A stretch of DNA of 64,000 bases. Source: Nonomuraea angiospora (GTDB lineage: Bacteria > Actinomycetota > Actinomycetes > Streptosporangiales > Streptosporangiaceae). The stretch is from assembly GCF_014873145.1 (NCBI RefSeq), contig NZ_JADBEK010000001.1:992001-1056000 (forward strand), given 5' to 3'. A program made the translations under genes and the position numbers. This document shows, in pieces, positions 1 to 64,000 of the stretch. Position 1 is the first letter of the stretch. Every line of letters starts with the position of its first letter. The notes under the pieces were generated by a model. It searched no databases, was not told where the DNA came from, and worked only from the letters and a program-made list of their open reading frames with translations.

Positions 1-470
1 TGCGCGCCGACCGCCAGCGCCATCGGCACCGCGGCTCTCCCGCCCGAGCCGGCGCCCAGGATCACGTCCAGGGCGCGGCAGGCGGCCATCGAGGCGGGGC
101 CCGCCGCCGTCCGTTTGAGGCCCAGGTCGTAGGCCCACACCGCACCGGCCAGCAGGCCGGCGACGGTGAGGCCGCGGCGTCCACCGGCGAGGGCGGCGGT
201 GGCCAGGCCGGCGCCGGTGAGGGCGGCGGCGACCCCGAGCGCGGCACCGGGGCGGACCCTGCCGGACGGGATCGGGCGTTCAGGACGCTCGACGGCGTCG
301 GCCTCGCGGTCGGCCCAGTCGTTGAGCGCCATGCCCGACCAGTACATCAGCACCGAGGCCACGGCCAGCCCCGGGTTCGGGCTCCGTCCCGCGGCGACCG
401 CACCCGCCATGGTGTCGCCGGGCACCGACAGCGCGGCCGGCGCGCGGACCAGCTCCAGCATCGCCCTCAC
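1..470 (-). CDS. UbiA-family prenyltransferase, EboC-like (partial, C-terminus off the left edge)
   Basis: About 156 codons are visible from a GTG at 470 that overlaps the TGA of the upstream inositol-phosphate-synthase-like gene (GTGA); an ATG at 461 is the alternative start. The N-terminal stretch LVRAPAALSVPGDTMAG is followed by NDWADREAD at residues 50-58, the NDxxDxxxD Mg-diphosphate motif of UbiA enzymes, then RPERPIPSG, which is typical of the EboC branch. Alternating hydrophobic segments fit a multi-pass membrane protein. In actinomycetes EboC genes sit in ebo metabolite-traffic clusters beside an inositol-3-phosphate-synthase homologue, exactly as here. The family assignment is firm. 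The substrate is unknown. Confidence 0.85.
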   Translation of the reverse strand, partial: MRAMLELVRAPAALSVPGDTMAGAVAAGRSPNPGLAVASVLMYWSGMALNDWADREADAVERPERPIPSGRVRPGAALGVAAALTGAGLATAALAGGRRGLTVAGLLAGAVWAYDLGLKRTAAGPASMAACRALDVILGAGSGGRAAVPMALAVGA

Positions 471-1606
471 GACAGCTCCTCGGCGAAGGCGAGCAGGCGG
501 GCGTACTGGGCAGCCAGGGCGTGTTCGCCGGCTCCCAAGGGGTTCTTGAAGAAGTAGCCGAGCTCGGGGAGCACCCCGCCCCGTCCCTTCTCGTGCGCCC
601 GCGCGACCAGCCGGGCCAGGTCCAGGATCAGAGGGGCCGCCAGCGCCGAATCGCAGCCCTGCCAGGTGAACTGCATCGCCATCCGCACGCCGAGGAAGCC
701 GTCGAAGGTCACGTGGTCCCAGGCGGTCTTCCACTCTCCCAGGTCGGCGACGTAGTCGATGTGGGTCCGCCCCTCGACGGGCTCTCCCACGACCCCGGCG
801 ACGACCTGGTCCTTGGACAGCTCCTTGCTCGACCTGGCGGCCGGATCGGCGAGCGTCGCCCCGTCCCCTCCGCCGAGCAGGTTGAGCCCCGACCAGGAGC
901 GCACCCGTAACGCCCGATCGGCGAACATGGGCGCCAGAGCGCTCTTGACCAGGGTCTCGCCGGTCTTCCCATCGCGTCCCGCGTACGGCACGCCCCGCCG
1001 GGCGGCGAGTTCCGCCAGCGCCGGCAGGGTCGGCCCGGTGGAGGGCGTGAACTCCACATAGCCGCACCCGGCCTGGAACGCCGCATAGGCGTACAGCGAA
1101 CTCGGCGGCAGGACGTCGTCCCCCGTCGCGAGCCGCTCCTCCAGATCGGCCAGCCTCTCGAACTCCGGGCGAGAATCCACCGGAGGCTCGGTCGACGACA
1201 CGTTGACGACGACCACCCGGGCCAGCCCATGCCGGGCCCGGAAGCCGGCGATGTCCCCGCTCAGGCGGGCCGCGGCCGCGGCCTGCCCGCCGTCGCCGGG
1301 GACGTGGCCCGGCCGGATCTCGGCGTCGGCGGCGTCCAGGTCCGCGGCGATCAGCCGGGGCAGGTCCGGCGGTACCACCCCCGCCCTGCTCAGCTGCTCG
1401 GCGCGTTTGCGTAAGGAGGTCTCGGTGATGTCATGGCCGCCGAAGGCCAGGCCGGCCAGCGGAACCAGGCTTCCGGGAAAGCCGGGGGACTCGCTCACGC
1501 ATCCTTGCGGGGTCGCGGCCCCCGCCCTGATGGCCGAGGCGCCCACGATGGCGGTGGTCGCCACGGATCCCCGTGCTCCGATGAGCCACACACCGAGCTT
1601 GTCCAT
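467..1606 (-). CDS. Inositol-3-phosphate synthase family protein (ebo-cluster type)
   Basis: A 379-residue protein with an N-terminal Rossmann motif LIGARGSVATT (about residues 8-18) and internal segments DGKTGETLVKSAL and WSGLNLLGGGDGATL that resemble the NAD- and substrate-binding loops of myo-inositol-1-phosphate synthases. Classical enzymes convert glucose-6-phosphate to inositol-3-phosphate. This is the shorter variant found beside eboC, so the real substrate may differ. The ATG at 1606 is preceded by a GGAG ribosome-binding site. The stop overlaps the EboC-like start, so the two are probably translationally coupled. A promoter-like TTGACC-N18-TACCAT (1671-1700, minus strand) and a palindromic operator lie upstream. 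Confidence 0.85.
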   Translation of the reverse strand: MDKLGVWLIGARGSVATTAIVGASAIRAGAATPQGCVSESPGFPGSLVPLAGLAFGGHDITETSLRKRAEQLSRAGVVPPDLPRLIAADLDAADAEIRPGHVPGDGGQAAAAARLSGDIAGFRARHGLARVVVVNVSSTEPPVDSRPEFERLADLEERLATGDDVLPPSSLYAYAAFQAGCGYVEFTPSTGPTLPALAELAARRGVPYAGRDGKTGETLVKSALAPMFADRALRVRSWSGLNLLGGGDGATLADPAARSSKELSKDQVVAGVVGEPVEGRTHIDYVADLGEWKTAWDHVTFDGFLGVRMAMQFTWQGCDSALAAPLILDLARLVARAHEKGRGGVLPELGYFFKNPLGAGEHALAAQYARLLAFAEELS

Positions 1607-1670
1607 GAAAGCTCCATCGTGTCGGGACTACCCCCGCATGCGGAAGGCATCCGGTATGTAAGTCTCCGCG

Positions 1671-1716
1671 ATGGTAAGAGCTATTTTTGTCGATGGTCAA
1701 CCATAAGCAGGCTTAT
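1671..1716 (-). promoter_or_regulatory. Promoter of the ebo-type operon with adjoining ATAAGC palindrome (site 1)
   Basis: On the minus strand, TTGACC (1695-1700) and TACCAT (1671-1676) are spaced 18 bp apart, about 65 bp from the start codon at 1606. Immediately upstream of the -35 lies ATAAGC-AG-GCTTAT (1703-1716), a perfect 6+2+6 palindrome. The palindrome is seen directly; its use as an operator is inferred from its recurrence at two further promoters. Confidence 0.55.
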
Positions 1717-1858
1717 CGTCGTCTTTTTATCCGCTGCTTGCGGTCATCACCGCTCGGTCCACCGCCTCGGGCGTCAGCAGGTCCTGGAACGCCCATCCCG
1801 AGCTCCGCCGTCTTTCGCGATCTCCGCGCAATTATGTCGCACCGAGGGCCGCTTTTGC

Positions 1859-1887
1859 TTGACCGTCGACATAAGCCCGCTTAGCAT
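1859..1887 (+). promoter_or_regulatory. Promoter of the sugar ABC operon with operator in the spacer (site 2)
   Basis: TTGACC (1859-1864), a 17-bp spacer and TAGCAT (1882-1887) form a consensus-like sigma-70 promoter. ATAAGC-CC-GCTTAG (1871-1884), one mismatch from the palindrome at site 1, fills the spacer and enters the -10. This is a textbook repressor position. A further half-site ATAAGCCC lies at 1905-1912. Confidence 0.65.
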
Positions 1888-1960
1888 CCCGCACCATGAG
1901 GGAGATAAGCCCGAAACTTGCCGATGGCCCCAGGCTCACCCTCATGGTGGGAGAAGCGGG

Positions 1961-3400
1961 GTGCTGAGCATGCGTGGCATCGGCAAGAGCTTCCTGGGCG
2001 TACGGGTGTTGTCCGGAGTGGAGCTGGACGTGGCGGCCGGCGAGGTGCATGCCGTCGTCGGTGAGAACGGAGCGGGCAAGTCCACCCTGATGAAGATCAT
2101 CTGCGGGGTGCATGCGCCGGACGAGGGCACTGTCGAGATCGACGGTCGGCCGGTTTCCTTCGGCCACCCCCTGGACGCACAACGCTCCGGTATCGCGATC
2201 ATCTACCAGGAGTTCAACCTGCTGCCCGAGCGCACCGTCGCCGAGAACGTCTTCCTCGGGCGCGAGCCCGTCCGGCGCGGCCTGGTCGATCGGGCCGCGA
2301 TGGAGCAGGCGACCGCGCGGCTTCTCGATGAGCTCGGCGAGCACTCCTTCGGCCCCCGCGACGCGGTCAGGCGCTTGTCGGTGGCCCAGCAGCAGGTCGT
2401 GGAGATCGTCAAGGCGCTGTCGGTGAACGCCCGGCTCGTCGTCATGGACGAGCCCAGCGCGGCGCTCGCCGAGCACGAGGTCGAGCTGCTCTACCGGCTG
2501 ATCGGGCGGCTGCGGGAACGTGGCGTCGCCGTCGTGTACATCTCCCACCGTCTGCGCGAGGTGTTCGACCTGGCCGACCGGGTCACCGTCCTGAAGGACG
2601 GCAAGCTCGTCACGACGGTCCCGATCGGCGAGGTGTCCTCCGACGAGCTGATCCGCCTGATGGTGGGCCGCGATCTCGGCACCTACTTCCCGCCCCGCTC
2701 GACCGCGACCGGTGAGGTACGGCTCAGCCTGCGCCGAGCGGGCAACCACAAGCTGCGCGACATCGATCTGGAGCTGCGGGCCGGACAGATCGTCGGCATC
2801 GCGGGCCTGCAGGGAGCCGGCCGGTCGGAACTCGCCAAAGCGATCTTCGGTGCGGAGCCGTTCACCACCGGCGAGATGACCCCGTCGCGCCCCCGCTCGG
2901 TCCGGGAGGGCGTGGCCATGGGCATCGGGCTGGTGAGCGAGGACCGCAAGGCCGAAGGGCTCGCGCTGCGCCAGTCGGTGCGTGACAACGCCCTGCTGGT
3001 GGCCCGCGCGGTGGGTGCCAAGGGCCGCGACGGCGTCGCCGGCCTGCTCGATCGGGTACGCCTGTCGCCTGCGCGCCAGGAACAGGAGGTCCGCTACCTG
3101 TCCGGAGGCAACCAGCAGAAAGTCGTGCTCGCCAAGTGGATGACGATGGCGCCGCGGGTGCTGCTGTTCGACGAACCGACCAGGGGTGTCGACGTCGGGG
3201 CCAAGGCCGCGATCCATGACCTGATGCGCGAGCTCGCCGATGACGGCATGGCCATCATGATGATCTCTTCTGAGCTGCCCGAGCTCATCGGTATGAGTGA
3301 TCGCGTCGTCGTCCTGCGCGATGGCCGCGTCGCGGGGGCGCTGCCGGCCGGGGCCTCGGAGGAGGCCGTCATGCGCCTGGCCGCGGGAGAGGTGGCCTGA
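1961..3400 (+). CDS. Sugar ABC transporter, two-domain ATPase (RbsA/XylG-like)
   Basis: A 479-residue cytoplasmic ATPase with two nucleotide-binding domains, as in ribose/xylose-type importers. Domain 1 has Walker A GENGAGKST (residues 34-42), an atypical signature LSVAQQQ and Walker B LVVMDEPSAAL. Domain 2 has a degenerate Walker A GLQGAGRSEL, signature LSGGNQQKV near residue 380 and VLLFDEPTRGVD. Only the first site looks fully competent for ATP hydrolysis, which is usual for the family. The frame is open much further upstream, but the GTG at 1961 follows GGGAGAA and gives the family length; the ATG at 1970 is the alternative. The stop abuts the next gene (TGAATG). Confidence 0.93.
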   Translation: MLSMRGIGKSFLGVRVLSGVELDVAAGEVHAVVGENGAGKSTLMKIICGVHAPDEGTVEIDGRPVSFGHPLDAQRSGIAIIYQEFNLLPERTVAENVFLGREPVRRGLVDRAAMEQATARLLDELGEHSFGPRDAVRRLSVAQQQVVEIVKALSVNARLVVMDEPSAALAEHEVELLYRLIGRLRERGVAVVYISHRLREVFDLADRVTVLKDGKLVTTVPIGEVSSDELIRLMVGRDLGTYFPPRSTATGEVRLSLRRAGNHKLRDIDLELRAGQIVGIAGLQGAGRSELAKAIFGAEPFTTGEMTPSRPRSVREGVAMGIGLVSEDRKAEGLALRQSVRDNALLVARAVGAKGRDGVAGLLDRVRLSPARQEQEVRYLSGGNQQKVVLAKWMTMAPRVLLFDEPTRGVDVGAKAAIHDLMRELADDGMAIMMISSELPELIGMSDRVVVLRDGRVAGALPAGASEEAVMRLAAGEVA

Positions 3401-4414
3401 ATGGACACCCTGTCACGCAGTCGCCGTCCCGCCCTCGGCGGCGAGGCGCACGGTGGCCTGGCGGCCCGGTTACGTGAGCCCACGCACGTGGTGTTCCTGG
3501 CGCTGTTCGGCCTGGTCGCGGTCGGCTGGGTCCTCGTCGCGCTCGACGGCGGCCAGTTCCTGACCATGGAGAGCGTCGTCGGGATCCAGCAGCGTTCGGC
3601 GGCTCTCGGCATCGTGGCGGTCGGGCAGACGCTGGCGATCCTGGCCGGGTCGCTCGATTTGTCCGTGGCGTACCTGATCAGCCTGACCTCGCTGATCGCG
3701 GCGGAGATCATGGCGGGCCAGGACGGCAACATCGTGCCGGCCATCGCCGCGGTGCTGGCCGTCAGCGCGCTGGTGGGGCTGGTCAATGGGCTGGTCATCA
3801 CCAGGCTCCGGGTGCACGCCTTCATCGCCACACTCGGCGTCGCCCTCATTATCAGGGGCGTGGTCGACCATCTGTACGACGGCCCGGCCGGTAAGGTGCC
3901 CGAGTCGTTCCAGATCCTCGGCTACTCCCGGATCGGGCCGATCCCCGTCTCCGCCCTGCTGTGGGCGGGCGTGGCCGTCGTGGCCTGGTTCCTGCTGAGC
4001 AGGACCCGGCTGGGCTACCGCATCTACGCCGTCGGCGGCAACGAGGAGGTCGCCCGGCTGTCCGGGATCCGCACGGGCCGGGTCATCGTGCTCACGCATG
4101 TGCTCTGCTCCGTCTGCGCCGGCGTCGCGGGTCTGCTGCTGGCCAGCCGGCTCGGCGCCGGCGCGCCCACGGTCGGCACCGATGGCGGCTACGACCTGGA
4201 GTCCATCGCCGCGGTCGTGCTCGGCGGGACCGCGCTGGCCGGCGGCAAGGGCGGCGTCGCCGGGACGGTGGGCGGGGTCCTGCTGCTGGCCGTCCTGGAC
4301 ACCATCTTCAACCAGCTTGAGGTCAACTCTTTCGTCAAGGACGTGGTCCGCGGCGTGGTCATCGTCATCGCGGTGGCCGTCTACGCCCGGCGTATCAAGG
4401 GACGGTCGGCATGA
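3401..4414 (+). CDS. Sugar ABC transporter permease (RbsC-like), first
   Basis: A 337-residue polytopic membrane protein of the BPD_transp_2 class. It contains SLDLSVAYLISL, the counterpart of the (G/S)xDLSVGS motif in ribose-type permeases, and the conserved C-terminal stretch AAVVLGGTALAGGKGG. The ATG begins directly after the ATPase stop, and the end overlaps the next permease start by four bases (ATGA). With its partner it would form the heterodimeric channel. A predicted 45-residue hydrophilic N-terminus precedes the first membrane segment. Confidence 0.92.
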   Translation: MDTLSRSRRPALGGEAHGGLAARLREPTHVVFLALFGLVAVGWVLVALDGGQFLTMESVVGIQQRSAALGIVAVGQTLAILAGSLDLSVAYLISLTSLIAAEIMAGQDGNIVPAIAAVLAVSALVGLVNGLVITRLRVHAFIATLGVALIIRGVVDHLYDGPAGKVPESFQILGYSRIGPIPVSALLWAGVAVVAWFLLSRTRLGYRIYAVGGNEEVARLSGIRTGRVIVLTHVLCSVCAGVAGLLLASRLGAGAPTVGTDGGYDLESIAAVVLGGTALAGGKGGVAGTVGGVLLLAVLDTIFNQLEVNSFVKDVVRGVVIVIAVAVYARRIKGRSA

Positions 4415-5361
4415 AGCGGGCACTTCCCATCCTCGTGGTCCTGCTGGTGCTGCTGGCCGCGATCGCGGTCGCCAACCCTCTCTTCCTGGAGCCCGCCGGG
4501 TTCCTGGCGTTCCTCAAACGGGCCGCGCCGCTGGTGATCCTGGCGGCGGGACAGTATTTCGTCATCGTCTGCGGCGAGTTCGACCTGTCGGTCGGCTCGC
4601 TGGTGACGGCCGAAGTGGTGATCGCCGCGCGGCTCATCGACGGCGACGATGCGGCGACCTGGCCGGTCATCGCCCTGCTGATCGTCGCCGGGCTGCTGGT
4701 CGGGCTGGTCAACGGCGTGGTCACCACCAAGCTGCGGGTGCCGTCGTTCATCGTGACGCTCGGCATGCTGCTCATCCTGTCCGGAGCGGTGTTCTTGTGG
4801 ACCGGCGGCGCGCCGCGCGGCGCCCTGTCGGAGGGCTTTCGGGCCTTCGGCCGCGGCGGTCTCGGGCCGGTGCCGTGGTCGGTGCTGATCCTGCTGGCCA
4901 TGGGGGCGGCGGCGATCTGGCTCATGCGCGCCGATTTCGGCAAAACGCTGATGGCCACCGGCGACAACGAGCGTGCCGCGGCCCTGTCCGGGGTCCGGGT
5001 CGACCGGGCCAAGATCTTCGCCTTCATGCTGTCCGGTCTGGCCGCCGCCGTCGCGGCGATCCTGCTCGGCGGTTTCGCCGGGGTCTCGGCGCAGGTGGGT
5101 CAGGGGCTGGAGTTCTCGGCCATCACCGCGGTCGTGCTCGGCGGCGTGGTGCTCGGCGGCGGGCGCGGCTCCGTGCTGGCCGCCATGGCCGGCGCCTTCA
5201 CCCTGGAGGCGCTGTTCACGCTGCTCAACCTGTATGGGATCTCCGGAGCGCTGGAGTTCACCGTGCAGGGCGTCATCATCATCGCCGCGGTCGCGGCGGG
5301 AGCCATCCGACTTCCCCGGAAGTTCACCCCCCGAAGAGGAGACGCACATGCCGCGTCATAA
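4411..5361 (+). CDS. Sugar ABC transporter permease (RbsC-like), second
   Basis: A 316-residue multi-pass permease with EFDLSVGSLV near residue 55 and VVLGGVVLGGGRGS near the C-terminus, the signatures of ribose/xylose-family channels. The start ATG overlaps the previous stop (ATGA at 4411). Two non-identical permeases in tandem imply a heterodimeric translocation pore. The 3' end overlaps the start of the binding-protein gene by 14 bases, so the four transport genes are one translationally coupled unit. Confidence 0.92.
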   Translation: MKRALPILVVLLVLLAAIAVANPLFLEPAGFLAFLKRAAPLVILAAGQYFVIVCGEFDLSVGSLVTAEVVIAARLIDGDDAATWPVIALLIVAGLLVGLVNGVVTTKLRVPSFIVTLGMLLILSGAVFLWTGGAPRGALSEGFRAFGRGGLGPVPWSVLILLAMGAAAIWLMRADFGKTLMATGDNERAAALSGVRVDRAKIFAFMLSGLAAAVAAILLGGFAGVSAQVGQGLEFSAITAVVLGGVVLGGGRGSVLAAMAGAFTLEALFTLLNLYGISGALEFTVQGVIIIAAVAAGAIRLPRKFTPRRGDAHAAS

Positions 5362-6568
5362 GGCCACAGCCGCGGTATTCGCCGCGCTGGTCCTCGCCGG
5401 CTGCACCACCGACAAGCCGGCAGCCACGACTCAACCCGCCGCTTCCGCCCCGAACGCCACTCAGAGTGCCCAAGGCTCGGGCTCGGGCTCGGGCACGGGC
5501 GCGCAGTCGAAGTTCTTCGTGCAGGCGGACTTCGACGCCCAGCTGGCCATGCGCACCCAGACCCCGCAGGGTCCCTCCGACAAGCCGTGGGAGCAGGCCA
5601 TCGCCCCGCAGATGACCGGCACGGCCAAGTACAAGAAGGACGGGCCATACCACCTGTGCTTCTCCAACGCGGCGGTCAACAACCCGTGGCGCCAGGTCGG
5701 GTGGAAGACGATGCAGGCCGAGGCCGGCCTGCACAAGGAGATCACGAAGTTCACCGCGCTGGATGCCGAGGGCAAGGACGACAAGCAGATCTCCGACATC
5801 GCCGAGTTGCAGGCCAAGGGCTGCGACGCGCTGATCGTCTCGCCGAACACCACGGCCACGCTCACCCCGGCCGTGACGGCCGCGTGCGGGAAGGTGCCGG
5901 TGATCGTGTTCGATCGGGGCGTGCAGACCGACTGCCCGGTGACGTTCATCAAGCCGATCGGCGGCTACGCCTTCGGCGCCGACGCCGCCGAGTTCCTGGT
6001 CGAGAAGGTGCCGGCCGGCGGGAAGGTGCTGGCGCTGCGCATCCTGCCCGGCGTGGACGTGCTGGAGACCCGCTGGTCGGCGGCGAAGGTGGTGTTCGAC
6101 AAGAGCAAGGTCCAGGTGGCGGGGGTGGAGTTCACCGACGGCGACGCCGCCAAGACCAAGAGCATCGTCAGCGACTACATCCAGCGGTACGGCAAGATCG
6201 ACGGCGTCTGGATGGACGCCGGAGCGACGGCGGTGGCCGCGATCGAGGCGTTCGAGGACGCGGGCGTGCCGGTGCCGCCGATCAACGGCGAGGACCAGCA
6301 GGACTTCCTGCAGAAGTGGAAGGATGCGGGCCTCACCGCCGTCGCGCCCACCTATCCGACCTACCAGTGGCGCACCCCGATCATCGCCGCGCTGAAGATC
6401 CTCAAGGGCGAGGAGGTGCCCAAGATGTGGAACCTGCCGCAGCCGAAGGTCACCTCGGAGAACCTGTCGACCTACCTCAAGCCCAACATGCCGCCGCTGC
6501 ACTACGCGCTGTGCGGCTGCGAAACCCTGCCCGGGTTCCCCGAGAACTGGGGCGGGAAGAAGAGCTGA
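5348..6568 (+). CDS. Sugar ABC transporter substrate-binding lipoprotein
   Basis: A 406-residue secreted lipoprotein. The signal peptide ends in the lipobox VLAGC (Cys about residue 19) and is followed by a Q/S/G-rich tether (QGSGSGSGTGAQ). The body resembles periplasmic binding protein family 4 (ribose-type), with LCFSNAAVNNPWRQ at the first ligand-binding strand and CDALIVSPNTT further on. The ATG at 5348 follows GAGGAG and lies inside the preceding permease gene. Ketoses, pentoses or a deoxy sugar are possible ligands; the downstream ketose-epimerase-like gene favours a ketose or oxidised sugar. The stop codon lies inside a 23-bp imperfect direct repeat (6559-6581 and 6594-6616). Confidence 0.9.
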   Translation: MPRHKATAAVFAALVLAGCTTDKPAATTQPAASAPNATQSAQGSGSGSGTGAQSKFFVQADFDAQLAMRTQTPQGPSDKPWEQAIAPQMTGTAKYKKDGPYHLCFSNAAVNNPWRQVGWKTMQAEAGLHKEITKFTALDAEGKDDKQISDIAELQAKGCDALIVSPNTTATLTPAVTAACGKVPVIVFDRGVQTDCPVTFIKPIGGYAFGADAAEFLVEKVPAGGKVLALRILPGVDVLETRWSAAKVVFDKSKVQVAGVEFTDGDAAKTKSIVSDYIQRYGKIDGVWMDAGATAVAAIEAFEDAGVPVPPINGEDQQDFLQKWKDAGLTAVAPTYPTYQWRTPIIAALKILKGEEVPKMWNLPQPKVTSENLSTYLKPNMPPLHYALCGCETLPGFPENWGGKKS

Positions 6569-6616
6569 CCGGTTCCTCGCGAGAACCCACGGCGAAGAGC
6601 TGACCGGCTCCTTGCG
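6559..6616 (+). repeat. 23-bp imperfect direct repeat spanning the binding-protein stop codon
   Basis: GAAGAGCTGACCGG-type units at 6559-6581 and 6594-6616 match at 21 of 23 positions with a 36-bp offset. The first unit contains the real TGA. The second reproduces the same Ser-stop context in the spacer before the epimerase gene. It looks like a short tandem duplication at the 3' end of the gene. Confidence 0.7.
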
Positions 6617-6637
6617 CCCATTCGACGACGAAGAGGG

Positions 6638-7477
6638 ATGCCATTGTTCTCCATCGGCGTGAACACCTGGGTCTGGGTCTCCCCGCTGACCGACCACGAC
6701 CTGGCGCGGCTCGCGCCCCGCATCGCCGGGTGGGGCTTCGACGTCATCGAACTGCCCGTCGAGCAGCCCGGCGACTGGAACCCGGACAAGGCCGCGACGG
6801 TGCTGGCCGAGCACGGGCTGGCCGCCTCCGTGGTGCTGGTCATGCCGCCCGGGCGCGAGCTCGTGGCCGCCTCCCCACAAACCGTCCGCGACACCCAGGA
6901 CTATCTGCGGCACTGCGTCGACGTGGCAGCGACCGTCGGCTCCCCCGTGATCGGGGGGCCGGCCTACACCTCCGTCGGCCGCACCTGGCGGCTGTCACCC
7001 GACGAGCGCCGCGCCGCCTACGCCGAACTGCGCGAAAACCTGCGGCCCGTCCTGGACCACGCGGCCGAGCGCGGGATCAAGCTCGCGGTCGAACCGCTCA
7101 ACCGATACGAGACCAGCCTCATCAACACCGTCGAACAAGCACTGGAGGCGCTGCCCGAAGACTGCCACCTGGCACTCGACACCTACCACATGAACATCGA
7201 GGAGAAAGACCCCGCCCAGGCGGCCCGGGCCGCGGCCGGCCGGATCGCGCACGTGCAGGTGTGCGGCACCGACCGCGGCACCCCAGGCGCCGACCGCTTC
7301 GACTGGCCCGGCTTCACCCAAGCGCTGCACGACGCCGGCTATGACGGGCCGCTCGTCATCGAGTCGTTCACCGCGCACAACCAGACCATCGCCACCGCGG
7401 CCTCCATCTGGCGGCCCCTCGCGCAGAGCCAGGACGCGCTCGCCGTGGACGGCCTCGCCTACCTGCGCACCCTCTGA
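6638..7477 (+). CDS. Sugar phosphate isomerase/epimerase, ketose 3-epimerase-like
   Basis: A 279-residue TIM barrel of the AP-endonuclease-2 superfamily. The segment EPLNRYETSLINT closely resembles the EPLNRxET(x)xxNT segment of D-psicose/D-tagatose 3-epimerases. Metal ligands are expected at the Glu of EPLNR (about 151), the Asp of LALDTYHM (about 181), the His of IAHVQVCG (about 205) and the Glu of VIESFT (about 241). It would interconvert ketohexose C3 epimers or isomerise a 3-keto sugar with Mn or Co. The ATG at 6638 follows AGAGGG, 69 bp after the binding-protein gene, so it is probably the last gene of the transport operon. The exact substrate cannot be read. Confidence 0.85.
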   Translation: MPLFSIGVNTWVWVSPLTDHDLARLAPRIAGWGFDVIELPVEQPGDWNPDKAATVLAEHGLAASVVLVMPPGRELVAASPQTVRDTQDYLRHCVDVAATVGSPVIGGPAYTSVGRTWRLSPDERRAAYAELRENLRPVLDHAAERGIKLAVEPLNRYETSLINTVEQALEALPEDCHLALDTYHMNIEEKDPAQAARAAAGRIAHVQVCGTDRGTPGADRFDWPGFTQALHDAGYDGPLVIESFTAHNQTIATAASIWRPLAQSQDALAVDGLAYLRTL

Positions 7478-7636
7478 TCAAGGTGGTGCTTGAAAGTTTC
7501 ATACTTATTGACGGCCTTTTTCTAGTATCGGTGAGACAGCGTGGCACCGCCGACGCCGCCTACACCTGCAGATTTCCAGTAAAGGCAGCAGGATCCTGGC
7601 CCGGCAGAAGCAAAAAGGCGGGCGTGGATTCGCTGG

Positions 7637-7675
7637 ATAAGCATGCTTGACACTAAGTTTGGCCCGACCTATTTT
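7637..7675 (+). promoter_or_regulatory. Strong promoter of the ThuA multidomain gene with overlapping operator (site 4)
   Basis: TTGACA (7647-7652), a 17-bp spacer and TATTTT (7670-7675) make an almost ideal sigma-70 promoter 125 bp upstream of the ThuA gene. ATAAGC-AT-GCTTGA (7637-7650) overlaps the -35 and matches the palindrome at the ABC and ebo promoters. A separate GAAAGTTTC palindrome at 7492-7500 lies just after the epimerase gene. The remaining roughly 300 bp of this gap hold no gene I can support. Confidence 0.65.
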
Positions 7676-7799
7676 CGTTCCGAATCGATTCGATATCTGT
7701 CGCATGGTCAGGCCCCGCCGCCCGGATCGATGGGTGGGCCACTGCTGCTTCCCGCCCTTCAACTCCGACCGTAGCCGGTAACCCCCCAGGAGATCCTTC

Positions 7800-10700
7800 A
7801 TGCGAACATCACGCCTGCTTCCCGCCCTCGTCGCAGCCTTATTAGGGCTGTGGCTGTCCGCGGTACCGCTGGTGGCACACGCAGCCGCTCCGCAGTTCAA
7901 GGTGCTGCTGTTCACCAAGACCGCGAGCGGCGCCTACCGGCACGACTCCATCCCCGCCGGTGTCGCGATGTTCCAGCAGATGGCGACCGACAACAACTTC
8001 CAGCTCGACCAGAGCGAGGACTCCGCCGTCTTCACTACCGCGACCCTGAACACCTACGACGCAGTGATCATGTTCCAGACCAGCGGCATGGTCTGGGACA
8101 ACGACGCCCAGCGTCAGGCCTTCCAGGCGTACGTGCGCAGCGGCCACGGCGTCGTCGCGATCCACAACGCCACCGACATGAACATCGAGACGCAGTTCCC
8201 CTGGTGGGACCAGGTTGCCCTGGCCGGCGCCCACATGACCGCGCATTCATCGATCCTGCAGGGCACCGCCAAGGTGGCCGACAAGGTTCACCCCTCCACC
8301 AAGGGGCTGCCGGATCGCTGGGTGCGCACAGAGGAGTGGTACAACTTCGACAAGAACCTGCGCGGCTCGGTGCACGTGCTGGTGACCGCGGACGAGACCA
8401 CCTATGACGCGGGGCCGAACAAGATGGGCGCCGACCACCCGATCTCCTGGTGTCACAACCCGGAGGGCGGCCGGCTGTGGGCCACCGCGATGGGCCACCA
8501 GGCGTCCTCCTATTCGGAGTCGTCGTTCAAACAGCACCTGCTGGGTGGGGTGAAGTGGGCGGCGGGCGCGGCGTCGGGCGACTGCGGCGGCACCGTCGCG
8601 GCCCGGTTCCAGAAGGTGACCCTCGACGGCGCACCGGATCAGCCGATGGAACTGGACGTGGCCGGCGACGGCAGGGTCTTCTACATCTCGCGCTCGGGCA
8701 AGGTGAACCTGATCCCCGCCAACGGCGGGGGCACGCGCGTCATCGCCACCCTGTCGGTGTACGACGGCGGCGAGGACGGCGGCATCGGGCTGGCGCTGGA
8801 TCCGAACTTCGCCACCAACGGCTGGATCTACGTCAACTATTCGCCGTCCAACGGCGGCGAGGTGAACCGGGTGTCGAGGTTCACCTTCAACGGCACCAGC
8901 CTCGACCTGGCGAGCGAGAAGAAGATCATCGAGGTGCCGGCGTACCGCAACGTCGACGAGCCCGGCCACACCGGCGGCTACCTCGCGTTCGGGCCGGGCG
9001 GGAACCTGTACATCGGCCCGGGTGACGACACCAACCCCAACGGGTCCAGCGGCTACGCCCCGATCGACGAGCGGCCGGGCCGGGAGCATTACGACGCCCA
9101 GCGGTCCGCGGCCAACACCAACGACCTGCGGGGCAAGATCCTGCGCATCCACCCCGAGGCCGACGGCACCTACACGGTTCCGTCCGGCAACCTGTTCGCG
9201 CCCGGCACCGCCAAGACGCGGCCGGAGATCTACGCGATGGGCTTCCGCAACGCGTTCCGCTTCTCGGTCGACAAGGTGACGGGGTGGATCTCGGTGGGTG
9301 ACTACGGCCCCGACGCCGGCGCCGCGAACCCCAACCGCGGTCCCGAGGGCACCGTCGAGTGGAACCTCATCAAGCAGCCGGGCTTCTACGGCTGGCCGTA
9401 CTGCGTCGGCAACAACATCCCGTTCAACGACTTCAATTTCGCCACCAACACCTCCGGCGCGAAGTTCAACTGCTCGGCACCCGTCAACGACTCGCCCAAC
9501 AACACCGGGCTGACCAATCTGCCCGCGGCCAAGCCCGCGACCGTCTGGTACAACTACCACGCCTCGGCCGAGTTCCCCGAGATCGACTGCTGCGGCGGTG
9601 CCGCCCCGATGGGCGGCCCCTTCTACCGCTACGACGCCGCCAGCGGCTCTGACCGCAAGTTCCCCGAGTATTTCGACGGCACGCCGTTTGTCTACGAATG
9701 GAGCCGCAACTTCGTCAAGGAGTTCCGCCTGGACTCCTCGGGCAACCTCCTCAAGATCAACCCCTTTGCGGCACAGCTCGCCCCGCACGCGCCGATCGAC
9801 ATGAAGTTCGGTCCGGACGGCGCCCTGTACATGGCCGACTGGGGCAACGGCTTCGGCCACGCGAACACCGATGACAGCGTCTACCGGGTCGACTACGTGG
9901 CCGGAAACCGCGCGCCCCTGGCCAAGGCGAGCGCCAACCCCGACTCGGGCGCGGCACCCCTGACGGTGGCGTTCTCCTCGGCCGGCTCGTCCGACCCCGA
10001 CGGCGACGCGATCACCTACGCGTGGGACTTCGGCGACGGCGGGACCTCCACCAGCGCCAACCCGTCCCACACCTACAACGCCAACGGGACCTACACGGCC
10101 AAGCTGACCGTACGGGACTCCGGCGGGAAGACGGGCAGCGTCACGTTGTCCATCGCCGTCGGCAACACCCGTCCCAAGGTCGTCTTCTCGGCTCCGCCCG
10201 ACGGCGGGTTCATCGACTTCGGTGACCAGGTGGCCTACACGGTGAACGTCACGGACCCCGAGGACGGCGCCGTCGACTGCACCAAGGTCAACGTGATCAC
10301 CGCGCTCGGCCATGACCAGCACGCCCACGACACCGGCCAGTACACCGGTTGCTCCGGAACGGTCACGACCACCGCGTCCGGCCATGACGAGGCCGCCAAC
10401 GTCTACTACGCCCTGTCCGCCGACTACACCGACAAGGGCGGCCTGAAGGGCAGCGCCGGCATCACCCTGCAACCCAAGCACAAGCAGGCCGAGCACTTCA
10501 CCGGCTCGTCCGGAATCCGGATCGTCGACGAGCCCGGAGCCGAAGGCGGCAGGCGCATCGGCGACATCTCCAACAACGACTGGATCTCCTTCGGCCCGAT
10601 CAACCTGTCGGGGATCGACACGGTGTCCTTCCGCGTCTCGGCACCGTCCAACACCGGGGCGTCCATCGAACTGCACGCCGACTCGCCGACCGGAGCCCTC

Positions 10701-11276
10701 GTCGCCTCCAGTCCCGTGCCGGCGACCGGGGGATGGAACACCTACGTGTCCCTGCCCGCGGTGCAGGTCACCGATCCCGGTGGCACCCACAATGTCTACG
10801 TCGTGTTCAAGTCGCCGTCCGCGAACTCGTTCGACGTGGACTCGTTCACCGTCAACGGCAAGGGCGTCGGGCAGGGCGACGGCTCGCCCCCGGGCAGCAC
10901 CAGCGCGCTGCGGGGTGTCGGGTCGAACCGGTGCCTCAACGGCGCCTCGCAGACGAACGGCACACAGGTGCAGATCTGGGACTGCAACGGGCAGGCCGGC
11001 CAGCAGTGGACGTCTACCGCCGCGGGTGAGCTGCGGGTGTACGGCAACAAGTGCCTGGACGTGAACGGGGGCGGGACGGCGGACGGCACCGCCTTGATCA
11101 TCTGGGACTGCAACGGGCGGGACAACCAGAAATGGCGGTTCAACGCCGATGGCAGCATCACCGCCGTCGGGGCGAACAAGTGCCTGGACGTCAGCGGCGC
11201 CGGCACCGCCAACGGCACCAAGACGCAGATCTGGACGTGCAACGGCCAGAACAACCAGAAGTGGACCCGCGTCTGA
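7800..11276 (+). CDS. Secreted ThuA / PQQ-type sugar dehydrogenase / PKD / CBM / ricin-lectin protein
   Basis: A 1158-residue secreted protein. A Sec signal peptide (ending near AHAAAP, about residue 29) is followed by a ThuA-like glutamine-amidotransferase-fold domain (about 32-255), a soluble glucose/sorbosone-dehydrogenase-like beta-propeller (about 265-700), a PKD domain (SSDPDGDAITYAWDFGDGG, about 705-790), a CBM6-like beta-sandwich (about 880-1020) and a ricin-type trefoil with three QxW repeats (QQW, QKW, QKW; about 1035-1158). ThuA proteins are linked to 3-keto-disaccharide metabolism, so an extracellular sugar-oxidising role on a polysaccharide surface is plausible but inferred. The ATG at 7800 follows GGAG. 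Its promoter shares the operator of the preceding ABC operon. Confidence 0.9.
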   Translation: MRTSRLLPALVAALLGLWLSAVPLVAHAAAPQFKVLLFTKTASGAYRHDSIPAGVAMFQQMATDNNFQLDQSEDSAVFTTATLNTYDAVIMFQTSGMVWDNDAQRQAFQAYVRSGHGVVAIHNATDMNIETQFPWWDQVALAGAHMTAHSSILQGTAKVADKVHPSTKGLPDRWVRTEEWYNFDKNLRGSVHVLVTADETTYDAGPNKMGADHPISWCHNPEGGRLWATAMGHQASSYSESSFKQHLLGGVKWAAGAASGDCGGTVAARFQKVTLDGAPDQPMELDVAGDGRVFYISRSGKVNLIPANGGGTRVIATLSVYDGGEDGGIGLALDPNFATNGWIYVNYSPSNGGEVNRVSRFTFNGTSLDLASEKKIIEVPAYRNVDEPGHTGGYLAFGPGGNLYIGPGDDTNPNGSSGYAPIDERPGREHYDAQRSAANTNDLRGKILRIHPEADGTYTVPSGNLFAPGTAKTRPEIYAMGFRNAFRFSVDKVTGWISVGDYGPDAGAANPNRGPEGTVEWNLIKQPGFYGWPYCVGNNIPFNDFNFATNTSGAKFNCSAPVNDSPNNTGLTNLPAAKPATVWYNYHASAEFPEIDCCGGAAPMGGPFYRYDAASGSDRKFPEYFDGTPFVYEWSRNFVKEFRLDSSGNLLKINPFAAQLAPHAPIDMKFGPDGALYMADWGNGFGHANTDDSVYRVDYVAGNRAPLAKASANPDSGAAPLTVAFSSAGSSDPDGDAITYAWDFGDGGTSTSANPSHTYNANGTYTAKLTVRDSGGKTGSVTLSIAVGNTRPKVVFSAPPDGGFIDFGDQVAYTVNVTDPEDGAVDCTKVNVITALGHDQHAHDTGQYTGCSGTVTTTASGHDEAANVYYALSADYTDKGGLKGSAGITLQPKHKQAEHFTGSSGIRIVDEPGAEGGRRIGDISNNDWISFGPINLSGIDTVSFRVSAPSNTGASIELHADSPTGALVASSPVPATGGWNTYVSLPAVQVTDPGGTHNVYVVFKSPSANSFDVDSFTVNGKGVGQGDGSPPGSTSALRGVGSNRCLNGASQTNGTQVQIWDCNGQAGQQWTSTAAGELRVYGNKCLDVNGGGTADGTALIIWDCNGRDNQKWRFNADGSITAVGANKCLDVSGAGTANGTKTQIWTCNGQNNQKWTRV

Positions 11277-11299
11277 GCGTCGTGTGACGTCCGAACCCT

Positions 11300-11329
11300 G
11301 GAGCCGGCCGCTCTCCTGCGGCCGGCTCC
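11300..11329 (+). terminator. Factor-independent terminator after the ThuA gene
   Basis: A perfect 11-bp stem GGAGCCGGCCG / CGGCCGGCTCC (11300-11310 and 11319-11329) with an 8-nt loop lies 24 bp after the stop codon. There is no U-tract, as is common for actinobacterial terminators. Confidence 0.75.
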
Positions 11330-11345
11330 AGCGGCCTGGACGGCC

Positions 11346-11478
11346 GGGGCGTCGGAGATGTGGATGTGGCCGCGCCGGTCCACCACGACGTCCTCCGTCC
11401 GCGCCACGAGCCGGCTTGCGGGCATCGGGCCGTACCCGCGGGTGGGGGTCCGGTGGTACGAAGTAGCGCACCTCGCAG
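11346..11478 (-). pseudogene. Relic of an LVIVD/beta-propeller-type protein C-terminus
   Basis: Read on the minus strand across a frame change, EVRYFVPPDP is followed by TRGYGPMPASRLVARTEDVV and VDRRGHIHISD. This resembles the last repeat of LVIVD-type secreted propeller proteins. Both ends are missing. The adjoining 11480-11678 stretch holds no gene I can support. Confidence 0.45.
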
Positions 11479-11678
11479 GCAGACGGGCGTTGGACACGTC
11501 GTACACACCGCATCGATCCGTGGATCAGGTCGCTCCGCTACGAGCCCTGCCGCCCCCGATGGATCCAGGGGGCTGTCAACGGCCGGCCCGAGCGTAGTCG
11601 TGTACCGTACCGGATCCGATCACCGCTCCGGAGCGATTCGTCGCCCCGCGTACGTCGACGAGACAGGTCGCCCGCAGT

Positions 11679-12701
11679 TCAGGGACGTACGAAGCGGTCG
11701 TCGAGCGCGGCCTGCGCCGGCGGCGGCGCCCGTAGCCCCGTGAAGGCCAGCGCCGCGGACAGCACCCCGAGCAGCGCGCACTGCCCGCACGCCGTCACCC
11801 AAAGGATCGTGCCGACCTCGCCCTCGTTGGCGTAGGCGAGCAGCGACAGCCGTGGCAGCAGCAGGAACAGGCCGTAGATCGACAGCGCGAGCGGCCACGA
11901 CGACGAGCGCCTCCGGGTCAGGGCGAGCACCCCGCTCACGGCGAACACCGCTATCCCCGCCCCGGCGGGGTCCATCCACAGGAACATCCAGGGCGAGTCG
12001 ACCCGGCCCCAGGGCAGGATCTGCGTCCACCCCTGCAGGGCGAGCGCGCCGCCCACCGGCAGCAGCGCGAGCCACCACGGCCGCCGGACAGGAGGCATGT
12101 CGGCGTGGAACCCGGCCAAGAGCGCGATCACCGGCACCCCGGCCGACGCGAGGTGGGCCGCGTCCTCCAGAGGCAGGATGGGCTCGCCCGCGACCACGTG
12201 TTCGATGAGGAAGTGGACCGGCGGCAGGACACCCGGCAGAGCCGCGATCTTCGCCTCACGCGGGCGGCCACGCATGATCGCCGCGAAGGCGACGGCGGTG
12301 CAGGCCCCGGCGATCGTCACCACGATCTCGAGCAGCCGTTTCGGCGAACCGGGAGCGCCGAAGAAGTGGAATTCGCCGTCCGCGCCCAACCCGCGCAGCA
12401 GGTCACCCACGCCCGAGAGAGCGACGGACGCCTGGAAGGCCAGCCCGATCAGGGCCAGGAGGCGTACGGTCTCGCCTCAGGCGAGGAAGCGGGGCGCCGA
12501 GCCCGCGGCGCCGAGCCGGATCCGTACGGACAGGGCCAGCACGCTGGCGATCTCGCTCCAGGGCGGCCGGGGGTTGATCTCGTCGGGCGCGTCGCCGTAC
12601 ATCTCCATGAACGCGTCCACCATCTCCTCCTCGCGCTCGGCGCGGTAGGAGGCGGGCAGCAGGCGGAGCACCGAGCGGTAACGCTGTTCGAGCAGGGTCA
12701 T
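11679..12701 (-). pseudogene. Membrane protein gene interrupted by an in-frame TGA
   Basis: The N-terminal part (MTLLEQRYRSVLRLLPASYR..., 74 codons from ATG 12701) stops at TGA 12477-12479. The same frame continues without another stop to 11679 as a hydrophobic protein with several membrane segments (for example LALSIYGLFLLLPRLSLL). The context FLA-stop-GETVRLLALIGL suggests a TGG-to-TGA change of one Trp codon. The head resembles actinobacterial proteins encoded just after PadR regulators, and its start overlaps the stop of a PadR relic (ATGA). The downstream half alone could start at a GTG at 12410. This could be a genuine nonsense mutation or a sequencing error. The function is unknown. 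Confidence 0.7.
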
Positions 12702-12905
12702 GCGGCACCTCCGGCCGTCCGTGCGCGCAGCAGGGTCGTGGCGACGCGCGCGGTTCCTCCATGCGGGCGGCCTCCGCGCGCAGGGCCTCGGCGCCGTCGT
12801 CGGTCAGGCGGTAGTAGCGCCGCAGGCGCCCCCTGCTGTGCCTCTTCGCGGTCGAGCGCGATCAGGCCCCCGGCCGAGAGCCTGTCGAGTACGCCGGGGT
12901 CACCG
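12698..12905 (-). pseudogene. PadR-family regulator, frameshifted C-terminal relic
   Basis: Minus-strand fragments VLDRLSAGGLIALDREE, then in a shifted frame RLRRYYRLTDDGAEALRAEA, match the winged-helix wing and C-terminal helix of PadR regulators (the RRYYxLTxxGxxAL hallmark). The reading returns to another frame for VATTLLRARTAGGAA, whose stop overlaps the next gene (ATGA). The N-terminal DNA-binding half is lost at a junction near 12900, where plus-strand coding sequence of a different gene begins. Confidence 0.7.
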
Positions 12906-13045
12906 GCGCGGACTGGGGCAACCTCAACCTCAAGCAGGCGTATGCGCGGGCCACCGCCTACGCGGCCAGGCAATTGAGCGACGTGACCCTCGCCGAGCGC
13001 GCCTGGCAGGAGCTACGCACCGGGCGAGCCCACGACCCGGCCTAT
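12893..13045 (+). pseudogene. Plus-strand fragment of a secreted lyase-like protein
   Basis: An open plus-strand stretch encodes GADWGNLNLKQAYARATAYA and LAERAWQELRTGRAHDPAYR. It resembles the C-terminal alpha/alpha-toroid part of Tat-exported exo-rhamnogalacturonan-lyase-like proteins. No start or full domain is present. It butts against the PadR relic, marking a recombination scar. The family name is tentative. Confidence 0.4.
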
Positions 13046-13071
13046 CGACTACCTGGGCACCGGCATGTCTT

Positions 13072-13656
13072 TCAGGAGGACGGCGCGCCGATCCCGAACA
13101 CTTCCATCAGCTGCGCGAGGGTGCGGTAGTAGCCGATGAGGACGACGAGCTCCACGACACCTTCGTGTCCGAGCACGCTGACCATGGCCTCGTACTCGTC
13201 GTCGTCCAAGGGCCGAGGGGTGTCTTGCAGACGTCGGCACAGAGCGTAGGCCGCCCCTTCGACGGGATCTTCGGAGGCGAAGGTGCCGGAGGCCAGGGCG
13301 GACAGTTCTTCTTCGGTGAGCCCTGCCGCGCGTCCCACCCGCTCGTGGGCGTACCTCTCGAAGTCGCTCCGGGTGGCCGCTGCGACGGTGAGAATGGCGA
13401 TCTCGCGGGTTCGGGCGCTCATCTTGGTGCGGTAGCGCACCGCCGCGCCCAGCTCCTGAAGCGCCCCGCCGAGGGCGGGCGCGTACAGCATCACGCCGAA
13501 GGGGCCGTTCAGCGACCCGTCCCGGTCCTGGACCGCGAAGTGCTGGGGACCAGTGACGCGGGGACCTGAGGTGATTTCTTGGTAGAGGGCCAACTGTTCC
13601 TGACTCAGCGCGGCTCGCGTCAGTTTCGGCAGGCGGGGGGCAGAGGCGTCGTGCAC
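13072..13656 (-). CDS. Carboxymuconolactone decarboxylase-family protein
   Basis: A 194-residue soluble all-helical protein. GPFGVMLYAPALGGALQELG followed by SARTREIAILTVAA and the helix with ATRSDFERYAHERVGRAAGL is the core of CMD/AhpD-like proteins. The canonical CxxC is absent (it reads as ATRSDFE), so a peroxidase-type thiol mechanism is unlikely. These proteins are often decarboxylase- or hydrolase-like auxiliaries of aromatic metabolism. A hydrolase relic lies just upstream and may have been its operon partner. The start ATG at 13656 is weakly supported. Confidence 0.8.
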   Translation of the reverse strand: MHDASAPRLPKLTRAALSQEQLALYQEITSGPRVTGPQHFAVQDRDGSLNGPFGVMLYAPALGGALQELGAAVRYRTKMSARTREIAILTVAAATRSDFERYAHERVGRAAGLTEEELSALASGTFASEDPVEGAAYALCRRLQDTPRPLDDDEYEAMVSVLGHEGVVELVVLIGYYRTLAQLMEVFGIGAPSS

Positions 13657-13687
13657 GTGGATGTCCTGTTCGTGAGCGTCGTGTCAG

Positions 13688-14100
13688 AGACGGGTGGTGG
13701 AGAACTGTACGACGATCGCCAATGGTCTCGTCCTCGTCGAACGCGCGGCCCTCGTGGTTGGCGCCGTCCAGGAGCAGGCTCTGTGCGCGGCCGCCGGCTG
13801 CCCGCATCGCCTCTGCGATCCATCGGCTCTGCTGGGCCGTGGTGATGGCGTCGCCCGTCCCGCGCAGCAGCAGCGTCGGAGGGCTTGCGGGGTGGACGTG
13901 CGTGACCGGGCTGAGCGCGGGGAGGTGCTCCTCGGTGAGCTCGGATTCGGGTACGCCCGCGAGCAGGGCGGGGTCGGGGCGAGCAGAAGGTCTGCCGTGT
14001 CCATCCAGGCATAGGGCGGCCCTTCCACAACTCCGGGACGCGCCGATCCACGCGCGGCAGTACGCCAGGAGCATGCGCATGCCTTGCAACGCCGGCGCCG
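13688..14100 (-). pseudogene. Alpha/beta-hydrolase C-terminal relic with frameshift
   Basis: Minus-strand frames give YAWMDTADLLLAP, then after a one-base shift PDPALLAGVPESELTEEHLP, PTLLLRGTGDAITTAQQSRW and LLLDGANHEGRAF. The last parts contain the acid (GTGDAIT) and His (ANHEG) regions of esterase/lipase-fold hydrolases. The half carrying the nucleophile elbow is missing. Breakpoints are approximate. Confidence 0.6.
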
Positions 14101-14123
14101 TTCCACGTGTCGCTGGATGGTTC

Positions 14124-14720
14124 TCAGGAGTTGGGCTGGGGCGGCTGAACGAGCCCGGCCACGGCGCTCACCACCGCGGCCCGGCGGCTGGCGAGATCGT
14201 GGAACCCGAATTCCGGTTGCAGCGCCTTCAGTGACCAGGCGGCGCTGTCCCAGCTGATCACCACTCCGATCACCATGGCCATGAGCTCCGCCGGCGGGAT
14301 GTCGTTGCGAAGCTTGCCCGCTTGCTGAGCGGCCGCGATCGCGACGACCCTCGCGCGGTATCCCGCGACCTCGGGCTCGAAGGACTGTTCTCGTTCCAGC
14401 CCTGCCCACAGGTAGAGCCGCCGGACGTGCGGCCACTTCTCCAGGCGGTCGAACAGGTCGCCGGCGTAGCCGATGAGGTGATCGTCGCCGAAGGGGATCG
14501 ATGCCGCGAGCTCCAGGAAGGTGTCGGCGACGACCTTGTCGAACAGCTCTTCCTTGGTGCCGAAGTGCATGTAGATCGACCGCTTGTTGGCCGCGGCGTT
14601 CTCGGCGATGCGATCGACCCGGGCACCGGCCAGACCGTACCGGGCGAACTCGTCGACCGCCGCTTTCATGAGTCGCCGCTTGGTCTCGGTGGCGTCAGGT
14701 GGCATCCACCCATCGTACAT
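14124..14720 (-). CDS. TetR/AcrR-family transcriptional regulator
   Basis: A 198-residue repressor. The N-terminal HTH reads AAVDEFARYGLAGARVDRIA, then NKRSIYMHFGTKEELFDKVV, the TetR signature. The C-terminal ligand domain has a Trp-rich helix (VVISWDSAAWSLKAL). The start may be the ATG at 14720 or, more likely for the family, the ATG at 14705 (MPPDATETK). It is divergent from an SDR gene across about 77 bp containing a palindrome, so it probably represses that dehydrogenase and itself. Confidence 0.9.
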   Translation of the reverse strand: MYDGWMPPDATETKRRLMKAAVDEFARYGLAGARVDRIAENAAANKRSIYMHFGTKEELFDKVVADTFLELAASIPFGDDHLIGYAGDLFDRLEKWPHVRRLYLWAGLEREQSFEPEVAGYRARVVAIAAAQQAGKLRNDIPPAELMAMVIGVVISWDSAAWSLKALQPEFGFHDLASRRAAVVSAVAGLVQPPQPNS

Positions 14721-14754
14721 AACTATCCAGGGATTTACGTACGGCGCGGCGTGC

Positions 14755-14766
14755 TGTATGAATACA
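14755..14766. promoter_or_regulatory. Candidate TetR operator, TGTATGAATACA
   Basis: TGTAT-GA-ATACA is a perfect palindrome in the short divergent gap between the TetR and SDR genes, 32 bp from the SDR start. A looser pair GTAC...GTAC spans 14716-14742. Operator function is inferred from position only. Confidence 0.45.
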
Positions 14767-14797
14767 TCTAGTTAGTTACAAACGAAGGGGAACCCTC

Positions 14798-15673
14798 ATG
14801 GGCACCTGGTTCATCACCGGAACCTCCTCCGGCTTCGGCCGTGAGCTCACCGAACAACTGCTCGCCCGAGGAGACCGGGTCGCCGCCACCGCGCGACGCC
14901 CGGAGTCCCTCGACGACCTGGCGGCCCGCCACGGCCGGCAACTGTGGCGAGCCCGCCTGGACGTCACCGACACGACCGCGCTGCGCCAGGTCGTGGACCG
15001 CGCGTTCACCGACCTCGGCCGCATCGACGTCGTGGTGTCCAACGCCGGCTACGGCCTGTTCGGGGCACCCGAGGAACTCACCGACGAGCAGATCGACCGG
15101 CAGATCGCGACCAACCTCACCGCCTCGATCCAGCTCGCCCGCGCCGCCACCCCGCATCTGCGCCGGCAGGGCGGCGGACGCTACATCCAGATCGCCAGCG
15201 TCGGCGGCCAGATCGCCTTCCCCGCCATGAGCCTCTACCACGCCACCAAGTGGGGAATCGAGGGATTCTGGGAGTCCTCCGCCGCCGAGCTCGCGCCGTT
15301 CGGCATCGGCGTCACGATCGTCGAGCCCGGCATGTCCCGCACCAACTTCGGCGGCGGCGGCGCCGTCCTCGGCGCACCGCTGCCCGAATACGCCGACGGC
15401 CCGTCCGGGCAGCTGCGGCGCGTGCTCTCCGGCGAACTGCCGCCGCTGCCCACACCTGGCGACCCCGCCAAGATGGCGGCGGCCATCATCGCCTCCGCCG
15501 ACCAGGCCGAGGCGCCGCTCCGCCTGACGCTGGGCTCCGACGCCTACGAGCTGGCGACCACGGCCCTGCGCGGCCGCCTCGAAGCCCTGGAGGCCGGGCG
15601 AAGCCTTGCCTACTCCACCGACGCCGACGACGTCGTCCACGCACCTGCCCTCACCGCCTCCACCTCCCGCTGA
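14798..15673 (+). CDS. SDR-family oxidoreductase
   Basis: A 291-residue classical short-chain dehydrogenase: TGTSSGFG (residues 8-15) is the NAD(P)-binding glycine motif, NAGYG the structural Asn, and YHATKW the catalytic Tyr-xxx-Lys. Arg after the first helix (ARRPES) suggests NADP preference. The start ATG at 14798 follows AAGGGGAA. It is controlled in all likelihood by the divergent TetR. A second, broken SDR gene follows 11 bp downstream and once formed an operon with it. Confidence 0.9.
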   Translation: MGTWFITGTSSGFGRELTEQLLARGDRVAATARRPESLDDLAARHGRQLWRARLDVTDTTALRQVVDRAFTDLGRIDVVVSNAGYGLFGAPEELTDEQIDRQIATNLTASIQLARAATPHLRRQGGGRYIQIASVGGQIAFPAMSLYHATKWGIEGFWESSAAELAPFGIGVTIVEPGMSRTNFGGGGAVLGAPLPEYADGPSGQLRRVLSGELPPLPTPGDPAKMAAAIIASADQAEAPLRLTLGSDAYELATTALRGRLEALEAGRSLAYSTDADDVVHAPALTASTSR

Positions 15674-15684
15674 AGGAGCCCGCC

Positions 15685-16214
15685 ATGTTCGATTTCACCG
15701 GCAGACCGTCCTGATCACCGGCGCCTCCGGCGCGCTGGGCACCACGCTGTCCGTCCAATTCGCGCAGGCCGGCGCGAACGTCGTCGCCGCGTCCCGCAGC
15801 CGCTAGGACGAGGTGGCCGAGAAGGCCGGCGGCAACAGCCTCGGCGTCCGCCTCGACGTCACCAGCGAGACGGAGTGGGCCGAGGCGATCACCCGGGCTC
15901 ACCGCCGCGCCCGGCCTCGTCGCCTACAGCAGCAGCAAATGGGCACTGCGCGGACTCACGCGCGCCGCGGCCAAAGAACTCGCCCGCGACAGCATCCGCG
16001 TCAACGCCGTCCACCCCGGCATCATCGAAACGCCCCTGGCCTACGACCCCGACGGCAACCCGATCGTCCCCGTCGACAACCTCGCCGTCCCCCGCAACGC
16101 GGCCCCCGACGAGATCGCCGACTTCATTCTTTTCACCGCCTCCGACCAAGCCCGCTTCGCCACCGGCTCCGAAGTCCTCGCCGACGGCGGCTACATGCTC
16201 GGCGCCATCGCCTG
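15685..16214 (+). pseudogene. Second SDR gene, frameshifted and internally deleted
   Basis: The start MFDFTG is followed, after a small deletion, by TVLITGASGALG in another frame, then AGANVVAASRSR, a TAG, and LGVRLDVTSETEWAEAIT. After a large internal gap the gene resumes in a third frame with LVAYSSSKWALRGLTRAAA and VNAVHPGIIETPLA, ending DGGYMLGAIA. The cofactor motif and the catalytic YSSSK remain, but the central strand with the catalytic Ser is deleted. It is clearly inactive. Confidence 0.85.
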
Positions 16215-16755
16215 ACAACAGGCAAGCTCATCACCGCATCAGGGGCAATCGAGCTCACCATTGTTCAGCCTCCGCTCGACGCGGGCGGGTGCCGCTTCAT
16301 GACTCGTCGCAGGGCGCTTGGTCTGCGGTTTTGAGTTGGAGCGGAGGCCTCAGCAGGAGCGCTGATGTGCTGGATGCGTGCAGAAGAGCAGGTGGCGAGC
16401 ATGCATTCGGCTATCTGCGCCTCGCAGAAGGCGGCCGAGAACCGAGAAGTCTCGGAGCCGATTTCCTCTCGCAGGCACCAGGCCATCACCTCCCCGCTAC
16501 TTCACTCAAAGTGAGCGCGTGCTTACTTTGAGCGAGAATGCCGATCCAGAGAAAGGAAAGGTTTCTGCCCATCCTGTCCGCCCTCGTAGACCGCACCACC
16601 ACCGCAACCCCTCCACGGGACAGGTCGGCGTCGGGCCACGCCCTGCGTCTCGGGCGCATGCCGTTCGCCGGCGTCGACCAGTCCCTCGAGGCCCGGTTCA
16701 CCACAGTGATCGACGCACGTGCGAGCTTCCGAGCGACAGGAGCGACAGGAGGGAC
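16215..16755. other. Gap of 540 bp without a supportable gene
   Basis: Short open frames exist on both strands, but none has a recognisable product together with a good ribosome-binding site. The only clear structure is the inverted repeat at 16505-16532. A 9-bp tandem GAGCGACAG occurs twice at 16731-16748, just before the small gene at 16756. Confidence 0.5.
16505..16532. promoter_or_regulatory. 28-bp inverted repeat upstream of the four-gene island
   Basis: CTCAAAGTGAGC (16505-16516), GCGT, GCTTACTTTGAG (16521-16532): the 12-bp arms pair with one mismatch. The even, operator-sized palindrome without a T-run looks like a TetR-type operator rather than a terminator. No intact regulator lies beside it. 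It could control the island starting at 16756/16967. Confidence 0.45.
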
Positions 16756-16983
16756 ATGGGCGACCTGGTCGAGTTGTGGAAGCGGGACATCAGTGATGGC
16801 GGGGTCATCGACGACCTGCTTGACGAGACGCACCCGGGGTTCACCGGCGCGAAGCTGAGCCGGCCGCGCGCTGTGTGCCCGGCGGCGAGGCTTCGGGACA
16901 CAAGGCGGCGCACGGCACCGCGGTGGCCGGCGAGCGCGTGGTTCGGACCATGGGGGAGGGGTTGCCGTGCCGACGGTGGATGA
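16756..16983 (+). CDS. Small hypothetical protein preceding the island
   Basis: 75 codons beginning MGDLVELWKRDISDGGVIDD after a strong AGGAGGG site seven bases upstream. The first 40 residues look like genuine protein (acidic, helical). The Arg-rich tail, which overlaps the next start at 16967, may be out of frame, so this may be a truncated gene. No family is recognised. It could be the first gene of the island. Confidence 0.35.
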   Translation: MGDLVELWKRDISDGGVIDDLLDETHPGFTGAKLSRPRAVCPAARLRDTRRRTAPRWPASAWFGPWGRGCRADGG

Positions 16984-19765
16984 TCTGCGTGCTTTGCTGG
17001 AGGACGCGCGGTTGGAGGGTGCGCTGAGTCTGCCTGCTACGGCGTTGGGGCCGTGGTGGGAGCCGGTGAGCGCACTGTGGGCCGGGGACGGCCTGCGGAT
17101 GGAGCGGCTGGACGGCGGCGATCCGGCCCGGCTTGCGGTACGAGGGTTCGCGGCGCTGGCGGACAGGAGTGCGGCGCCCGCGGTGGTGTCGGTGGAGTTC
17201 ACCGCTGCCGATGGTGAGGTGGCCGGTGTCTCGCTGTCGGTGGACGGCGTGGAGCCGGGGATTCCTGCGGCGTGGTTGGCCGGGCGGGTCGGTGCCGTGT
17301 GTGCGCGGCTGCCTGAGAACGCGGTGGTCAGTGGGTTCCGGGTGCGGGCGGGCGCCGACGGGCTCGCGCTGGACGGGTGGGGCCCGGAAGTCCGGCTTGC
17401 CGTGCGCAAGAGCGCCGGTTCGCTTTGTGCCGTGGAGGGCGGCGGCGGGGACGGTGGCCGGTGGCGGGTGGTGTGCTGTGATCGCGACCTGACGGCGGAC
17501 GGCCTCGCGGAGGCGGCGTCGGGGCTGGACGACCTGGTGCCTCGGCTGCCCCAGGGCCTGGCGGCGGGTTCCTGGCTGGTGCTGCCGGGTCCGGCCGTGG
17601 TGCCGGTGCGCGGAGGCCGGCACAACGTTGCGCGTGGTGCGGAGCGCGATGGTCTGGGGCGGGCGTTGCCGGTGAAGCCGCAGCGGCCGCGGCCGCTGCC
17701 GTCGCGGCGGGTGCCGACGGCGGTGGCCGGGCGCGAGGGTTTCACGGTGCTGGCACCGGCCGCGCAGGGGGCGCAGCCGCTCGGGTGGAGCATCGGGACG
17801 CCGGGTGACGGCGAGGGGATCACCGTCTCCTACCGGGTGCCTCCGCTGTCGGTGACGGGAACCTTGACGGCCCTGCCCGCGTCGCCGCCGTACCGCACGG
17901 TGCTGGGCGGGGTGCTGCTGGTGGAGAGCACGCTGGTCACCGGCAGCGCGGTGGGAGCCTACGTCGTGCCCGGTGAGTCCGGGGTGCGGCCGTCGATGTT
18001 CGCTTTCGGCGCGCTCGGCCGTGACAAGGGGATCGGGCCGCCGCCGTTCCAGGTGCGCGGCATCGCGCTGGGAATGGGCTGGAACAGCCGGGTTCGGCAG
18101 CCCACGATCGAGGAGGTGGCCGATTTCCCGTTCGTGGTGGCGTTGGACAACCCGGGGGCGATCGGCGGCGCGGGCGGCGACCCGGTGCAGGTGCTGCGTA
18201 ACCTGACCGGCGGGAACGACCCGTGGGTGCGGCCGGCCGAGGGCGAAGTGTGGGTCGCCGCGGGCCTGGCGTTCAGTTGCTTCGATGTGGTGTTCGGCCG
18301 GGCGCTGGCGATGGTGCAGACCGGGGCGGATCTGACGATCGCGCTGCTGGGCGTGGGAAGTGCGGAGCTGCCCCGCAAGGCGGGCAGGAAGTTCGCGAAG
18401 GCGGAGATCGCCCTGGAGGCGGTGCTGAAGCCGAACGCGGGGGAGATGCGGCTGTCGGCGGCGTTGACACCGGCGTCGTTCGTGATCGACCCCAACTGCA
18501 GGCTGCGCGGCGGGGCGACGCTGGCGGTGTGGTACGGCTCCAGCCCCCAGGCGGGCGACTTCGTCCTGAGCCTGGGCGGCTACCACCCCAACTACAAGCC
18601 GCCGGCGCACTACCCGGTGCCTGCGCGCCTGGGTTTCGACTGGGACCTGACGGGGAGCGTGACCGTCAGCGGCAGCGCCTATTTCGCGGTCACGCCGTCG
18701 GCGGTGATGCTCGGCGGCAGCCTGGATGTGCGGTTCCATTCGGGCATCCTGCGGGCGTGGCTGACCGCGCAGGCGGACGCGCTGATCCAGTGGGAGCCGT
18801 TCGCGTTCGACATCGGCATCAGCGTGCGCATCGGCGTGCAGGCCCGAATCAAGATCATATTTGTGACGCTGACGATCACCATCGAGATCGGGGCGAGCCT
18901 GCGGCTGTACGGGCCCCCGACCGGTGGGGAGGCCACGGTCCACTTGTGGTTCATCGAGTTCACCATCGGTTTCGGGGCCGAGCGCAGCGCCGAGGACGAC
19001 CTCCTGGACTGGGGGGAGTTCACGCGAATGCTGCCGCCGCCTGGCGGGCTGGTGCGTATTCACCCGGGTGCGGGACTGATCAGCGACGAAGGGCGGGTCG
19101 GTGGCGCGGGCGGCGCGTGGCTGGTCTCCTCCGCGGGTTTCGCGTTCACCGTGGACTCCTCGGTGCCGATCACCGAGATGTACGTCGACAGCCTGTCCAC
19201 CTCGCCGGTGCAGCGCGGTGACCGGGTCGGGGTGCGGCCGATGGGCGAGCGGGACCGCACGGCCAAGCAGGTGGTCGCACTGCTGCTGGAGGGGGAGCCG
19301 CTGTCCCTGGGCGGGTGGGGGAGACGGTTCCACCGCTCGGCGGTGCCGCGGTCGCTGTGGGGGACCGGGTCGCCGACTTCGCTGCCGCCGGACGGGGCGC
19401 AACTGATCCGCAACCAACTGACCGGCGTTGAGCTGGCGTCCCCGGCGGCGGACAACGGCGGCAGCACCGGGTACGTCTCGGCCGAGCACCTCAAGTTCGA
19501 TCGGATGGATCCCGGCGTGCTGCCGTTGGACGCGAACGCTCGTCCCACCGGGCCGACTCCGGTGCGGCTGCCCGGAGGGCAGGCGATCGACCGTATCCGC
19601 TCCACCGTCGATGCCGCGCCGCAGCGTTCCGCCCGGGCCGCACTGGTGGCCGCGCTGGCCGCTGCCGGGGTGGAGGTGGGGGCGGTGGATCGAGATCTGC
19701 CCGGATACGCCCGTGCGGCCGAGTCCGCCTTCACCGCGGCTCCGCAGCTCGTCCCCATCGGCTGA
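16967..19765 (+). CDS. Island protein A: large DUF6603-like protein
   Basis: 932 residues with no signal peptide or obvious membrane helix. The middle and C-terminal part (about 280-720) consists of many alternating beta-strands, for example LRGGATLAVWYGSSPQAGDF, LSLGGYHPNYKPPAHYPVPA and FAFDIGISVRIGVQARIKI. It resembles DUF6603-type proteins, a family without known function. The amphipathic strand series at about 590-680 could form a beta-barrel or pore, but this is speculation. GTG 16967 follows GGGGAGGGG. Three further large genes follow almost without gaps, so all products probably act together. Family call by memory of sequence pattern; not verified. Confidence 0.6.
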   Translation: MPTVDDLRALLEDARLEGALSLPATALGPWWEPVSALWAGDGLRMERLDGGDPARLAVRGFAALADRSAAPAVVSVEFTAADGEVAGVSLSVDGVEPGIPAAWLAGRVGAVCARLPENAVVSGFRVRAGADGLALDGWGPEVRLAVRKSAGSLCAVEGGGGDGGRWRVVCCDRDLTADGLAEAASGLDDLVPRLPQGLAAGSWLVLPGPAVVPVRGGRHNVARGAERDGLGRALPVKPQRPRPLPSRRVPTAVAGREGFTVLAPAAQGAQPLGWSIGTPGDGEGITVSYRVPPLSVTGTLTALPASPPYRTVLGGVLLVESTLVTGSAVGAYVVPGESGVRPSMFAFGALGRDKGIGPPPFQVRGIALGMGWNSRVRQPTIEEVADFPFVVALDNPGAIGGAGGDPVQVLRNLTGGNDPWVRPAEGEVWVAAGLAFSCFDVVFGRALAMVQTGADLTIALLGVGSAELPRKAGRKFAKAEIALEAVLKPNAGEMRLSAALTPASFVIDPNCRLRGGATLAVWYGSSPQAGDFVLSLGGYHPNYKPPAHYPVPARLGFDWDLTGSVTVSGSAYFAVTPSAVMLGGSLDVRFHSGILRAWLTAQADALIQWEPFAFDIGISVRIGVQARIKIIFVTLTITIEIGASLRLYGPPTGGEATVHLWFIEFTIGFGAERSAEDDLLDWGEFTRMLPPPGGLVRIHPGAGLISDEGRVGGAGGAWLVSSAGFAFTVDSSVPITEMYVDSLSTSPVQRGDRVGVRPMGERDRTAKQVVALLLEGEPLSLGGWGRRFHRSAVPRSLWGTGSPTSLPPDGAQLIRNQLTGVELASPAADNGGSTGYVSAEHLKFDRMDPGVLPLDANARPTGPTPVRLPGGQAIDRIRSTVDAAPQRSARAALVAALAAAGVEVGAVDRDLPGYARAAESAFTAAPQLVPIG

Positions 19766-19800
19766 CCACCTCACCGGTGGAGAAAGGCTTCACATCGGTC

Positions 19801-21987
19801 ATGAGCAGAATCAGCAGTGTCGAGCACCGGATGCGCCTGTTCGACCATCGCATCCCCGCCTTGTACGCGGGCAGGCACGAGATCCGCGTCGACCAGAGCC
19901 TGGATGCCACCGGGGCGAGCCTGCCCACGCACCGGCAACTGTTCGACGTACGGGAACTGCGGTTCGAGATCGCGGCCACGGACGTGCAGGCGTGCTATCC
20001 GCTGCCAGGGGCCAGCGGCCTCTACAGCCAGGTGCTGCCGCACATCACCCTGGACACGGCGGCGCTGCCGTGGCTGCGGCGCCTGCCGGGGACGGACAGG
20101 GCGACGCCATGGATGGCCCTGCTGGTCTTCCGCGAAGACGAACTCCCGGGAGACCCGCTGGCGACGGGCATGGTCGACGTGCAGACCGTGCGCGGGCTGC
20201 TGGACGGCGCCCTGCCCGGACAGCCGCCGCATATCGCGCCGGAGTACATCTTCGACGACGAATGGGACAGGGCGTGCACGACCATCCGCGTGCCCGGTGA
20301 GCTGTTCTCCGCGATCGCGCCGACGGCGAAGGACATGGCCGCACTGGCCCACCTGCGCGAAGGCGGGCCGCCGGACGCCACGCACAACCGCTCGGGCGAC
20401 GAACCCGAGCCAGAGCTGGACGAGCTGAACGCGGTAGTGGTGGCCAACCGCTTCCCCTCCGTGGACGGCGGCATGCACGTCGTACACCTGCTCTCCTTCG
20501 ACGGATTCGAGCGCTACCTGGACGGCGCGAGCGCCCCGCCGGCCGCGGGGCTGCGGATGGTCTCGCTGTGGTCGTGGACGTTCGAGTCCGCCAATGACAC
20601 CGGGGTCGGCTTCGGTGACCTGGCGCACAACCTCGCCACGGGCCCGGATGCCCGGCCCGACCTGCTGCTGCGCCGACGGGTGCCGGATCCGGCCGGGTCG
20701 GAGCCCGCGCGGCGTGAGGTCGCCGAACGGCTGCGGGCGGGCGCGGCGGCACTCGCGCATGTGCTGGACTCCGGCGAGCGGTCGGTGGCGTTCTACCGCG
20801 GGCCGTTGACCGCGCAGCGCGCGCAGCCGCTGCCCGGCCCCGCCGAGGGGCGTTCCCGGCTGGAGTCCGCGGGTGAGGCGCTGACCTACCTGGAGGAACA
20901 CGGTGTGTTCGACACCGGGTACGCGGCCGCGTTCAGCCTGGGGCGGCAGCTGTGCTTGGGCGATGAGGAGTTCCGTACCGCGCTGATGGAGTTCCGCAAG
21001 GCGGCGCGCGGCGTGGTGCGGCGAGTCGCCGGCCGAAGGGCGCTCGGGCGGTCGGTGACGGCGGGGGAGTTGTCCGGGCGGGCGGCGCGCGAGGCGTTCG
21101 ACCGGCTGCTGACCGCCGAGTCCGGGCGCCGGTTCGGCCAGATGCTGTCCGCTGCGGGGGCGGCGGCCGCCGCCGGGCGGCGCACCCGCCGGGCAGGCGC
21201 CCGATCGGCCGGCGCGTCCAGTCCTGTGGGTGCGGTGCAGTTGCGCGCGGCCGTGGCGCAGGCGGACACGCGGGCGGTGCTGCGCGAAGTGCTCGCGCAG
21301 GAGCTCGAACCGGTCGCGGCGTGGCTGGGGCGGCTGCCGATGCTGGAGACGATCCCGTTCGAGCACCTGGTGCCGGACGAGGCGATGCTGCCGGTCGAGT
21401 CGCTGCGGTTCGCCTACACCGACCCCGGGTGGATACGCGCCGCCGTCGACGGCGCGCTCAGCGTGGGGGTGGGCCATGCCCTGGACGCCGATCTGAACGC
21501 GCTCGCCGCGCAGGTCGCCGAGCCGCCGCCGTGTGTGCTGCTGCTGCGGTCCGACCTGGTGCCGAACTGGCCGAAGATCATCATGACGGCCTTCCGCGGG
21601 GACACCGTGGTCGAGCCGGTGCGGCGCGCGGTGTACGGGCATGACGTGCTGTTGATGCTCTACCCGCAGGTGATCGACTGCTTCACGATGGCCGAGCCGC
21701 CGCAGGGCCTGCATTTCGGGTTCAGCGACATCGGCACCATCGAGCGGCGGAAGATCTCCGGTCCGGACGTGGGCGCGAGGCTGGGCGAGTTCCCCGAGGA
21801 GCCGACCGACGACCGGTTCGCGCGGTTCCTGCGGCCGGGTGGCCACGACGTGCTCAACGTCGACGGCACCGATGATGCGCTGCTGCCCGCCCTCTCGCGC
21901 GCTCACGAGATCGAGCGGCTCACCTCCGCGCAGTTCGCCCTGCAAATGATCAAGGCCCCTCAGTTTCAGGAGTTCTCCCGTCCATGA
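19801..21987 (+). CDS. Island protein B: large protein of unknown function
   Basis: 728 residues from ATG 19801 (GTG 19777 is possible but lacks a ribosome-binding site; GGAGAAAGG lies at 19779-19787). No recognised domain. Features: an N-terminal region rich in aromatic strands (MRLFDHRIPALYAG), a central Ala/Arg-rich helical stretch around 400-470, and LLLRSDLVPNWPKIIMTAF near 590. No signal peptide. Its end overlaps the next start by four bases (ATGA at 21984). Stoichiometric co-expression with proteins A, C and D is likely. Confidence 0.75.
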   Translation: MSRISSVEHRMRLFDHRIPALYAGRHEIRVDQSLDATGASLPTHRQLFDVRELRFEIAATDVQACYPLPGASGLYSQVLPHITLDTAALPWLRRLPGTDRATPWMALLVFREDELPGDPLATGMVDVQTVRGLLDGALPGQPPHIAPEYIFDDEWDRACTTIRVPGELFSAIAPTAKDMAALAHLREGGPPDATHNRSGDEPEPELDELNAVVVANRFPSVDGGMHVVHLLSFDGFERYLDGASAPPAAGLRMVSLWSWTFESANDTGVGFGDLAHNLATGPDARPDLLLRRRVPDPAGSEPARREVAERLRAGAAALAHVLDSGERSVAFYRGPLTAQRAQPLPGPAEGRSRLESAGEALTYLEEHGVFDTGYAAAFSLGRQLCLGDEEFRTALMEFRKAARGVVRRVAGRRALGRSVTAGELSGRAAREAFDRLLTAESGRRFGQMLSAAGAAAAAGRRTRRAGARSAGASSPVGAVQLRAAVAQADTRAVLREVLAQELEPVAAWLGRLPMLETIPFEHLVPDEAMLPVESLRFAYTDPGWIRAAVDGALSVGVGHALDADLNALAAQVAEPPPCVLLLRSDLVPNWPKIIMTAFRGDTVVEPVRRAVYGHDVLLMLYPQVIDCFTMAEPPQGLHFGFSDIGTIERRKISGPDVGARLGEFPEEPTDDRFARFLRPGGHDVLNVDGTDDALLPALSRAHEIERLTSAQFALQMIKAPQFQEFSRP

Positions 21988-24900
21988 ACACGACCGGGCG
22001 TTCGACAGGGCCGGCGATGACCGCGGCCAACACTCTGGTGGTCCCGGTCGAGGTCGCCGCGCTGGCGGTCAACGACCAGACCCGCATCACCGACGGCAGC
22101 TTCATCTGGCAGCGCTGGCAGGCCGACTTCAGCGCCGTGGCCGAGGACAACCTGCCGCCCGAACCGGTGCCGTTCACCTTCGAGGACTGGAGCGACGACC
22201 CCGGCCGGTGCGGGGTTTACCTGCAGTGGCAGCTACCCCAGGCGCTGACCCGTGGCCGGCACGACGAGGCCGAGGGCATCGGCGACTTCCCGCTGGTGCC
22301 CAACCGGTGGCTGGTCGTACGCCGTCTCGGTCTCCAGACGCCACGCACCTGGCTGGTGCACAGCGATTACCTCGGCAGCCGTGACGACGGGCCGGGCGTC
22401 ACCCCCGGCACCGTGTCCTATCTCGACCCGAGCTCCGGACAGGAGCCGAAGGCGACCTTCCTCGGCCGCGCCGTCGAACTCACCCAGGACAACCCCTGGA
22501 GGGAACCGGACGACGCCCGTGAGCCGTTCCTGACCGCGATCGGGTCGGGCCTGCTGACCTTCGCGGCCTTCCAGCCGTACAACCACAACGTGTTCTCGCT
22601 GCACGACCCGCTCGACGATGTCACCAGAGACGCGACGCTGTCCTACCACGTGTCCGGCTGGTACTCCCATCCCGGTGCCGACATCGCCGCCAGAGCCGGC
22701 GAGGAGAGCCTGCACGAGTGGCTGGACCGCCTGCGGTGGAGCGCGCCGACCGCCACCAGCGAGGTGGCGCGCACCCTGTACACCGGCAGCGTGCTCAACC
22801 TGGTGTGGCAGCCGGGTGGGCCTGTGCCGGAGTCGGACTGCCCTGGGCCGGACAACATCGCGGTGTGCGTGGGCAACAGCTCCGCCGAAGCGGTCGCCGC
22901 CCTGCCCGGCGAGGCTGAAGGCGTCCTGGACGCCGAGGACTCGCGGCTGTTCCGCGCTTTCGCGCTGGGCTGCCTCGGCGCGCTGGACCGCGCCGACGGC
23001 GCCGGTGACGGGCTGGTCGCGCAGGCCGCTCACGACACAGGGTTCGGGACCTCCCCGGGAGGCTTCGCCTGGCGCGTGGTCGACCACGACGACGCCGAGG
23101 CCCGCAGCCGTACACTGGCCCAGCACCGCGTACGCGAGCAGCAGGTGGTCGCCGAGCTCAACCGCCTGCAGGCCGAGCACGACGCCGATGTACGCGCCCT
23201 GGCGGGGGAGCGCGACCGCCTGTTCGACCTGTGGTCGCTGTCGCAGGCGGCTCGCCGCCACCCGGACGTCGACGCCATCCTCGACGACGAGCTCGACCCC
23301 GACTTCTCCTCCGGCGCAGCCGGGCGTGCCGCCGCCCTCATCCGCCGCATTCGGACGGCACGCGAGGTTCTGCCCTGGGGCGAGACGCCCGAGGAGCTGG
23401 CGGCCGACGCGGCCGCCTACGCCGACCGGGCCGGGCTGCGCTCCGCATGCGTCCTCGAACGCGTCCCGGCACCACCCTTCCACCACGCCACCGACCCGGT
23501 GGTGGTGCTGCACGGCGCCCACCTCAACGCGCCGCTCACCCGCGGGTCGGCGCTGCCGTGCCGTCCCGCCGACCGGCTGGTCCGGGCCGTCCGTTTGATC
23601 ACCGAGAACGACGTGCGCGCCGAAGTGCGGGCCGTGCCCACCAGCGGCCTGCCGGAACTGCTGCCCGCGGCGCTGACCGAGTTCTTCATCCTCGCCCGCG
23701 CCCGCCCAAGCGGCCCCATCAGCGCCGGGGACACCATCGGCGCCCCGCCCGAATACGGCATCGACCTGTGGCGGCAGCCCTGGCAGCCGCTGTTCCTGAT
23801 GTGGAAGGCCAGCTACACGCCGCTGGCCTACACCGAAGCCGGCCGGCGCCGCTGGCGGTTCGACGGCACCCGCTACATCTGGGACGGCGACGGCGACATC
23901 CCCGACGCGGTCGAGGTCATGGGCCGGCAGATCCTCACCCCCAGCGTGGGGCACGCGCTGGCCGGACAGATCGACGCCCACACCGCGCACCGCACCGACC
24001 TGCCGGACGACCTGGTGCGCGGGCTGCGCGAGACCGTCCGCCGCGAGGACCTGCTGGCGCAGTCCCTGGACGGGTTCGGCGCGATGCTGCGCCAACGCGA
24101 CCCCCGGGCGGGCCGCCGCCCCCCGGCCGGCGTCGAAGCCCTCATCGGCCCCACGGACATTTCCCCGCCCGTCCCCGGCATCCCGCCGAAGTATCCCGGA
24201 CAGGAATGGCAGGACTCGCGCTACCACGAACTGCGTGCCGGGCAACTGGCCTTCACCCGGCTGTCGGTGGTCGACCGGTTCGGCCGCGCGGTCAACCTCA
24301 TCGAGGACGAACGCCACTTCACCCCGGTGCTGCCGGACACGATGATCCCCGAGACCCCCGTCGATGACATCGCCTCCGACCGGCTGATCGAGTTCGGCCC
24401 GCGCCTGCTCCAGCCGGCCCGGCTGCGGTTCGACTTCCTGGCCAGTGACCGCGACGACGACATCGCCGTCACCCCCGGCGCCAACCCGGTATGCGCCTGG
24501 CTGCTCAACAACCGCCTCGACCGCGCCCTGGCCTGCTTCGACCCCGACGGCCGCGCCCTGGGCGAACTGCGGGACGTCCTGGCCCCCGACGGTGACCGCG
24601 CCGTCGCCTGGGCGCCCCTGCCCGGCTCGCACGTACGCGAGCTCGAGCAGCTACGCGAGATGTTGCCGCACACCTACGCGTTCCTCGACGCCATCCGCGG
24701 CCGCGGTCCGGCCGTGCTGGCGTCCGTGCGCGCCACCGTGGACGCGGCACTGACGACGATCGACCCGGACGGCCCCGCCGACGCCGGCCTGGGCTTCCTG
24801 CTCGGCCGTCCCGCCGCCCTGGTCCGCACGCGCCTGGACCTGGAACTGCTCGGTCCGGTACGCACTACCGTCGGCTGGACCCAGGTCGCCGACCCCCCGC

Positions 24901-25535
24901 CCCCCGAGGTGCCCTCCTACGAGTGGTTCGTCCGTCTGGGCGAGCCCGCGCGGACCGACGACGGCCTGATCGGCGTCGTCCTCAACGACGACTACACCCA
25001 CCTGCACACCACGATCGCACCGGTCGGCGACCACGGCGGCTACCTGCGGCCCATCCCCATCGACGGCGAACCGTCCATCACCGTCTCCGTCACCGGCGCC
25101 CCGATCACCGCCACCCTGCTCGTCGACCCGCGGGTGCCCATCCACGCCACCACCGACATCCTGCCCACCGGCACCGTCCACATCCCCCAGGAGTTCACCG
25201 CCACCGCACTGTCGCGCATGGCCGTCGGCTTCCGCGCCGGGCCACTGCTGGCCGCCGAAGCCCGGGGGAGCGCGCTCACGCCCGCCCCCGCCACCGCGAC
25301 CGGCACCTGGACCTGGTCAGAACCCACCGCCGACGGCTGGCGCAACCTGCCCATGACCACCCCCGACCCCACCGCAGCCTCCTTCCACCGGCCGCAGATC
25401 CGCTCCGGCTTCCTCGTCCTGAGCGACGTCCTGAGCGCCGGCCTGAGCGACGTCCCCGCCTTCACCGACAGCACCCCCGATCCCGCAGACGGCCAGGACG
25501 CCGATGGGGGAAACCAGAACGGAGCCGCCCGATGA
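21984..25535 (+). CDS. Island protein C: 1183-residue protein of unknown function
   Basis: A very large soluble protein. The N-terminal third has VPFTFEDWSDDPGRCGVYLQ and LTFAAFQPYNHNVFSLHDPL. A charged coiled-coil-like stretch (about 370-420, with VAELNRLQAEHDADVRALAG) separates it from the rest. Toward the C-terminus NPVCAWLLNNRLDRALACFD and the Pro/Thr-rich end suggest several beta domains. I recognise no enzyme motif. It overlaps both neighbours by ATGA, which indicates translational coupling. Similar large hypothetical proteins occur with DUF6603-type genes as far as I recall, but this needs a search. Confidence 0.75.
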   Translation: MNTTGRSTGPAMTAANTLVVPVEVAALAVNDQTRITDGSFIWQRWQADFSAVAEDNLPPEPVPFTFEDWSDDPGRCGVYLQWQLPQALTRGRHDEAEGIGDFPLVPNRWLVVRRLGLQTPRTWLVHSDYLGSRDDGPGVTPGTVSYLDPSSGQEPKATFLGRAVELTQDNPWREPDDAREPFLTAIGSGLLTFAAFQPYNHNVFSLHDPLDDVTRDATLSYHVSGWYSHPGADIAARAGEESLHEWLDRLRWSAPTATSEVARTLYTGSVLNLVWQPGGPVPESDCPGPDNIAVCVGNSSAEAVAALPGEAEGVLDAEDSRLFRAFALGCLGALDRADGAGDGLVAQAAHDTGFGTSPGGFAWRVVDHDDAEARSRTLAQHRVREQQVVAELNRLQAEHDADVRALAGERDRLFDLWSLSQAARRHPDVDAILDDELDPDFSSGAAGRAAALIRRIRTAREVLPWGETPEELAADAAAYADRAGLRSACVLERVPAPPFHHATDPVVVLHGAHLNAPLTRGSALPCRPADRLVRAVRLITENDVRAEVRAVPTSGLPELLPAALTEFFILARARPSGPISAGDTIGAPPEYGIDLWRQPWQPLFLMWKASYTPLAYTEAGRRRWRFDGTRYIWDGDGDIPDAVEVMGRQILTPSVGHALAGQIDAHTAHRTDLPDDLVRGLRETVRREDLLAQSLDGFGAMLRQRDPRAGRRPPAGVEALIGPTDISPPVPGIPPKYPGQEWQDSRYHELRAGQLAFTRLSVVDRFGRAVNLIEDERHFTPVLPDTMIPETPVDDIASDRLIEFGPRLLQPARLRFDFLASDRDDDIAVTPGANPVCAWLLNNRLDRALACFDPDGRALGELRDVLAPDGDRAVAWAPLPGSHVRELEQLREMLPHTYAFLDAIRGRGPAVLASVRATVDAALTTIDPDGPADAGLGFLLGRPAALVRTRLDLELLGPVRTTVGWTQVADPPPPEVPSYEWFVRLGEPARTDDGLIGVVLNDDYTHLHTTIAPVGDHGGYLRPIPIDGEPSITVSVTGAPITATLLVDPRVPIHATTDILPTGTVHIPQEFTATALSRMAVGFRAGPLLAAEARGSALTPAPATATGTWTWSEPTADGWRNLPMTTPDPTAASFHRPQIRSGFLVLSDVLSAGLSDVPAFTDSTPDPADGQDADGGNQNGAAR

Positions 25536-27211
25536 GCCTGACCGTCTCCCAGTCCGTCGCCTCCACCGACAGCCCCTCGGCCTCCTCCAGCGGTCAGTCC
25601 GGTCTCGTCTACGACCTCAACACCGACCCCGACCCGCTGAGGGTCTCGCCCGCCCAAGGTGCCCTGGAACGCGGCGACATCGTCATCGTCGCCAGCGCCA
25701 TGAACTTCAACCCCATCGACGTCCGCCGCATCACCGTCGGCTTCCCCGTCGGACCGCACGCCCACTCCCTCACCGAGCACCTGGAGCAGATCGAAGCCAC
25801 CCTCAACCAGCAGGGCACGAGCTGGACACCCTCACACGACCCCCAGGAACAGCAGATCGTCTTCACACCCCCCGGCGGCAGCGCGGTCATCGACCCCGGC
25901 AGCGGCGCGACCATCCAACTGCGCAACATCCCCGTCAACCGCGCCGTCGGCACCGTCCCCCTCAACATCACCGTCTCCTGGCGGCGCGGCAACGCCGCCT
26001 GGAAGGACGACATCGATCTGCTCTCCGTCGGCAAGTTCCCGCCCGACTTCCGCCTGTCCAATCTCAAGGCCGCCCCCCTGACCCTCGAACACTCCGGCAG
26101 CGTCACCCTCACCTGGGAGGCCTCCTCAGGCGCCACCTACCGGCTGCTGTACGGGACCGCCGAAGTCGACGTCACCGACGTGCGCACCTACACCGTCAAC
26201 AACCTCCGCCAGACCACCCCGTTCTACCTGCGCGGCATCGCCCAGTCCGGCAACTCCACCGTGGAGCGCACCCTGACCGCGATGGTCACCGTCACCGTCC
26301 CCGACCTGGAGGTCACCAACCTCTACGTGCGCGGCAACCTCAACGCACGCATGATGACCAACATGATGCGCACCAGCTACACCACCGCCGACGGCTGGGG
26401 CCCATCCGTACCGGTCAACCTCCACTCCGGCATCACCATCCCGGGCATGGCCGTGCACAACGACCGCCTGTACTGCGTCCACACCCCCTTGATCGGGGAC
26501 CGCCTGCAATGGTCGGTCTCCAACGACGGCATCGACTGGCGCGCCGGCCAGCCCTTCAACGCCCGCAGCTACGACGCCCCCGCCCTCGCCTCCGCCGGCG
26601 GCCTGCTCCACTGCGTCTACCGCACCCCCGACGACGCCCTGCACCACACCACCTTCAAGGACGAGGTGTGGAGCCCGCCCGTCCCCATCGGCGAACGCCT
26701 CACCACCCACGCCCCCGCCCTGGCCACCATGGTGGACGGCACCACACTCGTATGCGTCTACCGCGGCACCGACGGCATCCTGTACTACATCGTCTATGAC
26801 GGCAGCACCTGGAGCGGAGGAGAAAACCACTACGTACGCAGGGAGCGCAGTATCACCGGTCCTGGCATGACCGCAGGAATCAGGGGCGATCTCAACGTGG
26901 TGTGGTGCACCCACCAGTCGGAAGACGGCGGCTGGTGGCAGAACTACTACCAAGGTGGGTATTCCCCCGGCTGGCCAGGAGCTGGGTACGCCCCTACCGA
27001 GCGCTCCCAGAGCGCCAAGGCGTGCGCGACCTACGACCGCCGCCTCAACCTCGTCCACCGCCGCGAAGACGGCTACTACCTGCAACGCAGCGCGCCCGGC
27101 GGAACCGGCACAGAGGTTCCCATGCAGCGGATGGCCGTCTCCAACCACACCGCCGCAGCCCCCGTTCTCATCACCTACGACAATGCCCTGCACATGTACT
27201 ACATGCGCTGA
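25532..27211 (+). CDS. Island protein D: Fn3-like plus beta-propeller/sialidase-like protein
   Basis: 559 residues from the ATG at 25532 (overlapping the previous stop). The first 170 residues are a Ser/Thr-rich head and a beta-sandwich. The middle (about 175-255) resembles a fibronectin-III fold (SNLKAAPLTLEHSGSVTLTW). The last 290 residues contain Trp/Tyr-rich repeats every 50-60 residues (DRLQWSVSNDGIDWRAGQPF, DALHHTTFKDEVWSPPVPIG, DGILYYIVYDGSTWSGGENH) typical of sialidase-like or lectin beta-propellers. This suggests a ligand- or receptor-binding subunit of the island. There is no signal peptide. Confidence 0.75.
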   Translation: MSLTVSQSVASTDSPSASSSGQSGLVYDLNTDPDPLRVSPAQGALERGDIVIVASAMNFNPIDVRRITVGFPVGPHAHSLTEHLEQIEATLNQQGTSWTPSHDPQEQQIVFTPPGGSAVIDPGSGATIQLRNIPVNRAVGTVPLNITVSWRRGNAAWKDDIDLLSVGKFPPDFRLSNLKAAPLTLEHSGSVTLTWEASSGATYRLLYGTAEVDVTDVRTYTVNNLRQTTPFYLRGIAQSGNSTVERTLTAMVTVTVPDLEVTNLYVRGNLNARMMTNMMRTSYTTADGWGPSVPVNLHSGITIPGMAVHNDRLYCVHTPLIGDRLQWSVSNDGIDWRAGQPFNARSYDAPALASAGGLLHCVYRTPDDALHHTTFKDEVWSPPVPIGERLTTHAPALATMVDGTTLVCVYRGTDGILYYIVYDGSTWSGGENHYVRRERSITGPGMTAGIRGDLNVVWCTHQSEDGGWWQNYYQGGYSPGWPGAGYAPTERSQSAKACATYDRRLNLVHRREDGYYLQRSAPGGTGTEVPMQRMAVSNHTAAAPVLITYDNALHMYYMR

Positions 27212-27268
27212 CCTGCGGCTTCCGGGCCTGTGGGACTGTGCGGCCAACGGCGGAGCTGCAATCCGGTG

Positions 27269-28405
27269 TCAGCAGAACGCGAGGGACCCGTCCGGCCGGA
27301 CGGGAACCCGGCGTTCCCAGTGCACGTAGTCGTCCTCCGCCAGCGCGTCCTCGTCGATGGTGATCCCCCAGCCGGGCCGGTCGGGCCGCAGCTCCAGGTG
27401 CCCGTCGACCGGCACGTACGGGTCCGGGCACCACCTCGTCGTCTCCGGCTTGTACTCCAGGATCGAGAAGTTGCTGCAGGCCGCGGCGAAGTGCACGTTG
27501 TGCGCGGTGGCCAGTGGCCCCATCGGGTTGTGGGGCGCCACCATGGTGTTGAAGGTCTCGGCGAGGGTCGCGATGCGCCGCATCTGGGACATGCCGCCCA
27601 CCACGCAGATGTCCGGCTGGACGATGTCGGCGCCCCCGTGGGTGAGCAGGTTCAGGAACTCGTGGGGGGAGTACAGGCTCTCCCCGGTGGCCAGGGGCAC
27701 CTCCAACTGCTGGCGCAGGTAGCCCCAGGAGGCGAAGTGCTCCGGGCGGAGCGGCTCCTCCAGGAAGAGCGGGTCCATCGGCGCCAGGGCGTTGCCGAGC
27801 TGAACCGCCTGGTAGGGCTCGAAGATCTTGGCGTGCGCGTCGAAGGCGAAGTCGAACTCCTCCGGGCAGCACCGCCTGACCTCCTGAGCCCATTCCGCGG
27901 TCTCGGCGACGACGAGGCCCCAGCGTCTGGCGTGCAGGTCCGTACGGAACGGGCTCAGCTTGAAGGCGGTGAGTCCGTGGCTCCGGTGCAGCTCGGTGGT
28001 CTGGCGGCGGCACTCGTCGGGGTCGGGCGCGGAGTAGAGCCCGCAGTAGACGCGCACCCGATCCCGTACGGCGCCACCGAGCACCTGGTAGACGGGCACG
28101 CCGAGCGCCTTGGCGGTGATGTCCCACAGCGCGTGGTCGATGGCGGCGATCGCCGCCAGCCCGAGCGCCCCCTGCGGGAACCTGGCGGTGCGGAGGAGGA
28201 GCTGGGACACGTATTCCACGCGCCGCGGGTCCACACCCTTGATCTGCCCGCCGAGGTAGTCGAGCAGGGGGCCGAGCGCCAGGTCGGGGCCGTGGTTGTA
28301 GGCCTCGCCCCAGCCGCTGACGCCCTCGTCGGTGTCGACGCGCACCAGCACCCGGGGACGATCGCCGACGCGCTGCACGAACGAGCGCAGGCCGCTGATC
28401 CTCAT
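27269..28405 (-). CDS. Enolase-superfamily sugar-acid dehydratase (galactonate dehydratase-like)
   Basis: 378 residues with the mandelate-racemase fold: N-terminal capping domain (1-115) and barrel. Metal ligands are expected at D189 (FDAHAK), E216 (FLEEP) and E242 (TGESLY). H292 in APHNPMGP is the catalytic-base position shared with D-galactonate dehydratases. The second lysine-barrel motif reads AFKLSP rather than KxK. It would dehydrate an aldonate to a 2-keto-3-deoxy acid. The ATG overlaps the stop of the aldolase gene (ATGA), so dehydration and cleavage are coupled. The exact aldonate is unknown. Confidence 0.85.
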   Translation of the reverse strand: MRISGLRSFVQRVGDRPRVLVRVDTDEGVSGWGEAYNHGPDLALGPLLDYLGGQIKGVDPRRVEYVSQLLLRTARFPQGALGLAAIAAIDHALWDITAKALGVPVYQVLGGAVRDRVRVYCGLYSAPDPDECRRQTTELHRSHGLTAFKLSPFRTDLHARRWGLVVAETAEWAQEVRRCCPEEFDFAFDAHAKIFEPYQAVQLGNALAPMDPLFLEEPLRPEHFASWGYLRQQLEVPLATGESLYSPHEFLNLLTHGGADIVQPDICVVGGMSQMRRIATLAETFNTMVAPHNPMGPLATAHNVHFAAACSNFSILEYKPETTRWCPDPYVPVDGHLELRPDRPGWGITIDEDALAEDDYVHWERRVPVRPDGSLAFC

Positions 28406-29337
28406 GACGCCGCCACGGGCAGGGGCCCGAGGTCGTCGGTCTTCGCCCACTCGGTGAGGATCCGCGCGACCTCCTGCCGTTCCGGTTCGCCGAGGACGGT
28501 GCTCGGCGCCCGGACCGCGCGGTCGCACAGGCCGAGCTGGTGCATCGCCTCCTTGACGACGCTGACGTTGTTGGCTCCGGCGTCGACCGCGCGCAGGTGC
28601 TCGAACCGCGCGATGTCGTGGAGCATCCGCTCCGCCGCCGGATAGCGCTCCTCGCGCAGGGCGTCCCTGAGCCGGAGCGAGAAGGCGGGGTTGACGTTCA
28701 CCAGCCCGGAGGTGAAGCCCTCGGCCCCGTGGACGGCGTAGGACAGCGCGTACGGCTCGGCCAGCCCGGCGATCCAGACGAACCGGTCGGGGCCCACCTC
28801 CGAGCGTAGCTGCGCGAAACGGTTGACGTCCGCGACGGCGTACTTCAGGGCGATCACGTTGGGGCACAGGTCGCCCAGCCGCGCCAGCAGCCGGCCGTCG
28901 ACCCAGGCGTTGCGCAGGTAGAGGACCAGGGCCAGGTCCGGCACCGCCTCGGCGATCTCCCTGTGGTAGTCGAGCCAGCCCTGGGCCGACACGTGCGGGT
29001 GCACCGGCTGGTGCACCATGACCATCCGGATGCCGTGCGCCGCCGCGTGGCGGGCCTCCTCGACGGCGGTGGCGACGTCGAGGCCGATCCCGGCCAGGAG
29101 GTGCGCCTCTCCCTGCGCGGCCTCCGCGGCGGCCGTGATCAGCTGAAGCCGCTCCTCGGCGCTCAGGGCGTAGAACTCGCCGGTGTTGCCGTTCGGGGTG
29201 AGCACCTTGACGCCCGCGTCGATCAGGCGGCGCAGCAGCGCACGGTACAGCGCGAGGTCGGGGACGCCGTCGGCATAGGGCGTGACCGGGATGGCGACGA
29301 CGTCGCGCAGGGCCCGGGAGAGCTCACCGAACCTCAC
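28402..29337 (-). CDS. DHDPS/NAL-family aldolase (2-keto-3-deoxy sugar-acid lyase type)
   Basis: A 311-residue TIM-barrel class I aldolase. It has the substrate-carboxylate loop GNTGE (50-54), Schiff-base lysine K165 in ALKYA, and Tyr140 in VLYLRN at the usual proton-relay position. Together with the dehydratase next door it would split a 2-keto-3-deoxy acid into pyruvate (or a hydroxypyruvate derivative) and an aldehyde. It lies between the dehydratase and the GntR gene with overlaps at both ends, forming a three-gene operon. Confidence 0.85.
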   Translation of the reverse strand: MRFGELSRALRDVVAIPVTPYADGVPDLALYRALLRRLIDAGVKVLTPNGNTGEFYALSAEERLQLITAAAEAAQGEAHLLAGIGLDVATAVEEARHAAAHGIRMVMVHQPVHPHVSAQGWLDYHREIAEAVPDLALVLYLRNAWVDGRLLARLGDLCPNVIALKYAVADVNRFAQLRSEVGPDRFVWIAGLAEPYALSYAVHGAEGFTSGLVNVNPAFSLRLRDALREERYPAAERMLHDIARFEHLRAVDAGANNVSVVKEAMHQLGLCDRAVRAPSTVLGEPERQEVARILTEWAKTDDLGPLPVAAS

Positions 29338-29998
29338 GGCCGGCCTCCTTGATCTGCTGGAGCGCCCGCTCCTGGAACACGCTGATGTGCTGCAACACGA
29401 GCCGGGCCGCCTCTTCGGCCTCCCCGTTCAGTGCCGCCTCGAGAATCTGCTGGTGCTCCTGCGCCTCGTCCTCCCAGGAGGGACGCTGGGACCAGACGTT
29501 GACGGAGATGAGGGCCGTCTGGTCGCGCAGCTGGTCGAGCACCCCGACCAGCACCTCGTTGTCGCAGTCGGCGTAGAGGGCGCGGTGGAAGTCGCGGTTG
29601 GCGAGGCTGCGGGTCACCTCGTCCGTGGTCTCCTCCGCCTTGCGCAGGGCCTCGCGGGCGAGCCTGCCGCCGTCGCGCAGCCCCGCCTCGACGCTTCGCC
29701 GCACCGCGACCGGCTCGATCAGGCACCGGGCGTCGAACACGCTGCGGGTGAGGCGCTCGTCGACCTTGCGGACCGTCACCCCGGTGTATTCGCTGATGGT
29801 GACCAGGCCGGCGCCGCTGAGCGTCTTCAGCGCCTCGCGCACCGGAGTCTTGGAGACACCGAAACGGCTGGCGAGCTCCACCTCCACGAGCGCACGCCCG
29901 GCCGGCAGCTCGCCGCTCAGAATGCCGCGACGCAGCGCTTCGAGGACGAGGGCCGTCCTCGAAGACGCTTTGATCGCGCCCAACGCTGTCTCACTCAC
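29324..29998 (-). CDS. GntR-family regulator, FCD subfamily
   Basis: A 224-residue repressor. The winged HTH at about 30-65 contains VSKTPVREALKTLSGAGLV, and an all-helical FCD domain with metal-binding residues follows (DFHRALYADCDN). The GTG at 29998 follows AAGGAG at 8 bp and is preferred over an ATG at 30112 that would add 38 unrelated residues. FadR/GntR-FCD proteins sense sugar acids such as galactonate or glucuronate. Here it heads the aldolase/dehydratase operon and is divergent from a sugar ABC operon, so it probably controls both. Confidence 0.9.
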   Translation of the reverse strand: MSETALGAIKASSRTALVLEALRRGILSGELPAGRALVEVELASRFGVSKTPVREALKTLSGAGLVTISEYTGVTVRKVDERLTRSVFDARCLIEPVAVRRSVEAGLRDGGRLAREALRKAEETTDEVTRSLANRDFHRALYADCDNEVLVGVLDQLRDQTALISVNVWSQRPSWEDEAQEHQQILEAALNGEAEEAARLVLQHISVFQERALQQIKEAGREVR

Positions 29999-30080
29999 CC
30001 GCGCTCCTTCACTTGTCGTCGACCGCCACGGCCGGCGCTCCGTCTGGCCGCCGGGGTGGGATCGGAGGGCACAAGGCCCG

Positions 30081-30130
30081 TTGTATAGAACCGACCATAC
30101 CCTAAATCTCATATCTCATGTACCGTATGG
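30081..30130. promoter_or_regulatory. Divergent promoter region of the sugar-acid locus
   Basis: This AT-richer patch between the GntR and ABC genes carries TTGTAT (30081-30086), TAAATC about 16 bp on, and the inverted pair CCATAC (30095-30100) / GTATGG (30125-30130). It is a likely site for GntR binding and promoters, but no strict palindrome was seen. Confidence 0.35.
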
Positions 30131-30177
30131 CAACCGCACAGCGGAGCGCAGTTCTTGGTGAACGAGAGGAAAGACCC

Positions 30178-31536
30178 ATGACCCGTCAGCACCACCCGGC
30201 CGAGATCCTCGGCCCGCACGCCCTGTCCCGGCGCGGCTTCATCCGGACGGCGGCACGGGCCGGCGTCGCCATGGGTCTGGCGTCCGCGGTGAGCGCCTGC
30301 GACGGCTCAGGCGGCGGCAGCGGCGGCGCCGTCACGTTGCAGTTGTGGGACACCGACACCCGCCCGGAGCGCACGGCCAACCTCAAGAAGCTGATCTCGA
30401 TGTTCGAGGCCAAGAACCCCGGCATCCGCATCAACTACCTGGGCCTGCCCACCGACCAGTACATGCAGAAGATCAACACCGCGATCGCCACGCGCTCCAC
30501 ACCCGACCTGCTCACCCCGAAGGCGTCCGACCTCGCGGCCCTGGTGGCCCAGAACGCGCTCGCTCCCCTGGACGACCGCGTCAAGAAGGCCGGCCTCGAA
30601 CAGCACATCTCCGAGCAGATGCTCAAGTCCACCCGGGCCGCCGCCCCCGACGGCAAGCTGTACCTGACGCCCACCACCAGCCTCGCCGACGTGATCTACT
30701 ATCGTGCCGACTGGTTCCAGGAGGCCGGGCTGAAGCCGCCGGCCACCTGGGCGGACTTCGACGCGGCCGCGAGCCGTCTCACCAACGCCTCCTCCGGCCG
30801 CTTCGGCTACACGCTGCGCGGCGGCAACGGCTTCTTCAGCCAGTTCGTGCAGATGGTCTATCCACGCGCGGGCGTGAGTACGTTCTTCCGCGAGGACGGG
30901 TCCTCCACGCTGGACGACCCCGCGGTCATCGCCGCCTGCGAGAAGTACGTGGCCCTGTTCGGCAAGCAGACCGCGCGCAGTGATCTGACCGCCGACTTCA
31001 AGACCATGGTGGCCCAGTTCGGCAACGGCGGCGCGGCCATGTTGAGCCACAGCATCGGCTCCTACCCCAACCACGTCGCCGCCCTGGGAGCCGAGAAGGT
31101 CGGCGCCGTCGCGCCCTTCCCCGGGCCGGACGGCCAGGTGCTGACCGGCTGGATGACGACCGGGTTCGCGATGTTCCAGGCGAGCGAGCACCAGGAGGAG
31201 GCGTGGAAGTTCCTCGCCTACACGATGGAGCCCGAGGGCAACAGCTTCTGGGCCCAGAAGTCCGGATACCTCCCGGGCAACACGACGGTCGCGAAAGAGC
31301 AGTGGGTGACCGAGAACGCCGCCATGAAGGCCGCGCTGGACGCCGCCGCGAAGCCCGGCGTCGTGACCCTGGAACTGCCCTACTACCTGCCGGAATTCAC
31401 CTCCATCACCGTCACCGACCTGCTTCCGGAGTGGCAGAAGGTGCTGCAGGGCAGCCTGACGTCCCGTGACTTCCTCACCGCCGCGGCCGCGGCCCTGACC
31501 ACGGCCAAGCGCAAGTACGACAAGGAGCACGGATGA
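30178..31536 (+). CDS. Extracellular sugar-binding protein, Tat lipoprotein (ABC transporter)
   Basis: 452 residues. The twin-arginine motif RRGFIR (18-23) and lipobox VSAC (Cys41) indicate Tat export and lipid anchoring. The mature part is a family-1 solute-binding fold (LQLWDTDTRPERTANLKKLI, IYYRADWFQEAGLKPPATWA), as for oligosaccharide importers. The ATG at 30178 follows GAGAGGAAAG. It is the first gene of a three-gene importer lacking its own ATPase, which suggests a shared MsiK-type ATPase elsewhere. The ligand is probably the sugar acid or oligouronide catabolised by the divergent operon. Confidence 0.92.
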   Translation: MTRQHHPAEILGPHALSRRGFIRTAARAGVAMGLASAVSACDGSGGGSGGAVTLQLWDTDTRPERTANLKKLISMFEAKNPGIRINYLGLPTDQYMQKINTAIATRSTPDLLTPKASDLAALVAQNALAPLDDRVKKAGLEQHISEQMLKSTRAAAPDGKLYLTPTTSLADVIYYRADWFQEAGLKPPATWADFDAAASRLTNASSGRFGYTLRGGNGFFSQFVQMVYPRAGVSTFFREDGSSTLDDPAVIAACEKYVALFGKQTARSDLTADFKTMVAQFGNGGAAMLSHSIGSYPNHVAALGAEKVGAVAPFPGPDGQVLTGWMTTGFAMFQASEHQEEAWKFLAYTMEPEGNSFWAQKSGYLPGNTTVAKEQWVTENAAMKAALDAAAKPGVVTLELPYYLPEFTSITVTDLLPEWQKVLQGSLTSRDFLTAAAAALTTAKRKYDKEHG

Positions 31537-32447
31537 GTTCCACGACCGCCGAACCGGTGCGCCGGCCGACCGGGTCCCGGACCGGGCACGCGTACCTGCT
31601 GATCGCGCCGGCCGTCGTGCTGGTGCTGGTCTTCCTGCTCTATCCCGTGCTCAGCGTCTTCTGGGAGAGCCTGCGCCACCACAACCTCACCCGGCCACTC
31701 GACGACGGGTTCGCCGGCCTGGACAACTACCGGGCAATGCTGGCCGACGAGCAGTTCTGGCGGAGCCTGCGCTTCACCGGCCAGTGGGTGTTCGTGGAGG
31801 TGGCGCTGCAGTTCGTGCTCGGCCTGGCGCTGGCGCTGGTGCTGAACCGCACCTTCGTGGGCCGCGGGCTCGCCCGCGCCCTGGCCTTCAGCCCATGGGC
31901 GGTGTCGGGCATCCTCACCACGACGATCTGGATCCTGCTCTACAACCCCACCACCGGGATCGGGCACTACCTGGCGTCCATGGGCATCGGCGAGTACGGG
32001 ACCTCCCTGCTGTCGGATCCCGACACGACCTTCTGGGCCTTGATCCTCGCCGAGCTGTGGAAGGGCATCCCGTTCTTCGCCATCCTCATCCTCGCCGACC
32101 TGCAGTCGGTGCCGCTGGAGCTGTACGAGGCGGCGGGCGTCGACGGCGCCGGGCCGCTGCGCCGGTTCTCGGCGGTGACCTGGCCGCACATCCGCAGGGC
32201 CGTGGTCATCGCCACGCTGCTGCGGGCGGTGTGGGAGTTCAACAACGTCGACCTGCTGTACACGATGACCGCCGGCGGCCCGGCGGGTTCGACGACCACG
32301 CTGCCGCTCTACGTGGCCCAGACCGCCATCCACGACCAGGACTTCGGCTACGGCTCCGCGCTCACCGTCACGGCGTTCCTGCTGCTGACCTTCGCGTCCC
32401 TGGTCTATCTGCGCATCAGCTCCGGCGATTCCAAGGAGGGCAAGTGA
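31533..32447 (+). CDS. Sugar ABC transporter permease (MalF/UgpA-like)
   Basis: 304 residues with six predicted membrane segments. The EAA loop is visible as YEAAGVDGAGPLRRFSAVTW, the contact site for the ATPase. The ATG overlaps the binding-protein stop (ATGA at 31533), and its TGA overlaps the GTG of the second permease. No dedicated ATPase gene is present in the window. Confidence 0.92.
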   Translation: MSSTTAEPVRRPTGSRTGHAYLLIAPAVVLVLVFLLYPVLSVFWESLRHHNLTRPLDDGFAGLDNYRAMLADEQFWRSLRFTGQWVFVEVALQFVLGLALALVLNRTFVGRGLARALAFSPWAVSGILTTTIWILLYNPTTGIGHYLASMGIGEYGTSLLSDPDTTFWALILAELWKGIPFFAILILADLQSVPLELYEAAGVDGAGPLRRFSAVTWPHIRRAVVIATLLRAVWEFNNVDLLYTMTAGGPAGSTTTLPLYVAQTAIHDQDFGYGSALTVTAFLLLTFASLVYLRISSGDSKEGK

Positions 32448-33346
32448 GCCTCGCCACCCGCGACGACGTCGGGCCGGCCCCGGCGGCACCACCGACCCGG
32501 CACGCGACCGGCGCGCACGCGGCCCGCAAGCGACGGCGCTCGGTGGGCGACCGCCTGATGCTGTGGGTGCCGCTGACGTTGTTCCTGCTTTTCACGCTCG
32601 TCCCGTTGTACTGGATGGTGCTGTTCGCCTTCCGGCCGACGGGTTCCACGGCCCTCGTGCCGTGGCCCATCACGCTGGAGAACTTCGAGAGGGTCTGGGA
32701 GGGCTCGGGCTTCGGCGTCTACTTCCGCAACAGCATCGCCGTCGCGGTGGCCAGCCTCGTCGTGTCGACGGTGATCGGCATGCTCGGGGGGTACGCGCTC
32801 GCCCGCCTCAGCTTCCGCGGCAAGAACGTCTTCCTGGTCATCATGCTGTGCACCCAGTTCATCCCGGGCGCCATGATGCTCATCCCGCTCTTCCAGATCT
32901 TCAACGGGCTCTATCTGACGAACAGCCTATGGAGCCTGATCATCGCCGACACCGTCTTCCACCTGCCGCTCTCCCTCGTCCTCATGGCGGGCTTCATCAG
33001 AAATGTGCCGGTCTCCCTGGAGGAGTCGGCTCAGGTGGACGGGTGCGGCCGGATCCGGGCGTTCTGCGCGGTCGTCCTGCCGCTGCTGAAGCCCGGGATC
33101 GTCGCCGTCGGGTCCTTCGCGTTCATCAGCGCGTGGAACAACTTCCTGTTCGCCATCATGTTCATCAGCTCCCAGGACCGGTTCACCGTGCCCGTCGGGC
33201 TGAGCTACCTGCTGGGCGAGTTCGGCAGCGACTTCGGCGCTCTCGCCGCCGGAGGCCTGATCGCCGTCGCGCCCGTGGTCGTGCTCTTCGCGTACGTCCA
33301 GCGCTTTCTCATCCAGGGGTTGAGCGCCGGCGCGGTCAAGGGCTGA
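32444..33346 (+). CDS. Sugar ABC transporter permease (MalG/UgpE-like)
   Basis: 300 residues. A hydrophilic, Arg-rich N-terminus of about 38 residues precedes six membrane segments. The EAA loop reads EESAQVDGCGRIRAFCAVVL. The GTG at 32444 follows AAGGAGGG and overlaps the previous stop. The 3' end overlaps, by 11 bases, an opposite-strand dehydrogenase relic, so the natural downstream context has been lost. Confidence 0.92.
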   Translation: MSLATRDDVGPAPAAPPTRHATGAHAARKRRRSVGDRLMLWVPLTLFLLFTLVPLYWMVLFAFRPTGSTALVPWPITLENFERVWEGSGFGVYFRNSIAVAVASLVVSTVIGMLGGYALARLSFRGKNVFLVIMLCTQFIPGAMMLIPLFQIFNGLYLTNSLWSLIIADTVFHLPLSLVLMAGFIRNVPVSLEESAQVDGCGRIRAFCAVVLPLLKPGIVAVGSFAFISAWNNFLFAIMFISSQDRFTVPVGLSYLLGEFGSDFGALAAGGLIAVAPVVVLFAYVQRFLIQGLSAGAVKG

Positions 33347-33955
33347 CCCGCGCCGGGATGTGCGGCGTGAGCTGCACGTTGGGCAGCCCGAACAGCGGTG
33401 AGCCGATCGGCAGTGGTTCCGGGTCGGTGACGTCGAGGATCGCGCTGAGCCGCCCGCTCACGCATTCGGCGGTGAGCGCGTCGGTGTCGATCAGGCTGCC
33501 CCCGGCGGTATTGATGACCGTGGCGTGGTCGGGAAGCAGAGCCAGGCGGTCGGCGTCCAGCAGGCCGCGGGTCCCAGGCAGTGACGGCGCGTGCAGGGTC
33601 ACGATGTCGCTGCGGCGCAGCAGGTCGGGCAGCGGCACGGGGGTCGTGCCGAGGTCCTCGGCGTCCGCCTTTGTGGCGTACGGGTCGCTCACGAGCACGG
33701 TGAGGTCGAAGGCCTGCAGCAGGCGTGCCACCGCCAGCTGGTGTGCGACAGGCCGACGATGCCGACGACGCGACCGTAGTTCGACCCGGCGGTCATCCGT
33801 TCCCGCCACGCGGGGTCGGCGCCCCGCCGCCGGTACGCCTCGGCGAAGGCGCTCACGCGTTTGCCGCTGTGCAGGATCGCGGCGAGGGTGTACTCCGCGA
33901 CGGGCACCGCGTTGGCGTTGGCCGCGGAGGTGACGAGGATTCCGCGTTCCCAGCA
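33336..33955 (-). pseudogene. D-2-hydroxyacid dehydrogenase relic, frameshifted and truncated at both ends
   Basis: Minus-strand sequence begins WERGILVTSAANANAVPVAE, continues to NYGRVVGIVGLS, then changes frame to VARLLQAFDLTVLVSDPYA, APSLPGTRGLL and NVQLTPHI. These are the NAD-domain segments of phosphoglycerate-dehydrogenase-like enzymes. The first about 100 residues and the last about 40 are missing, and the frame breaks inside the Rossmann motif. It may once have belonged to the sugar-acid locus. Confidence 0.85.
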
Positions 33956-33956
33956 C

Positions 33957-34136
33957 GGCACCACCGCGTCCTGGCACACCGTCGACGTGACCGCGTTCGT
34001 CCAGGACCAGCTCGCCGCCGGGCAGGACGTCGGCCTCGCGATCGCGTCCACCGCCACGGCGTACGGGCCGTTCACCCCCTTCTCCAGCAAGGAAGCGATC
34101 GACAACCACCCCTACCTGGAACTGACGCTGTCCTGA
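33957..34136 (+). pseudogene. C-terminal relic of a DNRLRE/CBM96-type secreted protein
   Basis: The open plus-strand stretch WHTVDVTAFVQDQLAAGQDV, then FTPFSSKEAIDNHPYLELTL and a stop, matches the last strands of DNRLRE-type carbohydrate-associated modules. It starts exactly where the opposite-strand dehydrogenase relic ends (about 33955), so two broken genes are joined tail to head. Confidence 0.65.
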
Positions 34137-34276
34137 CCCGCGCGACGGCGCCGGCCCACCTGGCCGGCGTACCAGGTCGAAGGCGCTGTCGCCGAGGACG
34201 GTCGCACCGCCTCCTTCGTGGGATGGGAGAGTGAAGCGAGTTGATTGTCCGGATCGCACGCTGGTAGAACTCGGCG

Positions 34277-34804
34277 ATGCTGACTGGAACGCTTGTCCGC
34301 CTACGCGCCGTCGAACCCACGGATTTCGAGAGCCTATGGCGCTGGAGTCACGACCCCGAGGTGGTGCGCTGGATGAGCAGCGGCTATCCCGAGTCGTTCG
34401 TGCAGGCGCAGGAGCGGTTGGCAGCGGCGCCGCGCAACAGCTACGAGAACTGCCGGTTCATCATCGAGTCGCTCCACGATCAGCGTGCCGTCGGGTTCGT
34501 CCGGCTCAGGGACGCCAAGCCGGAGGTCGGGAATGCTGAGCTGGATATCCAGCTTGGCGAAAAGGATGTCTGGGGTCGTGGCTACGCCACTGAGGCGATA
34601 CGCCTGATGTGCAGGTACGGCTTCAACGAAATGCGCCTGCACCGGATCACTCTGGACCTCGCGGCAGAGAACACCGCAGCGCGCCGCGTTTACGAGAAGG
34701 TGGGCTTCGTCGAGGAGGGCCGCGTCCGCGAGTGCTTCCGTCGTGATGGCAAGTGGCACGACATGATCCTTATGGGCCTCCTTGAAGGCGAACTCCGCGA
34801 CTGA
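34277..34804 (+). CDS. GNAT-family N-acetyltransferase (RimJ/RimL-like)
   Basis: 175 residues with the GNAT core: LRAVEPTDFESLWRW at the N-terminus, the acetyl-CoA loop WGRGYATEAIRLM (Q/RxxGxG/A type) near residue 97, and NTAARRVYEKVGFVEEGRVR in the last strands. It acetylates a protein N-terminus, polyamine or small amine; the substrate cannot be told. It is a lone gene between relics and appears intact. Base composition is slightly less G/C-biased at third positions than in neighbours. Confidence 0.9.
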   Translation: MLTGTLVRLRAVEPTDFESLWRWSHDPEVVRWMSSGYPESFVQAQERLAAAPRNSYENCRFIIESLHDQRAVGFVRLRDAKPEVGNAELDIQLGEKDVWGRGYATEAIRLMCRYGFNEMRLHRITLDLAAENTAARRVYEKVGFVEEGRVRECFRRDGKWHDMILMGLLEGELRD

Positions 34805-34895
34805 TCGATGAGACTGCCTCAAGTCAGGTGAGACAGGACACCAACCGAGCCCGTCTTCTGAACTTCGGACATCAACTTGACTTGTCCACATAACG

Positions 34896-35200
34896 AACAT
34901 GGTCAACTTCGGGTTGTTCGACCTGGTCGGCAAGGCCCTCACCCCGCGCATCCGTGGGCCGGGGAAGATCACCATGCTGCGGATGGCCGGTCGCTCAAGT
35001 TCGGAGAGGCGACCGCGTCTTTGATGGTGGGGAAATGGTCGGCGGCTTCCTGGCAGAACACCCTGGCGGCGGCGTTGAAGGAGTGGGGGCGGATGCGGCG
35101 GGCCATCCACGCTGCCCGTTATATGTCCGATCCGGTCTACCGCCGCAAGATCTCCCGGCAGCTCAACAAAGGCGAGAGCCTGCACGCGCTGCTGGCCGAA
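34896..35200 (+). pseudogene. Tn3-family transposase relic (C-terminal catalytic part)
   Basis: NFGLFDLVGKALTPRIR and GKITMLRM, then in another frame KFGEATASLMVGKWSAASW and YRRKISRQLNKGESLHALL, are segments of the Tn3 DDE transposase. They are contracted by a deletion near 34990. About 75% similar to the relic at 52130-52663 but not identical, so the two come from different insertions or diverged long ago. No terminal repeats were identified. Confidence 0.8.
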
Positions 35201-35586
35201 CTCATCGAGCGGGCGGTGTCGAGCCTGTCACCGTGGCGTGGCTCGGGCTGGGGCTGGGGCGGAGTGGGCCTGACGTCGGTGGGATGAGCGGCGGTGGGGT
35301 TCGGCTGTGGTGCGCGCTCCCGCCTCCTAGGAAATCTACTTTGTAAAGGACGTCGGTTTAGACAAAATTCCGCTCGGAAGACCACAGCGGCACGGGCTTC
35401 GCCCGTACATCATCTACAACCACCAACCTGCCCAGGAGATCGCGTCGACGATCGGCGCGCTGGGAACCCGTGTCCGCCATACCTCCTCCGCAGGGCCCGC
35501 CGGTCCGCCCACTACATCCCGGCCGGCCCCGGACACCGCAAGCTGCGTCTCTGACACCACCAACCGCATCGCCGGTCCCACACGCG
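35201..35586. other. Non-coding or scrambled stretch after the Tn3 relic
   Basis: Contains no gene I can support. An AT-rich patch (about 35328-35375) stands out from the surroundings and may be a junction between imported and resident DNA. Confidence 0.4.
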
Positions 35587-35811
35587 ATGAGGACCGAACG
35601 ACCCGTACTCACCCCGGGCGCCGGTCTGGAAGTGCCAGCGGGGGAGGGCTTGGTGGCCGCCCCCGCGACCGGGGACGCCGACCAGGCCCTCATGTACGGT
35701 CTCCTCGGGCTGAACACCGCCCGCTATGTCCGCATCACCGTCGAGCCGGTCGGCGGCGCCTGGTTGTTCGCAGGCGAGGTGGAGGTGCGCACCACCTGGC
35801 CCGAGCGCTGA
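35587..35811 (+). pseudogene. C-terminal relic of an F5/8-type (discoidin-like) domain protein
   Basis: The last 75 codons of an open frame end NTARYVRITVEPVGGAWLF, then AGEVEVRTTWPER and a stop, like the closing strands of galactose-binding F5/8-type domains in secreted glycosidases. Nothing upstream belongs to the same protein. Call tentative. Confidence 0.4.
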
Positions 35812-35923
35812 CTGTCCCCGTCTGGCGATGTGTCCGGAATCGGCCGCGCCCGGTCCGGGAATCTGGCGGGTCGGCTTGTAGGCGCTACCGGGACGCCCTA
35901 CGAACAGCTCTTTTCTGGTCAAG

Positions 35924-36520
35924 GTGGCTGACTTCGTGTTCAGCCCCGCCTTTGCGGGGCCCGGAAGGCGCTTACGGATCCCGCCGCCCTCCCTGGAGTC
36001 GACTCAGACGAGGCCCGCCGCCCGCTGGAACGCCTTGCTCAAGGAACCCGTCAATCTGTGCCAGGCGATCTTCGGTGACCGGACGGAACGGGAAGATGCC
36101 TTGTACTCCGCAGTGAGATATTGGCTCATCCATGTGGCCAGGCTCGGCCCCCGGGTGCCTCCCGGGCAGCTTCTGTGGACCTTGAAAGAAATGTACGGGC
36201 GCGGCCTGGACCGGCAACTCGTGACGGGCCACGATGAGGGATCCGATGAGTCCGAGGTTGCCCCTGAGCCCTACGACGGCGCTCGCAAGCTCTTCGAGAT
36301 AGCGGCCGACATCGTCGTACCCACCGAGAACGCGGTCCAGCTTCCTCTGCTGGTCGCCGACCTCGCGGCGGTGAACGAGCTGCCCCTCGATCAGCAAACC
36401 GTCGACGAACTGCACGGCATGATGGCCGACCTGCCCATCTGGGACAGGGAGCGGGACGACCCGCTGTTCGAGGGCCGGATGAAGGAGCATGCAGCAGAAG
36501 CGGAAAAGGAGCGGAAGTGA
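35924..36520 (+). CDS. Hypothetical protein (start uncertain)
   Basis: Up to 198 residues from the GTG at 35924. The first 25 codons include a GC hairpin (GCCCCGC-CTTT-GCGGGGC, 35943-35960) and look non-native, so the gene may be truncated at its 5' end. The body is acidic and helical (WNALLKEPVNLCQAIFGD, VRYWLIHVARLGPRVPPGQL) and ends in a charged helix, EGRMKEHAAEAEKERK. Its stop overlaps the next GTG. No family recognised. Confidence 0.55.
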   Translation: MADFVFSPAFAGPGRRLRIPPPSLESTQTRPAARWNALLKEPVNLCQAIFGDRTEREDALYSAVRYWLIHVARLGPRVPPGQLLWTLKEMYGRGLDRQLVTGHDEGSDESEVAPEPYDGARKLFEIAADIVVPTENAVQLPLLVADLAAVNELPLDQQTVDELHGMMADLPIWDRERDDPLFEGRMKEHAAEAEKERK

Positions 36521-36784
36521 CCGGTGACCTGGTGGCCATCGCCGATGCTGTGCGCGGCAGGCTGCGCAGCAAGCTCGACCTGTCCAGGGGCTGGGTGACG
36601 GCCGCCGGGCACGGCGGCAAGGCCTCGATGGCGCTGCGGGGGGTCGCGGACGAGGCCGTCTTGGGCGACGCGGCGCGACGCCACCGGCGCCCTTCTGGCT
36701 CGGGCCGTTCTCGACCCGGGGAGCAGGCAGCACATTCAGGAGGTCGTCCAGGCGGTCAACGCGGAGCGGGTGGCCCGGACCTGA
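36517..36784 (+). pseudogene. Small hypothetical gene with a probable frameshift
   Basis: It starts VTGDLVAIADAVRGRLRSKL at a GTG overlapping the previous stop (GTGA). After about 50 codons the +1 frame gives a much more protein-like continuation, RRDATGALLARAVLDPGSRQ and HIQEVVQAVNAERVART, ending at 36784. The unshifted frame turns Arg/Gly/Ser-rich. Probably the coupled partner of the preceding gene, broken by an indel near 36665. Function unknown. Confidence 0.5.
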
Positions 36785-37027
36785 CGGCTCGTCGTTCGAT
36801 TCCAGCCGTTCCATGGGGTTCGAGCGCGTGTCCGGGTGTTTCGGCCGTTATCTGGGCGCGCGTTCGGATGCCTCACGAGGTCTGATCAGCGTCTCGCCGG
36901 GCTCAACGCCATGCTGAGCCGCATCATGAGCGTGTGCCGGCTGGGTGGTAGCAACCATCGCAAGCCGCCCGGACCGTTGCAAGCCGGGCTCAATCCCTGC
37001 GCAAGGTGCTCCCTTTAGCGTCGCAGC

Positions 37028-37666
37028 GTGTTCAAACGACTGGTTCTCGGCGCCGCTCTTTCTGCGGTCGCGACATTGACGCTCGCCTCCACCGGCTCCG
37101 CCTTGGCCGCTCCTGTCTCGGCTGGGGCGCCCGCGCCCGGTAAGGTGGCGGACAAGCTGTTCCGCGCCTGGCTGGCCGCCGATCGCGCGGGTGCCGCGAA
37201 GGTGGCTACGCCCGCCGCGGTCAAGGCGATCTTCACTTATGTCTATCGCGCGCCCGACCGCTTCGACGGCTGCTCCGGTAACGTGTGCCGGTTCGTGCAC
37301 ACAAGCGTGCGCGTGCCCGGCGGGCTTGACGGCATCGCGATGGTGGTCACCGGTTCGAAGGTCAGCAAGGTTTACCTGTCGCGGCACATCACTGAGCCGC
37401 CCATCGTGGCCAAGCACCTCTTCGCCGCTTGGAAGCGCGGCGACGAGTACGGCGGTCTCGAGGTCGCCACCTCCGCCACGGTGCAGAAGCTGTTCAAGGT
37501 CAAGTACGACCCGCGCGGCGTCACCCACTTCTTCCAGGGGTGCAGCAGGGAGCGGCAGGGCTACTCGTGTGCCTACTCCTATGAGGGCGGTGCGATGCTG
37601 ATGCACGTACGCGGCTCCAGGAACGCCGGCTACGAGGTTCGCTCGATCTCCTACCTGGCCGACTGA
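37028..37666 (+). CDS. Secreted protein with two tandem homologous domains
   Basis: 212 residues from the GTG at 37028. The signal peptide ends at about ALAAPVSA. The mature part contains two related units: KVADKLFRAWLAADRAGAAKVAT...C..VCRFVHTS (about 40-120) and IVAKHLFAAWKRGDEYGGLEVAT...C..YSCAYSY (about 125-205). Each has a pair of Cys (CSGNVC, CSRERQGYSC) that could form a disulfide. The repeat alignment is seen directly. No known family. No clear Shine-Dalgarno site, so translation may be leaderless. Confidence 0.75.
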   Translation: MFKRLVLGAALSAVATLTLASTGSALAAPVSAGAPAPGKVADKLFRAWLAADRAGAAKVATPAAVKAIFTYVYRAPDRFDGCSGNVCRFVHTSVRVPGGLDGIAMVVTGSKVSKVYLSRHITEPPIVAKHLFAAWKRGDEYGGLEVATSATVQKLFKVKYDPRGVTHFFQGCSRERQGYSCAYSYEGGAMLMHVRGSRNAGYEVRSISYLAD

Positions 37667-37959
37667 GGGGCCCGGCACGTCGCAGGTTCGATGCGCGGTC
37701 AGTTGGGCCGTACCATCGTCGCCTGCTCGATGGTGGTTCGGCCCGGCGAGCGAAGTGTCCTGTGGGTCCTGGACGCGCGGGTCGGCATGCCCGAATCGTG
37801 GGGCGTCCTGGCAGAGCGGGTCGCCGTGATCGACATAGGGCTTCGATCCGTCACCTAACCGATGGGAGAACTTCGACTACCGGCGGGCGGCGGGGGAGGA
37901 ACAGCATGCCTTCGTGCCCAAGGCGACTCTGCCGCCAGACAGCAGCCACAGATTCTCGA
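37667..37959. other. Convergent intergenic region, nothing found
   Basis: No gene, hairpin or repeat that I can support between the two converging secreted-protein genes. Confidence 0.5.
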
Positions 37960-38766
37960 TCACCGGTCGTCGGTGATGAGGTGCTTGGGCGGGGCCGTGA
38001 TCTTGACGGGCTTTCCCCATCCTCGATAGATGATGTTCATCGTCATGGTGTAGGTGTCGCCGCCCTCCGGGTGGGTGAACCGGATGATGGCGTGGAATCG
38101 TCTCGGCAGGTCGTCCGGACCGACCCAGAGTTTCCAGGTGATCGGCCCTTCCCATGAGCTGTCGCCTTCCTTTTCGGTCTCGAAGTACATCCCGGCCTGC
38201 CTCTCATCCAGCCGGGGGACCGTCACCGTGCCGCTGTGGAGGGTCGTCTTCGCTCCCTCGAAGGTTCCGCCGTCGGTGCTGGTCGCGCCGTGGGAGGCGC
38301 CCAGTTTGAGGAAGCCCGGGTTGATCCCGTTGATCAGGTCTTCTCCCCAGATGACCCCGGCCAGGTTCCGCCCGTAGGTCCATTTCCCCACCGTCGACGG
38401 CGACTTCCAGGTGTACTTGCCGTCCTTGGAACGCACGTAGGCCTGTGAGTAGAACTCCCGGCCGATGCTGATTTCCCGGGACCGGCCTGTCCCCCCTACC
38501 TCCTGGGAGATCGTCGTGGTGTCGGCGGCGTACACGCCTGAGGCCTTGAACCGGTACGCACCGGACGCCTTGATGTCCCAGGTGGCCGGGGGCCCGCCGT
38601 GTCGCTTGACGGAGAAGCGCACGCTGCTGTTCTTCGCGAACTGCTTCTTGATCGCTTTGATGACGGAGTCGAGGGACTCCGGTTTGGGGGCCGCGTGCAC
38701 GGTGCCGCCGGGGATCGAGACGCTCAGCAGGCCGGCCACCACCAGGGCGACGCTCATGCGTTTCAT
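37960..38766 (-). CDS. Secreted LppX/LolA-like hypothetical protein
   Basis: 268 residues from the ATG at 38766 (an in-frame ATG at 38829 would add a charged leader before the signal peptide). The signal peptide MKRMSVALVVAGLLSVSIPG ends near VHAAPK. No lipobox cysteine. The rest is beta-rich (WDIKASGAYRFKASGVYAA, TWKLWVGPDDLPRRFHAII) and resembles the half-barrel fold of actinobacterial LppX/LprG- or LolA-type proteins that carry lipid or report outer-layer stress. Monocistronic. Ligand unknown. Confidence 0.7.
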   Translation of the reverse strand: MKRMSVALVVAGLLSVSIPGGTVHAAPKPESLDSVIKAIKKQFAKNSSVRFSVKRHGGPPATWDIKASGAYRFKASGVYAADTTTISQEVGGTGRSREISIGREFYSQAYVRSKDGKYTWKSPSTVGKWTYGRNLAGVIWGEDLINGINPGFLKLGASHGATSTDGGTFEGAKTTLHSGTVTVPRLDERQAGMYFETEKEGDSSWEGPITWKLWVGPDDLPRRFHAIIRFTHPEGGDTYTMTMNIIYRGWGKPVKITAPPKHLITDDR

Positions 38767-38915
38767 ACGCCGATCATCCCGGACGACGATCTCCCTCTCA
38801 TCACGGCAAGGCGCTGGGCCATGGTGCATGCGGCGGACCCTTCACGCAGGGAGCCGAAACTGCCGCTGATTGCTGGAACGTGGTCCGCCTCCTCAGGTCG
38901 CGCCGTGGGCAGAGG

Positions 38916-41900
38916 CTAGGTGGTCGTTCGCGACCGGGCCTCGGCGGCCCAGTGGGGTGCGTTCCACTGGTCGGCGATGGTGGCGGCCTGGGTGAAGTGG
39001 GCGGCGGCCTCGGTGCGGCCTAGGAGGAGGGCCAGCTCGCCGAGGGTGTGGGCGACCGGGCGCAGCGCCACCGCCAGGCTCGCGGCGCCCGCCGGGGGGC
39101 TGTTGCGGTGCGGAAGCAGCGTGGCGTAGATCTCCTCGGCGGCGTCGCGGTCGTTCAGGGCGACGATGGCCATCGCGCGCAATGTTGTGAGGAAGGTGAA
39201 GAAGAAGTCGGGGCGGATCGGGCTGGGTGACGCGCGGACCTGGCGGGCTTCGGCGTCCAGGCCGTTGGCGTGGAGGGCGAGCGCGAGCAGGTCGGAGGTC
39301 ATGGGGCCGAGTGCGGTGTGGAGGGCGCGTACGTCGTCCAGGTGTGCACCGAGCGTGCCGTCGTTCAGCCAGATCGTGGCCAGGGTGAGTTGGAGGATGC
39401 CTGTGGCGTGTACTGATCCGGCGCGGCGCATGCCCTCGTCGGCCTTGATGTAGAGGAGTTCGGCGTCGGCGAATCGGCCTTCGACGAGTGCCAGGGTCGC
39501 CAGGGTGATCTCGGCGACGGCGATCGCCTCGGGCATGCGGTAGGTGCGGGCGAGGTCCAGGGCTTCGGTGGCCGCCTGGCGCATGGTCACCGGGTCGTTG
39601 GCGGCGGCGGCGACGGCGGCGTGGTTGATCAGCCCGGTGACGCGGTAGACGGGCAGGTCGTGTTCGGTGCCGATCGCGACGAGTTCTCGGCAGAGGTCGG
39701 CGTCGCCGTGGATTCGGGCCAGGCTCTGGAGGGCGGCGGCCCGCAGCCGGGGCCCGCGGGCGAGGTCGAGTGCCTCGTGCGCTGCCTGCAGAACGGTGGG
39801 GTCGTCCTCGCCGGCCAGTTCGTCCACGTACGCCGTCAGGAGCCGGGATCGCACCGAAGGGGTCAGGTCGCGTTTCAGCAGGCGGCTCAGGCGGTCGACG
39901 ATGGGCCGGTCGACGGTGCCGTATATGCGGGCCTGCCAGGGGGTCGGCTCCGTCCACGCGGTGAACGCGGCGATCATCAGGTCGTCGCGGCCCAGGGACT
40001 CTGCGTACTCCACGGCTTGGCGGCGTGTCTCGCGGGCGGCTCCGACGGCTCCCGCCCGGATCTGCGCGCGCAGCAGCCTGCCGAGCAGTTCGACGCGTTC
40101 GTCCGGTCCGGTCGAGTTGGTGACGGCGTCGGTGAGGAGGGCGGCCGCCACGTCGTGGGCGTAGCGGGCCTCGGCGAGTTCGGCGGCCTGGACGCAGTAG
40201 CCGACGGCCTTGGGTGAGCCGGCGCGCGCGTAGTGGTGGGCCAGCGCCGCGATGTCGCCGGTGCCTTCGAGGGCGGCGGCGATCCGGGCGTGCATGCGTG
40301 CTGTGCGCAGGCGGCTGAGGTCGGTGATGAGCGTGTCTCTGACGAGGGCGTGGACGAAGCGGACGCGTCCGGGGGCGGGCTCGTTCAGCAGACCGGCGAT
40401 GACGCCCGCGTCCAGCGCGTCCATGACGCCGTCCTCGTCGGTGTCGGCGGCTTTGACGAGGACGTCCACGGAGCTTTCCCGGCCTGCGACCGCGGCCAGC
40501 CGGAGGATGGACACGCCTCCCTCGGGCAGGCGCGCGAGCCGGCGGCGCAGGACGTCCCGTACGCCTTCGGGGACCTCGGAGAGGGCGACCAGCGCGCCTT
40601 CGCCGTTCAGCAGCCGGGCGCTTTCGCGTACATAGAACGGGTTGCCGCCGGTGCGCTCGGCGATCCCTGCGATGGTCTCCTGGTCGGTCTGGCATTCGGC
40701 TCGTACGAGCTCCGCGACGGCCTCGTCGTTCAGTCCGGGCAGCGCCAGGCGGAGGGGTGTGGCGCGTGCGAGGGAGGCCAGCGTTTCGGTGAGGTGTCCG
40801 CTCTCGTCCGCGCGGTACGCGGCGACGACCAGGATCGGGGCCCGCGTGCCGAGGCCGCCGCCGAGCAGTTCCAGCGTGGCGGCGTCCGCCCAGTGCAGGT
40901 CGTCCAGCACGACGGCGACCGGGCGTTGCGCGGCGACGGCCGCGAGCCATTTCCACACGGCCTGGCGCAGGCGGAAGCGTCCCGCGGTGGCGTCGGCGTT
41001 CACCGGCTGGGTGTCGGTGAGCAGCGGCGCGAGGTCGTTGGCGAACTCGCCCGGGGGCGTGGCCGCGGCGACGGCTGTGAGCGCCTCGGTCCAGGCCCAT
41101 GCGGGTGGCGCGCTGTCGACTTCGGGGCAGTGGCCGACGGCGACCAGCCATCCGTCATGTTCGAGCCGCCTGCCCAGGTGTTCCAGCAGGGTCGATTTGC
41201 CGAGCCCGGCCTCGCCGGTGACGAGGGCGATGCGGGCGCCGTCGGTGGCGGCCTCGGTGGCGGCCGTGACGAGTGTCGACAGTTCCGCCTGGCGTCCGAC
41301 GAACGGCGTCTCGGTGATCGGGGCCGGGCGCGGCGGCGGTGCGGTCGGCGGTGCGGTCGGCGGTGCGGTCGGCGGTGCGGTCGGCGGTGCGGTCGGCGGT
41401 GCGGTCGGCGGTGCGGTCGGCGGTGCGGTCGGCGGTGGCGGGGGCACGGTTTCGCGCAGGACGTCCGTGCGCTGGGTGAGGATCGCCTCCTCCAACGCCG
41501 TCAGGTCCGGGCCGGGGTCGAGCCCGAGTTCCTCGGCGAAGATGCCGCGGGCGCGGCGGAGCGTCGCCAGCGCGTCGGCTTGGCGGCCGCTGCTCCACAG
41601 TGCCAGGGCGTGCAGCCGCCAGCCCTCTTCGCGCAGCGGCTCCTCGCGGGTGAGCCGCTCGGCCTCGGGGACCACCGTAGCAGCGTCGCCGATTCGCAGG
41701 CCCGCCGCGACGTGCAGCTCGGTGGCGATCAGGCGCAGCTCGTTGAGCCGGGCCGTCTCGGCGGCGGCCCATGGCTCGTCGGCGACCTCGGCGAACGCCG
41801 GTCCCTGCCACAGCGCCAGCGCCTCGGCGAGCCGTGACCGGGCGGCGCGCGGGTCGGTGACCGTACGGGCCTGGTCGAGCAGTTCTTCGAACCGCCACGC

Positions 41901-42212
41901 GTCCACCGACTCCGGGGGCAGCCGCAGCGCATAGCCGGGCGCCGCGCTCACCAGCAGGCGGGCCGGCGTGCGCGGCGGGCGCCCGGGCTCCAGCAGCCGG
42001 CGCAGGTTGGACACGTACGCCTGCAAGGACATCAGCGCCCGCGCGGGCGGCTCGTCGCGCCACAGATCTTCGATCATCCGATCGACCGGTACGACCTGGC
42101 CACGCGCCGCCACCAGCAGCGCCAGCACGCCCCGCTGTCGTGGCCCGCCGAGGTGAACGGTCGCGCCGTTCACCTCGGTCGCGAACGAGCCCAGTACCCG
42201 GATGAAAACCAT
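38916..42212 (-). CDS. AfsR/SARP-type BTAD regulator with ATPase and TPR-like region
   Basis: 1098 residues. N-terminal OmpR-type winged helix (about 1-95, VNGATVHLGGPRQRGVLALL), bacterial transcriptional activator domain (about 100-245), a PPTA repeat linker (about 258-290), an AAA/NB-ARC-like ATPase with P-loop GEAGLGKST and VAVVLDDLHWAD, then a long helical tail like TPR. It should activate target promoters at 11-bp direct repeats in response to nucleotide or cofactor state. The ATG at 42212 is preferred to 42350, since MVFIRVLGSFATEVNG is the usual N-terminus. A SARP-like box precedes it, suggesting autoregulation. Confidence 0.9.
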   Translation of the reverse strand: MVFIRVLGSFATEVNGATVHLGGPRQRGVLALLVAARGQVVPVDRMIEDLWRDEPPARALMSLQAYVSNLRRLLEPGRPPRTPARLLVSAAPGYALRLPPESVDAWRFEELLDQARTVTDPRAARSRLAEALALWQGPAFAEVADEPWAAAETARLNELRLIATELHVAAGLRIGDAATVVPEAERLTREEPLREEGWRLHALALWSSGRQADALATLRRARGIFAEELGLDPGPDLTALEEAILTQRTDVLRETVPPPPPTAPPTAPPTAPPTAPPTAPPTAPPTAPPTAPPPRPAPITETPFVGRQAELSTLVTAATEAATDGARIALVTGEAGLGKSTLLEHLGRRLEHDGWLVAVGHCPEVDSAPPAWAWTEALTAVAAATPPGEFANDLAPLLTDTQPVNADATAGRFRLRQAVWKWLAAVAAQRPVAVVLDDLHWADAATLELLGGGLGTRAPILVVAAYRADESGHLTETLASLARATPLRLALPGLNDEAVAELVRAECQTDQETIAGIAERTGGNPFYVRESARLLNGEGALVALSEVPEGVRDVLRRRLARLPEGGVSILRLAAVAGRESSVDVLVKAADTDEDGVMDALDAGVIAGLLNEPAPGRVRFVHALVRDTLITDLSRLRTARMHARIAAALEGTGDIAALAHHYARAGSPKAVGYCVQAAELAEARYAHDVAAALLTDAVTNSTGPDERVELLGRLLRAQIRAGAVGAARETRRQAVEYAESLGRDDLMIAAFTAWTEPTPWQARIYGTVDRPIVDRLSRLLKRDLTPSVRSRLLTAYVDELAGEDDPTVLQAAHEALDLARGPRLRAAALQSLARIHGDADLCRELVAIGTEHDLPVYRVTGLINHAAVAAAANDPVTMRQAATEALDLARTYRMPEAIAVAEITLATLALVEGRFADAELLYIKADEGMRRAGSVHATGILQLTLATIWLNDGTLGAHLDDVRALHTALGPMTSDLLALALHANGLDAEARQVRASPSPIRPDFFFTFLTTLRAMAIVALNDRDAAEEIYATLLPHRNSPPAGAASLAVALRPVAHTLGELALLLGRTEAAAHFTQAATIADQWNAPHWAAEARSRTTT
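41341..41436. repeat. Eight perfect 12-bp tandem repeats inside the BTAD regulator gene
   Basis: GCGGTCGGCGGT is repeated eight times without variation. On the coding (minus) strand it encodes (PPTA)n, a flexible linker between the BTAD and ATPase domains. Perfect identity implies recent expansion by slippage and probably strain-to-strain length variation. Confidence 0.95.
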
Positions 42213-42221
42213 GATTCGCAC

Positions 42222-42266
42222 ATCGTACGGGGATGGTTCCAAATCGGCTCCAAGTCCCCTCCAAAT
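42222..42266 (-). promoter_or_regulatory. SARP-type box: three heptamers with 11-bp period, plus -10
   Basis: TCCAAAT (42238-42244), TCCAAGT (42249-42255) and TCCAAAT (42260-42266) are direct repeats spaced exactly 11 bp. Read on the minus strand as ATTTGGA units, they end 10 bp before TACGAT (42222-42227), a -10 placed for near-leaderless transcription of the BTAD gene at 42212. This geometry is that of AfsR/SARP operators. Confidence 0.7.
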
Positions 42267-42314
42267 ATCCGGGAGCAGCCTGGACACATCGCCACCGATG
42301 AAGGGCAGGAACAG

Positions 42315-42956
42315 ATGAGCGTCAACACCCAGGACATGGAGATCGTCCACCGCGCCTTCCGTCGCGAGTCACGGCTGCTGGTGGAGCTCGTGGCGGCTGT
42401 CGCCCCGGGTGACATCGCTCGCGCCAAGGTGATCGCCGGCCACTTCCGCGACTACCGGCTGGGGCTGAAGAACCATCACGAGGGCGAGGACGAGCTGCTG
42501 TGGCCGCCGTTGCTGTCCCGGGTGGATCTGGAGGCCGACATCGTGCTGCGTATGGAGGCCCAGCACGAGCGTGTCGCGGCCACGCTGACCAGGCTGGAGG
42601 CCGCGGTCCCGGCGTGGGAGGCCGCGGCCGGGGCGGAGGAGCGCGACACGCTCGTGGCCGCCCTCGCCGACCACCGGGCCGTGCTTCTCGAGCACCTCGA
42701 CGATGAGGAGGCCACTCTCCTGCCGCTCGCGGCCGAGCACATCACCGAAAAGGAGTGGGCTTCCCTGGGCGAGCACCTGGTGGCCAACACGCCCAAGTTC
42801 ACCCTGCTCACCCTTTTCGGCCTCGTGCTGGAGGATGCGAACCCGGCCGAGCGCGCCACGCTCCTGTCCGTCCTTCCCACTCCGGTACGCGGTATCTGGC
42901 ACGTCATCGGCCGCCCTCGCTATGCCCGCCACATCAGCCGCGTCCGCGCCGCCTGA
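42315..42956 (+). CDS. Hemerythrin HHE-domain protein
   Basis: 213 residues. The four-helix HHE metal-binding pattern is visible: His of MEIVHRAF, FRDYRLGLKNHHEGEDELLW, MEAQHERVAA and DHRAVLLEHLDDEEATLLP supply His and Glu ligands for a di-iron site. Likely an oxygen, NO or iron sensor or buffer in the cytoplasm. The ATG at 42315 follows GGGCAGGA. Divergent from the BTAD regulator across about 100 bp that hold its box, so the regulator may control it. Confidence 0.88.
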   Translation: MSVNTQDMEIVHRAFRRESRLLVELVAAVAPGDIARAKVIAGHFRDYRLGLKNHHEGEDELLWPPLLSRVDLEADIVLRMEAQHERVAATLTRLEAAVPAWEAAAGAEERDTLVAALADHRAVLLEHLDDEEATLLPLAAEHITEKEWASLGEHLVANTPKFTLLTLFGLVLEDANPAERATLLSVLPTPVRGIWHVIGRPRYARHISRVRAA

Positions 42957-43015
42957 CCGGACCCGCACGACTCCCAAGCCCACTGAGCTCACACAGACTC
43001 GCAAGGAGAAGAACA

Positions 43016-43441
43016 ATGTCACTGAAGAAGATCAACACTGTGCTGGCCGTCGCCTTCATCCTCTTCATCCTCTGGTTCGGGATGGATTTCATCGTGAGCC
43101 CGGAGACGACGGCGCCGGGGTTCGGCCTGCCGAGCTGGCCGTCCGGTGACGGCGGCGGCTTCCTGATCGTCAAGGGAATCCGTGATGTCGTCTTGGCCCT
43201 GGTCCTGGGGATCCTGCTGGTGACGGGCCACCGCCGGGCGCTGGGCTGGGTGCTGCTGGTGGAGGCCCTTGCCGCGTACGGTGACATGACGACCGTGCTG
43301 GCCCACCACGGCTCCGTGGCCACCGCGTTCGGCGTCCACGCCCTGACCGCGACGCTGATGGTGGTCAACGGCCTGCTGCTGATGCGCGAGACCCGCAAGG
43401 TCGCGGCCGCTCCGGCGACGCCTGCCCCGCAGCCCGCCTGA
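43016..43441 (+). CDS. DUF4267-type small membrane protein
   Basis: 141 residues with four predicted membrane segments (INTVLAVAFILFILWFGMDF at the start) and GFGLPSWPSGDGGGFLIVKG, DVVLALVLGILLVTGHRRAL typical of DUF4267. Start ATG follows AAGGAGAAG at 43004-43012. It lies 60 bp downstream of the hemerythrin gene and is probably co-transcribed. Function unknown; such proteins are often adjacent to redox or TetR regulated genes. Confidence 0.8.
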   Translation: MSLKKINTVLAVAFILFILWFGMDFIVSPETTAPGFGLPSWPSGDGGGFLIVKGIRDVVLALVLGILLVTGHRRALGWVLLVEALAAYGDMTTVLAHHGSVATAFGVHALTATLMVVNGLLLMRETRKVAAAPATPAPQPA

Positions 43442-43715
43442 CGCCACCTTGGCGCGTGTCGGCGTTCGCGTGCTCGGCGTCGCCTCAGGACGGCTTGGCG
43501 TCCGACGGCGTGCGGGGCTGTGGTGGACAACATCAACGGCGACATGGCAGTCATCGACTGGGGGAAGGCCCGCGTGGGGAGGCTGTCAGATTGAGTTGTC
43601 GGATTCTGCTTGATTTTAGATCTTGGTGTTGCAGAGTGTCTGTCATGGTGGCTTTGCGCGTGTTGGCTGGTGGGATCGAGGCTCTGCCGCGTTGGCGGAG
43701 TTTTGGGACGAGAAC

Positions 43716-44636
43716 GTGAGACGGCGGCTCGCAGCCTCGATCGTTTGCGCGCTGGTCGCTGCCGCTCTGGCTGCCGTGCAGGTCCTCGCCGCGGATCGCT
43801 TCGGCATCAATCAGTGGACGACCAGAGTGGGCCCCTACGATGACTACGTCGGCTGGGACCACGCGATGACCCGTTCCACGTGGTATCCGACCGCTTCCAC
43901 GCTGATCGCCTCAGCGATCACGTACCGTGTGTTCCACCGTGCGTCGTGGTCCTGGCTGTGGCTGCCGGCCGCGGCTTGGCTCGGCTCCTGTCTGATCGCC
44001 GCCCCGCTTCTGTACGGCCTGGCCGCCGCGGCGCCGGAAAAGGGCCTCAACTCCAGTCCATCCGAGGTGGCCTGGGCGACGATCATCGGCGGCGCGATCG
44101 GCGTCGCCGCGGCGATGGCGGCGCTACGTCATCGGGAGGCCGGGGCCGGCCTGGTGGCCTATACCCTGTGGGTCTCCCTCCTGGAATTCACCAGGCCCTG
44201 GTGGTGGGATAGACCGCCGCCCTTCGATCCCATGCTCGCGGAAGGCGGGTTGAGCGGCGAAACCGGTGAGTACGTGGTGATGGCGACGCTCCGAGAAGCC
44301 GGTGGGGTCACCGCGGGGCTGATCGGGCCGGTCCTGATCAGCGGCATCGTCGCGGCATGGGCGGCAGCGCAACAGGGCCGATGGATGAGCGGTGCCCTCG
44401 CGGGCGTGGCCGGTCCGCTTCTGCTCTGCTCCGTCTATTTCACGACTGATCCGGGGTTGGGCGACCAGGAAAGTATTCAGTCCCTTCTGTGGGCCTACTC
44501 CATTGCGGCGGTGCTGATCGGGCTGTGCGTCAGTACGATCATCGCCGCCGTCGCCCAGATCCTCGCGAAGCGGGGGAGGGTGTACGTGTTGGGGACGAAG
44601 TCTTGGCCTCCGATCCGACCGCGGGGGAAACGGTAG
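43716..44636 (+). CDS. Polytopic membrane protein of unknown function (altered C-terminus)
   Basis: 306 residues from GTG 43716 (VRRRLAASIVCALVAAALAA). Seven or so hydrophobic segments; no recognised family. The last about 20 residues (VYVLGTKSWPPIRPRGKR) lie in a different frame over DNA that encodes a Hint-domain fragment, so the natural C-terminus has probably been replaced by a recombination event near 44570. The frame is open further upstream to 43623, but that part looks non-coding. The 43442-43715 gap holds nothing I can support. Confidence 0.6.
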   Translation: MRRRLAASIVCALVAAALAAVQVLAADRFGINQWTTRVGPYDDYVGWDHAMTRSTWYPTASTLIASAITYRVFHRASWSWLWLPAAAWLGSCLIAAPLLYGLAAAAPEKGLNSSPSEVAWATIIGGAIGVAAAMAALRHREAGAGLVAYTLWVSLLEFTRPWWWDRPPPFDPMLAEGGLSGETGEYVVMATLREAGGVTAGLIGPVLISGIVAAWAAAQQGRWMSGALAGVAGPLLLCSVYFTTDPGLGDQESIQSLLWAYSIAAVLIGLCVSTIIAAVAQILAKRGRVYVLGTKSWPPIRPRGKR

Positions 44637-44730
44637 CCGAAAAGGTCACTGCGTTGATCGATGGTTCCGGTATGAAGCCTCTGGTCGAGATCACCATCAG
44701 GGCAGAGGGAGAGCGAAATGCCCTTTTGGG
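44572..44730 (+). pseudogene. Hint-domain (pretoxin/RHS-type) relic
   Basis: A plus-strand frame reads GVRVGDEVLASDPTAGETVA, then EKVTALIDGSGMKPLVEITI. This is the start of Hint self-splicing domains found between the body and toxin tip of polymorphic toxins. Only about 50 codons remain; neither the catalytic Cys nor the HN motif is present. Marks loss of a larger toxin or RHS gene. Confidence 0.65.
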
Positions 44731-44830
44731 GCATTTGTCGTTGTGGCTGTTTCATCGCGAGAGGGGAACGCCGGCGCCACTGCGTTCACCGCGGTGTCAA
44801 CACCCGGCTGCTCTGACCTCATCGAGCACT

Positions 44831-45080
44831 TCACCGGCGCCGGGCCCAGCGGCGAAGCTCGGTGGCGGCCTCGTCGGCGGTAAGGGAGCCGCGTTCCAGG
44901 TGAACCTCCTGAAGATGCCGGATCGCGGTCCCCACCAGCGGGGACGACGGGATGCCGAGCACCTCCATCACCGCCCTGCCGTCGAGTACGACGGGGGCAT
45001 CGTCGCGCCTGACGTACCTGTCACGTTCGGTGGCGGCGCGGGCAGCGGCCTCCTCCTTCGCGCGGTCCCGCAGTCGCAGG
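44831..45080 (-). pseudogene. C-terminal relic of a CCA-tRNA-nucleotidyltransferase/HD-type protein
   Basis: Minus-strand tail DAPVVLDGRAVMEVLGIPSS, PLVGTAIRHLQEVHLERGSL, ADEAATELRRWARRR resembles the RNA-binding C-terminus of PcnB/CCA-adding proteins. There is no catalytic head; upstream sequence (about 45083-45205, minus strand, with FWGGDGSQTAALWENGRQTW) belongs to another unidentified protein fragment. Confidence 0.5.
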
Positions 45081-45347
45081 GATCCAGGCGTGCTCGGGAC
45101 CCCAGGTCTGGCGGCCGTTCTCCCACAGGGCAGCGGTCTGGCTGCCGTCACCACCCCAGAAGTCCGCCTCCACGTAAGGGGGTTGGGCAGCGTAAGAACG
45201 AAAAGTCGCGTCAGCGGGCCGGGCGGAAGCGGCTTGGCGTGACATTCCGTTCCGGATCGGGCGTCCGAAGGATCGCGGCGCTACGAGGCGTCTGCGCGGC
45301 CAGACGACGGATATGACGGCCGGAGTTGAGCATGCGACCCTTGGGGC

Positions 45348-46529
45348 GTGCACGTCACGCCGCATGTCGAACCCCATCCGCCGATGATCAGGCGAATCCG
45401 GCCGGGGCACTGGCTGGCGCTGGATCGGCTCGCCGCGATCGGCTACGCGTTCGTCGCCTTCCTGCTGCTGGCCGACGAGGTCGGTGGACCCGAGAGGTTC
45501 GCGGTCGTTCCCCTGGGTGTGATCGCCTCGGCGCTGCCGATCGCGCTGCGCCGTCAGCGGCCGGTCGTCGCGTTCGGGATCGCCCTGGCCGGGCTGGTCG
45601 CGGCGGAGCTGGTCGAGCGCGAGACGATCATCTTGGGGATGCTGTCCGTGGCCTACGTCCTGTATGCGGTGGCGGTCCTCTGCCGCCCGCGCACCGCCTT
45701 CCTCGCGCTCGGGATGGCGCTGGCCGCCGCCGTGGCGACCGGAATTCCCGGCTTTCCCCGCATCGGCGGGGCCCCGGTGATCTCCGTACTGCTCTTCACC
45801 ACGGTCTGGACCGTCGGCTACGCCGTGGGCATGCATCGCCGCCACCTCGGGGAGTTGCTGCGCAACCAGGCCAGGCTGGCCAAGCAGAGTGTGACCGACG
45901 AGCGGATGCGCATCGCCCGCGAGCTGCACGACGTCATCGCGCACGGCATGAGCGTGGTCACCGTACAAGCGGGATTCGGCGCCCTGGTGATCGACGACAG
46001 GCCGCAGGAAGCGCGGGCCGCGCTCACGGCCATCGAGACCACGGGACGCCAGAGCCTGGCCGAGATGCGGAGGCTGCTTGGCGTGCTCCGCGAGGAGGAC
46101 CGGAGCGAAGGGCCCGATCTCGCGCCCGCGCCCGGGCTGGCCGACCTCGACCGGCTCCTGGAGCAGATCGCCGGGGCGGGGGTGCGGGTGGAGCTCACCA
46201 CCACCGGGCCGCCTCGCGCACTGCTTCCCGGGATCGACCTTTCGGCGTACCGGATCGTGCAGGAGGCGCTGACCAACGTGGTGAAGCACGCCGCCACCGG
46301 CTCCGCCAGGGTGACCCTGCACTACGGCCCGGACGAGCTGTCCATCGAGGTCGCCGACGACGGCCTCGGCTGCCGGAAGGCCGGCGGGCCGTCCCCCGGA
46401 CACGGCCTGGTCGGCATGCGTGAGCGCGCGCACCTGTACGGCGGCGCGTTCCACGCGGCGGGCCTGCCCGAAGGCGGTTTCCGCGTCACCGCCACCCTCC
46501 CCGTCCCCTCCACGGAGCACCCGGCATGA
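45348..46529 (+). CDS. NarL-type sensor histidine kinase
   Basis: 393 residues. About five membrane segments fill residues 25-160, then HisKA_3 with phospho-acceptor H194 in ARELHDVIAHGMSVV, and an HATPase with IVQEALTNVVKHA, VADDGLG and GHGLVGMRERAHLYGG. Start is the GTG at 45348 or ATG at 45384 (MIRRIRPGHW); neither has a good ribosome-binding site. It has little extracytoplasmic sequence, so it may sense membrane state. The stop overlaps a 16-codon open frame leading to its response regulator. Confidence 0.9.
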   Translation: MHVTPHVEPHPPMIRRIRPGHWLALDRLAAIGYAFVAFLLLADEVGGPERFAVVPLGVIASALPIALRRQRPVVAFGIALAGLVAAELVERETIILGMLSVAYVLYAVAVLCRPRTAFLALGMALAAAVATGIPGFPRIGGAPVISVLLFTTVWTVGYAVGMHRRHLGELLRNQARLAKQSVTDERMRIARELHDVIAHGMSVVTVQAGFGALVIDDRPQEARAALTAIETTGRQSLAEMRRLLGVLREEDRSEGPDLAPAPGLADLDRLLEQIAGAGVRVELTTTGPPRALLPGIDLSAYRIVQEALTNVVKHAATGSARVTLHYGPDELSIEVADDGLGCRKAGGPSPGHGLVGMRERAHLYGGAFHAAGLPEGGFRVTATLPVPSTEHPA

Positions 46530-46576
46530 ACCTCGCCCTGACCTCCGCGCTCGCCATAGCCGGGCGCGCGGCATGA
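46526..46576 (+). CDS. 16-codon open frame bridging kinase and response regulator
   Basis: ATG 46526 overlaps the kinase TGA (ATGA), encodes MNLALTSALAIAGRAA, and its TGA overlaps the response-regulator ATG (ATGA at 46573). Such exact coupling at both ends suggests a functional translational bridge, or the fused ends of a deleted membrane-protein gene. The hydrophobic start looks like the beginning of a membrane segment. Confidence 0.45.
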   Translation: MNLALTSALAIAGRAA

Positions 46577-47211
46577 CCGTCCGCGTGGTGGTCGCCGACG
46601 ACCAGATCCTCGTACGTGCGGGGTTGTGCGGCATCGTGAACACCGCCCCAGACCTGACCGTCGTCGGCGAGGCCGGCACCGGGCTGGAGGCCGTCAAGGT
46701 GGTCCGCGCACAGGCGCCGAACGTGGTGCTCATGGACATCCGGATGCCCGGCATGGACGGTCTGGAGGCCACCCGCCTGATCACCTCGTCCGGCGACACG
46801 AAGGTGGTCATCCTCACCACCTTCGACCTGGATGACTACGTGTACGCGGCGCTGCGCGGCGGGGCCAGCGGGTTCCTGCTCAAGGACACTCCCGCCAGGG
46901 ACCTGCTGACGGCGGTCCGGGTCGTCTCGGCGGGCGACGCGCTGCTCTCCCCAGGCATCACACGGCGGCTGATCAAGGAGTTCGCGGGTCGCGCTCACCC
47001 TGAGCCACTGGAGGGCATCACCACGCGCGAGCGAGAGGTGCTCGCGCTGGTCGCCGAGGGCCTGTCCAACGGTGAGATCGCCGAGCGGCTGCACATCGGG
47101 CCGGGTACGGCCAAGACCCACGTCAGGCACCTGCTGGCCAAGCTGGACGCCCGCGACCGCGTGCACCTGGTGATCATCGCCTACCGCAGCGGGCTGGTCT
47201 CCGTCCGCTGA
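46573..47211 (+). CDS. NarL/LuxR-family response regulator
   Basis: 212 residues. Receiver domain with acidic pair VADDQ (8-10), phospho-acceptor D55 in LMDIRMPG, and Lys in FLLKD. LuxR-type HTH at the C-terminus with LTxRE-like ITTREREVLALVAEGLSNGE and GPGTAKTHVRHLLAKLDARD. Partner of the kinase just upstream. Target genes may include the secreted hydrolase 124 bp downstream. Confidence 0.93.
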   Translation: MTVRVVVADDQILVRAGLCGIVNTAPDLTVVGEAGTGLEAVKVVRAQAPNVVLMDIRMPGMDGLEATRLITSSGDTKVVILTTFDLDDYVYAALRGGASGFLLKDTPARDLLTAVRVVSAGDALLSPGITRRLIKEFAGRAHPEPLEGITTREREVLALVAEGLSNGEIAERLHIGPGTAKTHVRHLLAKLDARDRVHLVIIAYRSGLVSVR

Positions 47212-47335
47212 ACCCGGCATCGGCCGAAAAGGCGTAGCCCGCCGGCGCGAAATGAGCCCTGGGGTAGACGACTCCGGCCGGGGCGGGTCACTAGCTTCGG
47301 ACCACTCCCACTTCCAATGATCTGAAGGAGTGCGT

Positions 47336-48550
47336 GTGATCTCCCCGCGAGTGGTGTGCGCCGCCGCCCTGCTGGCCGCCGCCCTGCTGGCCGTACCGAC
47401 CGCCGCCCAGGCCAAGACACAGCTCAAGACACAGGCCCTGGCACAGGCCCGGCCCCAGGCCGCCGCCCCGCCCCAGCTGACCCTTCCGGCGCCGACGGGC
47501 CCCTGCCCGCTCGGCACGGTGTCCCTGCATCTGGTCGACCGGTCAAGGAAGGACCCGTTCGCGGGCGCTGGCCACGACCGCGAGCTGATGATCAGCCTGA
47601 CCTATCCGGCCAGGAAGGTCGCCGCGTACCCGGTCGCACCCTGGCTGCCGCCCAAGGCAGCGGCCCAGTACCTGCGCCAGGAGGGCCTGCCTCCGGGAGC
47701 CGTCCTGCTGCCGCAGACCCACGGGCACGAGGGCGCCCCCGCCGACCGGCGCGAGGGCCGGTTGCCCGTCGTGCTGTACTCCCCGGGCAACGACTCCTTC
47801 CGGTCGGCCAACACCGTGGTGGTCGAGGAACTGGCCAGCCGGGGATACGTGGTGGCCACCATCGACCACACCTATGACGGCCTGGTGGAGTTCCCCGACG
47901 GCCGAGTGGTGCCCCCCGCTCCCGACGGGGGAAAAACCGGCCGGGTGATCTACGAGCAGCGCATCGCCGACACCCGCTTCGTCCTGGACCAACTCGCGGT
48001 AGTGAACCGCGGCGGCAACCCCGACGCCGAGCACCGCAAGCTCCCCAAGGGACTGCGCGGGCTGCTCGACCTGGACCGGGTCGGCATGTTCGGCTACTCG
48101 GCCGGCGGGCCAACGGTCGCGTCCGCCATGGTCGAGGACAGGCGGATCAAGGCTGGGCTCGCCATGGACGGCCCGGTGGCGGGCCCGGTCGTCACCGCGG
48201 GGCTGGACCGGCCGTACATGCTGATGACCGCCACCAAGGCCGTCCGCGACCGGATCCCCGACCTGGCCACGTTCTGGTCGAATCTGAAGGGCTGGAAGCT
48301 CAACATCAGGACTGAAGGGGTCGAGCACGTCTCCTACGGCGACCTGGAGATGATCGCCCCGCAGGTGGCGTCACTGCTGAAGTGGACGCCCGCACAGCTC
48401 GCCGAGCAGATCGGCACGCTCGCCCCCGAGCGCGGCGAGGCCGTCCAGCGGGCCTACCCGCTGGCCTTCTTCGAGCGGAACCTGCGCGGCAGGGGTCACC
48501 TGCTGGACGGCCCGTCGCCGAGATTCCCCGAGGTCACCTTCATTCCCTAG
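47336..48550 (+). CDS. Secreted alpha/beta hydrolase (PAF-acetylhydrolase/lipase-like)
   Basis: 404 residues from GTG 47336, which is 5 bp after AAGGAG (a GTG at 47330 overlaps that site and is less likely). Signal peptide VISPRVVCAAALLAAALLAV ends at AQAK. Then a K/Q/A-rich linker and an alpha/beta-hydrolase domain: oxyanion region VVLYSPGNDSF, nucleophile elbow GMFGYSAGGPT and C-terminal His in GVEHVSYGD. It resembles platelet-activating-factor acetylhydrolase-type lipases of actinomycetes. It probably hydrolyses short esters outside the cell. Confidence 0.87.
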   Translation: MISPRVVCAAALLAAALLAVPTAAQAKTQLKTQALAQARPQAAAPPQLTLPAPTGPCPLGTVSLHLVDRSRKDPFAGAGHDRELMISLTYPARKVAAYPVAPWLPPKAAAQYLRQEGLPPGAVLLPQTHGHEGAPADRREGRLPVVLYSPGNDSFRSANTVVVEELASRGYVVATIDHTYDGLVEFPDGRVVPPAPDGGKTGRVIYEQRIADTRFVLDQLAVVNRGGNPDAEHRKLPKGLRGLLDLDRVGMFGYSAGGPTVASAMVEDRRIKAGLAMDGPVAGPVVTAGLDRPYMLMTATKAVRDRIPDLATFWSNLKGWKLNIRTEGVEHVSYGDLEMIAPQVASLLKWTPAQLAEQIGTLAPERGEAVQRAYPLAFFERNLRGRGHLLDGPSPRFPEVTFIP

Positions 48551-48608
48551 TCGAGTAGCTCCAGTTCGTCGCCTTTGTCGTCGTGAGCGGCGTTGAGGGC
48601 CAGAGCAC

Positions 48609-48800
48609 TGCGTCTACACGGACAACCAGCGGTGGTGGCTGCGCAGGAACTCCGACGGCACCCGGGCGGTCATCGCCAAACAAAGCGGCAAGTGCCTGGA
48701 CGTGGCCTGGGCCGAGCAGAAGAACGGTACCCAGATGGTGCAATCGCGCTGCTGGGACGGTAAGAAGCAGAAGTGGACCTTCCTCGCGATCCCCCGATGA
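48609..48800 (+). pseudogene. C-terminal relic of a ricin-type lectin
   Basis: A plus-strand frame without a start reads CVYTDNQRWWLRRNSDGTRA, SGKCLDVAWAEQKNGTQMVQ, then KKQKWTFLAIPR and a stop. GKCLDV and QxW are trefoil-lectin hallmarks. Only about 1.5 trefoil units remain. Its stop overlaps the next ATG (ATGA at 48797). Confidence 0.75.
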
Positions 48801-49399
48801 CACCCCCGCCCTGCCGGCTCTACGTGCTGCCCGCCGCAGCCGCTCCGACGGCCGTGATCATGCGTCGCGGGCCGTCGGTGTGGTGGCACCTGCTGACCTG
48901 GGACCTGGAGGCAGGCGAGCTGACCCCGGGCGCGTGGCTGCGGGGGATGCTCTACCCCGAGCGCAGCGCCGTCTCGCCGGACGGGAAGCTGCTCGGCTAC
49001 TTCGCGCTCGGCCACGGACGGCACCCGTGGGACACCTACTTCGCCGTGTCGAAGGTCCCGTGGCTCACCGCGCTCGCCGCCTGGCACACCCACGGCACGT
49101 GGACCGGCGGGTGCGCGTTCGCCGCGGACAACAGCCTGACGATCTCCGCCTCCATGGACAAGCGCCCCTTCCACGGCCGCTATCCGTACGGTGTCACGGT
49201 GGGAAACCTGCCCCCGACGCTGCCGGGGGCGGCGGGGACTGCGCGGGACCACCGGGGGCGGCTGCTCGTGGCCACCGACCAGGGTGAGGTGAAGATCGTC
49301 GAGGAGCGGTCCGGCGCCCGGGTGACGATCTGGTCCCGCGACCTGAACGGCCTCACCCCCGACCCGGTGCCGTCCCCGCGCTGGGCGCGGGCCTGGTGA
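48797..49399 (+). CDS. Hypothetical actinobacterial protein
   Basis: 200 residues from ATG 48797. Begins MTPPPCRLYVLPAAAAPTAV; contains RRGPSVWWHLLTWDLEAGEL and SPDGKLLGYFALGHGRHPWD, like a small group of actinobacterial proteins with propeller-like beta segments. No catalytic motif is visible and no signal peptide. Its start overlaps the stop of the lectin relic, which may be coincidental after recombination. Confidence 0.65.
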   Translation: MTPPPCRLYVLPAAAAPTAVIMRRGPSVWWHLLTWDLEAGELTPGAWLRGMLYPERSAVSPDGKLLGYFALGHGRHPWDTYFAVSKVPWLTALAAWHTHGTWTGGCAFAADNSLTISASMDKRPFHGRYPYGVTVGNLPPTLPGAAGTARDHRGRLLVATDQGEVKIVEERSGARVTIWSRDLNGLTPDPVPSPRWARAW

Positions 49400-49405
49400 C
49401 CAGAT

Positions 49406-49735
49406 CTACAGCAGGAGTGCGGCCGTGACCTGCCAGCCGTACGGCGTGGGCCCCGGCGCTGGCCCGGCAGCCCACCTCCTCGGCACGTTCGACGAGCGAG
49501 CGCAGGCCGACACGGGCTGCCACGACGACGGCGGCGGGGCGCCGTCGTCCCGGACGGTGATCGCCAGGTCCGGGCAGGCGGTCAGGGTGATCACGCAGCG
49601 CGAGGTGGTGGAGTGGCGCTGCACGTTCGTTGGCGAGCGCCTCGACGGCGATGCGATGCGGTGGGCGGCCAGCTCGACCGCAGGTGACGGTTCGGGCAGC
49701 GGGTCCGCCGCGTCGACACCTCGCAGCCTGATCAT
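49406..49735 (-). pseudogene. Histidine-kinase ATPase-domain relic with frameshifts
   Basis: Across shifting minus-strand frames one reads ELAAHRIAVEALAN, then VQRHSTTSRCVITLTACPDL, AITVRDDGAPPP, VGLRSLVERAEEVG and WQVTAALLL. This is the HATPase_c part of a NarL-type kinase with at least two frame changes. No membrane or HisKA part remains. Confidence 0.75.
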
Positions 49736-49738
49736 CGC

Positions 49739-50032
49739 TTAACCCGCTGTTCGAGCCCGAACCTCTAGGTTGAGGATGGCGGCGTGTGCGCTCCGCGGCG
49801 TCGAAGCATGCCCGGCTTCCCCTCCAGGGATGGCGAATGGCTGCACGACCACTGCGCCACCGTCCGCGGCGATGCGGGCAGTGGCGGCGTCGAGGTCGGC
49901 CACCCGGATGACGGGAACGACCCGGGGCTGTCCGTCGCGCGAGGCCATGATTCCCGTGTCGATCCCGGCGCCGTCCCCGTGCGGGGCGATGAGGTGGTCG
50001 GGCGCGGCGAAGGGCTGCATCTCCCAGCCGAG
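49739..50032 (-). pseudogene. VOC/glyoxalase-fold relic
   Basis: The minus-strand segment GWEMQPFAAPDHLIAPHGDG, then VVPVIRVADLDAATARIAA and GGAVVVQPFAIPG, is one beta-alpha-beta-beta-beta module of VOC proteins. It is cut at about 50032, where a plus-strand WD40 fragment starts, and its C-terminus runs into unrelated sequence. Confidence 0.6.
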
Positions 50033-50034
50033 GA

Positions 50035-50121
50035 GTGGAGTCGGTGGCGTTCAGCCCCAAGGGAAACACCCTCGCCACCAGCGACCAAGACGGCGCCGTG
50101 CGATTGTGGGATGTCGAGATC
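50035..50121 (+). pseudogene. Single WD40-repeat relic
   Basis: VESVAFSPKGNTLATSDQDG, AVRLWDVEI is one complete WD40 unit with the terminal LWD. It is joined on its left to the opposite-strand VOC relic and on its right to unrelated sequence, so it is the stub of a lost WD40-repeat protein. Confidence 0.7.
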
Positions 50122-50412
50122 CGGCTCACGCCCGCGAGCGGGTGGGCGCGGCCGAGCTGCTCGACGATGACCGGATCCAGCGTGTCGCCCTCCCTGATCC
50201 GCCAGGTTGCCAGATAGCGCGGATTATCTGGGAACCGGTCGAGCCCCGGCCCGATCACAATCCTGAGGGCGTTCCCGTTCTCGGGCACCTGCGTCGGCAG
50301 TGGCGGTGTCCGGTCGATGCGCTCCTAGCTACACCAGCCCCGGCGACGGTATGGCGTCCGGACTACAGGGTGAGTAGCGCAAACTGCTCATAGCCAGCTG
50401 CCACATTCCGCG
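50122..50412. other. Unassigned fragment region before the ECF operon
   Basis: A minus-strand stretch (about 50130-50288) reads protein-like (LRIVIGPGLDRFPDNPRYLA, REGDTLDPVIVEQLGRAHPL), but no family was recognised and no start or stop fits. Probably another relic. Confidence 0.35.
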
Positions 50413-50445
50413 AGGTGCCGGACATTTACCAGGTGTCCGGCACCT
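50413..50445. promoter_or_regulatory. Perfect 12-bp inverted repeat before the sigma-factor gene
   Basis: AGGTGCCGGACA (50413-50424), 9-nt loop, TGTCCGGCACCT (50434-50445), followed by TTTCGG and then AAGGAGACT and the GTG start 18 bp on. It could be an attenuator hairpin in the leader RNA, a protein operator or a terminator insulating the operon. Confidence 0.65.
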
Positions 50446-50462
50446 TTCGGCAAGGAGACTCT

Positions 50463-50975
50463 GTGACACACCGAGATCGCTTCGAAGCGGTCTATGACGC
50501 GTACTACCCGGCGATACACCAGTACGCCGCACGCCGTACCGGTTCGCCCGACGACACGGCCGATGTCATCTCCGAGACGTTCCTCACCGCCTGGCGGCGC
50601 ATCGGCGACGTGCCTGAGGGTGAGGAGGCGCTGCTGTGGCTGTACGGGGTGGCCCGCCGCGTACTGGCCAACCAGCAGCGCGGCGAATCTCGCAGGGCCG
50701 TGCTCACTGAGCGGCTACGTGCGGAACTGGCAGCCGACCGGCCGGTCAGGCCGGTCGATCTGGACCATGTTCGCGCCGCCTTCGACGGGTTACCCGAACG
50801 CGACCGCGAGGTTTTGGCACTGGCCTGCTGGGAGGGTCTGACCAGCCAGCGGATCGCCAAAGTTTTGGGTTGTACGGCTATTGCCGCCCGGACCCGGCTG
50901 CATCGGGCGCGCAAACGGATGGCGGCGGCGCTGGCGCGGCAGGCGTCCTTGACGATCGCGATGGGGGAAGCATGA
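50463..50975 (+). CDS. ECF RNA polymerase sigma factor
   Basis: 170 residues. Region 2 (FEAVYDAYYPAIHQYAARRT and DVISETFLTAWRRI) and region 4 (FDGLPERDREVLALACWEGL, RIAKVLGCTAIAARTRLHRA) are complete; no extra C-terminal domain. The GTG at 50463 follows AAGGAG. The stop overlaps the ATG of the CU044_5270-family gene (ATGA), the usual sigma/membrane-partner arrangement, so the partner probably controls or is controlled by the factor. Confidence 0.93.
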   Translation: MTHRDRFEAVYDAYYPAIHQYAARRTGSPDDTADVISETFLTAWRRIGDVPEGEEALLWLYGVARRVLANQQRGESRRAVLTERLRAELAADRPVRPVDLDHVRAAFDGLPERDREVLALACWEGLTSQRIAKVLGCTAIAARTRLHRARKRMAAALARQASLTIAMGEA

Positions 50976-52018
50976 GCGACATCGACAACCTGGTAAGGGC
51001 CATCGACCCGGCACCACACGCGCCGGATCAGGGGCCCGGCGCGCGCGAACTGCGTGCGGCGATCATGGCGACCCAGGCGCGGCCGCACCGAGCGGTCCGG
51101 CGTCTGCCGTGGCGGGCCGGTGCCATCGGGCTCGCAGCGGCCGCGGCCGCGACGGCGGTCTTCCTTGGCCAGGTCACCCTCACCGCATCGCCCTCTCCCA
51201 CGGTCACACCCGGCGGCACCGTCCTGTCGGGCACGTCGATCCTGCTGGCCGCCGCTGCCAAGGCCCAAGCCGCCCCAGAAGGCGCCTACTGGCATCTCAA
51301 GCAGCTGTACGTGGGCTCGGCGGGACCTTACGGCCAGAACGGCAACACCTACCGTCTGGAAACCTCGTACCTCTCGGAGACGTGGGTGGCCAAGGATGGC
51401 CGAGGCTGGATCGGCCGCAGGCAGCTGGCCGCACGCCCTCTGGATGTGGAGGCATGGCGCCGGGACGGCTCGCCGACCGAATGGGAGATGGGGAAGGACG
51501 GCGGCGTCTACTCCACCTCGCCCGGCGAGGGCACGCTCACCCGGCTCAAGGGGGAACAGAAGCTCTACTGGAGTGCCATGCCCCTGACCCTGAAGGAGAT
51601 CGAGGCGCTGCCCGCCGACCCCGAAGCGCTGAAGAAGCGGGCCGCTGAGGCCATCCGTAGCGATCAGGATTTCGCCGGTTCGGTGGAGGACGGCCTGCCG
51701 CCCACCTTGGCATCACTCCTGTACGAGCTGCCCGCCTCCCCACAGGTGCGCAGCGCCGCCTACCAGGCGCTGGCGACGCTGCCCGCAGTGCGGGTCGAAG
51801 GCCGGACCACCGATCCGCAGGGGCGGCCGGGCGTCTCCGTGACCTTCCCAATCCAGCAGGGCCGGCCCACCCAGGGCAGACTGATCATCGACCCCGACAC
51901 CTCCAAAGTGCTGACCTTCGAAGTCACCGGCGGCATGCCAGAGGTGAAAAACCGGGTCAACATGGTGCTGGAGTCCGGCTGGACCAACACCCGGCCATCC
52001 CCGCCCTCCGCCGAGTGA
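50972..52018 (+). CDS. CU044_5270-family membrane-anchored protein
   Basis: 348 residues. A cytoplasmic N-terminus (about 1-48) precedes one membrane helix (AGAIGLAAAAAATAVFLGQV); the rest is an extracytoplasmic beta-rich domain with GAYWHLKQLYVGSAG and VRVEGRTTDPQGRPGVSVTF. The family routinely follows ECF sigma genes in actinomycetes and is thought to act as an anti-sigma-like or sensor partner; no zinc-finger HxxxCxxC motif is present. Translationally coupled to the sigma gene. Confidence 0.88.
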   Translation: MSDIDNLVRAIDPAPHAPDQGPGARELRAAIMATQARPHRAVRRLPWRAGAIGLAAAAAATAVFLGQVTLTASPSPTVTPGGTVLSGTSILLAAAAKAQAAPEGAYWHLKQLYVGSAGPYGQNGNTYRLETSYLSETWVAKDGRGWIGRRQLAARPLDVEAWRRDGSPTEWEMGKDGGVYSTSPGEGTLTRLKGEQKLYWSAMPLTLKEIEALPADPEALKKRAAEAIRSDQDFAGSVEDGLPPTLASLLYELPASPQVRSAAYQALATLPAVRVEGRTTDPQGRPGVSVTFPIQQGRPTQGRLIIDPDTSKVLTFEVTGGMPEVKNRVNMVLESGWTNTRPSPPSAE

Positions 52019-52129
52019 AGGCCGCCGGGCTGGTCGGCCGCGGCGCGAGCCCGCCGGCCGGCCCGGCTACATCCGCCCTCGGTGAGGGGATGTGAGCGGC
52101 AAGCGCATGGTTCTTCCAGGGTTCGGGCA

Positions 52130-52663
52130 TCAGGAATTGATCAGGAAGGTGGTGCCTGACTCGTTCACCAGGGTTGGCCGCAGCGGCCGTCGGCCGTCGT
52201 GCAGTTTGGCGAGTTCGGCTTCGATGTCGACCTCGATGAAGCCGAAGAAGTTGATGTTCTCGCGGTGGCCGGGGGCGATGAACGACAGCAGTTCGTCCGG
52301 GACTTCGCGGCCCTGGACGCGCAGTTCCTTGATTGCCATGCCGTAATACTCGGTCGTCCACGTGATCACCGCGTTCGTCAGGATCGTAAGGCACCATGCC
52401 TGCTCGGTCTGGTCTTGCAGGTGGGGCCGGACGATGGTGCCGTGCTGGGCGTAGTGCAAGTCCCGGCGCAGCGCGTGCAGCGGTTCGCCCTTGTTGAGCT
52501 GCCGGGAGATCTTGCGTCGATAGACCGGATCCGAAAGGTAGCGGGCGGCATGGATGGTGCGGCGCATCCGGCCCCATTTCTTCAACGCCGCGGCCAGGGT
52601 GTTCTGCCGGGAGGCGGCTGGCCACTTCCCGACGATGAGCGAGGCGGTGGCCTCCCCGAACTT
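52130..52663 (-). pseudogene. Tn3-family transposase C-terminal relic
   Basis: The last about 178 residues of a Tn3 TnpA: KFGEATASLIVGKWPAASRQ, YRRKISRQLNKGEPLHALRR, TEQAWCLTILTNAVITWTTE, GHRENINFFGFIEVDIEAEL and a natural end. The upstream about 800 residues are replaced at 52663 by a protease relic. It starts at the same KFGEAT position as the shifted part of the relic at 34997, though the DNA has diverged. Confidence 0.85.
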
Positions 52664-52685
52664 CGTTCGGTTCAGGGCGCCGGGA

Positions 52686-53465
52686 TCACCCGGGCGAGAC
52701 CGCGCCGGTCCAGACGGCGTCGGCGGCGGAGTAGACCGCCAGCAGTTCATCGTCGAGGTAGGGGGACAGGCCCGTGTCGTAGCGCAGGTTGGCGTCGGTG
52801 TCGGTGACGCTGAGGGTCCGGCCGTTCAGGTAACCTCTGGCGCCGGCCGCGTCGTAGTTCAGCAGCCAGGAGGAGCCTTGCGCGCCGTACCCGGTGAACC
52901 AGGAGGAGCCTTGCGCGCCGTACCCGGTGAACCAGGAGCGCATGGGCAGCAGCCGCTCGCCCTTCAGGCTGGGGGCGTGGGCGGCCGAGTGCGGCGCCGG
53001 GGGTCTGGGTGTCGAACGCGCACTGCGCCGCGGTTGCCACGACGTTGCGGTACTACGAGCGTACGGCGGTGCCCGTGTACCAGTGTGGCTGCCCGTCGGC
53101 GCCGATGAAGAACACCTTGCCTGAGGTGGCCGGGCCGTCGGGTTGCGCCGGACCGCTGACGGAGGGAAGCGACGACACGATGCTGCCGGGCTTGCCGCCG
53201 GGCGTGATTGCGGCGCCCGCGAGGGGCTTGCTGACGGAGCCCGTACGGTGTAGGGGTGGCGTTGGCCAGGTTGGCGCCGCCGTCGCCGAGCCAGAACGCC
53301 GCGACCTCCGCGGCGGCCGCCTGTGTGGAGGCCAGCGGCTTGGTCACGACGTTGGACGGCGACGTCGGCTGCGGCGGCGCGGCCGGGCCCGGTGAGACTG
53401 ACGACTGTGGCCTTCTTTGGTGCGACCGTCGCCGCGCGTGTCACCTCGACAGACGAACCCAGCAC
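52686..53465 (-). pseudogene. Trypsin-like serine protease relic
   Basis: Minus-strand pieces in several frames: LGSSVEVTRAATVAPKKATV, ASTQAAAAEVAAFWLGDGGA, SGKVFFIGADGQPHWYTGTA, RNVVATAAQCAFDT, and the end ARGYLNGRTLSVTDTDANLR, YDTGLSPYLDDELLAVYSAA. This matches actinobacterial secreted trypsin-like peptidases. The catalytic His motif TAAHC reads TAAQC, the central part is missing, and frames change repeatedly. The C-terminal stop is adjacent to the Tn3 relic. Confidence 0.75.
52866..52931. repeat. 33-bp tandem duplication in the protease relic
   Basis: Two perfect 33-bp copies (52866-52898 and 52899-52931), encoding SWFTGYGAQGS twice on the minus strand, followed by a diverged third unit SWLLNYDAAGA. 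The duplication falls at the expected nucleophile-Ser segment of the protease. Confidence 0.9.
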
Positions 53466-53513
53466 CCGCTAGAAGTGGAGCGAGGCGGGGTCCTCCGCTG
53501 GGGAGGAATTGTC

Positions 53514-54050
53514 ATGCAGGCTCCGAACACGGCGACGTCCATCACGCACACCAACGTGCGCCTGCTGATTCCCGTGCCCGGCTCGTTCGCCGAGGCGATG
53601 AGCGACTACGAGAGGCTCGTGCCCTCCCTGGACTCCGCCCGGGTCGAAGATCTCGTCCGGCGGCAGGCGTCGTGGGACGAGGTGATCGAGCAGGCCCGCG
53701 AGAACGCCCCGCACGGCTTCGTGATCTTCTGGCGCTTCGAGGTCCAGCCACTCATGAGCCTGGCCGGTGACGAGTGGCCGTGCGTCCAGTACCTCATGGG
53801 CAACCACACGATCGCGCAGCGGATGTTCCACCACGACCCCGCGGTCATGCTGAGCGCCCCGCTCCGCACGGTGCTCTGCGCCGGCGCGTCCGGTGTCGTG
53901 ACATTGCAGGTCGACCAGCCCAGCAGCCGCTTCGGCAGTTACGGCGACCCCGAGATCGCCGCCGTGGGACGCGAGCTCGACGGCATGCTGGCCGACCTGC
54001 TGGATGCGCTCGGCGCCCCGGTGCCGGGCGAACTTCGGGCTCAACGCTGA
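53514..54050 (+). CDS. DUF302-like protein
   Basis: 178 residues from ATG 53514 after GGGGAGGAATT. MQAPNTATSITHTNVRLLIP, FVIFWRFEVQPLMSLAGDEW and YLMGNHTIAQRMFHHDPAVM, LYAP-like LSAPLRTVLC are consistent with the DUF302 fold, a small alpha/beta domain sometimes linked to metal or heme proteins. No signal peptide. Monocistronic, with decayed DNA upstream and a kinase-like gene downstream. Confidence 0.75.
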   Translation: MQAPNTATSITHTNVRLLIPVPGSFAEAMSDYERLVPSLDSARVEDLVRRQASWDEVIEQARENAPHGFVIFWRFEVQPLMSLAGDEWPCVQYLMGNHTIAQRMFHHDPAVMLSAPLRTVLCAGASGVVTLQVDQPSSRFGSYGDPEIAAVGRELDGMLADLLDALGAPVPGELRAQR

Positions 54051-54235
54051 CGAAGCCGGGGGAGAGCGCCCCCGGGACGACCGGGTCGTTGGCGACGCTG
54101 ATGTTCTCGTCCCCGATTCCGGGTCCGGTTCGGTGCGGGCGTCGAGGGTGACCGCTCGAATTGTCTTGGGTTCCTTCCCGTCCTCTGCCCGCACTCCACG
54201 CGGTAGGGATACCGTCATCGGCCGGTAAGGTGATC

Positions 54236-55288
54236 ATGATGACGGACCCGCGCCTGACCACCCACCGTGACGTTTCCACGGCCATGGCCCGCTACGACGA
54301 CCGGCAACTGGCCGAGCTGCTGGAGCGCGAGGCCGTGCCCCTCGGCATCGGCATCGGCGGGGCGTCCGCGCGGCTGGAGGTCGGCGGCACCTCGGTCTTC
54401 GTCAAACGCGTGCCCCTCACCGAGCCCGAACTGCGCCGCCCGCACTCGACGGCCGACCTGTTCGGGCTGCCGTCTTTCTGCCAGTACGGCATCGGCTCGC
54501 CCGGCTTCGGCGCCTGGCGCGAGCTGGCCGCGCACACGATGACCACCGAGTGGGTGCTGACCGGCCGGTTCCCCGGCTTCCCGCTGCTGTATCACTGGCG
54601 GGTGCTGCCCCACGCCGAGCCCGCCCCGCTGTACGGACAGCTGGCCGACATCGATCAGGCGGTCACCTTCTGGGAGGGCGCGCCCGGCGTGCGCCGCCGC
54701 CTCGAAGCGCTGGCAGAGGCCCCGGCGAGCCTGACGCTCTTCCTGGAGTACTTCCCGCACAACCTGCACCAGTGGCTGGAGGAGCGGGTGCGCGCGGGCG
54801 ACGCCGACCGCGCCTGCGCCCTGGCGGACCAAAGGCTGCATGAGGCCGTGTCCTTCATGAACGCGGGCGGCCTCCTGCACTTCGACGCGCATTTCAAGAA
54901 CATCCTCACCGACGGGCGCCGCTTCTACCTGACCGACTTCGGGCAGGCCGTGTCGACCCGGTTCGACCTGTCACAGGAGGAACAGGCCTTCTATCGCCGG
55001 CACCTCACCTTCGACCGCACCTACACGCTGACGTACCTGGTGAACTGGCTGGCCGGCGCCTTCCACGGCGCCGACTGGCCGCGGCGTCGCGAACTGGTGC
55101 GGGAATGGGCGGCGGGAGAGCGGCCGGCCGGCGTCCCCGGCGGGGTCGCGGCCCTGCTGTCGCGGCACAGCCCGCTGGCCACCGTGCTGAACGACTTCTA
55201 CCACGGTCTGCAGAGTGAGAGCAGGAAGACGCCGTACCCGCTGGAGGAGATCCGCCAGGTTGGGGTGCCGCTAACCAACGTGTCATAG
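54236..55288 (+). CDS. Protein-kinase-fold protein
   Basis: 350 residues. Lys in TSVFVKRVPLTE is the likely ATP-anchoring residue; LLHFDAHFKNILTDG carries the catalytic Asp and Asn (HxDxxxxN), and YLTDFGQAVS the DFG. It lacks a glycine-rich loop of standard form and has a short C-lobe, resembling actinobacterial aminoglycoside-phosphotransferase/RIO-like soluble kinases annotated as serine/threonine kinases. Start ATG 54236 or 54239 after GGTAAGG. Substrate unknown. Confidence 0.8.
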   Translation: MMTDPRLTTHRDVSTAMARYDDRQLAELLEREAVPLGIGIGGASARLEVGGTSVFVKRVPLTEPELRRPHSTADLFGLPSFCQYGIGSPGFGAWRELAAHTMTTEWVLTGRFPGFPLLYHWRVLPHAEPAPLYGQLADIDQAVTFWEGAPGVRRRLEALAEAPASLTLFLEYFPHNLHQWLEERVRAGDADRACALADQRLHEAVSFMNAGGLLHFDAHFKNILTDGRRFYLTDFGQAVSTRFDLSQEEQAFYRRHLTFDRTYTLTYLVNWLAGAFHGADWPRRRELVREWAAGERPAGVPGGVAALLSRHSPLATVLNDFYHGLQSESRKTPYPLEEIRQVGVPLTNVS

Positions 55289-55380
55289 GCCGCCAAACCT
55301 TGAAGATCCCTAGCCTGACCTTCTGTAATGCCGAAGGCCCCGGCGCGGATCTATGGGCATGGGACGTCCGCCGCTTGGCA

Positions 55381-55442
55381 TGGATGAACTCATCGAGCAC
55401 TGGACTGTGCACGCTCAAGGACTAGGCCGACCTGGTCTATCG
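55381..55442 (+). pseudogene. Possible Tn3 transposase N-terminal scrap
   Basis: MDELIEHWTVHAQGLG resembles the first residues of the Tn3 DUF4158 domain (MDELIEHWTLL-type) and then breaks off into an epimerase fragment. Very short, so tentative. Confidence 0.35.
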
Positions 55443-55997
55443 CACCGGGACTTCGTCGACTGGTCGGGCGGCGGGATGGAACTGGCCGTGATCAACCCCG
55501 TCGGCATCTTCGGCCCGGCGCTCGGCCCGGACTGCTCGGTCTACGTCGAGGTGGTGGAGCGACTGCTGAACGGAAAGCTGCCTGCCATTCCACGCGTGAC
55601 CGTCGGGGTGGTCGACGTGCGCGACGTCGCCGACCTGCACCTGCCCGCGATGGTCGAGCCGGGTGCTGCGGGCGAGCGGTTCCTGGCCGCCGCCGGGGTG
55701 ATGTCGCTGCCGGAGATCGCGAACCTGCTGCGGGTACGGCTCGGCCCGGCGGCCCGCCGAGTGCCGACCCGGACGGCATCGGACTGGGCGATCCGCCTCG
55801 GCGCGCTGGTGAGCCCTCGCTTCGCGACGGTCGTTCCGGACCTGGGCGTGGCACGCCAGGCGTCGAGCGCGAAAGCGCGTGAGGTTCTGGGCTGGCGGCC
55901 CCGGGCGATCGAGAAGACGATCCTGGACACCGCGGCCGACTTGGCCGGCCTGGGCCTGCTCCGCAACACCACGCGAATGGCCGACGCGGGTCGGTGA
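55443..55997 (+). pseudogene. NAD-dependent epimerase/reductase, N-terminally truncated
   Basis: About 185 residues of an extended SDR: DFVDWSGGGMELAVINPVGI, FGPALGPDCSVYVEVVERLL, VVDVRDVADLHLPAMVEPGA and a substrate-binding C-terminus. The whole Rossmann half with GxxGxxG and catalytic YxxxK is missing and replaced by a Tn3-like scrap. An ATG at 55353 keeps the frame open, so a truncated product could be made but should not bind NAD. Confidence 0.8.
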
Positions 55998-56116
55998 CGC
56001 CAGCTGGTGGCTGCGCGGCGGAGTAGCCCTGGCTGGGCGCATGGGACGTTGACGGCCAGGCAGTCGGTCAGCCTGTCGCCGTCGGCGACCGAGCACTCCC
56101 GAACCCGTGATGGTTA

Positions 56117-56265
56117 CGGATCTCCTGAAAGGTGCCGCTCGATCGTCCGGCCCGACCACCCTGTACAGCCCAAGGTGCCGGCCGGCGTCTTGGTCCGGCG
56201 GGCGACGTGGTCAACCACCTTGTCGGGGAACTCCGCCCGGCCGCGCGGGAAGCGTCCATGCTGGC
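56117..56265 (-). pseudogene. Tn3-family transposase N-terminal (DUF4158) relic
   Basis: The minus-strand segment QHGRFPRGRAEFPDKVVDHV, ARRTKTPAGTLG, WSGRTIERH corresponds to the FPRGRxELPDEVVDFVARQV...WSGRTIERH region of the Tn3 DUF4158 domain. Flanks are unrelated. Confidence 0.75.
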
Positions 56266-56716
56266 GTATGGAACGCGACCGCCCAACATTACGGACGGTC
56301 AGATCACCTGACTGGGTGACCACAGCAGGGGGAGCCTGACAGCGCTCGCAAAAGGAAAATGCCAGTTCAGAATAGGTTTGGCGGATCATCGCACGCTTCT
56401 TAACGGCACCCCAGGTTGCCGGACGGCACGCCCTGCCGCTCGAGTAAAGGGTCACCCACCGGTTGAGGAGACGCACGCCGATCGGGAAGGCGGACAAGGA
56501 CCCGACCGAACGGCCTCCGACCAGCGCACGCGTGCCACACTGCTTCGCCATCCGCGGCTCGGCTCCGAACTCGCCGGCGACCTCGCCCCTCCGCAGGCCG
56601 GAACAGGTCGTCAGGATGGCCGGGACGAGGTCGGCCACGTCCATGTCAGCGAGCCGTTGGCGACTCGTCGACTTGGCGTAATGTCCGGGTTGTTGGGTTG
56701 TGCGGAGAATCGTCCC
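56266..56716. other. Gap upstream of the phosphoesterase, no gene assigned
   Basis: A minus-strand stretch (56450-56660) is open and reads DLVPAILTTCSGLRRGEVAG, but I recognise no family and no start. The promoter of the phosphoesterase gene presumably lies in the last 100 bp. Confidence 0.4.
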
Positions 56717-57682
56717 ATGCGTAAATCTTCCGCTGCCGTCGCCGCGCTGATGGCAGCCCTGGTCGCCGGCACCGTCACTCCCGCGTCGGCCGATGCCCAG
56801 GAGACCCGCGGCCCGTCCCTCAGCTTCGCCCTGCTCGGCGACACCCCGTACGGCGCCGACCAGCAAGCAGCGTTCCCCGCGCTGGTCGACGCGGTGAACG
56901 CCGACCCGGACGTCCGCTTTGTCCTGCACGCCGGTGACGTCAAGAACGGCGCGTCCACCTGTGACGACGCGCGCTTCGCCGACCTGGCCAAGCTGTTCGG
57001 CACCTTCGACGACCCGTTCGTGCTGACCCCCGGCGACAACGACTGGACCGACTGCCACCGCACCGCCGCAGGGGGGTATGTGCCCACCGAGCGGCTTGAG
57101 GCGGTCCGCACGTTCTTCTACCCGAAGGCCGGTCACACGCTCGGCCGCGACGCGATGGGCGTGCGGACCCAGGCGTCCGACAGCCGGCACAGCGCCTACA
57201 AGGAGAACGTGCTGTTCCGCCGGCAGGGTGTCGTGTTCGCGACGGTGCACGTGGTCGGCAGCGAGAACGACCTGGCGCCGTGGTCCCAGTTGCCGGGCGG
57301 TGACCGTCCCGACCTGCGACTGGCCGAGTTCACCGCGCGCAAGGCGGCGGCCCTCGACTGGATCGACACCGCCTTCGACACCGCACGGCGGACGAACGCG
57401 CCCGGCGTGCTGCTCCTGATGCAGGCCGAGCCGGCCGACACTCCCGGGTTCTCCGAGATCCGCGCCCGGATCACCGACCGTGCCAAGGCGTACGGCAAGC
57501 CCGTCCTGCTCGTGCACGGTGACGAGCATGTGTACGAGGTGGAGACCGGCTACGCGGGCGTCCCCAACCTGACGAGACTGGAGACCTACGGCGTCACGGC
57601 GACCCAGTGGCTGCGCGTCACGGTCGAGCCCCGCTCGCGAGCGGTGTTCTCATGGCGGCCCCAGACGGTGCCCGCCTCGTAA
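56717..57682 (+). CDS. Secreted metallophosphoesterase
   Basis: 321 residues. Signal peptide MRKSSAAVAALMAALVAGTV ends at ASADAQ. Calcineurin-like motifs: FALLGDTPYG (GDxx), HAGDVKNG (GDxxxxG) and LTPGDNDWTDC (GDND/E), with a later VHGDEHVYE supplying metal His. Acts outside the membrane on an unknown phosphoester. ATG 56717 follows GGAGAA. A very strong terminator follows, so it is monocistronic. Confidence 0.88.
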   Translation: MRKSSAAVAALMAALVAGTVTPASADAQETRGPSLSFALLGDTPYGADQQAAFPALVDAVNADPDVRFVLHAGDVKNGASTCDDARFADLAKLFGTFDDPFVLTPGDNDWTDCHRTAAGGYVPTERLEAVRTFFYPKAGHTLGRDAMGVRTQASDSRHSAYKENVLFRRQGVVFATVHVVGSENDLAPWSQLPGGDRPDLRLAEFTARKAAALDWIDTAFDTARRTNAPGVLLLMQAEPADTPGFSEIRARITDRAKAYGKPVLLVHGDEHVYEVETGYAGVPNLTRLETYGVTATQWLRVTVEPRSRAVFSWRPQTVPAS

Positions 57683-57686
57683 AAGC

Positions 57687-57720
57687 CCGCCGGCCCGGAG
57701 CGCCCGCTCCGGGCCGGCGG
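57687..57720 (+). terminator. Strong hairpin terminator after the phosphoesterase
   Basis: A perfect 16-bp stem CCGCCGGCCCGGAGCG / CGCTCCGGGCCGGCGG (57687-57702 and 57705-57720) with a minimal loop, 5 bp after the stop codon. No T-run. Confidence 0.9.
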
Positions 57721-58211
57721 CCTTCAGCGCAGATCGAGCGCCGGTCACCCGCTTCGAGGAGGGCAGGCAGGTCTTCGCCGACCCCCGGATGAGCTCCTGG
57801 CGGCCGCGGCATGACCTCCCGGAGGAGGAAGGCGACGAGTGCGCGCCGCCGGCCCCTCATCGGAACAAAATCTGTCCAACCAGATCCTGAAAGGTATGGC
57901 GGGCGGCCGGGTGCCTGGATGACCAGGGAGACCCCGTTCCTGCCCGGAGCGGTGGGCGATCACCATCGCATCGAGGCTACTTGGCCGCCCCTCGCCGAAT
58001 CGACCACCCGCGAGGAGCTGATGCTCGTGGCCTGTTCTGGGGATGTCGCCCCTGATTGCGAGGGTGTTTGCCGGGACGTTGGCGTTTCCGCTTAGGGGTC
58101 CCGTGGCCCATCCGCTTCTCTACGGCAACGGTCAATTTGTAGTGCCCAGGGTATGACGTTAGCAACCGCTGTCCCATTATCAGGCGGAAACTTCAGAGTC
58201 GGAGTTGATGC
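57721..58211. other. Gap of 490 bp before the molybdoenzyme gene
   Basis: Only short fragments. A plus-strand piece near 57750-57830 (GRQVFADPRMSSWRPRHDL) reads protein-like but has no recognised family. The promoter of the molybdoenzyme gene should lie in the AT-richer last 80 bp (58130-58205). Confidence 0.4.
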
Positions 58212-60524
58212 ATGGTGGAACGACGCATGTCGGTTGCGACGCACTGGGGGAGTTATATCGCCGTAGTCGATTCCGGCCAGCTGGTGCGAATCGAGCCGAG
58301 GTACGACGACCCCGTACCATCGCCGATCGGCCCCGGAATGGTGACAGCCGCCGACGACAGCGCTCGCGTGTTGCGCCCCGCGGTGCGCAAGGGCTGGCTG
58401 AACGGCGAGCCGCGCGCCCACGACACGGCCAGAGGTACGGACGCCTTCGTGGAGGTGAGCTGGGACGATGCGATCACGCTGGTGAGCGATGAACTCCGTC
58501 GAGTTCGTGCACAGCACGGAGACAGCGCGGTGTTCGGCGGGTCCTACGGCTGGGCGAGTGCGGGCAGGTTTCACCACGCGCAGGGCCAGCTCCACCGGTT
58601 CCTGGCGCTGGGAGGGGGATACACCGACTCCCGCAACACCTACAGCACCGCGGCGTTGGAGGTCATCCTCCCTCATGTGATCGGCGGCCATCCGTGGAGC
58701 TACCAGTCCCGGATGCCGATGTGGGGTGAGATAGCCGAGAACTGTGAGCTTGTGGTGGCGTTCGGAGGGCTTGCCCTTAAGAACAGCCAGATCAACCCTG
58801 GTGGCCTGGCCAGGCACCAGACGCAGAACCTGCAACGCCAGTGCCGTGAGGCTGGGGTGCGGTTCGTGAACATCAGCCCCATCCGCAGCGATACCGCCGG
58901 CTTCCTCGACGCCGAATGGTTGCCCGTCATCCCCAACACCGACACCGCCGCGATGCTCGGCATCGCACACACGATGCTGGTCAACGGGTGGCACGATGAG
59001 GACTTCCTTCGCCGATGCTGTGTCGGGTTCGATCGCTTCGCCTCCTACCTGGCCGGCGAGCTCGACGGCATCCCGAAGGACGCTGCCTGGGCAGCGAAGA
59101 TCACGGGCATCAGCCGCGACGCGATCACCGACCTCGCCGGCCGCCTCACCACCCAGCGTTCTCTCATCATGGTCAACTACGCGGTGCAACGGGCAGACCA
59201 TGGTGAACAACCGATCTGGATGTCTGTCGTACTGGCCGCCATGGCGGGCTCGATGGGTCGGCCCGGCTGCGGCTGGGGCGCAGGGTACGCGACGATGGAC
59301 GCGACAGGCGTTGCCCCAGATCGCCCCTTTGTGGGGACGATACCGGAGGTATCCAACCCTGTTCCGGATTTCATCCCAGTGGCAAGGATCGCCGATGCCC
59401 TGCTGCATCCGGGCAAGACCATCGACTACGACGGCCGGCGCCTCACGTTGCCCGAGCTTCGCCTGATCTACTGGTGTGGAGGGAACCCGTTCCACCACCA
59501 CCAAGATCTCCATCGGTTGGCGCGTGCCTGGCAGACCCCTGACACGGTGGTGGTTCACGAAGCCTGGTGGAACACCACGGCCAAGTTCGCGGACATCGTG
59601 CTGCCCGTCGCCACCAGCCTGGAGCGCGACGACTTCGCCGCCGGATTTTCGGACCCCCACATCGTCGCGATGCCGAAGGTCCGCGAGCCGGCGGGCGAGT
59701 CGCGTACCGATCACAACATCTTCGCCGCCTTGGCCTCCCAGCTCGGGTACGAGCGGGAGTTCACGGAGTCGCGCTCCGAGATCGAGTGGGTCCGACACCT
59801 TTACGAGCAGACGAGGACCAAGCTCGGCGGCGATGCCGCCCTGCCGAGCTTCGACGACTTCTGGCGCAGTGCCACCGCTGAGCTGCCGGCGGCGACCGGA
59901 CCGTTCCCCGGCAGTTTCGAGGACCTCCGCTCAGATCCGCAGCGCTTCCCCCTGCTGACGCCGTCGGGCCGGATCGAGATCTTCTCCGAGGAGATCGACT
60001 CGTTCGCCTACGACGACTGCGCCGGGCATCCGAAGTGGTTTGAACCAGTGGAGTGGCTTCGTGCCGATCTGTCGGACCGATTCCCGCTGCACCTGATCTC
60101 GAATCAGCCGGCCTCACGCTTGCACAGCCAGTACGACAACGGCGGCCGCAGTCTCAGTTCGAAGATCGATGGTCGTGAGCCCGTGACAATGAATCCGATG
60201 GACGCTGCGCCGCGCGGCATCGAGAGCGGCATGATCGTGCGCGTCTACAACGATCGAGGTAGCTGTCTCGCGGGCGCGGTCCTGTCGGACGACGTCATGC
60301 CGGGCGTCGTGCAACTGTCCACGGGGGCGTGGTGGGATCCGGTCCAGCCAGGCATGGACGGAACGTTGGACCGCCACGGTAATCCGAACGTTCTCACCGC
60401 GGATCGGCCGTGCTCGCGCCTTTCCCAAGGACCGAGTGCCCTCAGTGCACTGGTCGACGTTGAGCGCTACGACAGCCCCCTTCCCGATGTGCTCGCCTTT
60501 TCGCCCCCAAGCCTCGAGCATTGA
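58212..60524 (+). CDS. Molybdopterin oxidoreductase, biotin/TMAO/DMSO sulfoxide reductase-like
   Basis: 770 residues with no Tat signal or Fe-S cysteine motif at the N-terminus, as in cytoplasmic BisC-type enzymes. MSVATHWGSYIAVVDSGQLV starts the first Mo-bis-MGD domain. YTDSRNTYSTAALEVILPHV contains the Ser (TYST) that ligates Mo in the DMSO-reductase type. The C-terminal cap has LHLISNQPASRLHSQYDNGG and TMNPMDAAPRGI. It would reduce biotin or methionine sulfoxide, or an S-/N-oxide. Start ATG 58212, alternative ATG 58227. Stands alone. Confidence 0.9.
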   Translation: MVERRMSVATHWGSYIAVVDSGQLVRIEPRYDDPVPSPIGPGMVTAADDSARVLRPAVRKGWLNGEPRAHDTARGTDAFVEVSWDDAITLVSDELRRVRAQHGDSAVFGGSYGWASAGRFHHAQGQLHRFLALGGGYTDSRNTYSTAALEVILPHVIGGHPWSYQSRMPMWGEIAENCELVVAFGGLALKNSQINPGGLARHQTQNLQRQCREAGVRFVNISPIRSDTAGFLDAEWLPVIPNTDTAAMLGIAHTMLVNGWHDEDFLRRCCVGFDRFASYLAGELDGIPKDAAWAAKITGISRDAITDLAGRLTTQRSLIMVNYAVQRADHGEQPIWMSVVLAAMAGSMGRPGCGWGAGYATMDATGVAPDRPFVGTIPEVSNPVPDFIPVARIADALLHPGKTIDYDGRRLTLPELRLIYWCGGNPFHHHQDLHRLARAWQTPDTVVVHEAWWNTTAKFADIVLPVATSLERDDFAAGFSDPHIVAMPKVREPAGESRTDHNIFAALASQLGYEREFTESRSEIEWVRHLYEQTRTKLGGDAALPSFDDFWRSATAELPAATGPFPGSFEDLRSDPQRFPLLTPSGRIEIFSEEIDSFAYDDCAGHPKWFEPVEWLRADLSDRFPLHLISNQPASRLHSQYDNGGRSLSSKIDGREPVTMNPMDAAPRGIESGMIVRVYNDRGSCLAGAVLSDDVMPGVVQLSTGAWWDPVQPGMDGTLDRHGNPNVLTADRPCSRLSQGPSALSALVDVERYDSPLPDVLAFSPPSLEH

Positions 60525-60539
60525 GACTGGAGGAGGTCG

Positions 60540-61060
60540 TCAGCGGGAGCATAGGCGTGCTGCCGGATCGTGCTCGGCGGTGATACGGGCGGAGGTCTCC
60601 TCGCCCGGGCGAACGTAGCGGCCGAGGCCGGCCAGGTGCTGGTGGCGGCTCTTGGCCTGCAACCCCGGCGCGGTGCGCCCGGCCTGGGCCAGATGTTGGA
60701 GCGCGCTGTGGCGCAGCTGGTGCAGCGTCCCGCCCTGGCCGTGCGGGTCGAGCTCGGCGGAAGCGGTCTTGAACAGGTACTCGGCGCGCGGATAGGACAG
60801 CCGGCCGCGGCCGGTGGCCGGGCAGATGTCGGCGGCCACAGGCGCGCGTGTCCCGGAGACGGGAGCGCGCCGGTCGGCGAGGGGGATGGCGCGGTCGCCG
60901 CGGTGGGCGGTCTTGCGCCGCTCAGGCGGCGGGGCCGGGCCGGTGGCCAGCAGGTCCAGGCGCTGGGCCCATATGGTGAAGGAGACCAGGGCGGACAGGT
61001 GCCGGTTCCAGGTGGCGGCCGCGGCGAGATGTCAACGCTCCATCACCGTCGCGTACTGCT
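60540..61060 (-). pseudogene. Tyrosine recombinase, C-terminal half with internal deletion
   Basis: Minus strand: AAATWNRHLSALVSFTIWAQ (core-binding region), then directly ICPATGRGRLSYPRAEYLFK, TLHQLRHSALQHLAQAGR, KSRHQHLAGLGRYVRPGEE. The second-Arg box HQLRH, a His and the nucleophile Tyr are present, but the section with the first catalytic Arg is deleted and the N-terminus ends at a stop near 61060. Inactive. Confidence 0.8.
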
Positions 61061-61314
61061 CGGGAGTTTCTGTCGGCGGTACTCAAGCCTCACCACCACG
61101 CCACATCACAGCATGTATCTCATACGTTACTTTCGGCTAGCGTCCTGGCGGTGATCATTCGATCCCCGCGAAACGGCGAAGGCGAGGTGGTAAAGGTTGC
61201 ATCCAACTCCGCACGAACAGCAACGTCTGATGACCGGCCGGGCCGTACTGACGTCCTGGCCGGTCCGCCGTCCTGCGGCTCAGTGATGATCCTCAAACAG
61301 GAAGGAACCACACC

Positions 61315-61893
61315 ATGTCTGACTCATTCGCAGCTCACGCAGACATGACCACTCTTCAAGATCGCAAGTACCGCCAGTGGTTCAGGGGCGCCGACGTCGA
61401 CGGCGACGGGGTCATCACCCGGCAGGACGTCCTGCTGATGGCCGAGCGCTACATCGCCGCCCGTGCCGCGTCACAGTCCCCGATCGCCCATCGCCTCACC
61501 CAGGAGCTGGACGCGTTCTGGACTCACGTGATCGCCCCGATGGATCAGGACGGCGACGGGAAGATCGACCTGCGAGAGATGACCGAAGGGTTCCGGCGGG
61601 CCCTGACTGACCCCGGCCTGTACCCGCAGCAGATCCAGTTGGTGGCCGACTGCTATTTCGACCTCGTCGATCTCGATGGCAACGACAAGATCGACCTAGA
61701 GGAGTTCCAGCAGATATTCGGCCTGGCCGGCAACATCTCCTTCGAGCACTGCGCCGAGGTTTTCACAGCCCTGGACCTGGACGGTTCAGGCACGCTGGAT
61801 CGCGCCGAGTTCCACCAGGCTCTCGCGGAGTATTTCTACGGCAACGACCCGGACGCCCCCGCCATCCACCTGTTCGGCAGAGTCGCGGACTGA
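61315..61893 (+). CDS. Four-EF-hand calcium-binding protein (calerythrin-like)
   Basis: 192 residues with four loops: DVDGDGVITRQD (27-38), DQDGDGKIDLRE (77-88), DLDGNDKIDLEE (119-130) and DLDGSGTLDRAE (154-165). The first, third and fourth have good ligand positions although the loop-12 residue of the first is Asp. Length and spacing match actinobacterial calerythrin-type soluble sarcoplasmic-like proteins that buffer Ca. ATG 61315 after CAGGAAGGA. It sits alone between recombinase and transposase relics yet looks intact. Confidence 0.93.
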   Translation: MSDSFAAHADMTTLQDRKYRQWFRGADVDGDGVITRQDVLLMAERYIAARAASQSPIAHRLTQELDAFWTHVIAPMDQDGDGKIDLREMTEGFRRALTDPGLYPQQIQLVADCYFDLVDLDGNDKIDLEEFQQIFGLAGNISFEHCAEVFTALDLDGSGTLDRAEFHQALAEYFYGNDPDAPAIHLFGRVAD

Positions 61894-62005
61894 CGGCCCC
61901 TCGCCGTGCGGGCGAGGGCGTCAGGGCCGTGTTCCAGGAGCACGGGGCGGGACACCGCACTCGCCAACGTCGCGCAACCCCAGACGGTCATGATCGCCGG
62001 TCCCG

Positions 62006-62739
62006 TCATGGGGCGAACAGGACGCGGGATTCAAGATCGAGGCGGGTGGCGGGAGCGGCCGGAGCGTTGATATTGAGGATCCAGTTGCCGAACCGGCGAA
62101 TCGTCACCACATCGTCGCGGACCCCGGCCCGCACCGTGTGCAGCAGGCTGACGATCAGCGTCAGCCCCTTGTCCTGGTCCAGCACCTTGCGCAGATCCGC
62201 GACCTCGGTCACCAGTGCCTCGCCCGCGAAGTGCGCGACCTTCCCCGGCGGCACATCCGCCAGCCAGGCCTCGGCCGGGCCAAGCGCCTCCAGGTGCCGC
62301 AGGAGCGCCAGACGTCCCTTGAACTTGCCCAGCGACGCAGCCTGCGCCACGTCCGTCAACCGGTCGTAGTCACTGCGCGCGTGACCGGATCGACCACCAG
62401 CAACGTGGCCGGCCTCACGCGAGCAGCAATATCGACCCGGCCCGCCACGAGCGTGAGGAATTCGCGGTTCACCTCGGTACGGATCGTCTCGGTCAGCTCG
62501 TCGTGTAGCCGGGCAACTCGCATCGCGCCCGGACCAGGTCCTCCAACGCCACGTTGATCAGATCGGCTGGGTTGTCCCTGGCCTGGGCCGCCTTGCGGGT
62601 CGTCTTGCGTCCTACCGTGGGCCCACTCCACCTCATCGGCCGTGGGAGTGAACACCTCGGCCGGTTCCCGCGCCCCGATAGTTCGCGCGAACCTCCGGAA
62701 ACCATCACCAACCGGCGTGAATGCGGAAGATGCCGCCAT
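62006..62739 (-). pseudogene. Tn3-family transposase middle-part relic
   Basis: Minus-strand pieces in two frames: RRFARTIGAREPAEVFTPTA, ARDNPADLINVALEDLVRAR, LTETIRTEVNREFLTLVAGR, VDIAARVRPATLLVVDP, then QAASLGKFKGRLALLRHLEA and LIVSLLHTVRAGVRDDVV. This corresponds to the region between DUF4158 and the DDE catalytic domain of Tn3 TnpA. The C-terminus runs into unrelated sequence. Confidence 0.75.
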
Positions 62740-63369
62740 CGCCCTCGTAGTTGTGCCAGGTGGTGACGTTCCAGCGCACCGTGGGGTGGCCTCCCGAGCC
62801 GTCCGGTTGCACGCCGTCCCAGAGCGCGTCGGAGGCGCCGATGTCGGACTTGCAGAAGTTGATGCCGCACTTGGCCGCCGGCGGCAAGGCGGAGAGCGAT
62901 GGTGAGCCGCACGCGAAGCCGGGTGCGTTTGCGGGGATGCTGATCAGGGTTGAAGCCTTCGATGACGATGTCGGAGAAGTGCGGCGCGAGTTGCTGGTCG
63001 GCCTGAGTGCGCGCAGTCCCGCGGGACAGTCGGCCGGCATTGATGGTCTGGCGGAGCCGGTCGCGCTCGGTGGCGGGGATGGGGCGGCGTCCGAGCCAGT
63101 CGGGCCAGCCGTCAGGCCGTGTGGGTGAGAGGGGCGGCACGGGGTCGGCGTTCCCTTCGGCTGGCGTGGTGCTGCCTTTGGTGACGTGACGCCTTGCGCG
63201 GTGGCGGGAACGGCTGTTGATCAGTTACTTACCGCCTTTGCTGGCGGTCCGGACAGGCCTGCCAAGCTTGCGATTCCTGCATGGGGGCGGTTTCGAACTC
63301 GAACCTCGTCTCCTGTTCGTCCTGCCGCATGGTCCCGGTTGCGCGCCGACGATCAGCGTGCTGCCCGCT
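62740..63369. other. Relic-rich stretch without a supportable gene
   Basis: Minus-strand open pieces include KCGINFCKSDIGASDALWDG, TTWHNYEGDGGIFRIHAGW (end of an unidentified, probably secreted protein) and PATERDRLRQTINAGRLSRG (unidentified). None forms a full gene. Confidence 0.4.
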
Positions 63370-63987
63370 CACGCCGTTGGTGGATGTCGATCTCGACCCC
63401 GGCCTGCGCGCAGTAGGTCTGCCAGCGGTGGTGGGCGGCGTCGTAGGACAGCGGCCCACCACGACCGTTGATCGAGGCGCGAAACAGCGGCCCGGCGCGG
63501 TAGCCAGCCGGCGCGGGCCAGCTACAGCTTGAGCAGGGCGACGTAGCCGCGATCGTCCAGCAGCACCGTGCGCACGCTGCCGCCCTTGCCGTGGATGCGC
63601 ACGTGTTCGTCGTCCAGGCGCAAGCCGAGGTCTTCGACGTGCAGGCCGCACACCTCCGAGGCGCGGGCGCCGCAGCGGTCCATCGGGTCAGCCTGCAGCA
63701 AGTCGTGGCGGAGCGCCCACTTGCAGAAGGAGGCGACGGCGGAGCGCTTGCGCTTGCGGGTCGACGGCGCGAGTCCGGCGATCTCGGCGAGGAACGCGCG
63801 GACCGGCGCGGCGGTCAGCTCGCCGACCGGGTCGCCGTGGTGGCCGGCGAACTGCAGCAGGTCCCCGCGCGATAGGCGCGCCGGGTGTGCGCGGAGGCGC
63901 CGGCATTGGTCAGGTCAGTGAGGAAGTCGTCCAGGGGCGCCGCCGGCGGGTGCGCGCGGCCGAACTGCTCGCTGATGACCGGATCCA
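63370..63987 (-). pseudogene. Tyrosine recombinase relic (N-terminal and central part, frameshifted)
   Basis: It starts at ATG 63987 with MDPVISEQFGRAHPPAAPLD and LTNAGASAHTRRAY. After a one-base shift it reads DLLQFAGHHGDPVGELTAAP, LAEIAGLAPSTRKRKRSAVA, ARASEVCGLHVEDLGLRLDD and ends in VALLKL-stop, with a further shifted piece GPLSYDAAHHRWQTYCAQAG. The catalytic ASEV-Arg region is altered and the RH..Y end lost. The family is XerC/D-like phage integrase. Confidence 0.8.
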
Positions 63988-64000
63988 TGCCGCCTGCCCT

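Follow-up and report, generated by a model that had tools for sequence, protein, structure and literature searches.

A conserved operon of very large proteins around a DUF6603 protein in Nonomuraea angiospora, a candidate modular targeting complex

Results

Operon and flanking regions

The analysed window comprises 64,000 nucleotides of the single 13.09-Mb contig that makes up the Nonomuraea angiospora genome. Four genes, here designated A, B, C and D, follow each other on the forward strand at 16967-27211 and have a high GC content at codon position 3 (Table 1). GGGGGAGGGG is found shortly 5' of the GTG start of gene A, and the open frame of gene B extends back to a GTG at 19777. The gene calls agree with the sizes given in a preliminary description of this DNA, and the 4-bp ATGA overlaps reported there at the B/C and C/D junctions are present. 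Chance open reading frames in high-GC DNA are ruled out by the conservation of the genes.

The overlaps had also been taken to imply a stoichiometric complex, a step that is not supported, since longest open frames allow a 4-bp overlap at B/C in no more than 4 of 23 closely related loci (L010, L013, L017 and L021). They were therefore rejected as proof that a complex forms. By eye and in hydropathy profiles, A-D show no hydrophobic leader, in line with the earlier remark that signal peptides are absent. Neither an exporter nor a lysis gene is found within the operon, and Pfam searches of A-D detected no effector domain such as an NTPase or a nuclease.

The operon is flanked by unrelated genes. 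On the left there are an intact short-chain dehydrogenase gene, a TetR gene and what by eye appears to be the frameshifted remnant of a second dehydrogenase. On the right, the intact MR_MLE gene is followed by genes for DHDPS, a GntR/FCD regulator and an ABC importer (solute-binding protein, permease); this ordinary catabolic locus with intact genes (27269-32447) adjoins the 3' end of the operon. The statement that the set is bounded by decayed genes is thus apparently borne out on the left side and not on the right. A bounding palindrome was not recovered, as there is no perfect inverted repeat of at least 9 bp with a loop of 3-11 nt in 15600-17000 or in 27150-28500. Ten neighbouring genes were scanned and none matched a sheath, tube or baseplate protein. 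Further to the left (7800-11276, forward strand), a protein of 1158 aa combines ThuA, GSDH, PKD, CBM6 and ricin-type lectin domains.

Table 1. Features of the operon and its closest neighbours (positions in the window)
Feature	Position	Strand	Remark
Short-chain dehydrogenase gene	14798-15673		intact, 5' of the operon
Remnant resembling a second short-chain dehydrogenase	about 15675-16215	+	frameshifted, by eye
Gene A, DUF6603 protein	16967-19765	+	GTG start, 932 codons
DUF6603 match in A	17807-19072	+	residues 281-702, Pfam range
Gene B, without known domain	19801-21987	+	ATG start, 728 codons
ATGA overlap B/C	21984-21987	+	4 bp
Gene C, without known domain	21984-25535	+	1183 codons
ATGA overlap C/D	25532-25535	+	4 bp
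Gene D	25532-27211	+	559 codons
Conserved N-terminal anchor of D with Fn3-like part	25532-26317	+	about residues 1-262, alignment of 23 proteins
Exchangeable head of D, predicted propeller	26318-27211	+	about six blades of 48 residues, from alignment and repeats
MR_MLE gene	27269-28402	-	intact, directly right of the operon

Protein A

Protein A matches DUF6603 (PF20248), a domain of unknown function, with 410.1 bits against a gathering cut-off of 27 (E 1.7e-122), as the resemblance noted earlier had indicated. DUF6603 is the sole existing name that was found for any part of the A-D set. Searches of the available literature gave no paper containing "DUF6603" and none pairing "SRCAP-like protein", the source label of two A homologues, with Streptomyces.

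The DUF6603 region forms about 20 long antiparallel strands according to DSSP of the AlphaFold2 model of A (pLDDT 84.5, pTM 0.52). These strands are amphipathic, chiefly in the second half of the region. The mean difference between strand faces is 3.13 compared with 1.24 (sd 0.22) in within-strand shuffles, and the maximum in 2000 shuffles is 1.95, in agreement with the many amphipathic beta-strands of the preliminary description. When the model was searched with Foldseek, its core was nearest to porin barrels with poor superposition (rmsd about 11 Å, TM-scores at most 0.32), and the top rows also hold ApoB100 at E 9.6e-4 and LptD at E 1.0e-3, both with low TM-scores. Unlike OprD/Occ porins, on which it superposes at an rmsd of 11.7 Å with low TM-scores, A has no leader that could be seen. 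To our knowledge, actinomycetes have no Gram-negative outer membrane. Given the poor porin superposition and the pTM of 0.52, a closed membrane barrel is at most a possible form of A. The amphipathicity of the strands, which is the sole basis for this idea, suggests that A may be in contact with a membrane.

Proteins B and C

Searches of Pfam, NCBIfam and PADLOC at E <= 1 gave no match for B or C, and family profiles of the two proteins have no sequence match in PDB, in agreement with the earlier statement that they match nothing known. The PHROG matches of B, C and D (E 0.19-0.28) are at chance level, including one between D and a major tail protein (E 0.2). The confident model of C (pLDDT 87.0, pTM 0.83) has no Foldseek match in PDB or BFVD at E <= 0.001. 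Foldseek and VIA did not give a standout family for C, where an absence excludes nothing, and C was not found in phage records. Similarity of B or C to a known complex was thus not seen in family or PDB-sequence searches nor, for C, in Foldseek searches. A relationship between B and C is not detectable with hhalign (probability 0.8%). Among the best 120 homologues of each protein (of at least 132 for B and at least 164 for C), all names, where given, are hypothetical, putative or uncharacterised.

Protein D

Comparison of 23 D proteins, 22 of the 33 copies in loci found through B together with the D of the window, shows that residues 20-270 (window numbering) align throughout and that the remainder does not. 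The median pairwise identity is 38% over residues 20-270 versus 16% in the C-terminal part. Different heads are thus exchanged on a constant D anchor. The D of the window has an Fn3 match below the Pfam threshold (E 0.029) and C-terminal repeats spaced 47-48 residues apart, with a best self-match of 60 against a 95th percentile of 36 in 100 shuffles. The spacing fits about six blades, and together the two findings agree with the Fn3-like domain and propeller that had been recognised before.

Propeller-like heads are found in the window and in L026, L027 and L030. They have weak PDB matches only, to designed kelch and sialidase structures (E 0.0012 to 0.08). One D member has an F5/8C head, as does L024 by eye, and the D on plasmid pSCL4 of S. 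clavuligerus ends in a PLAT head. Other D proteins have short ends that by eye look like a solenoid plus knob, resembling fibres, and one member matches the FapA beta-solenoid (E 0.002). A profile of D gave nothing meaningful in PDB, and none of the 23 D proteins has a relative in PHROG at E <= 0.01. There is no second copy of the D anchor in the window genome at E <= 0.001. A gene elsewhere in that genome (G000:C1:7314387-7315163, reverse strand) is 36-38% identical in stretches to the propeller head of D and lacks the anchor.

An anchor with varying heads follows the logic of a receptor-binding subunit, and the anchor is predicted to dock on A-C. Of the functions that the preliminary description had considered, a surface-recognition complex is the one supported by the swapped binding heads. 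A self-assembling particle and a toxin, which it also named, are speculative readings. Such heads, or neighbours of lectin type, would also be expected if A-D formed an adhesion or matrix complex on the surface of the producer itself, serving to bind polymers or hosts and not to damage nearby cells, and some distant loci have neighbours with peptidoglycan-binding and surface domains. We nevertheless consider this explanation rather unlikely, because no leader or anchor to the cell was seen in A-D and simple adhesion leaves the amphipathic meander of A unexplained.

Linkage, order and distribution

The linkage and order of A-D are conserved. Scanning genome contigs with a B profile gave 26 loci, and 22 of these have A-B-C-D in this order on one strand even though they were found through B alone. 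There is one D copy in 16 of the 22 loci, two in 2 and three in 4. Within the 22, the D of L012 is interrupted by a contig end. Of the other four loci, L010, L033 and L035 run into contig ends and L034 is a remnant. Genes in two frames occur for A in L025 and L027, for B in L049 and for C in L027 and L054. Of all gene families besides A-D, one is present in 4 of the 26 loci and none of the others in three or more. Streptomyces sp. CB02959, which carries L012, has in addition a B-C-D remnant on scaffold 7 (L034) with its pieces close together.

In 34 loci chosen by DUF6603 alone, a homologue of B follows A in the same orientation in 32 and C is present in 18; these counts were obtained with profiles iterated on these same 34 loci (E 1e-5), and non-iterated profiles find B in 20 and C in 18. 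The 34 loci are the neighbourhoods from 30 of the 36 other genomes with DUF6603, together with 4 from other classes. The remaining genomes are G046 and G532 as well as G058, G368, G383 and G621, in which the DUF6603 match is weak. Of the two loci without B by profile, L051 has in the B position a gene related to distant B proteins, and nothing similar to B was found downstream of A in L092. D was not found in several loci with C, such as L047 and L106-L108.

Among 59 genomes, that of the window and those of relatives, a single-protein query matched B in 3, the window genome included; at least one distant B, in G011, escaped this query. The operon is thus accessory. Of 394 genomes of the class, 37 have DUF6603. 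C was found in 20, every one of them within these 37 (expected 1.9). The hypergeometric P, which ignores phylogeny, is 8e-24 and becomes 8e-23 when the window genome is left out. Among plasmid records, the same 8 are matched by B and by C. A matches 7 of these 8 and 6 others; the remaining one, from P. sonchi, carries B and a split C and gave no match for A.

Independent scattering of A-D homologues, which would have refuted the idea of a system, was not seen, and the strong linkage together with the lack of known relatives of B and C supports the proposal of an undescribed, conserved multi-gene system. Titles and the opening parts of abstracts in the literature searched mention nothing on this gene system. 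Linkage, order and persistence in several phyla speak for joint action of A, B and C, and physical contact among the three is predicted.

A patchy, plasmid-borne distribution and a variable recognition module might also mark a conflict system, directed against phages or otherwise, in which D is the variable sensor, and CATRA/CHAT conflict genes are located near one plasmid copy. Yet PADLOC gave no match for A-D at E <= 1 (0 matches), and no effector domain of the NTPase, nuclease or any other kind was found in A-D. A defence function is therefore very unlikely.

Alternative layouts and neighbouring genes

Three layouts were found: A-B-C-D as in the window, A-B-C'-E' and C-LamG-MBL-A-B. In the second, the third gene C' is present in 10 loci and its products are mutually related in all 45 pairs. 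A relationship between C' and C is not detectable (hhalign probability 0.1%, two controls 0.1-0.2%). The distant B of these loci corresponds to B (hhalign probability 95.9%, E 6e-9 over 74 columns). At least six C' loci share a further gene in fourth position, E', which has no detectable relation to D, C, B, C' or the distant B (probability at most 0.8%).

A-B-C' is also found on plasmids of the haloarchaeon Halalkalicoccus, Paraburkholderia caribensis and S. longwoodensis. In longest open frames, these three distant loci have 4-bp overlaps at both junctions, whereas the archaeal record annotates later starts that would leave gaps instead. On the Halalkalicoccus plasmid (L125, 17681-24498), C' is annotated with a BGTF surface domain, which hints at a surface location there. 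A Paenibacillus polymyxa plasmid has A-B-C without D.

The permuted layout C-LamG-MBL-A-B was found in 4 loci, where LamG and MBL were assigned from Pfam matches in two or three cases and from similarity in the rest; here too, a lectin-type gene adjoins C. Six loci have a gene of MBL type upstream of A, of which two pass the Pfam cut-off and the others fall below it or were assigned by similarity. Four have a gene of PhoD type there, one of which passes the cut-off. An M64 peptidase, a subtilase and a WD40 protein were each found upstream of A in one locus. No phmmer match was obtained between 20 upstream or lectin genes and 22 A proteins. The operon in the window has no hydrolase gene, nor the other upstream types such as WD40.

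The PLAT, PhoD and MBL associations could be lipid-related. Together with the lack of a visible leader and the ApoB100 and LptD rows with their low TM-scores, they would fit an intracellular storage, scaffold or lipid-handling complex in which the amphipathic sheet of A coats or shuttles lipid, similarly to ApoB or LptD, and the D heads bind internal glycans or lipids. However, a storage complex would not usually be an accessory trait of patchy occurrence, lie on plasmids or exchange its binding domains, and the archaeal C' is annotated with a surface domain. LamG, F5/8C and PLAT domains are mostly extracellular elsewhere. We regard an intracellular role of this kind as having a low probability.

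Discussion

The nearest functional parallel to the A-D set is the Streptomyces umbrella toxin. Its particles of UmbA, UmbB and UmbC combine a constant body with diversified lectin heads, mostly beta-propellers; UmbC carries a TAT signal, ALF repeats and coiled coils and ends in a toxin (PMC11062931). A-D are a comparable set of several proteins, predicted to pair a constant body with varied lectin heads. They differ in that Pfam and NCBIfam searches at E <= 1 revealed neither an ALF nor a toxin domain in A-D, and a leader was not visible by eye or in hydropathy profiles.

Tc toxin complexes are large and multi-subunit with body, binding and membrane-active parts. The A-D set, with its predicted parts, may share this general design, but A-D have no Pfam or NCBIfam match to Tc, Rhs or YD-repeat models. 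In contractile injection systems the fibres can be swapped. In Streptomyces, these systems are reported to be assembled in the cytoplasm, which is counted as a further likeness; in contrast to them, A-D have no sheath, tube or baseplate match beyond chance level.

The explanation that we prefer, with about an even chance of being correct, is that A-D constitute a leaderless modular targeting complex with a body of A, B and C, in which A faces membrane or lipid and D provides targeting. A and B would be the near-invariant core, and C, or the large C' in the second lineage, the third subunit of the body. The N-terminal part of D would dock on this body while the C-terminal head binds a surface ligand, which might be a glycan, a lipid or an envelope polymer. 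The long amphipathic beta-meander of A would meet a membrane or hold lipid. The hydrolases encoded beside A in some loci (MBL-fold, PhoD-like, M64, subtilase) may be cargo or helpers; the cargo idea is not directly applicable to the window, since a hydrolase gene is lacking there. The complex might act on neighbouring cells, competitors or hosts, once set free by lysis or by way of an exporter. Complex formation, export and role are predicted features, as are membrane contact, release and target.

A broader generalisation is possible, although we find it somewhat doubtful. DUF6603, B and C or C' might define an undescribed class of modular machines shared between domains of life, namely leaderless particles with an amphipathic beta-sheet body that inserts into membranes or extracts from them and with swappable heads. 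Some lineages would be armed with hydrolases that can be interchanged, and plasmids would move the genes among actinobacteria, Bacillota, proteobacteria and haloarchaea.

The tightly linked set of two or three such large proteins spans two domains of life; no characterised relative of it was found, and it still awaits a function. The constant anchor and variable head of D together with the hydrolase neighbours make the set testable as a targeting machine. A function for A-D would also explain a Pfam family so far known just by its number, and a structure of DUF6603 would tell whether the family is membrane-active. The N-terminal parts of two long A proteins, one of them from L107, have no sequence match in PDB. 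In longest open frames, DUF6603 proteins of about 3200-3600 aa are encoded in L049, L106, L107 and L108.
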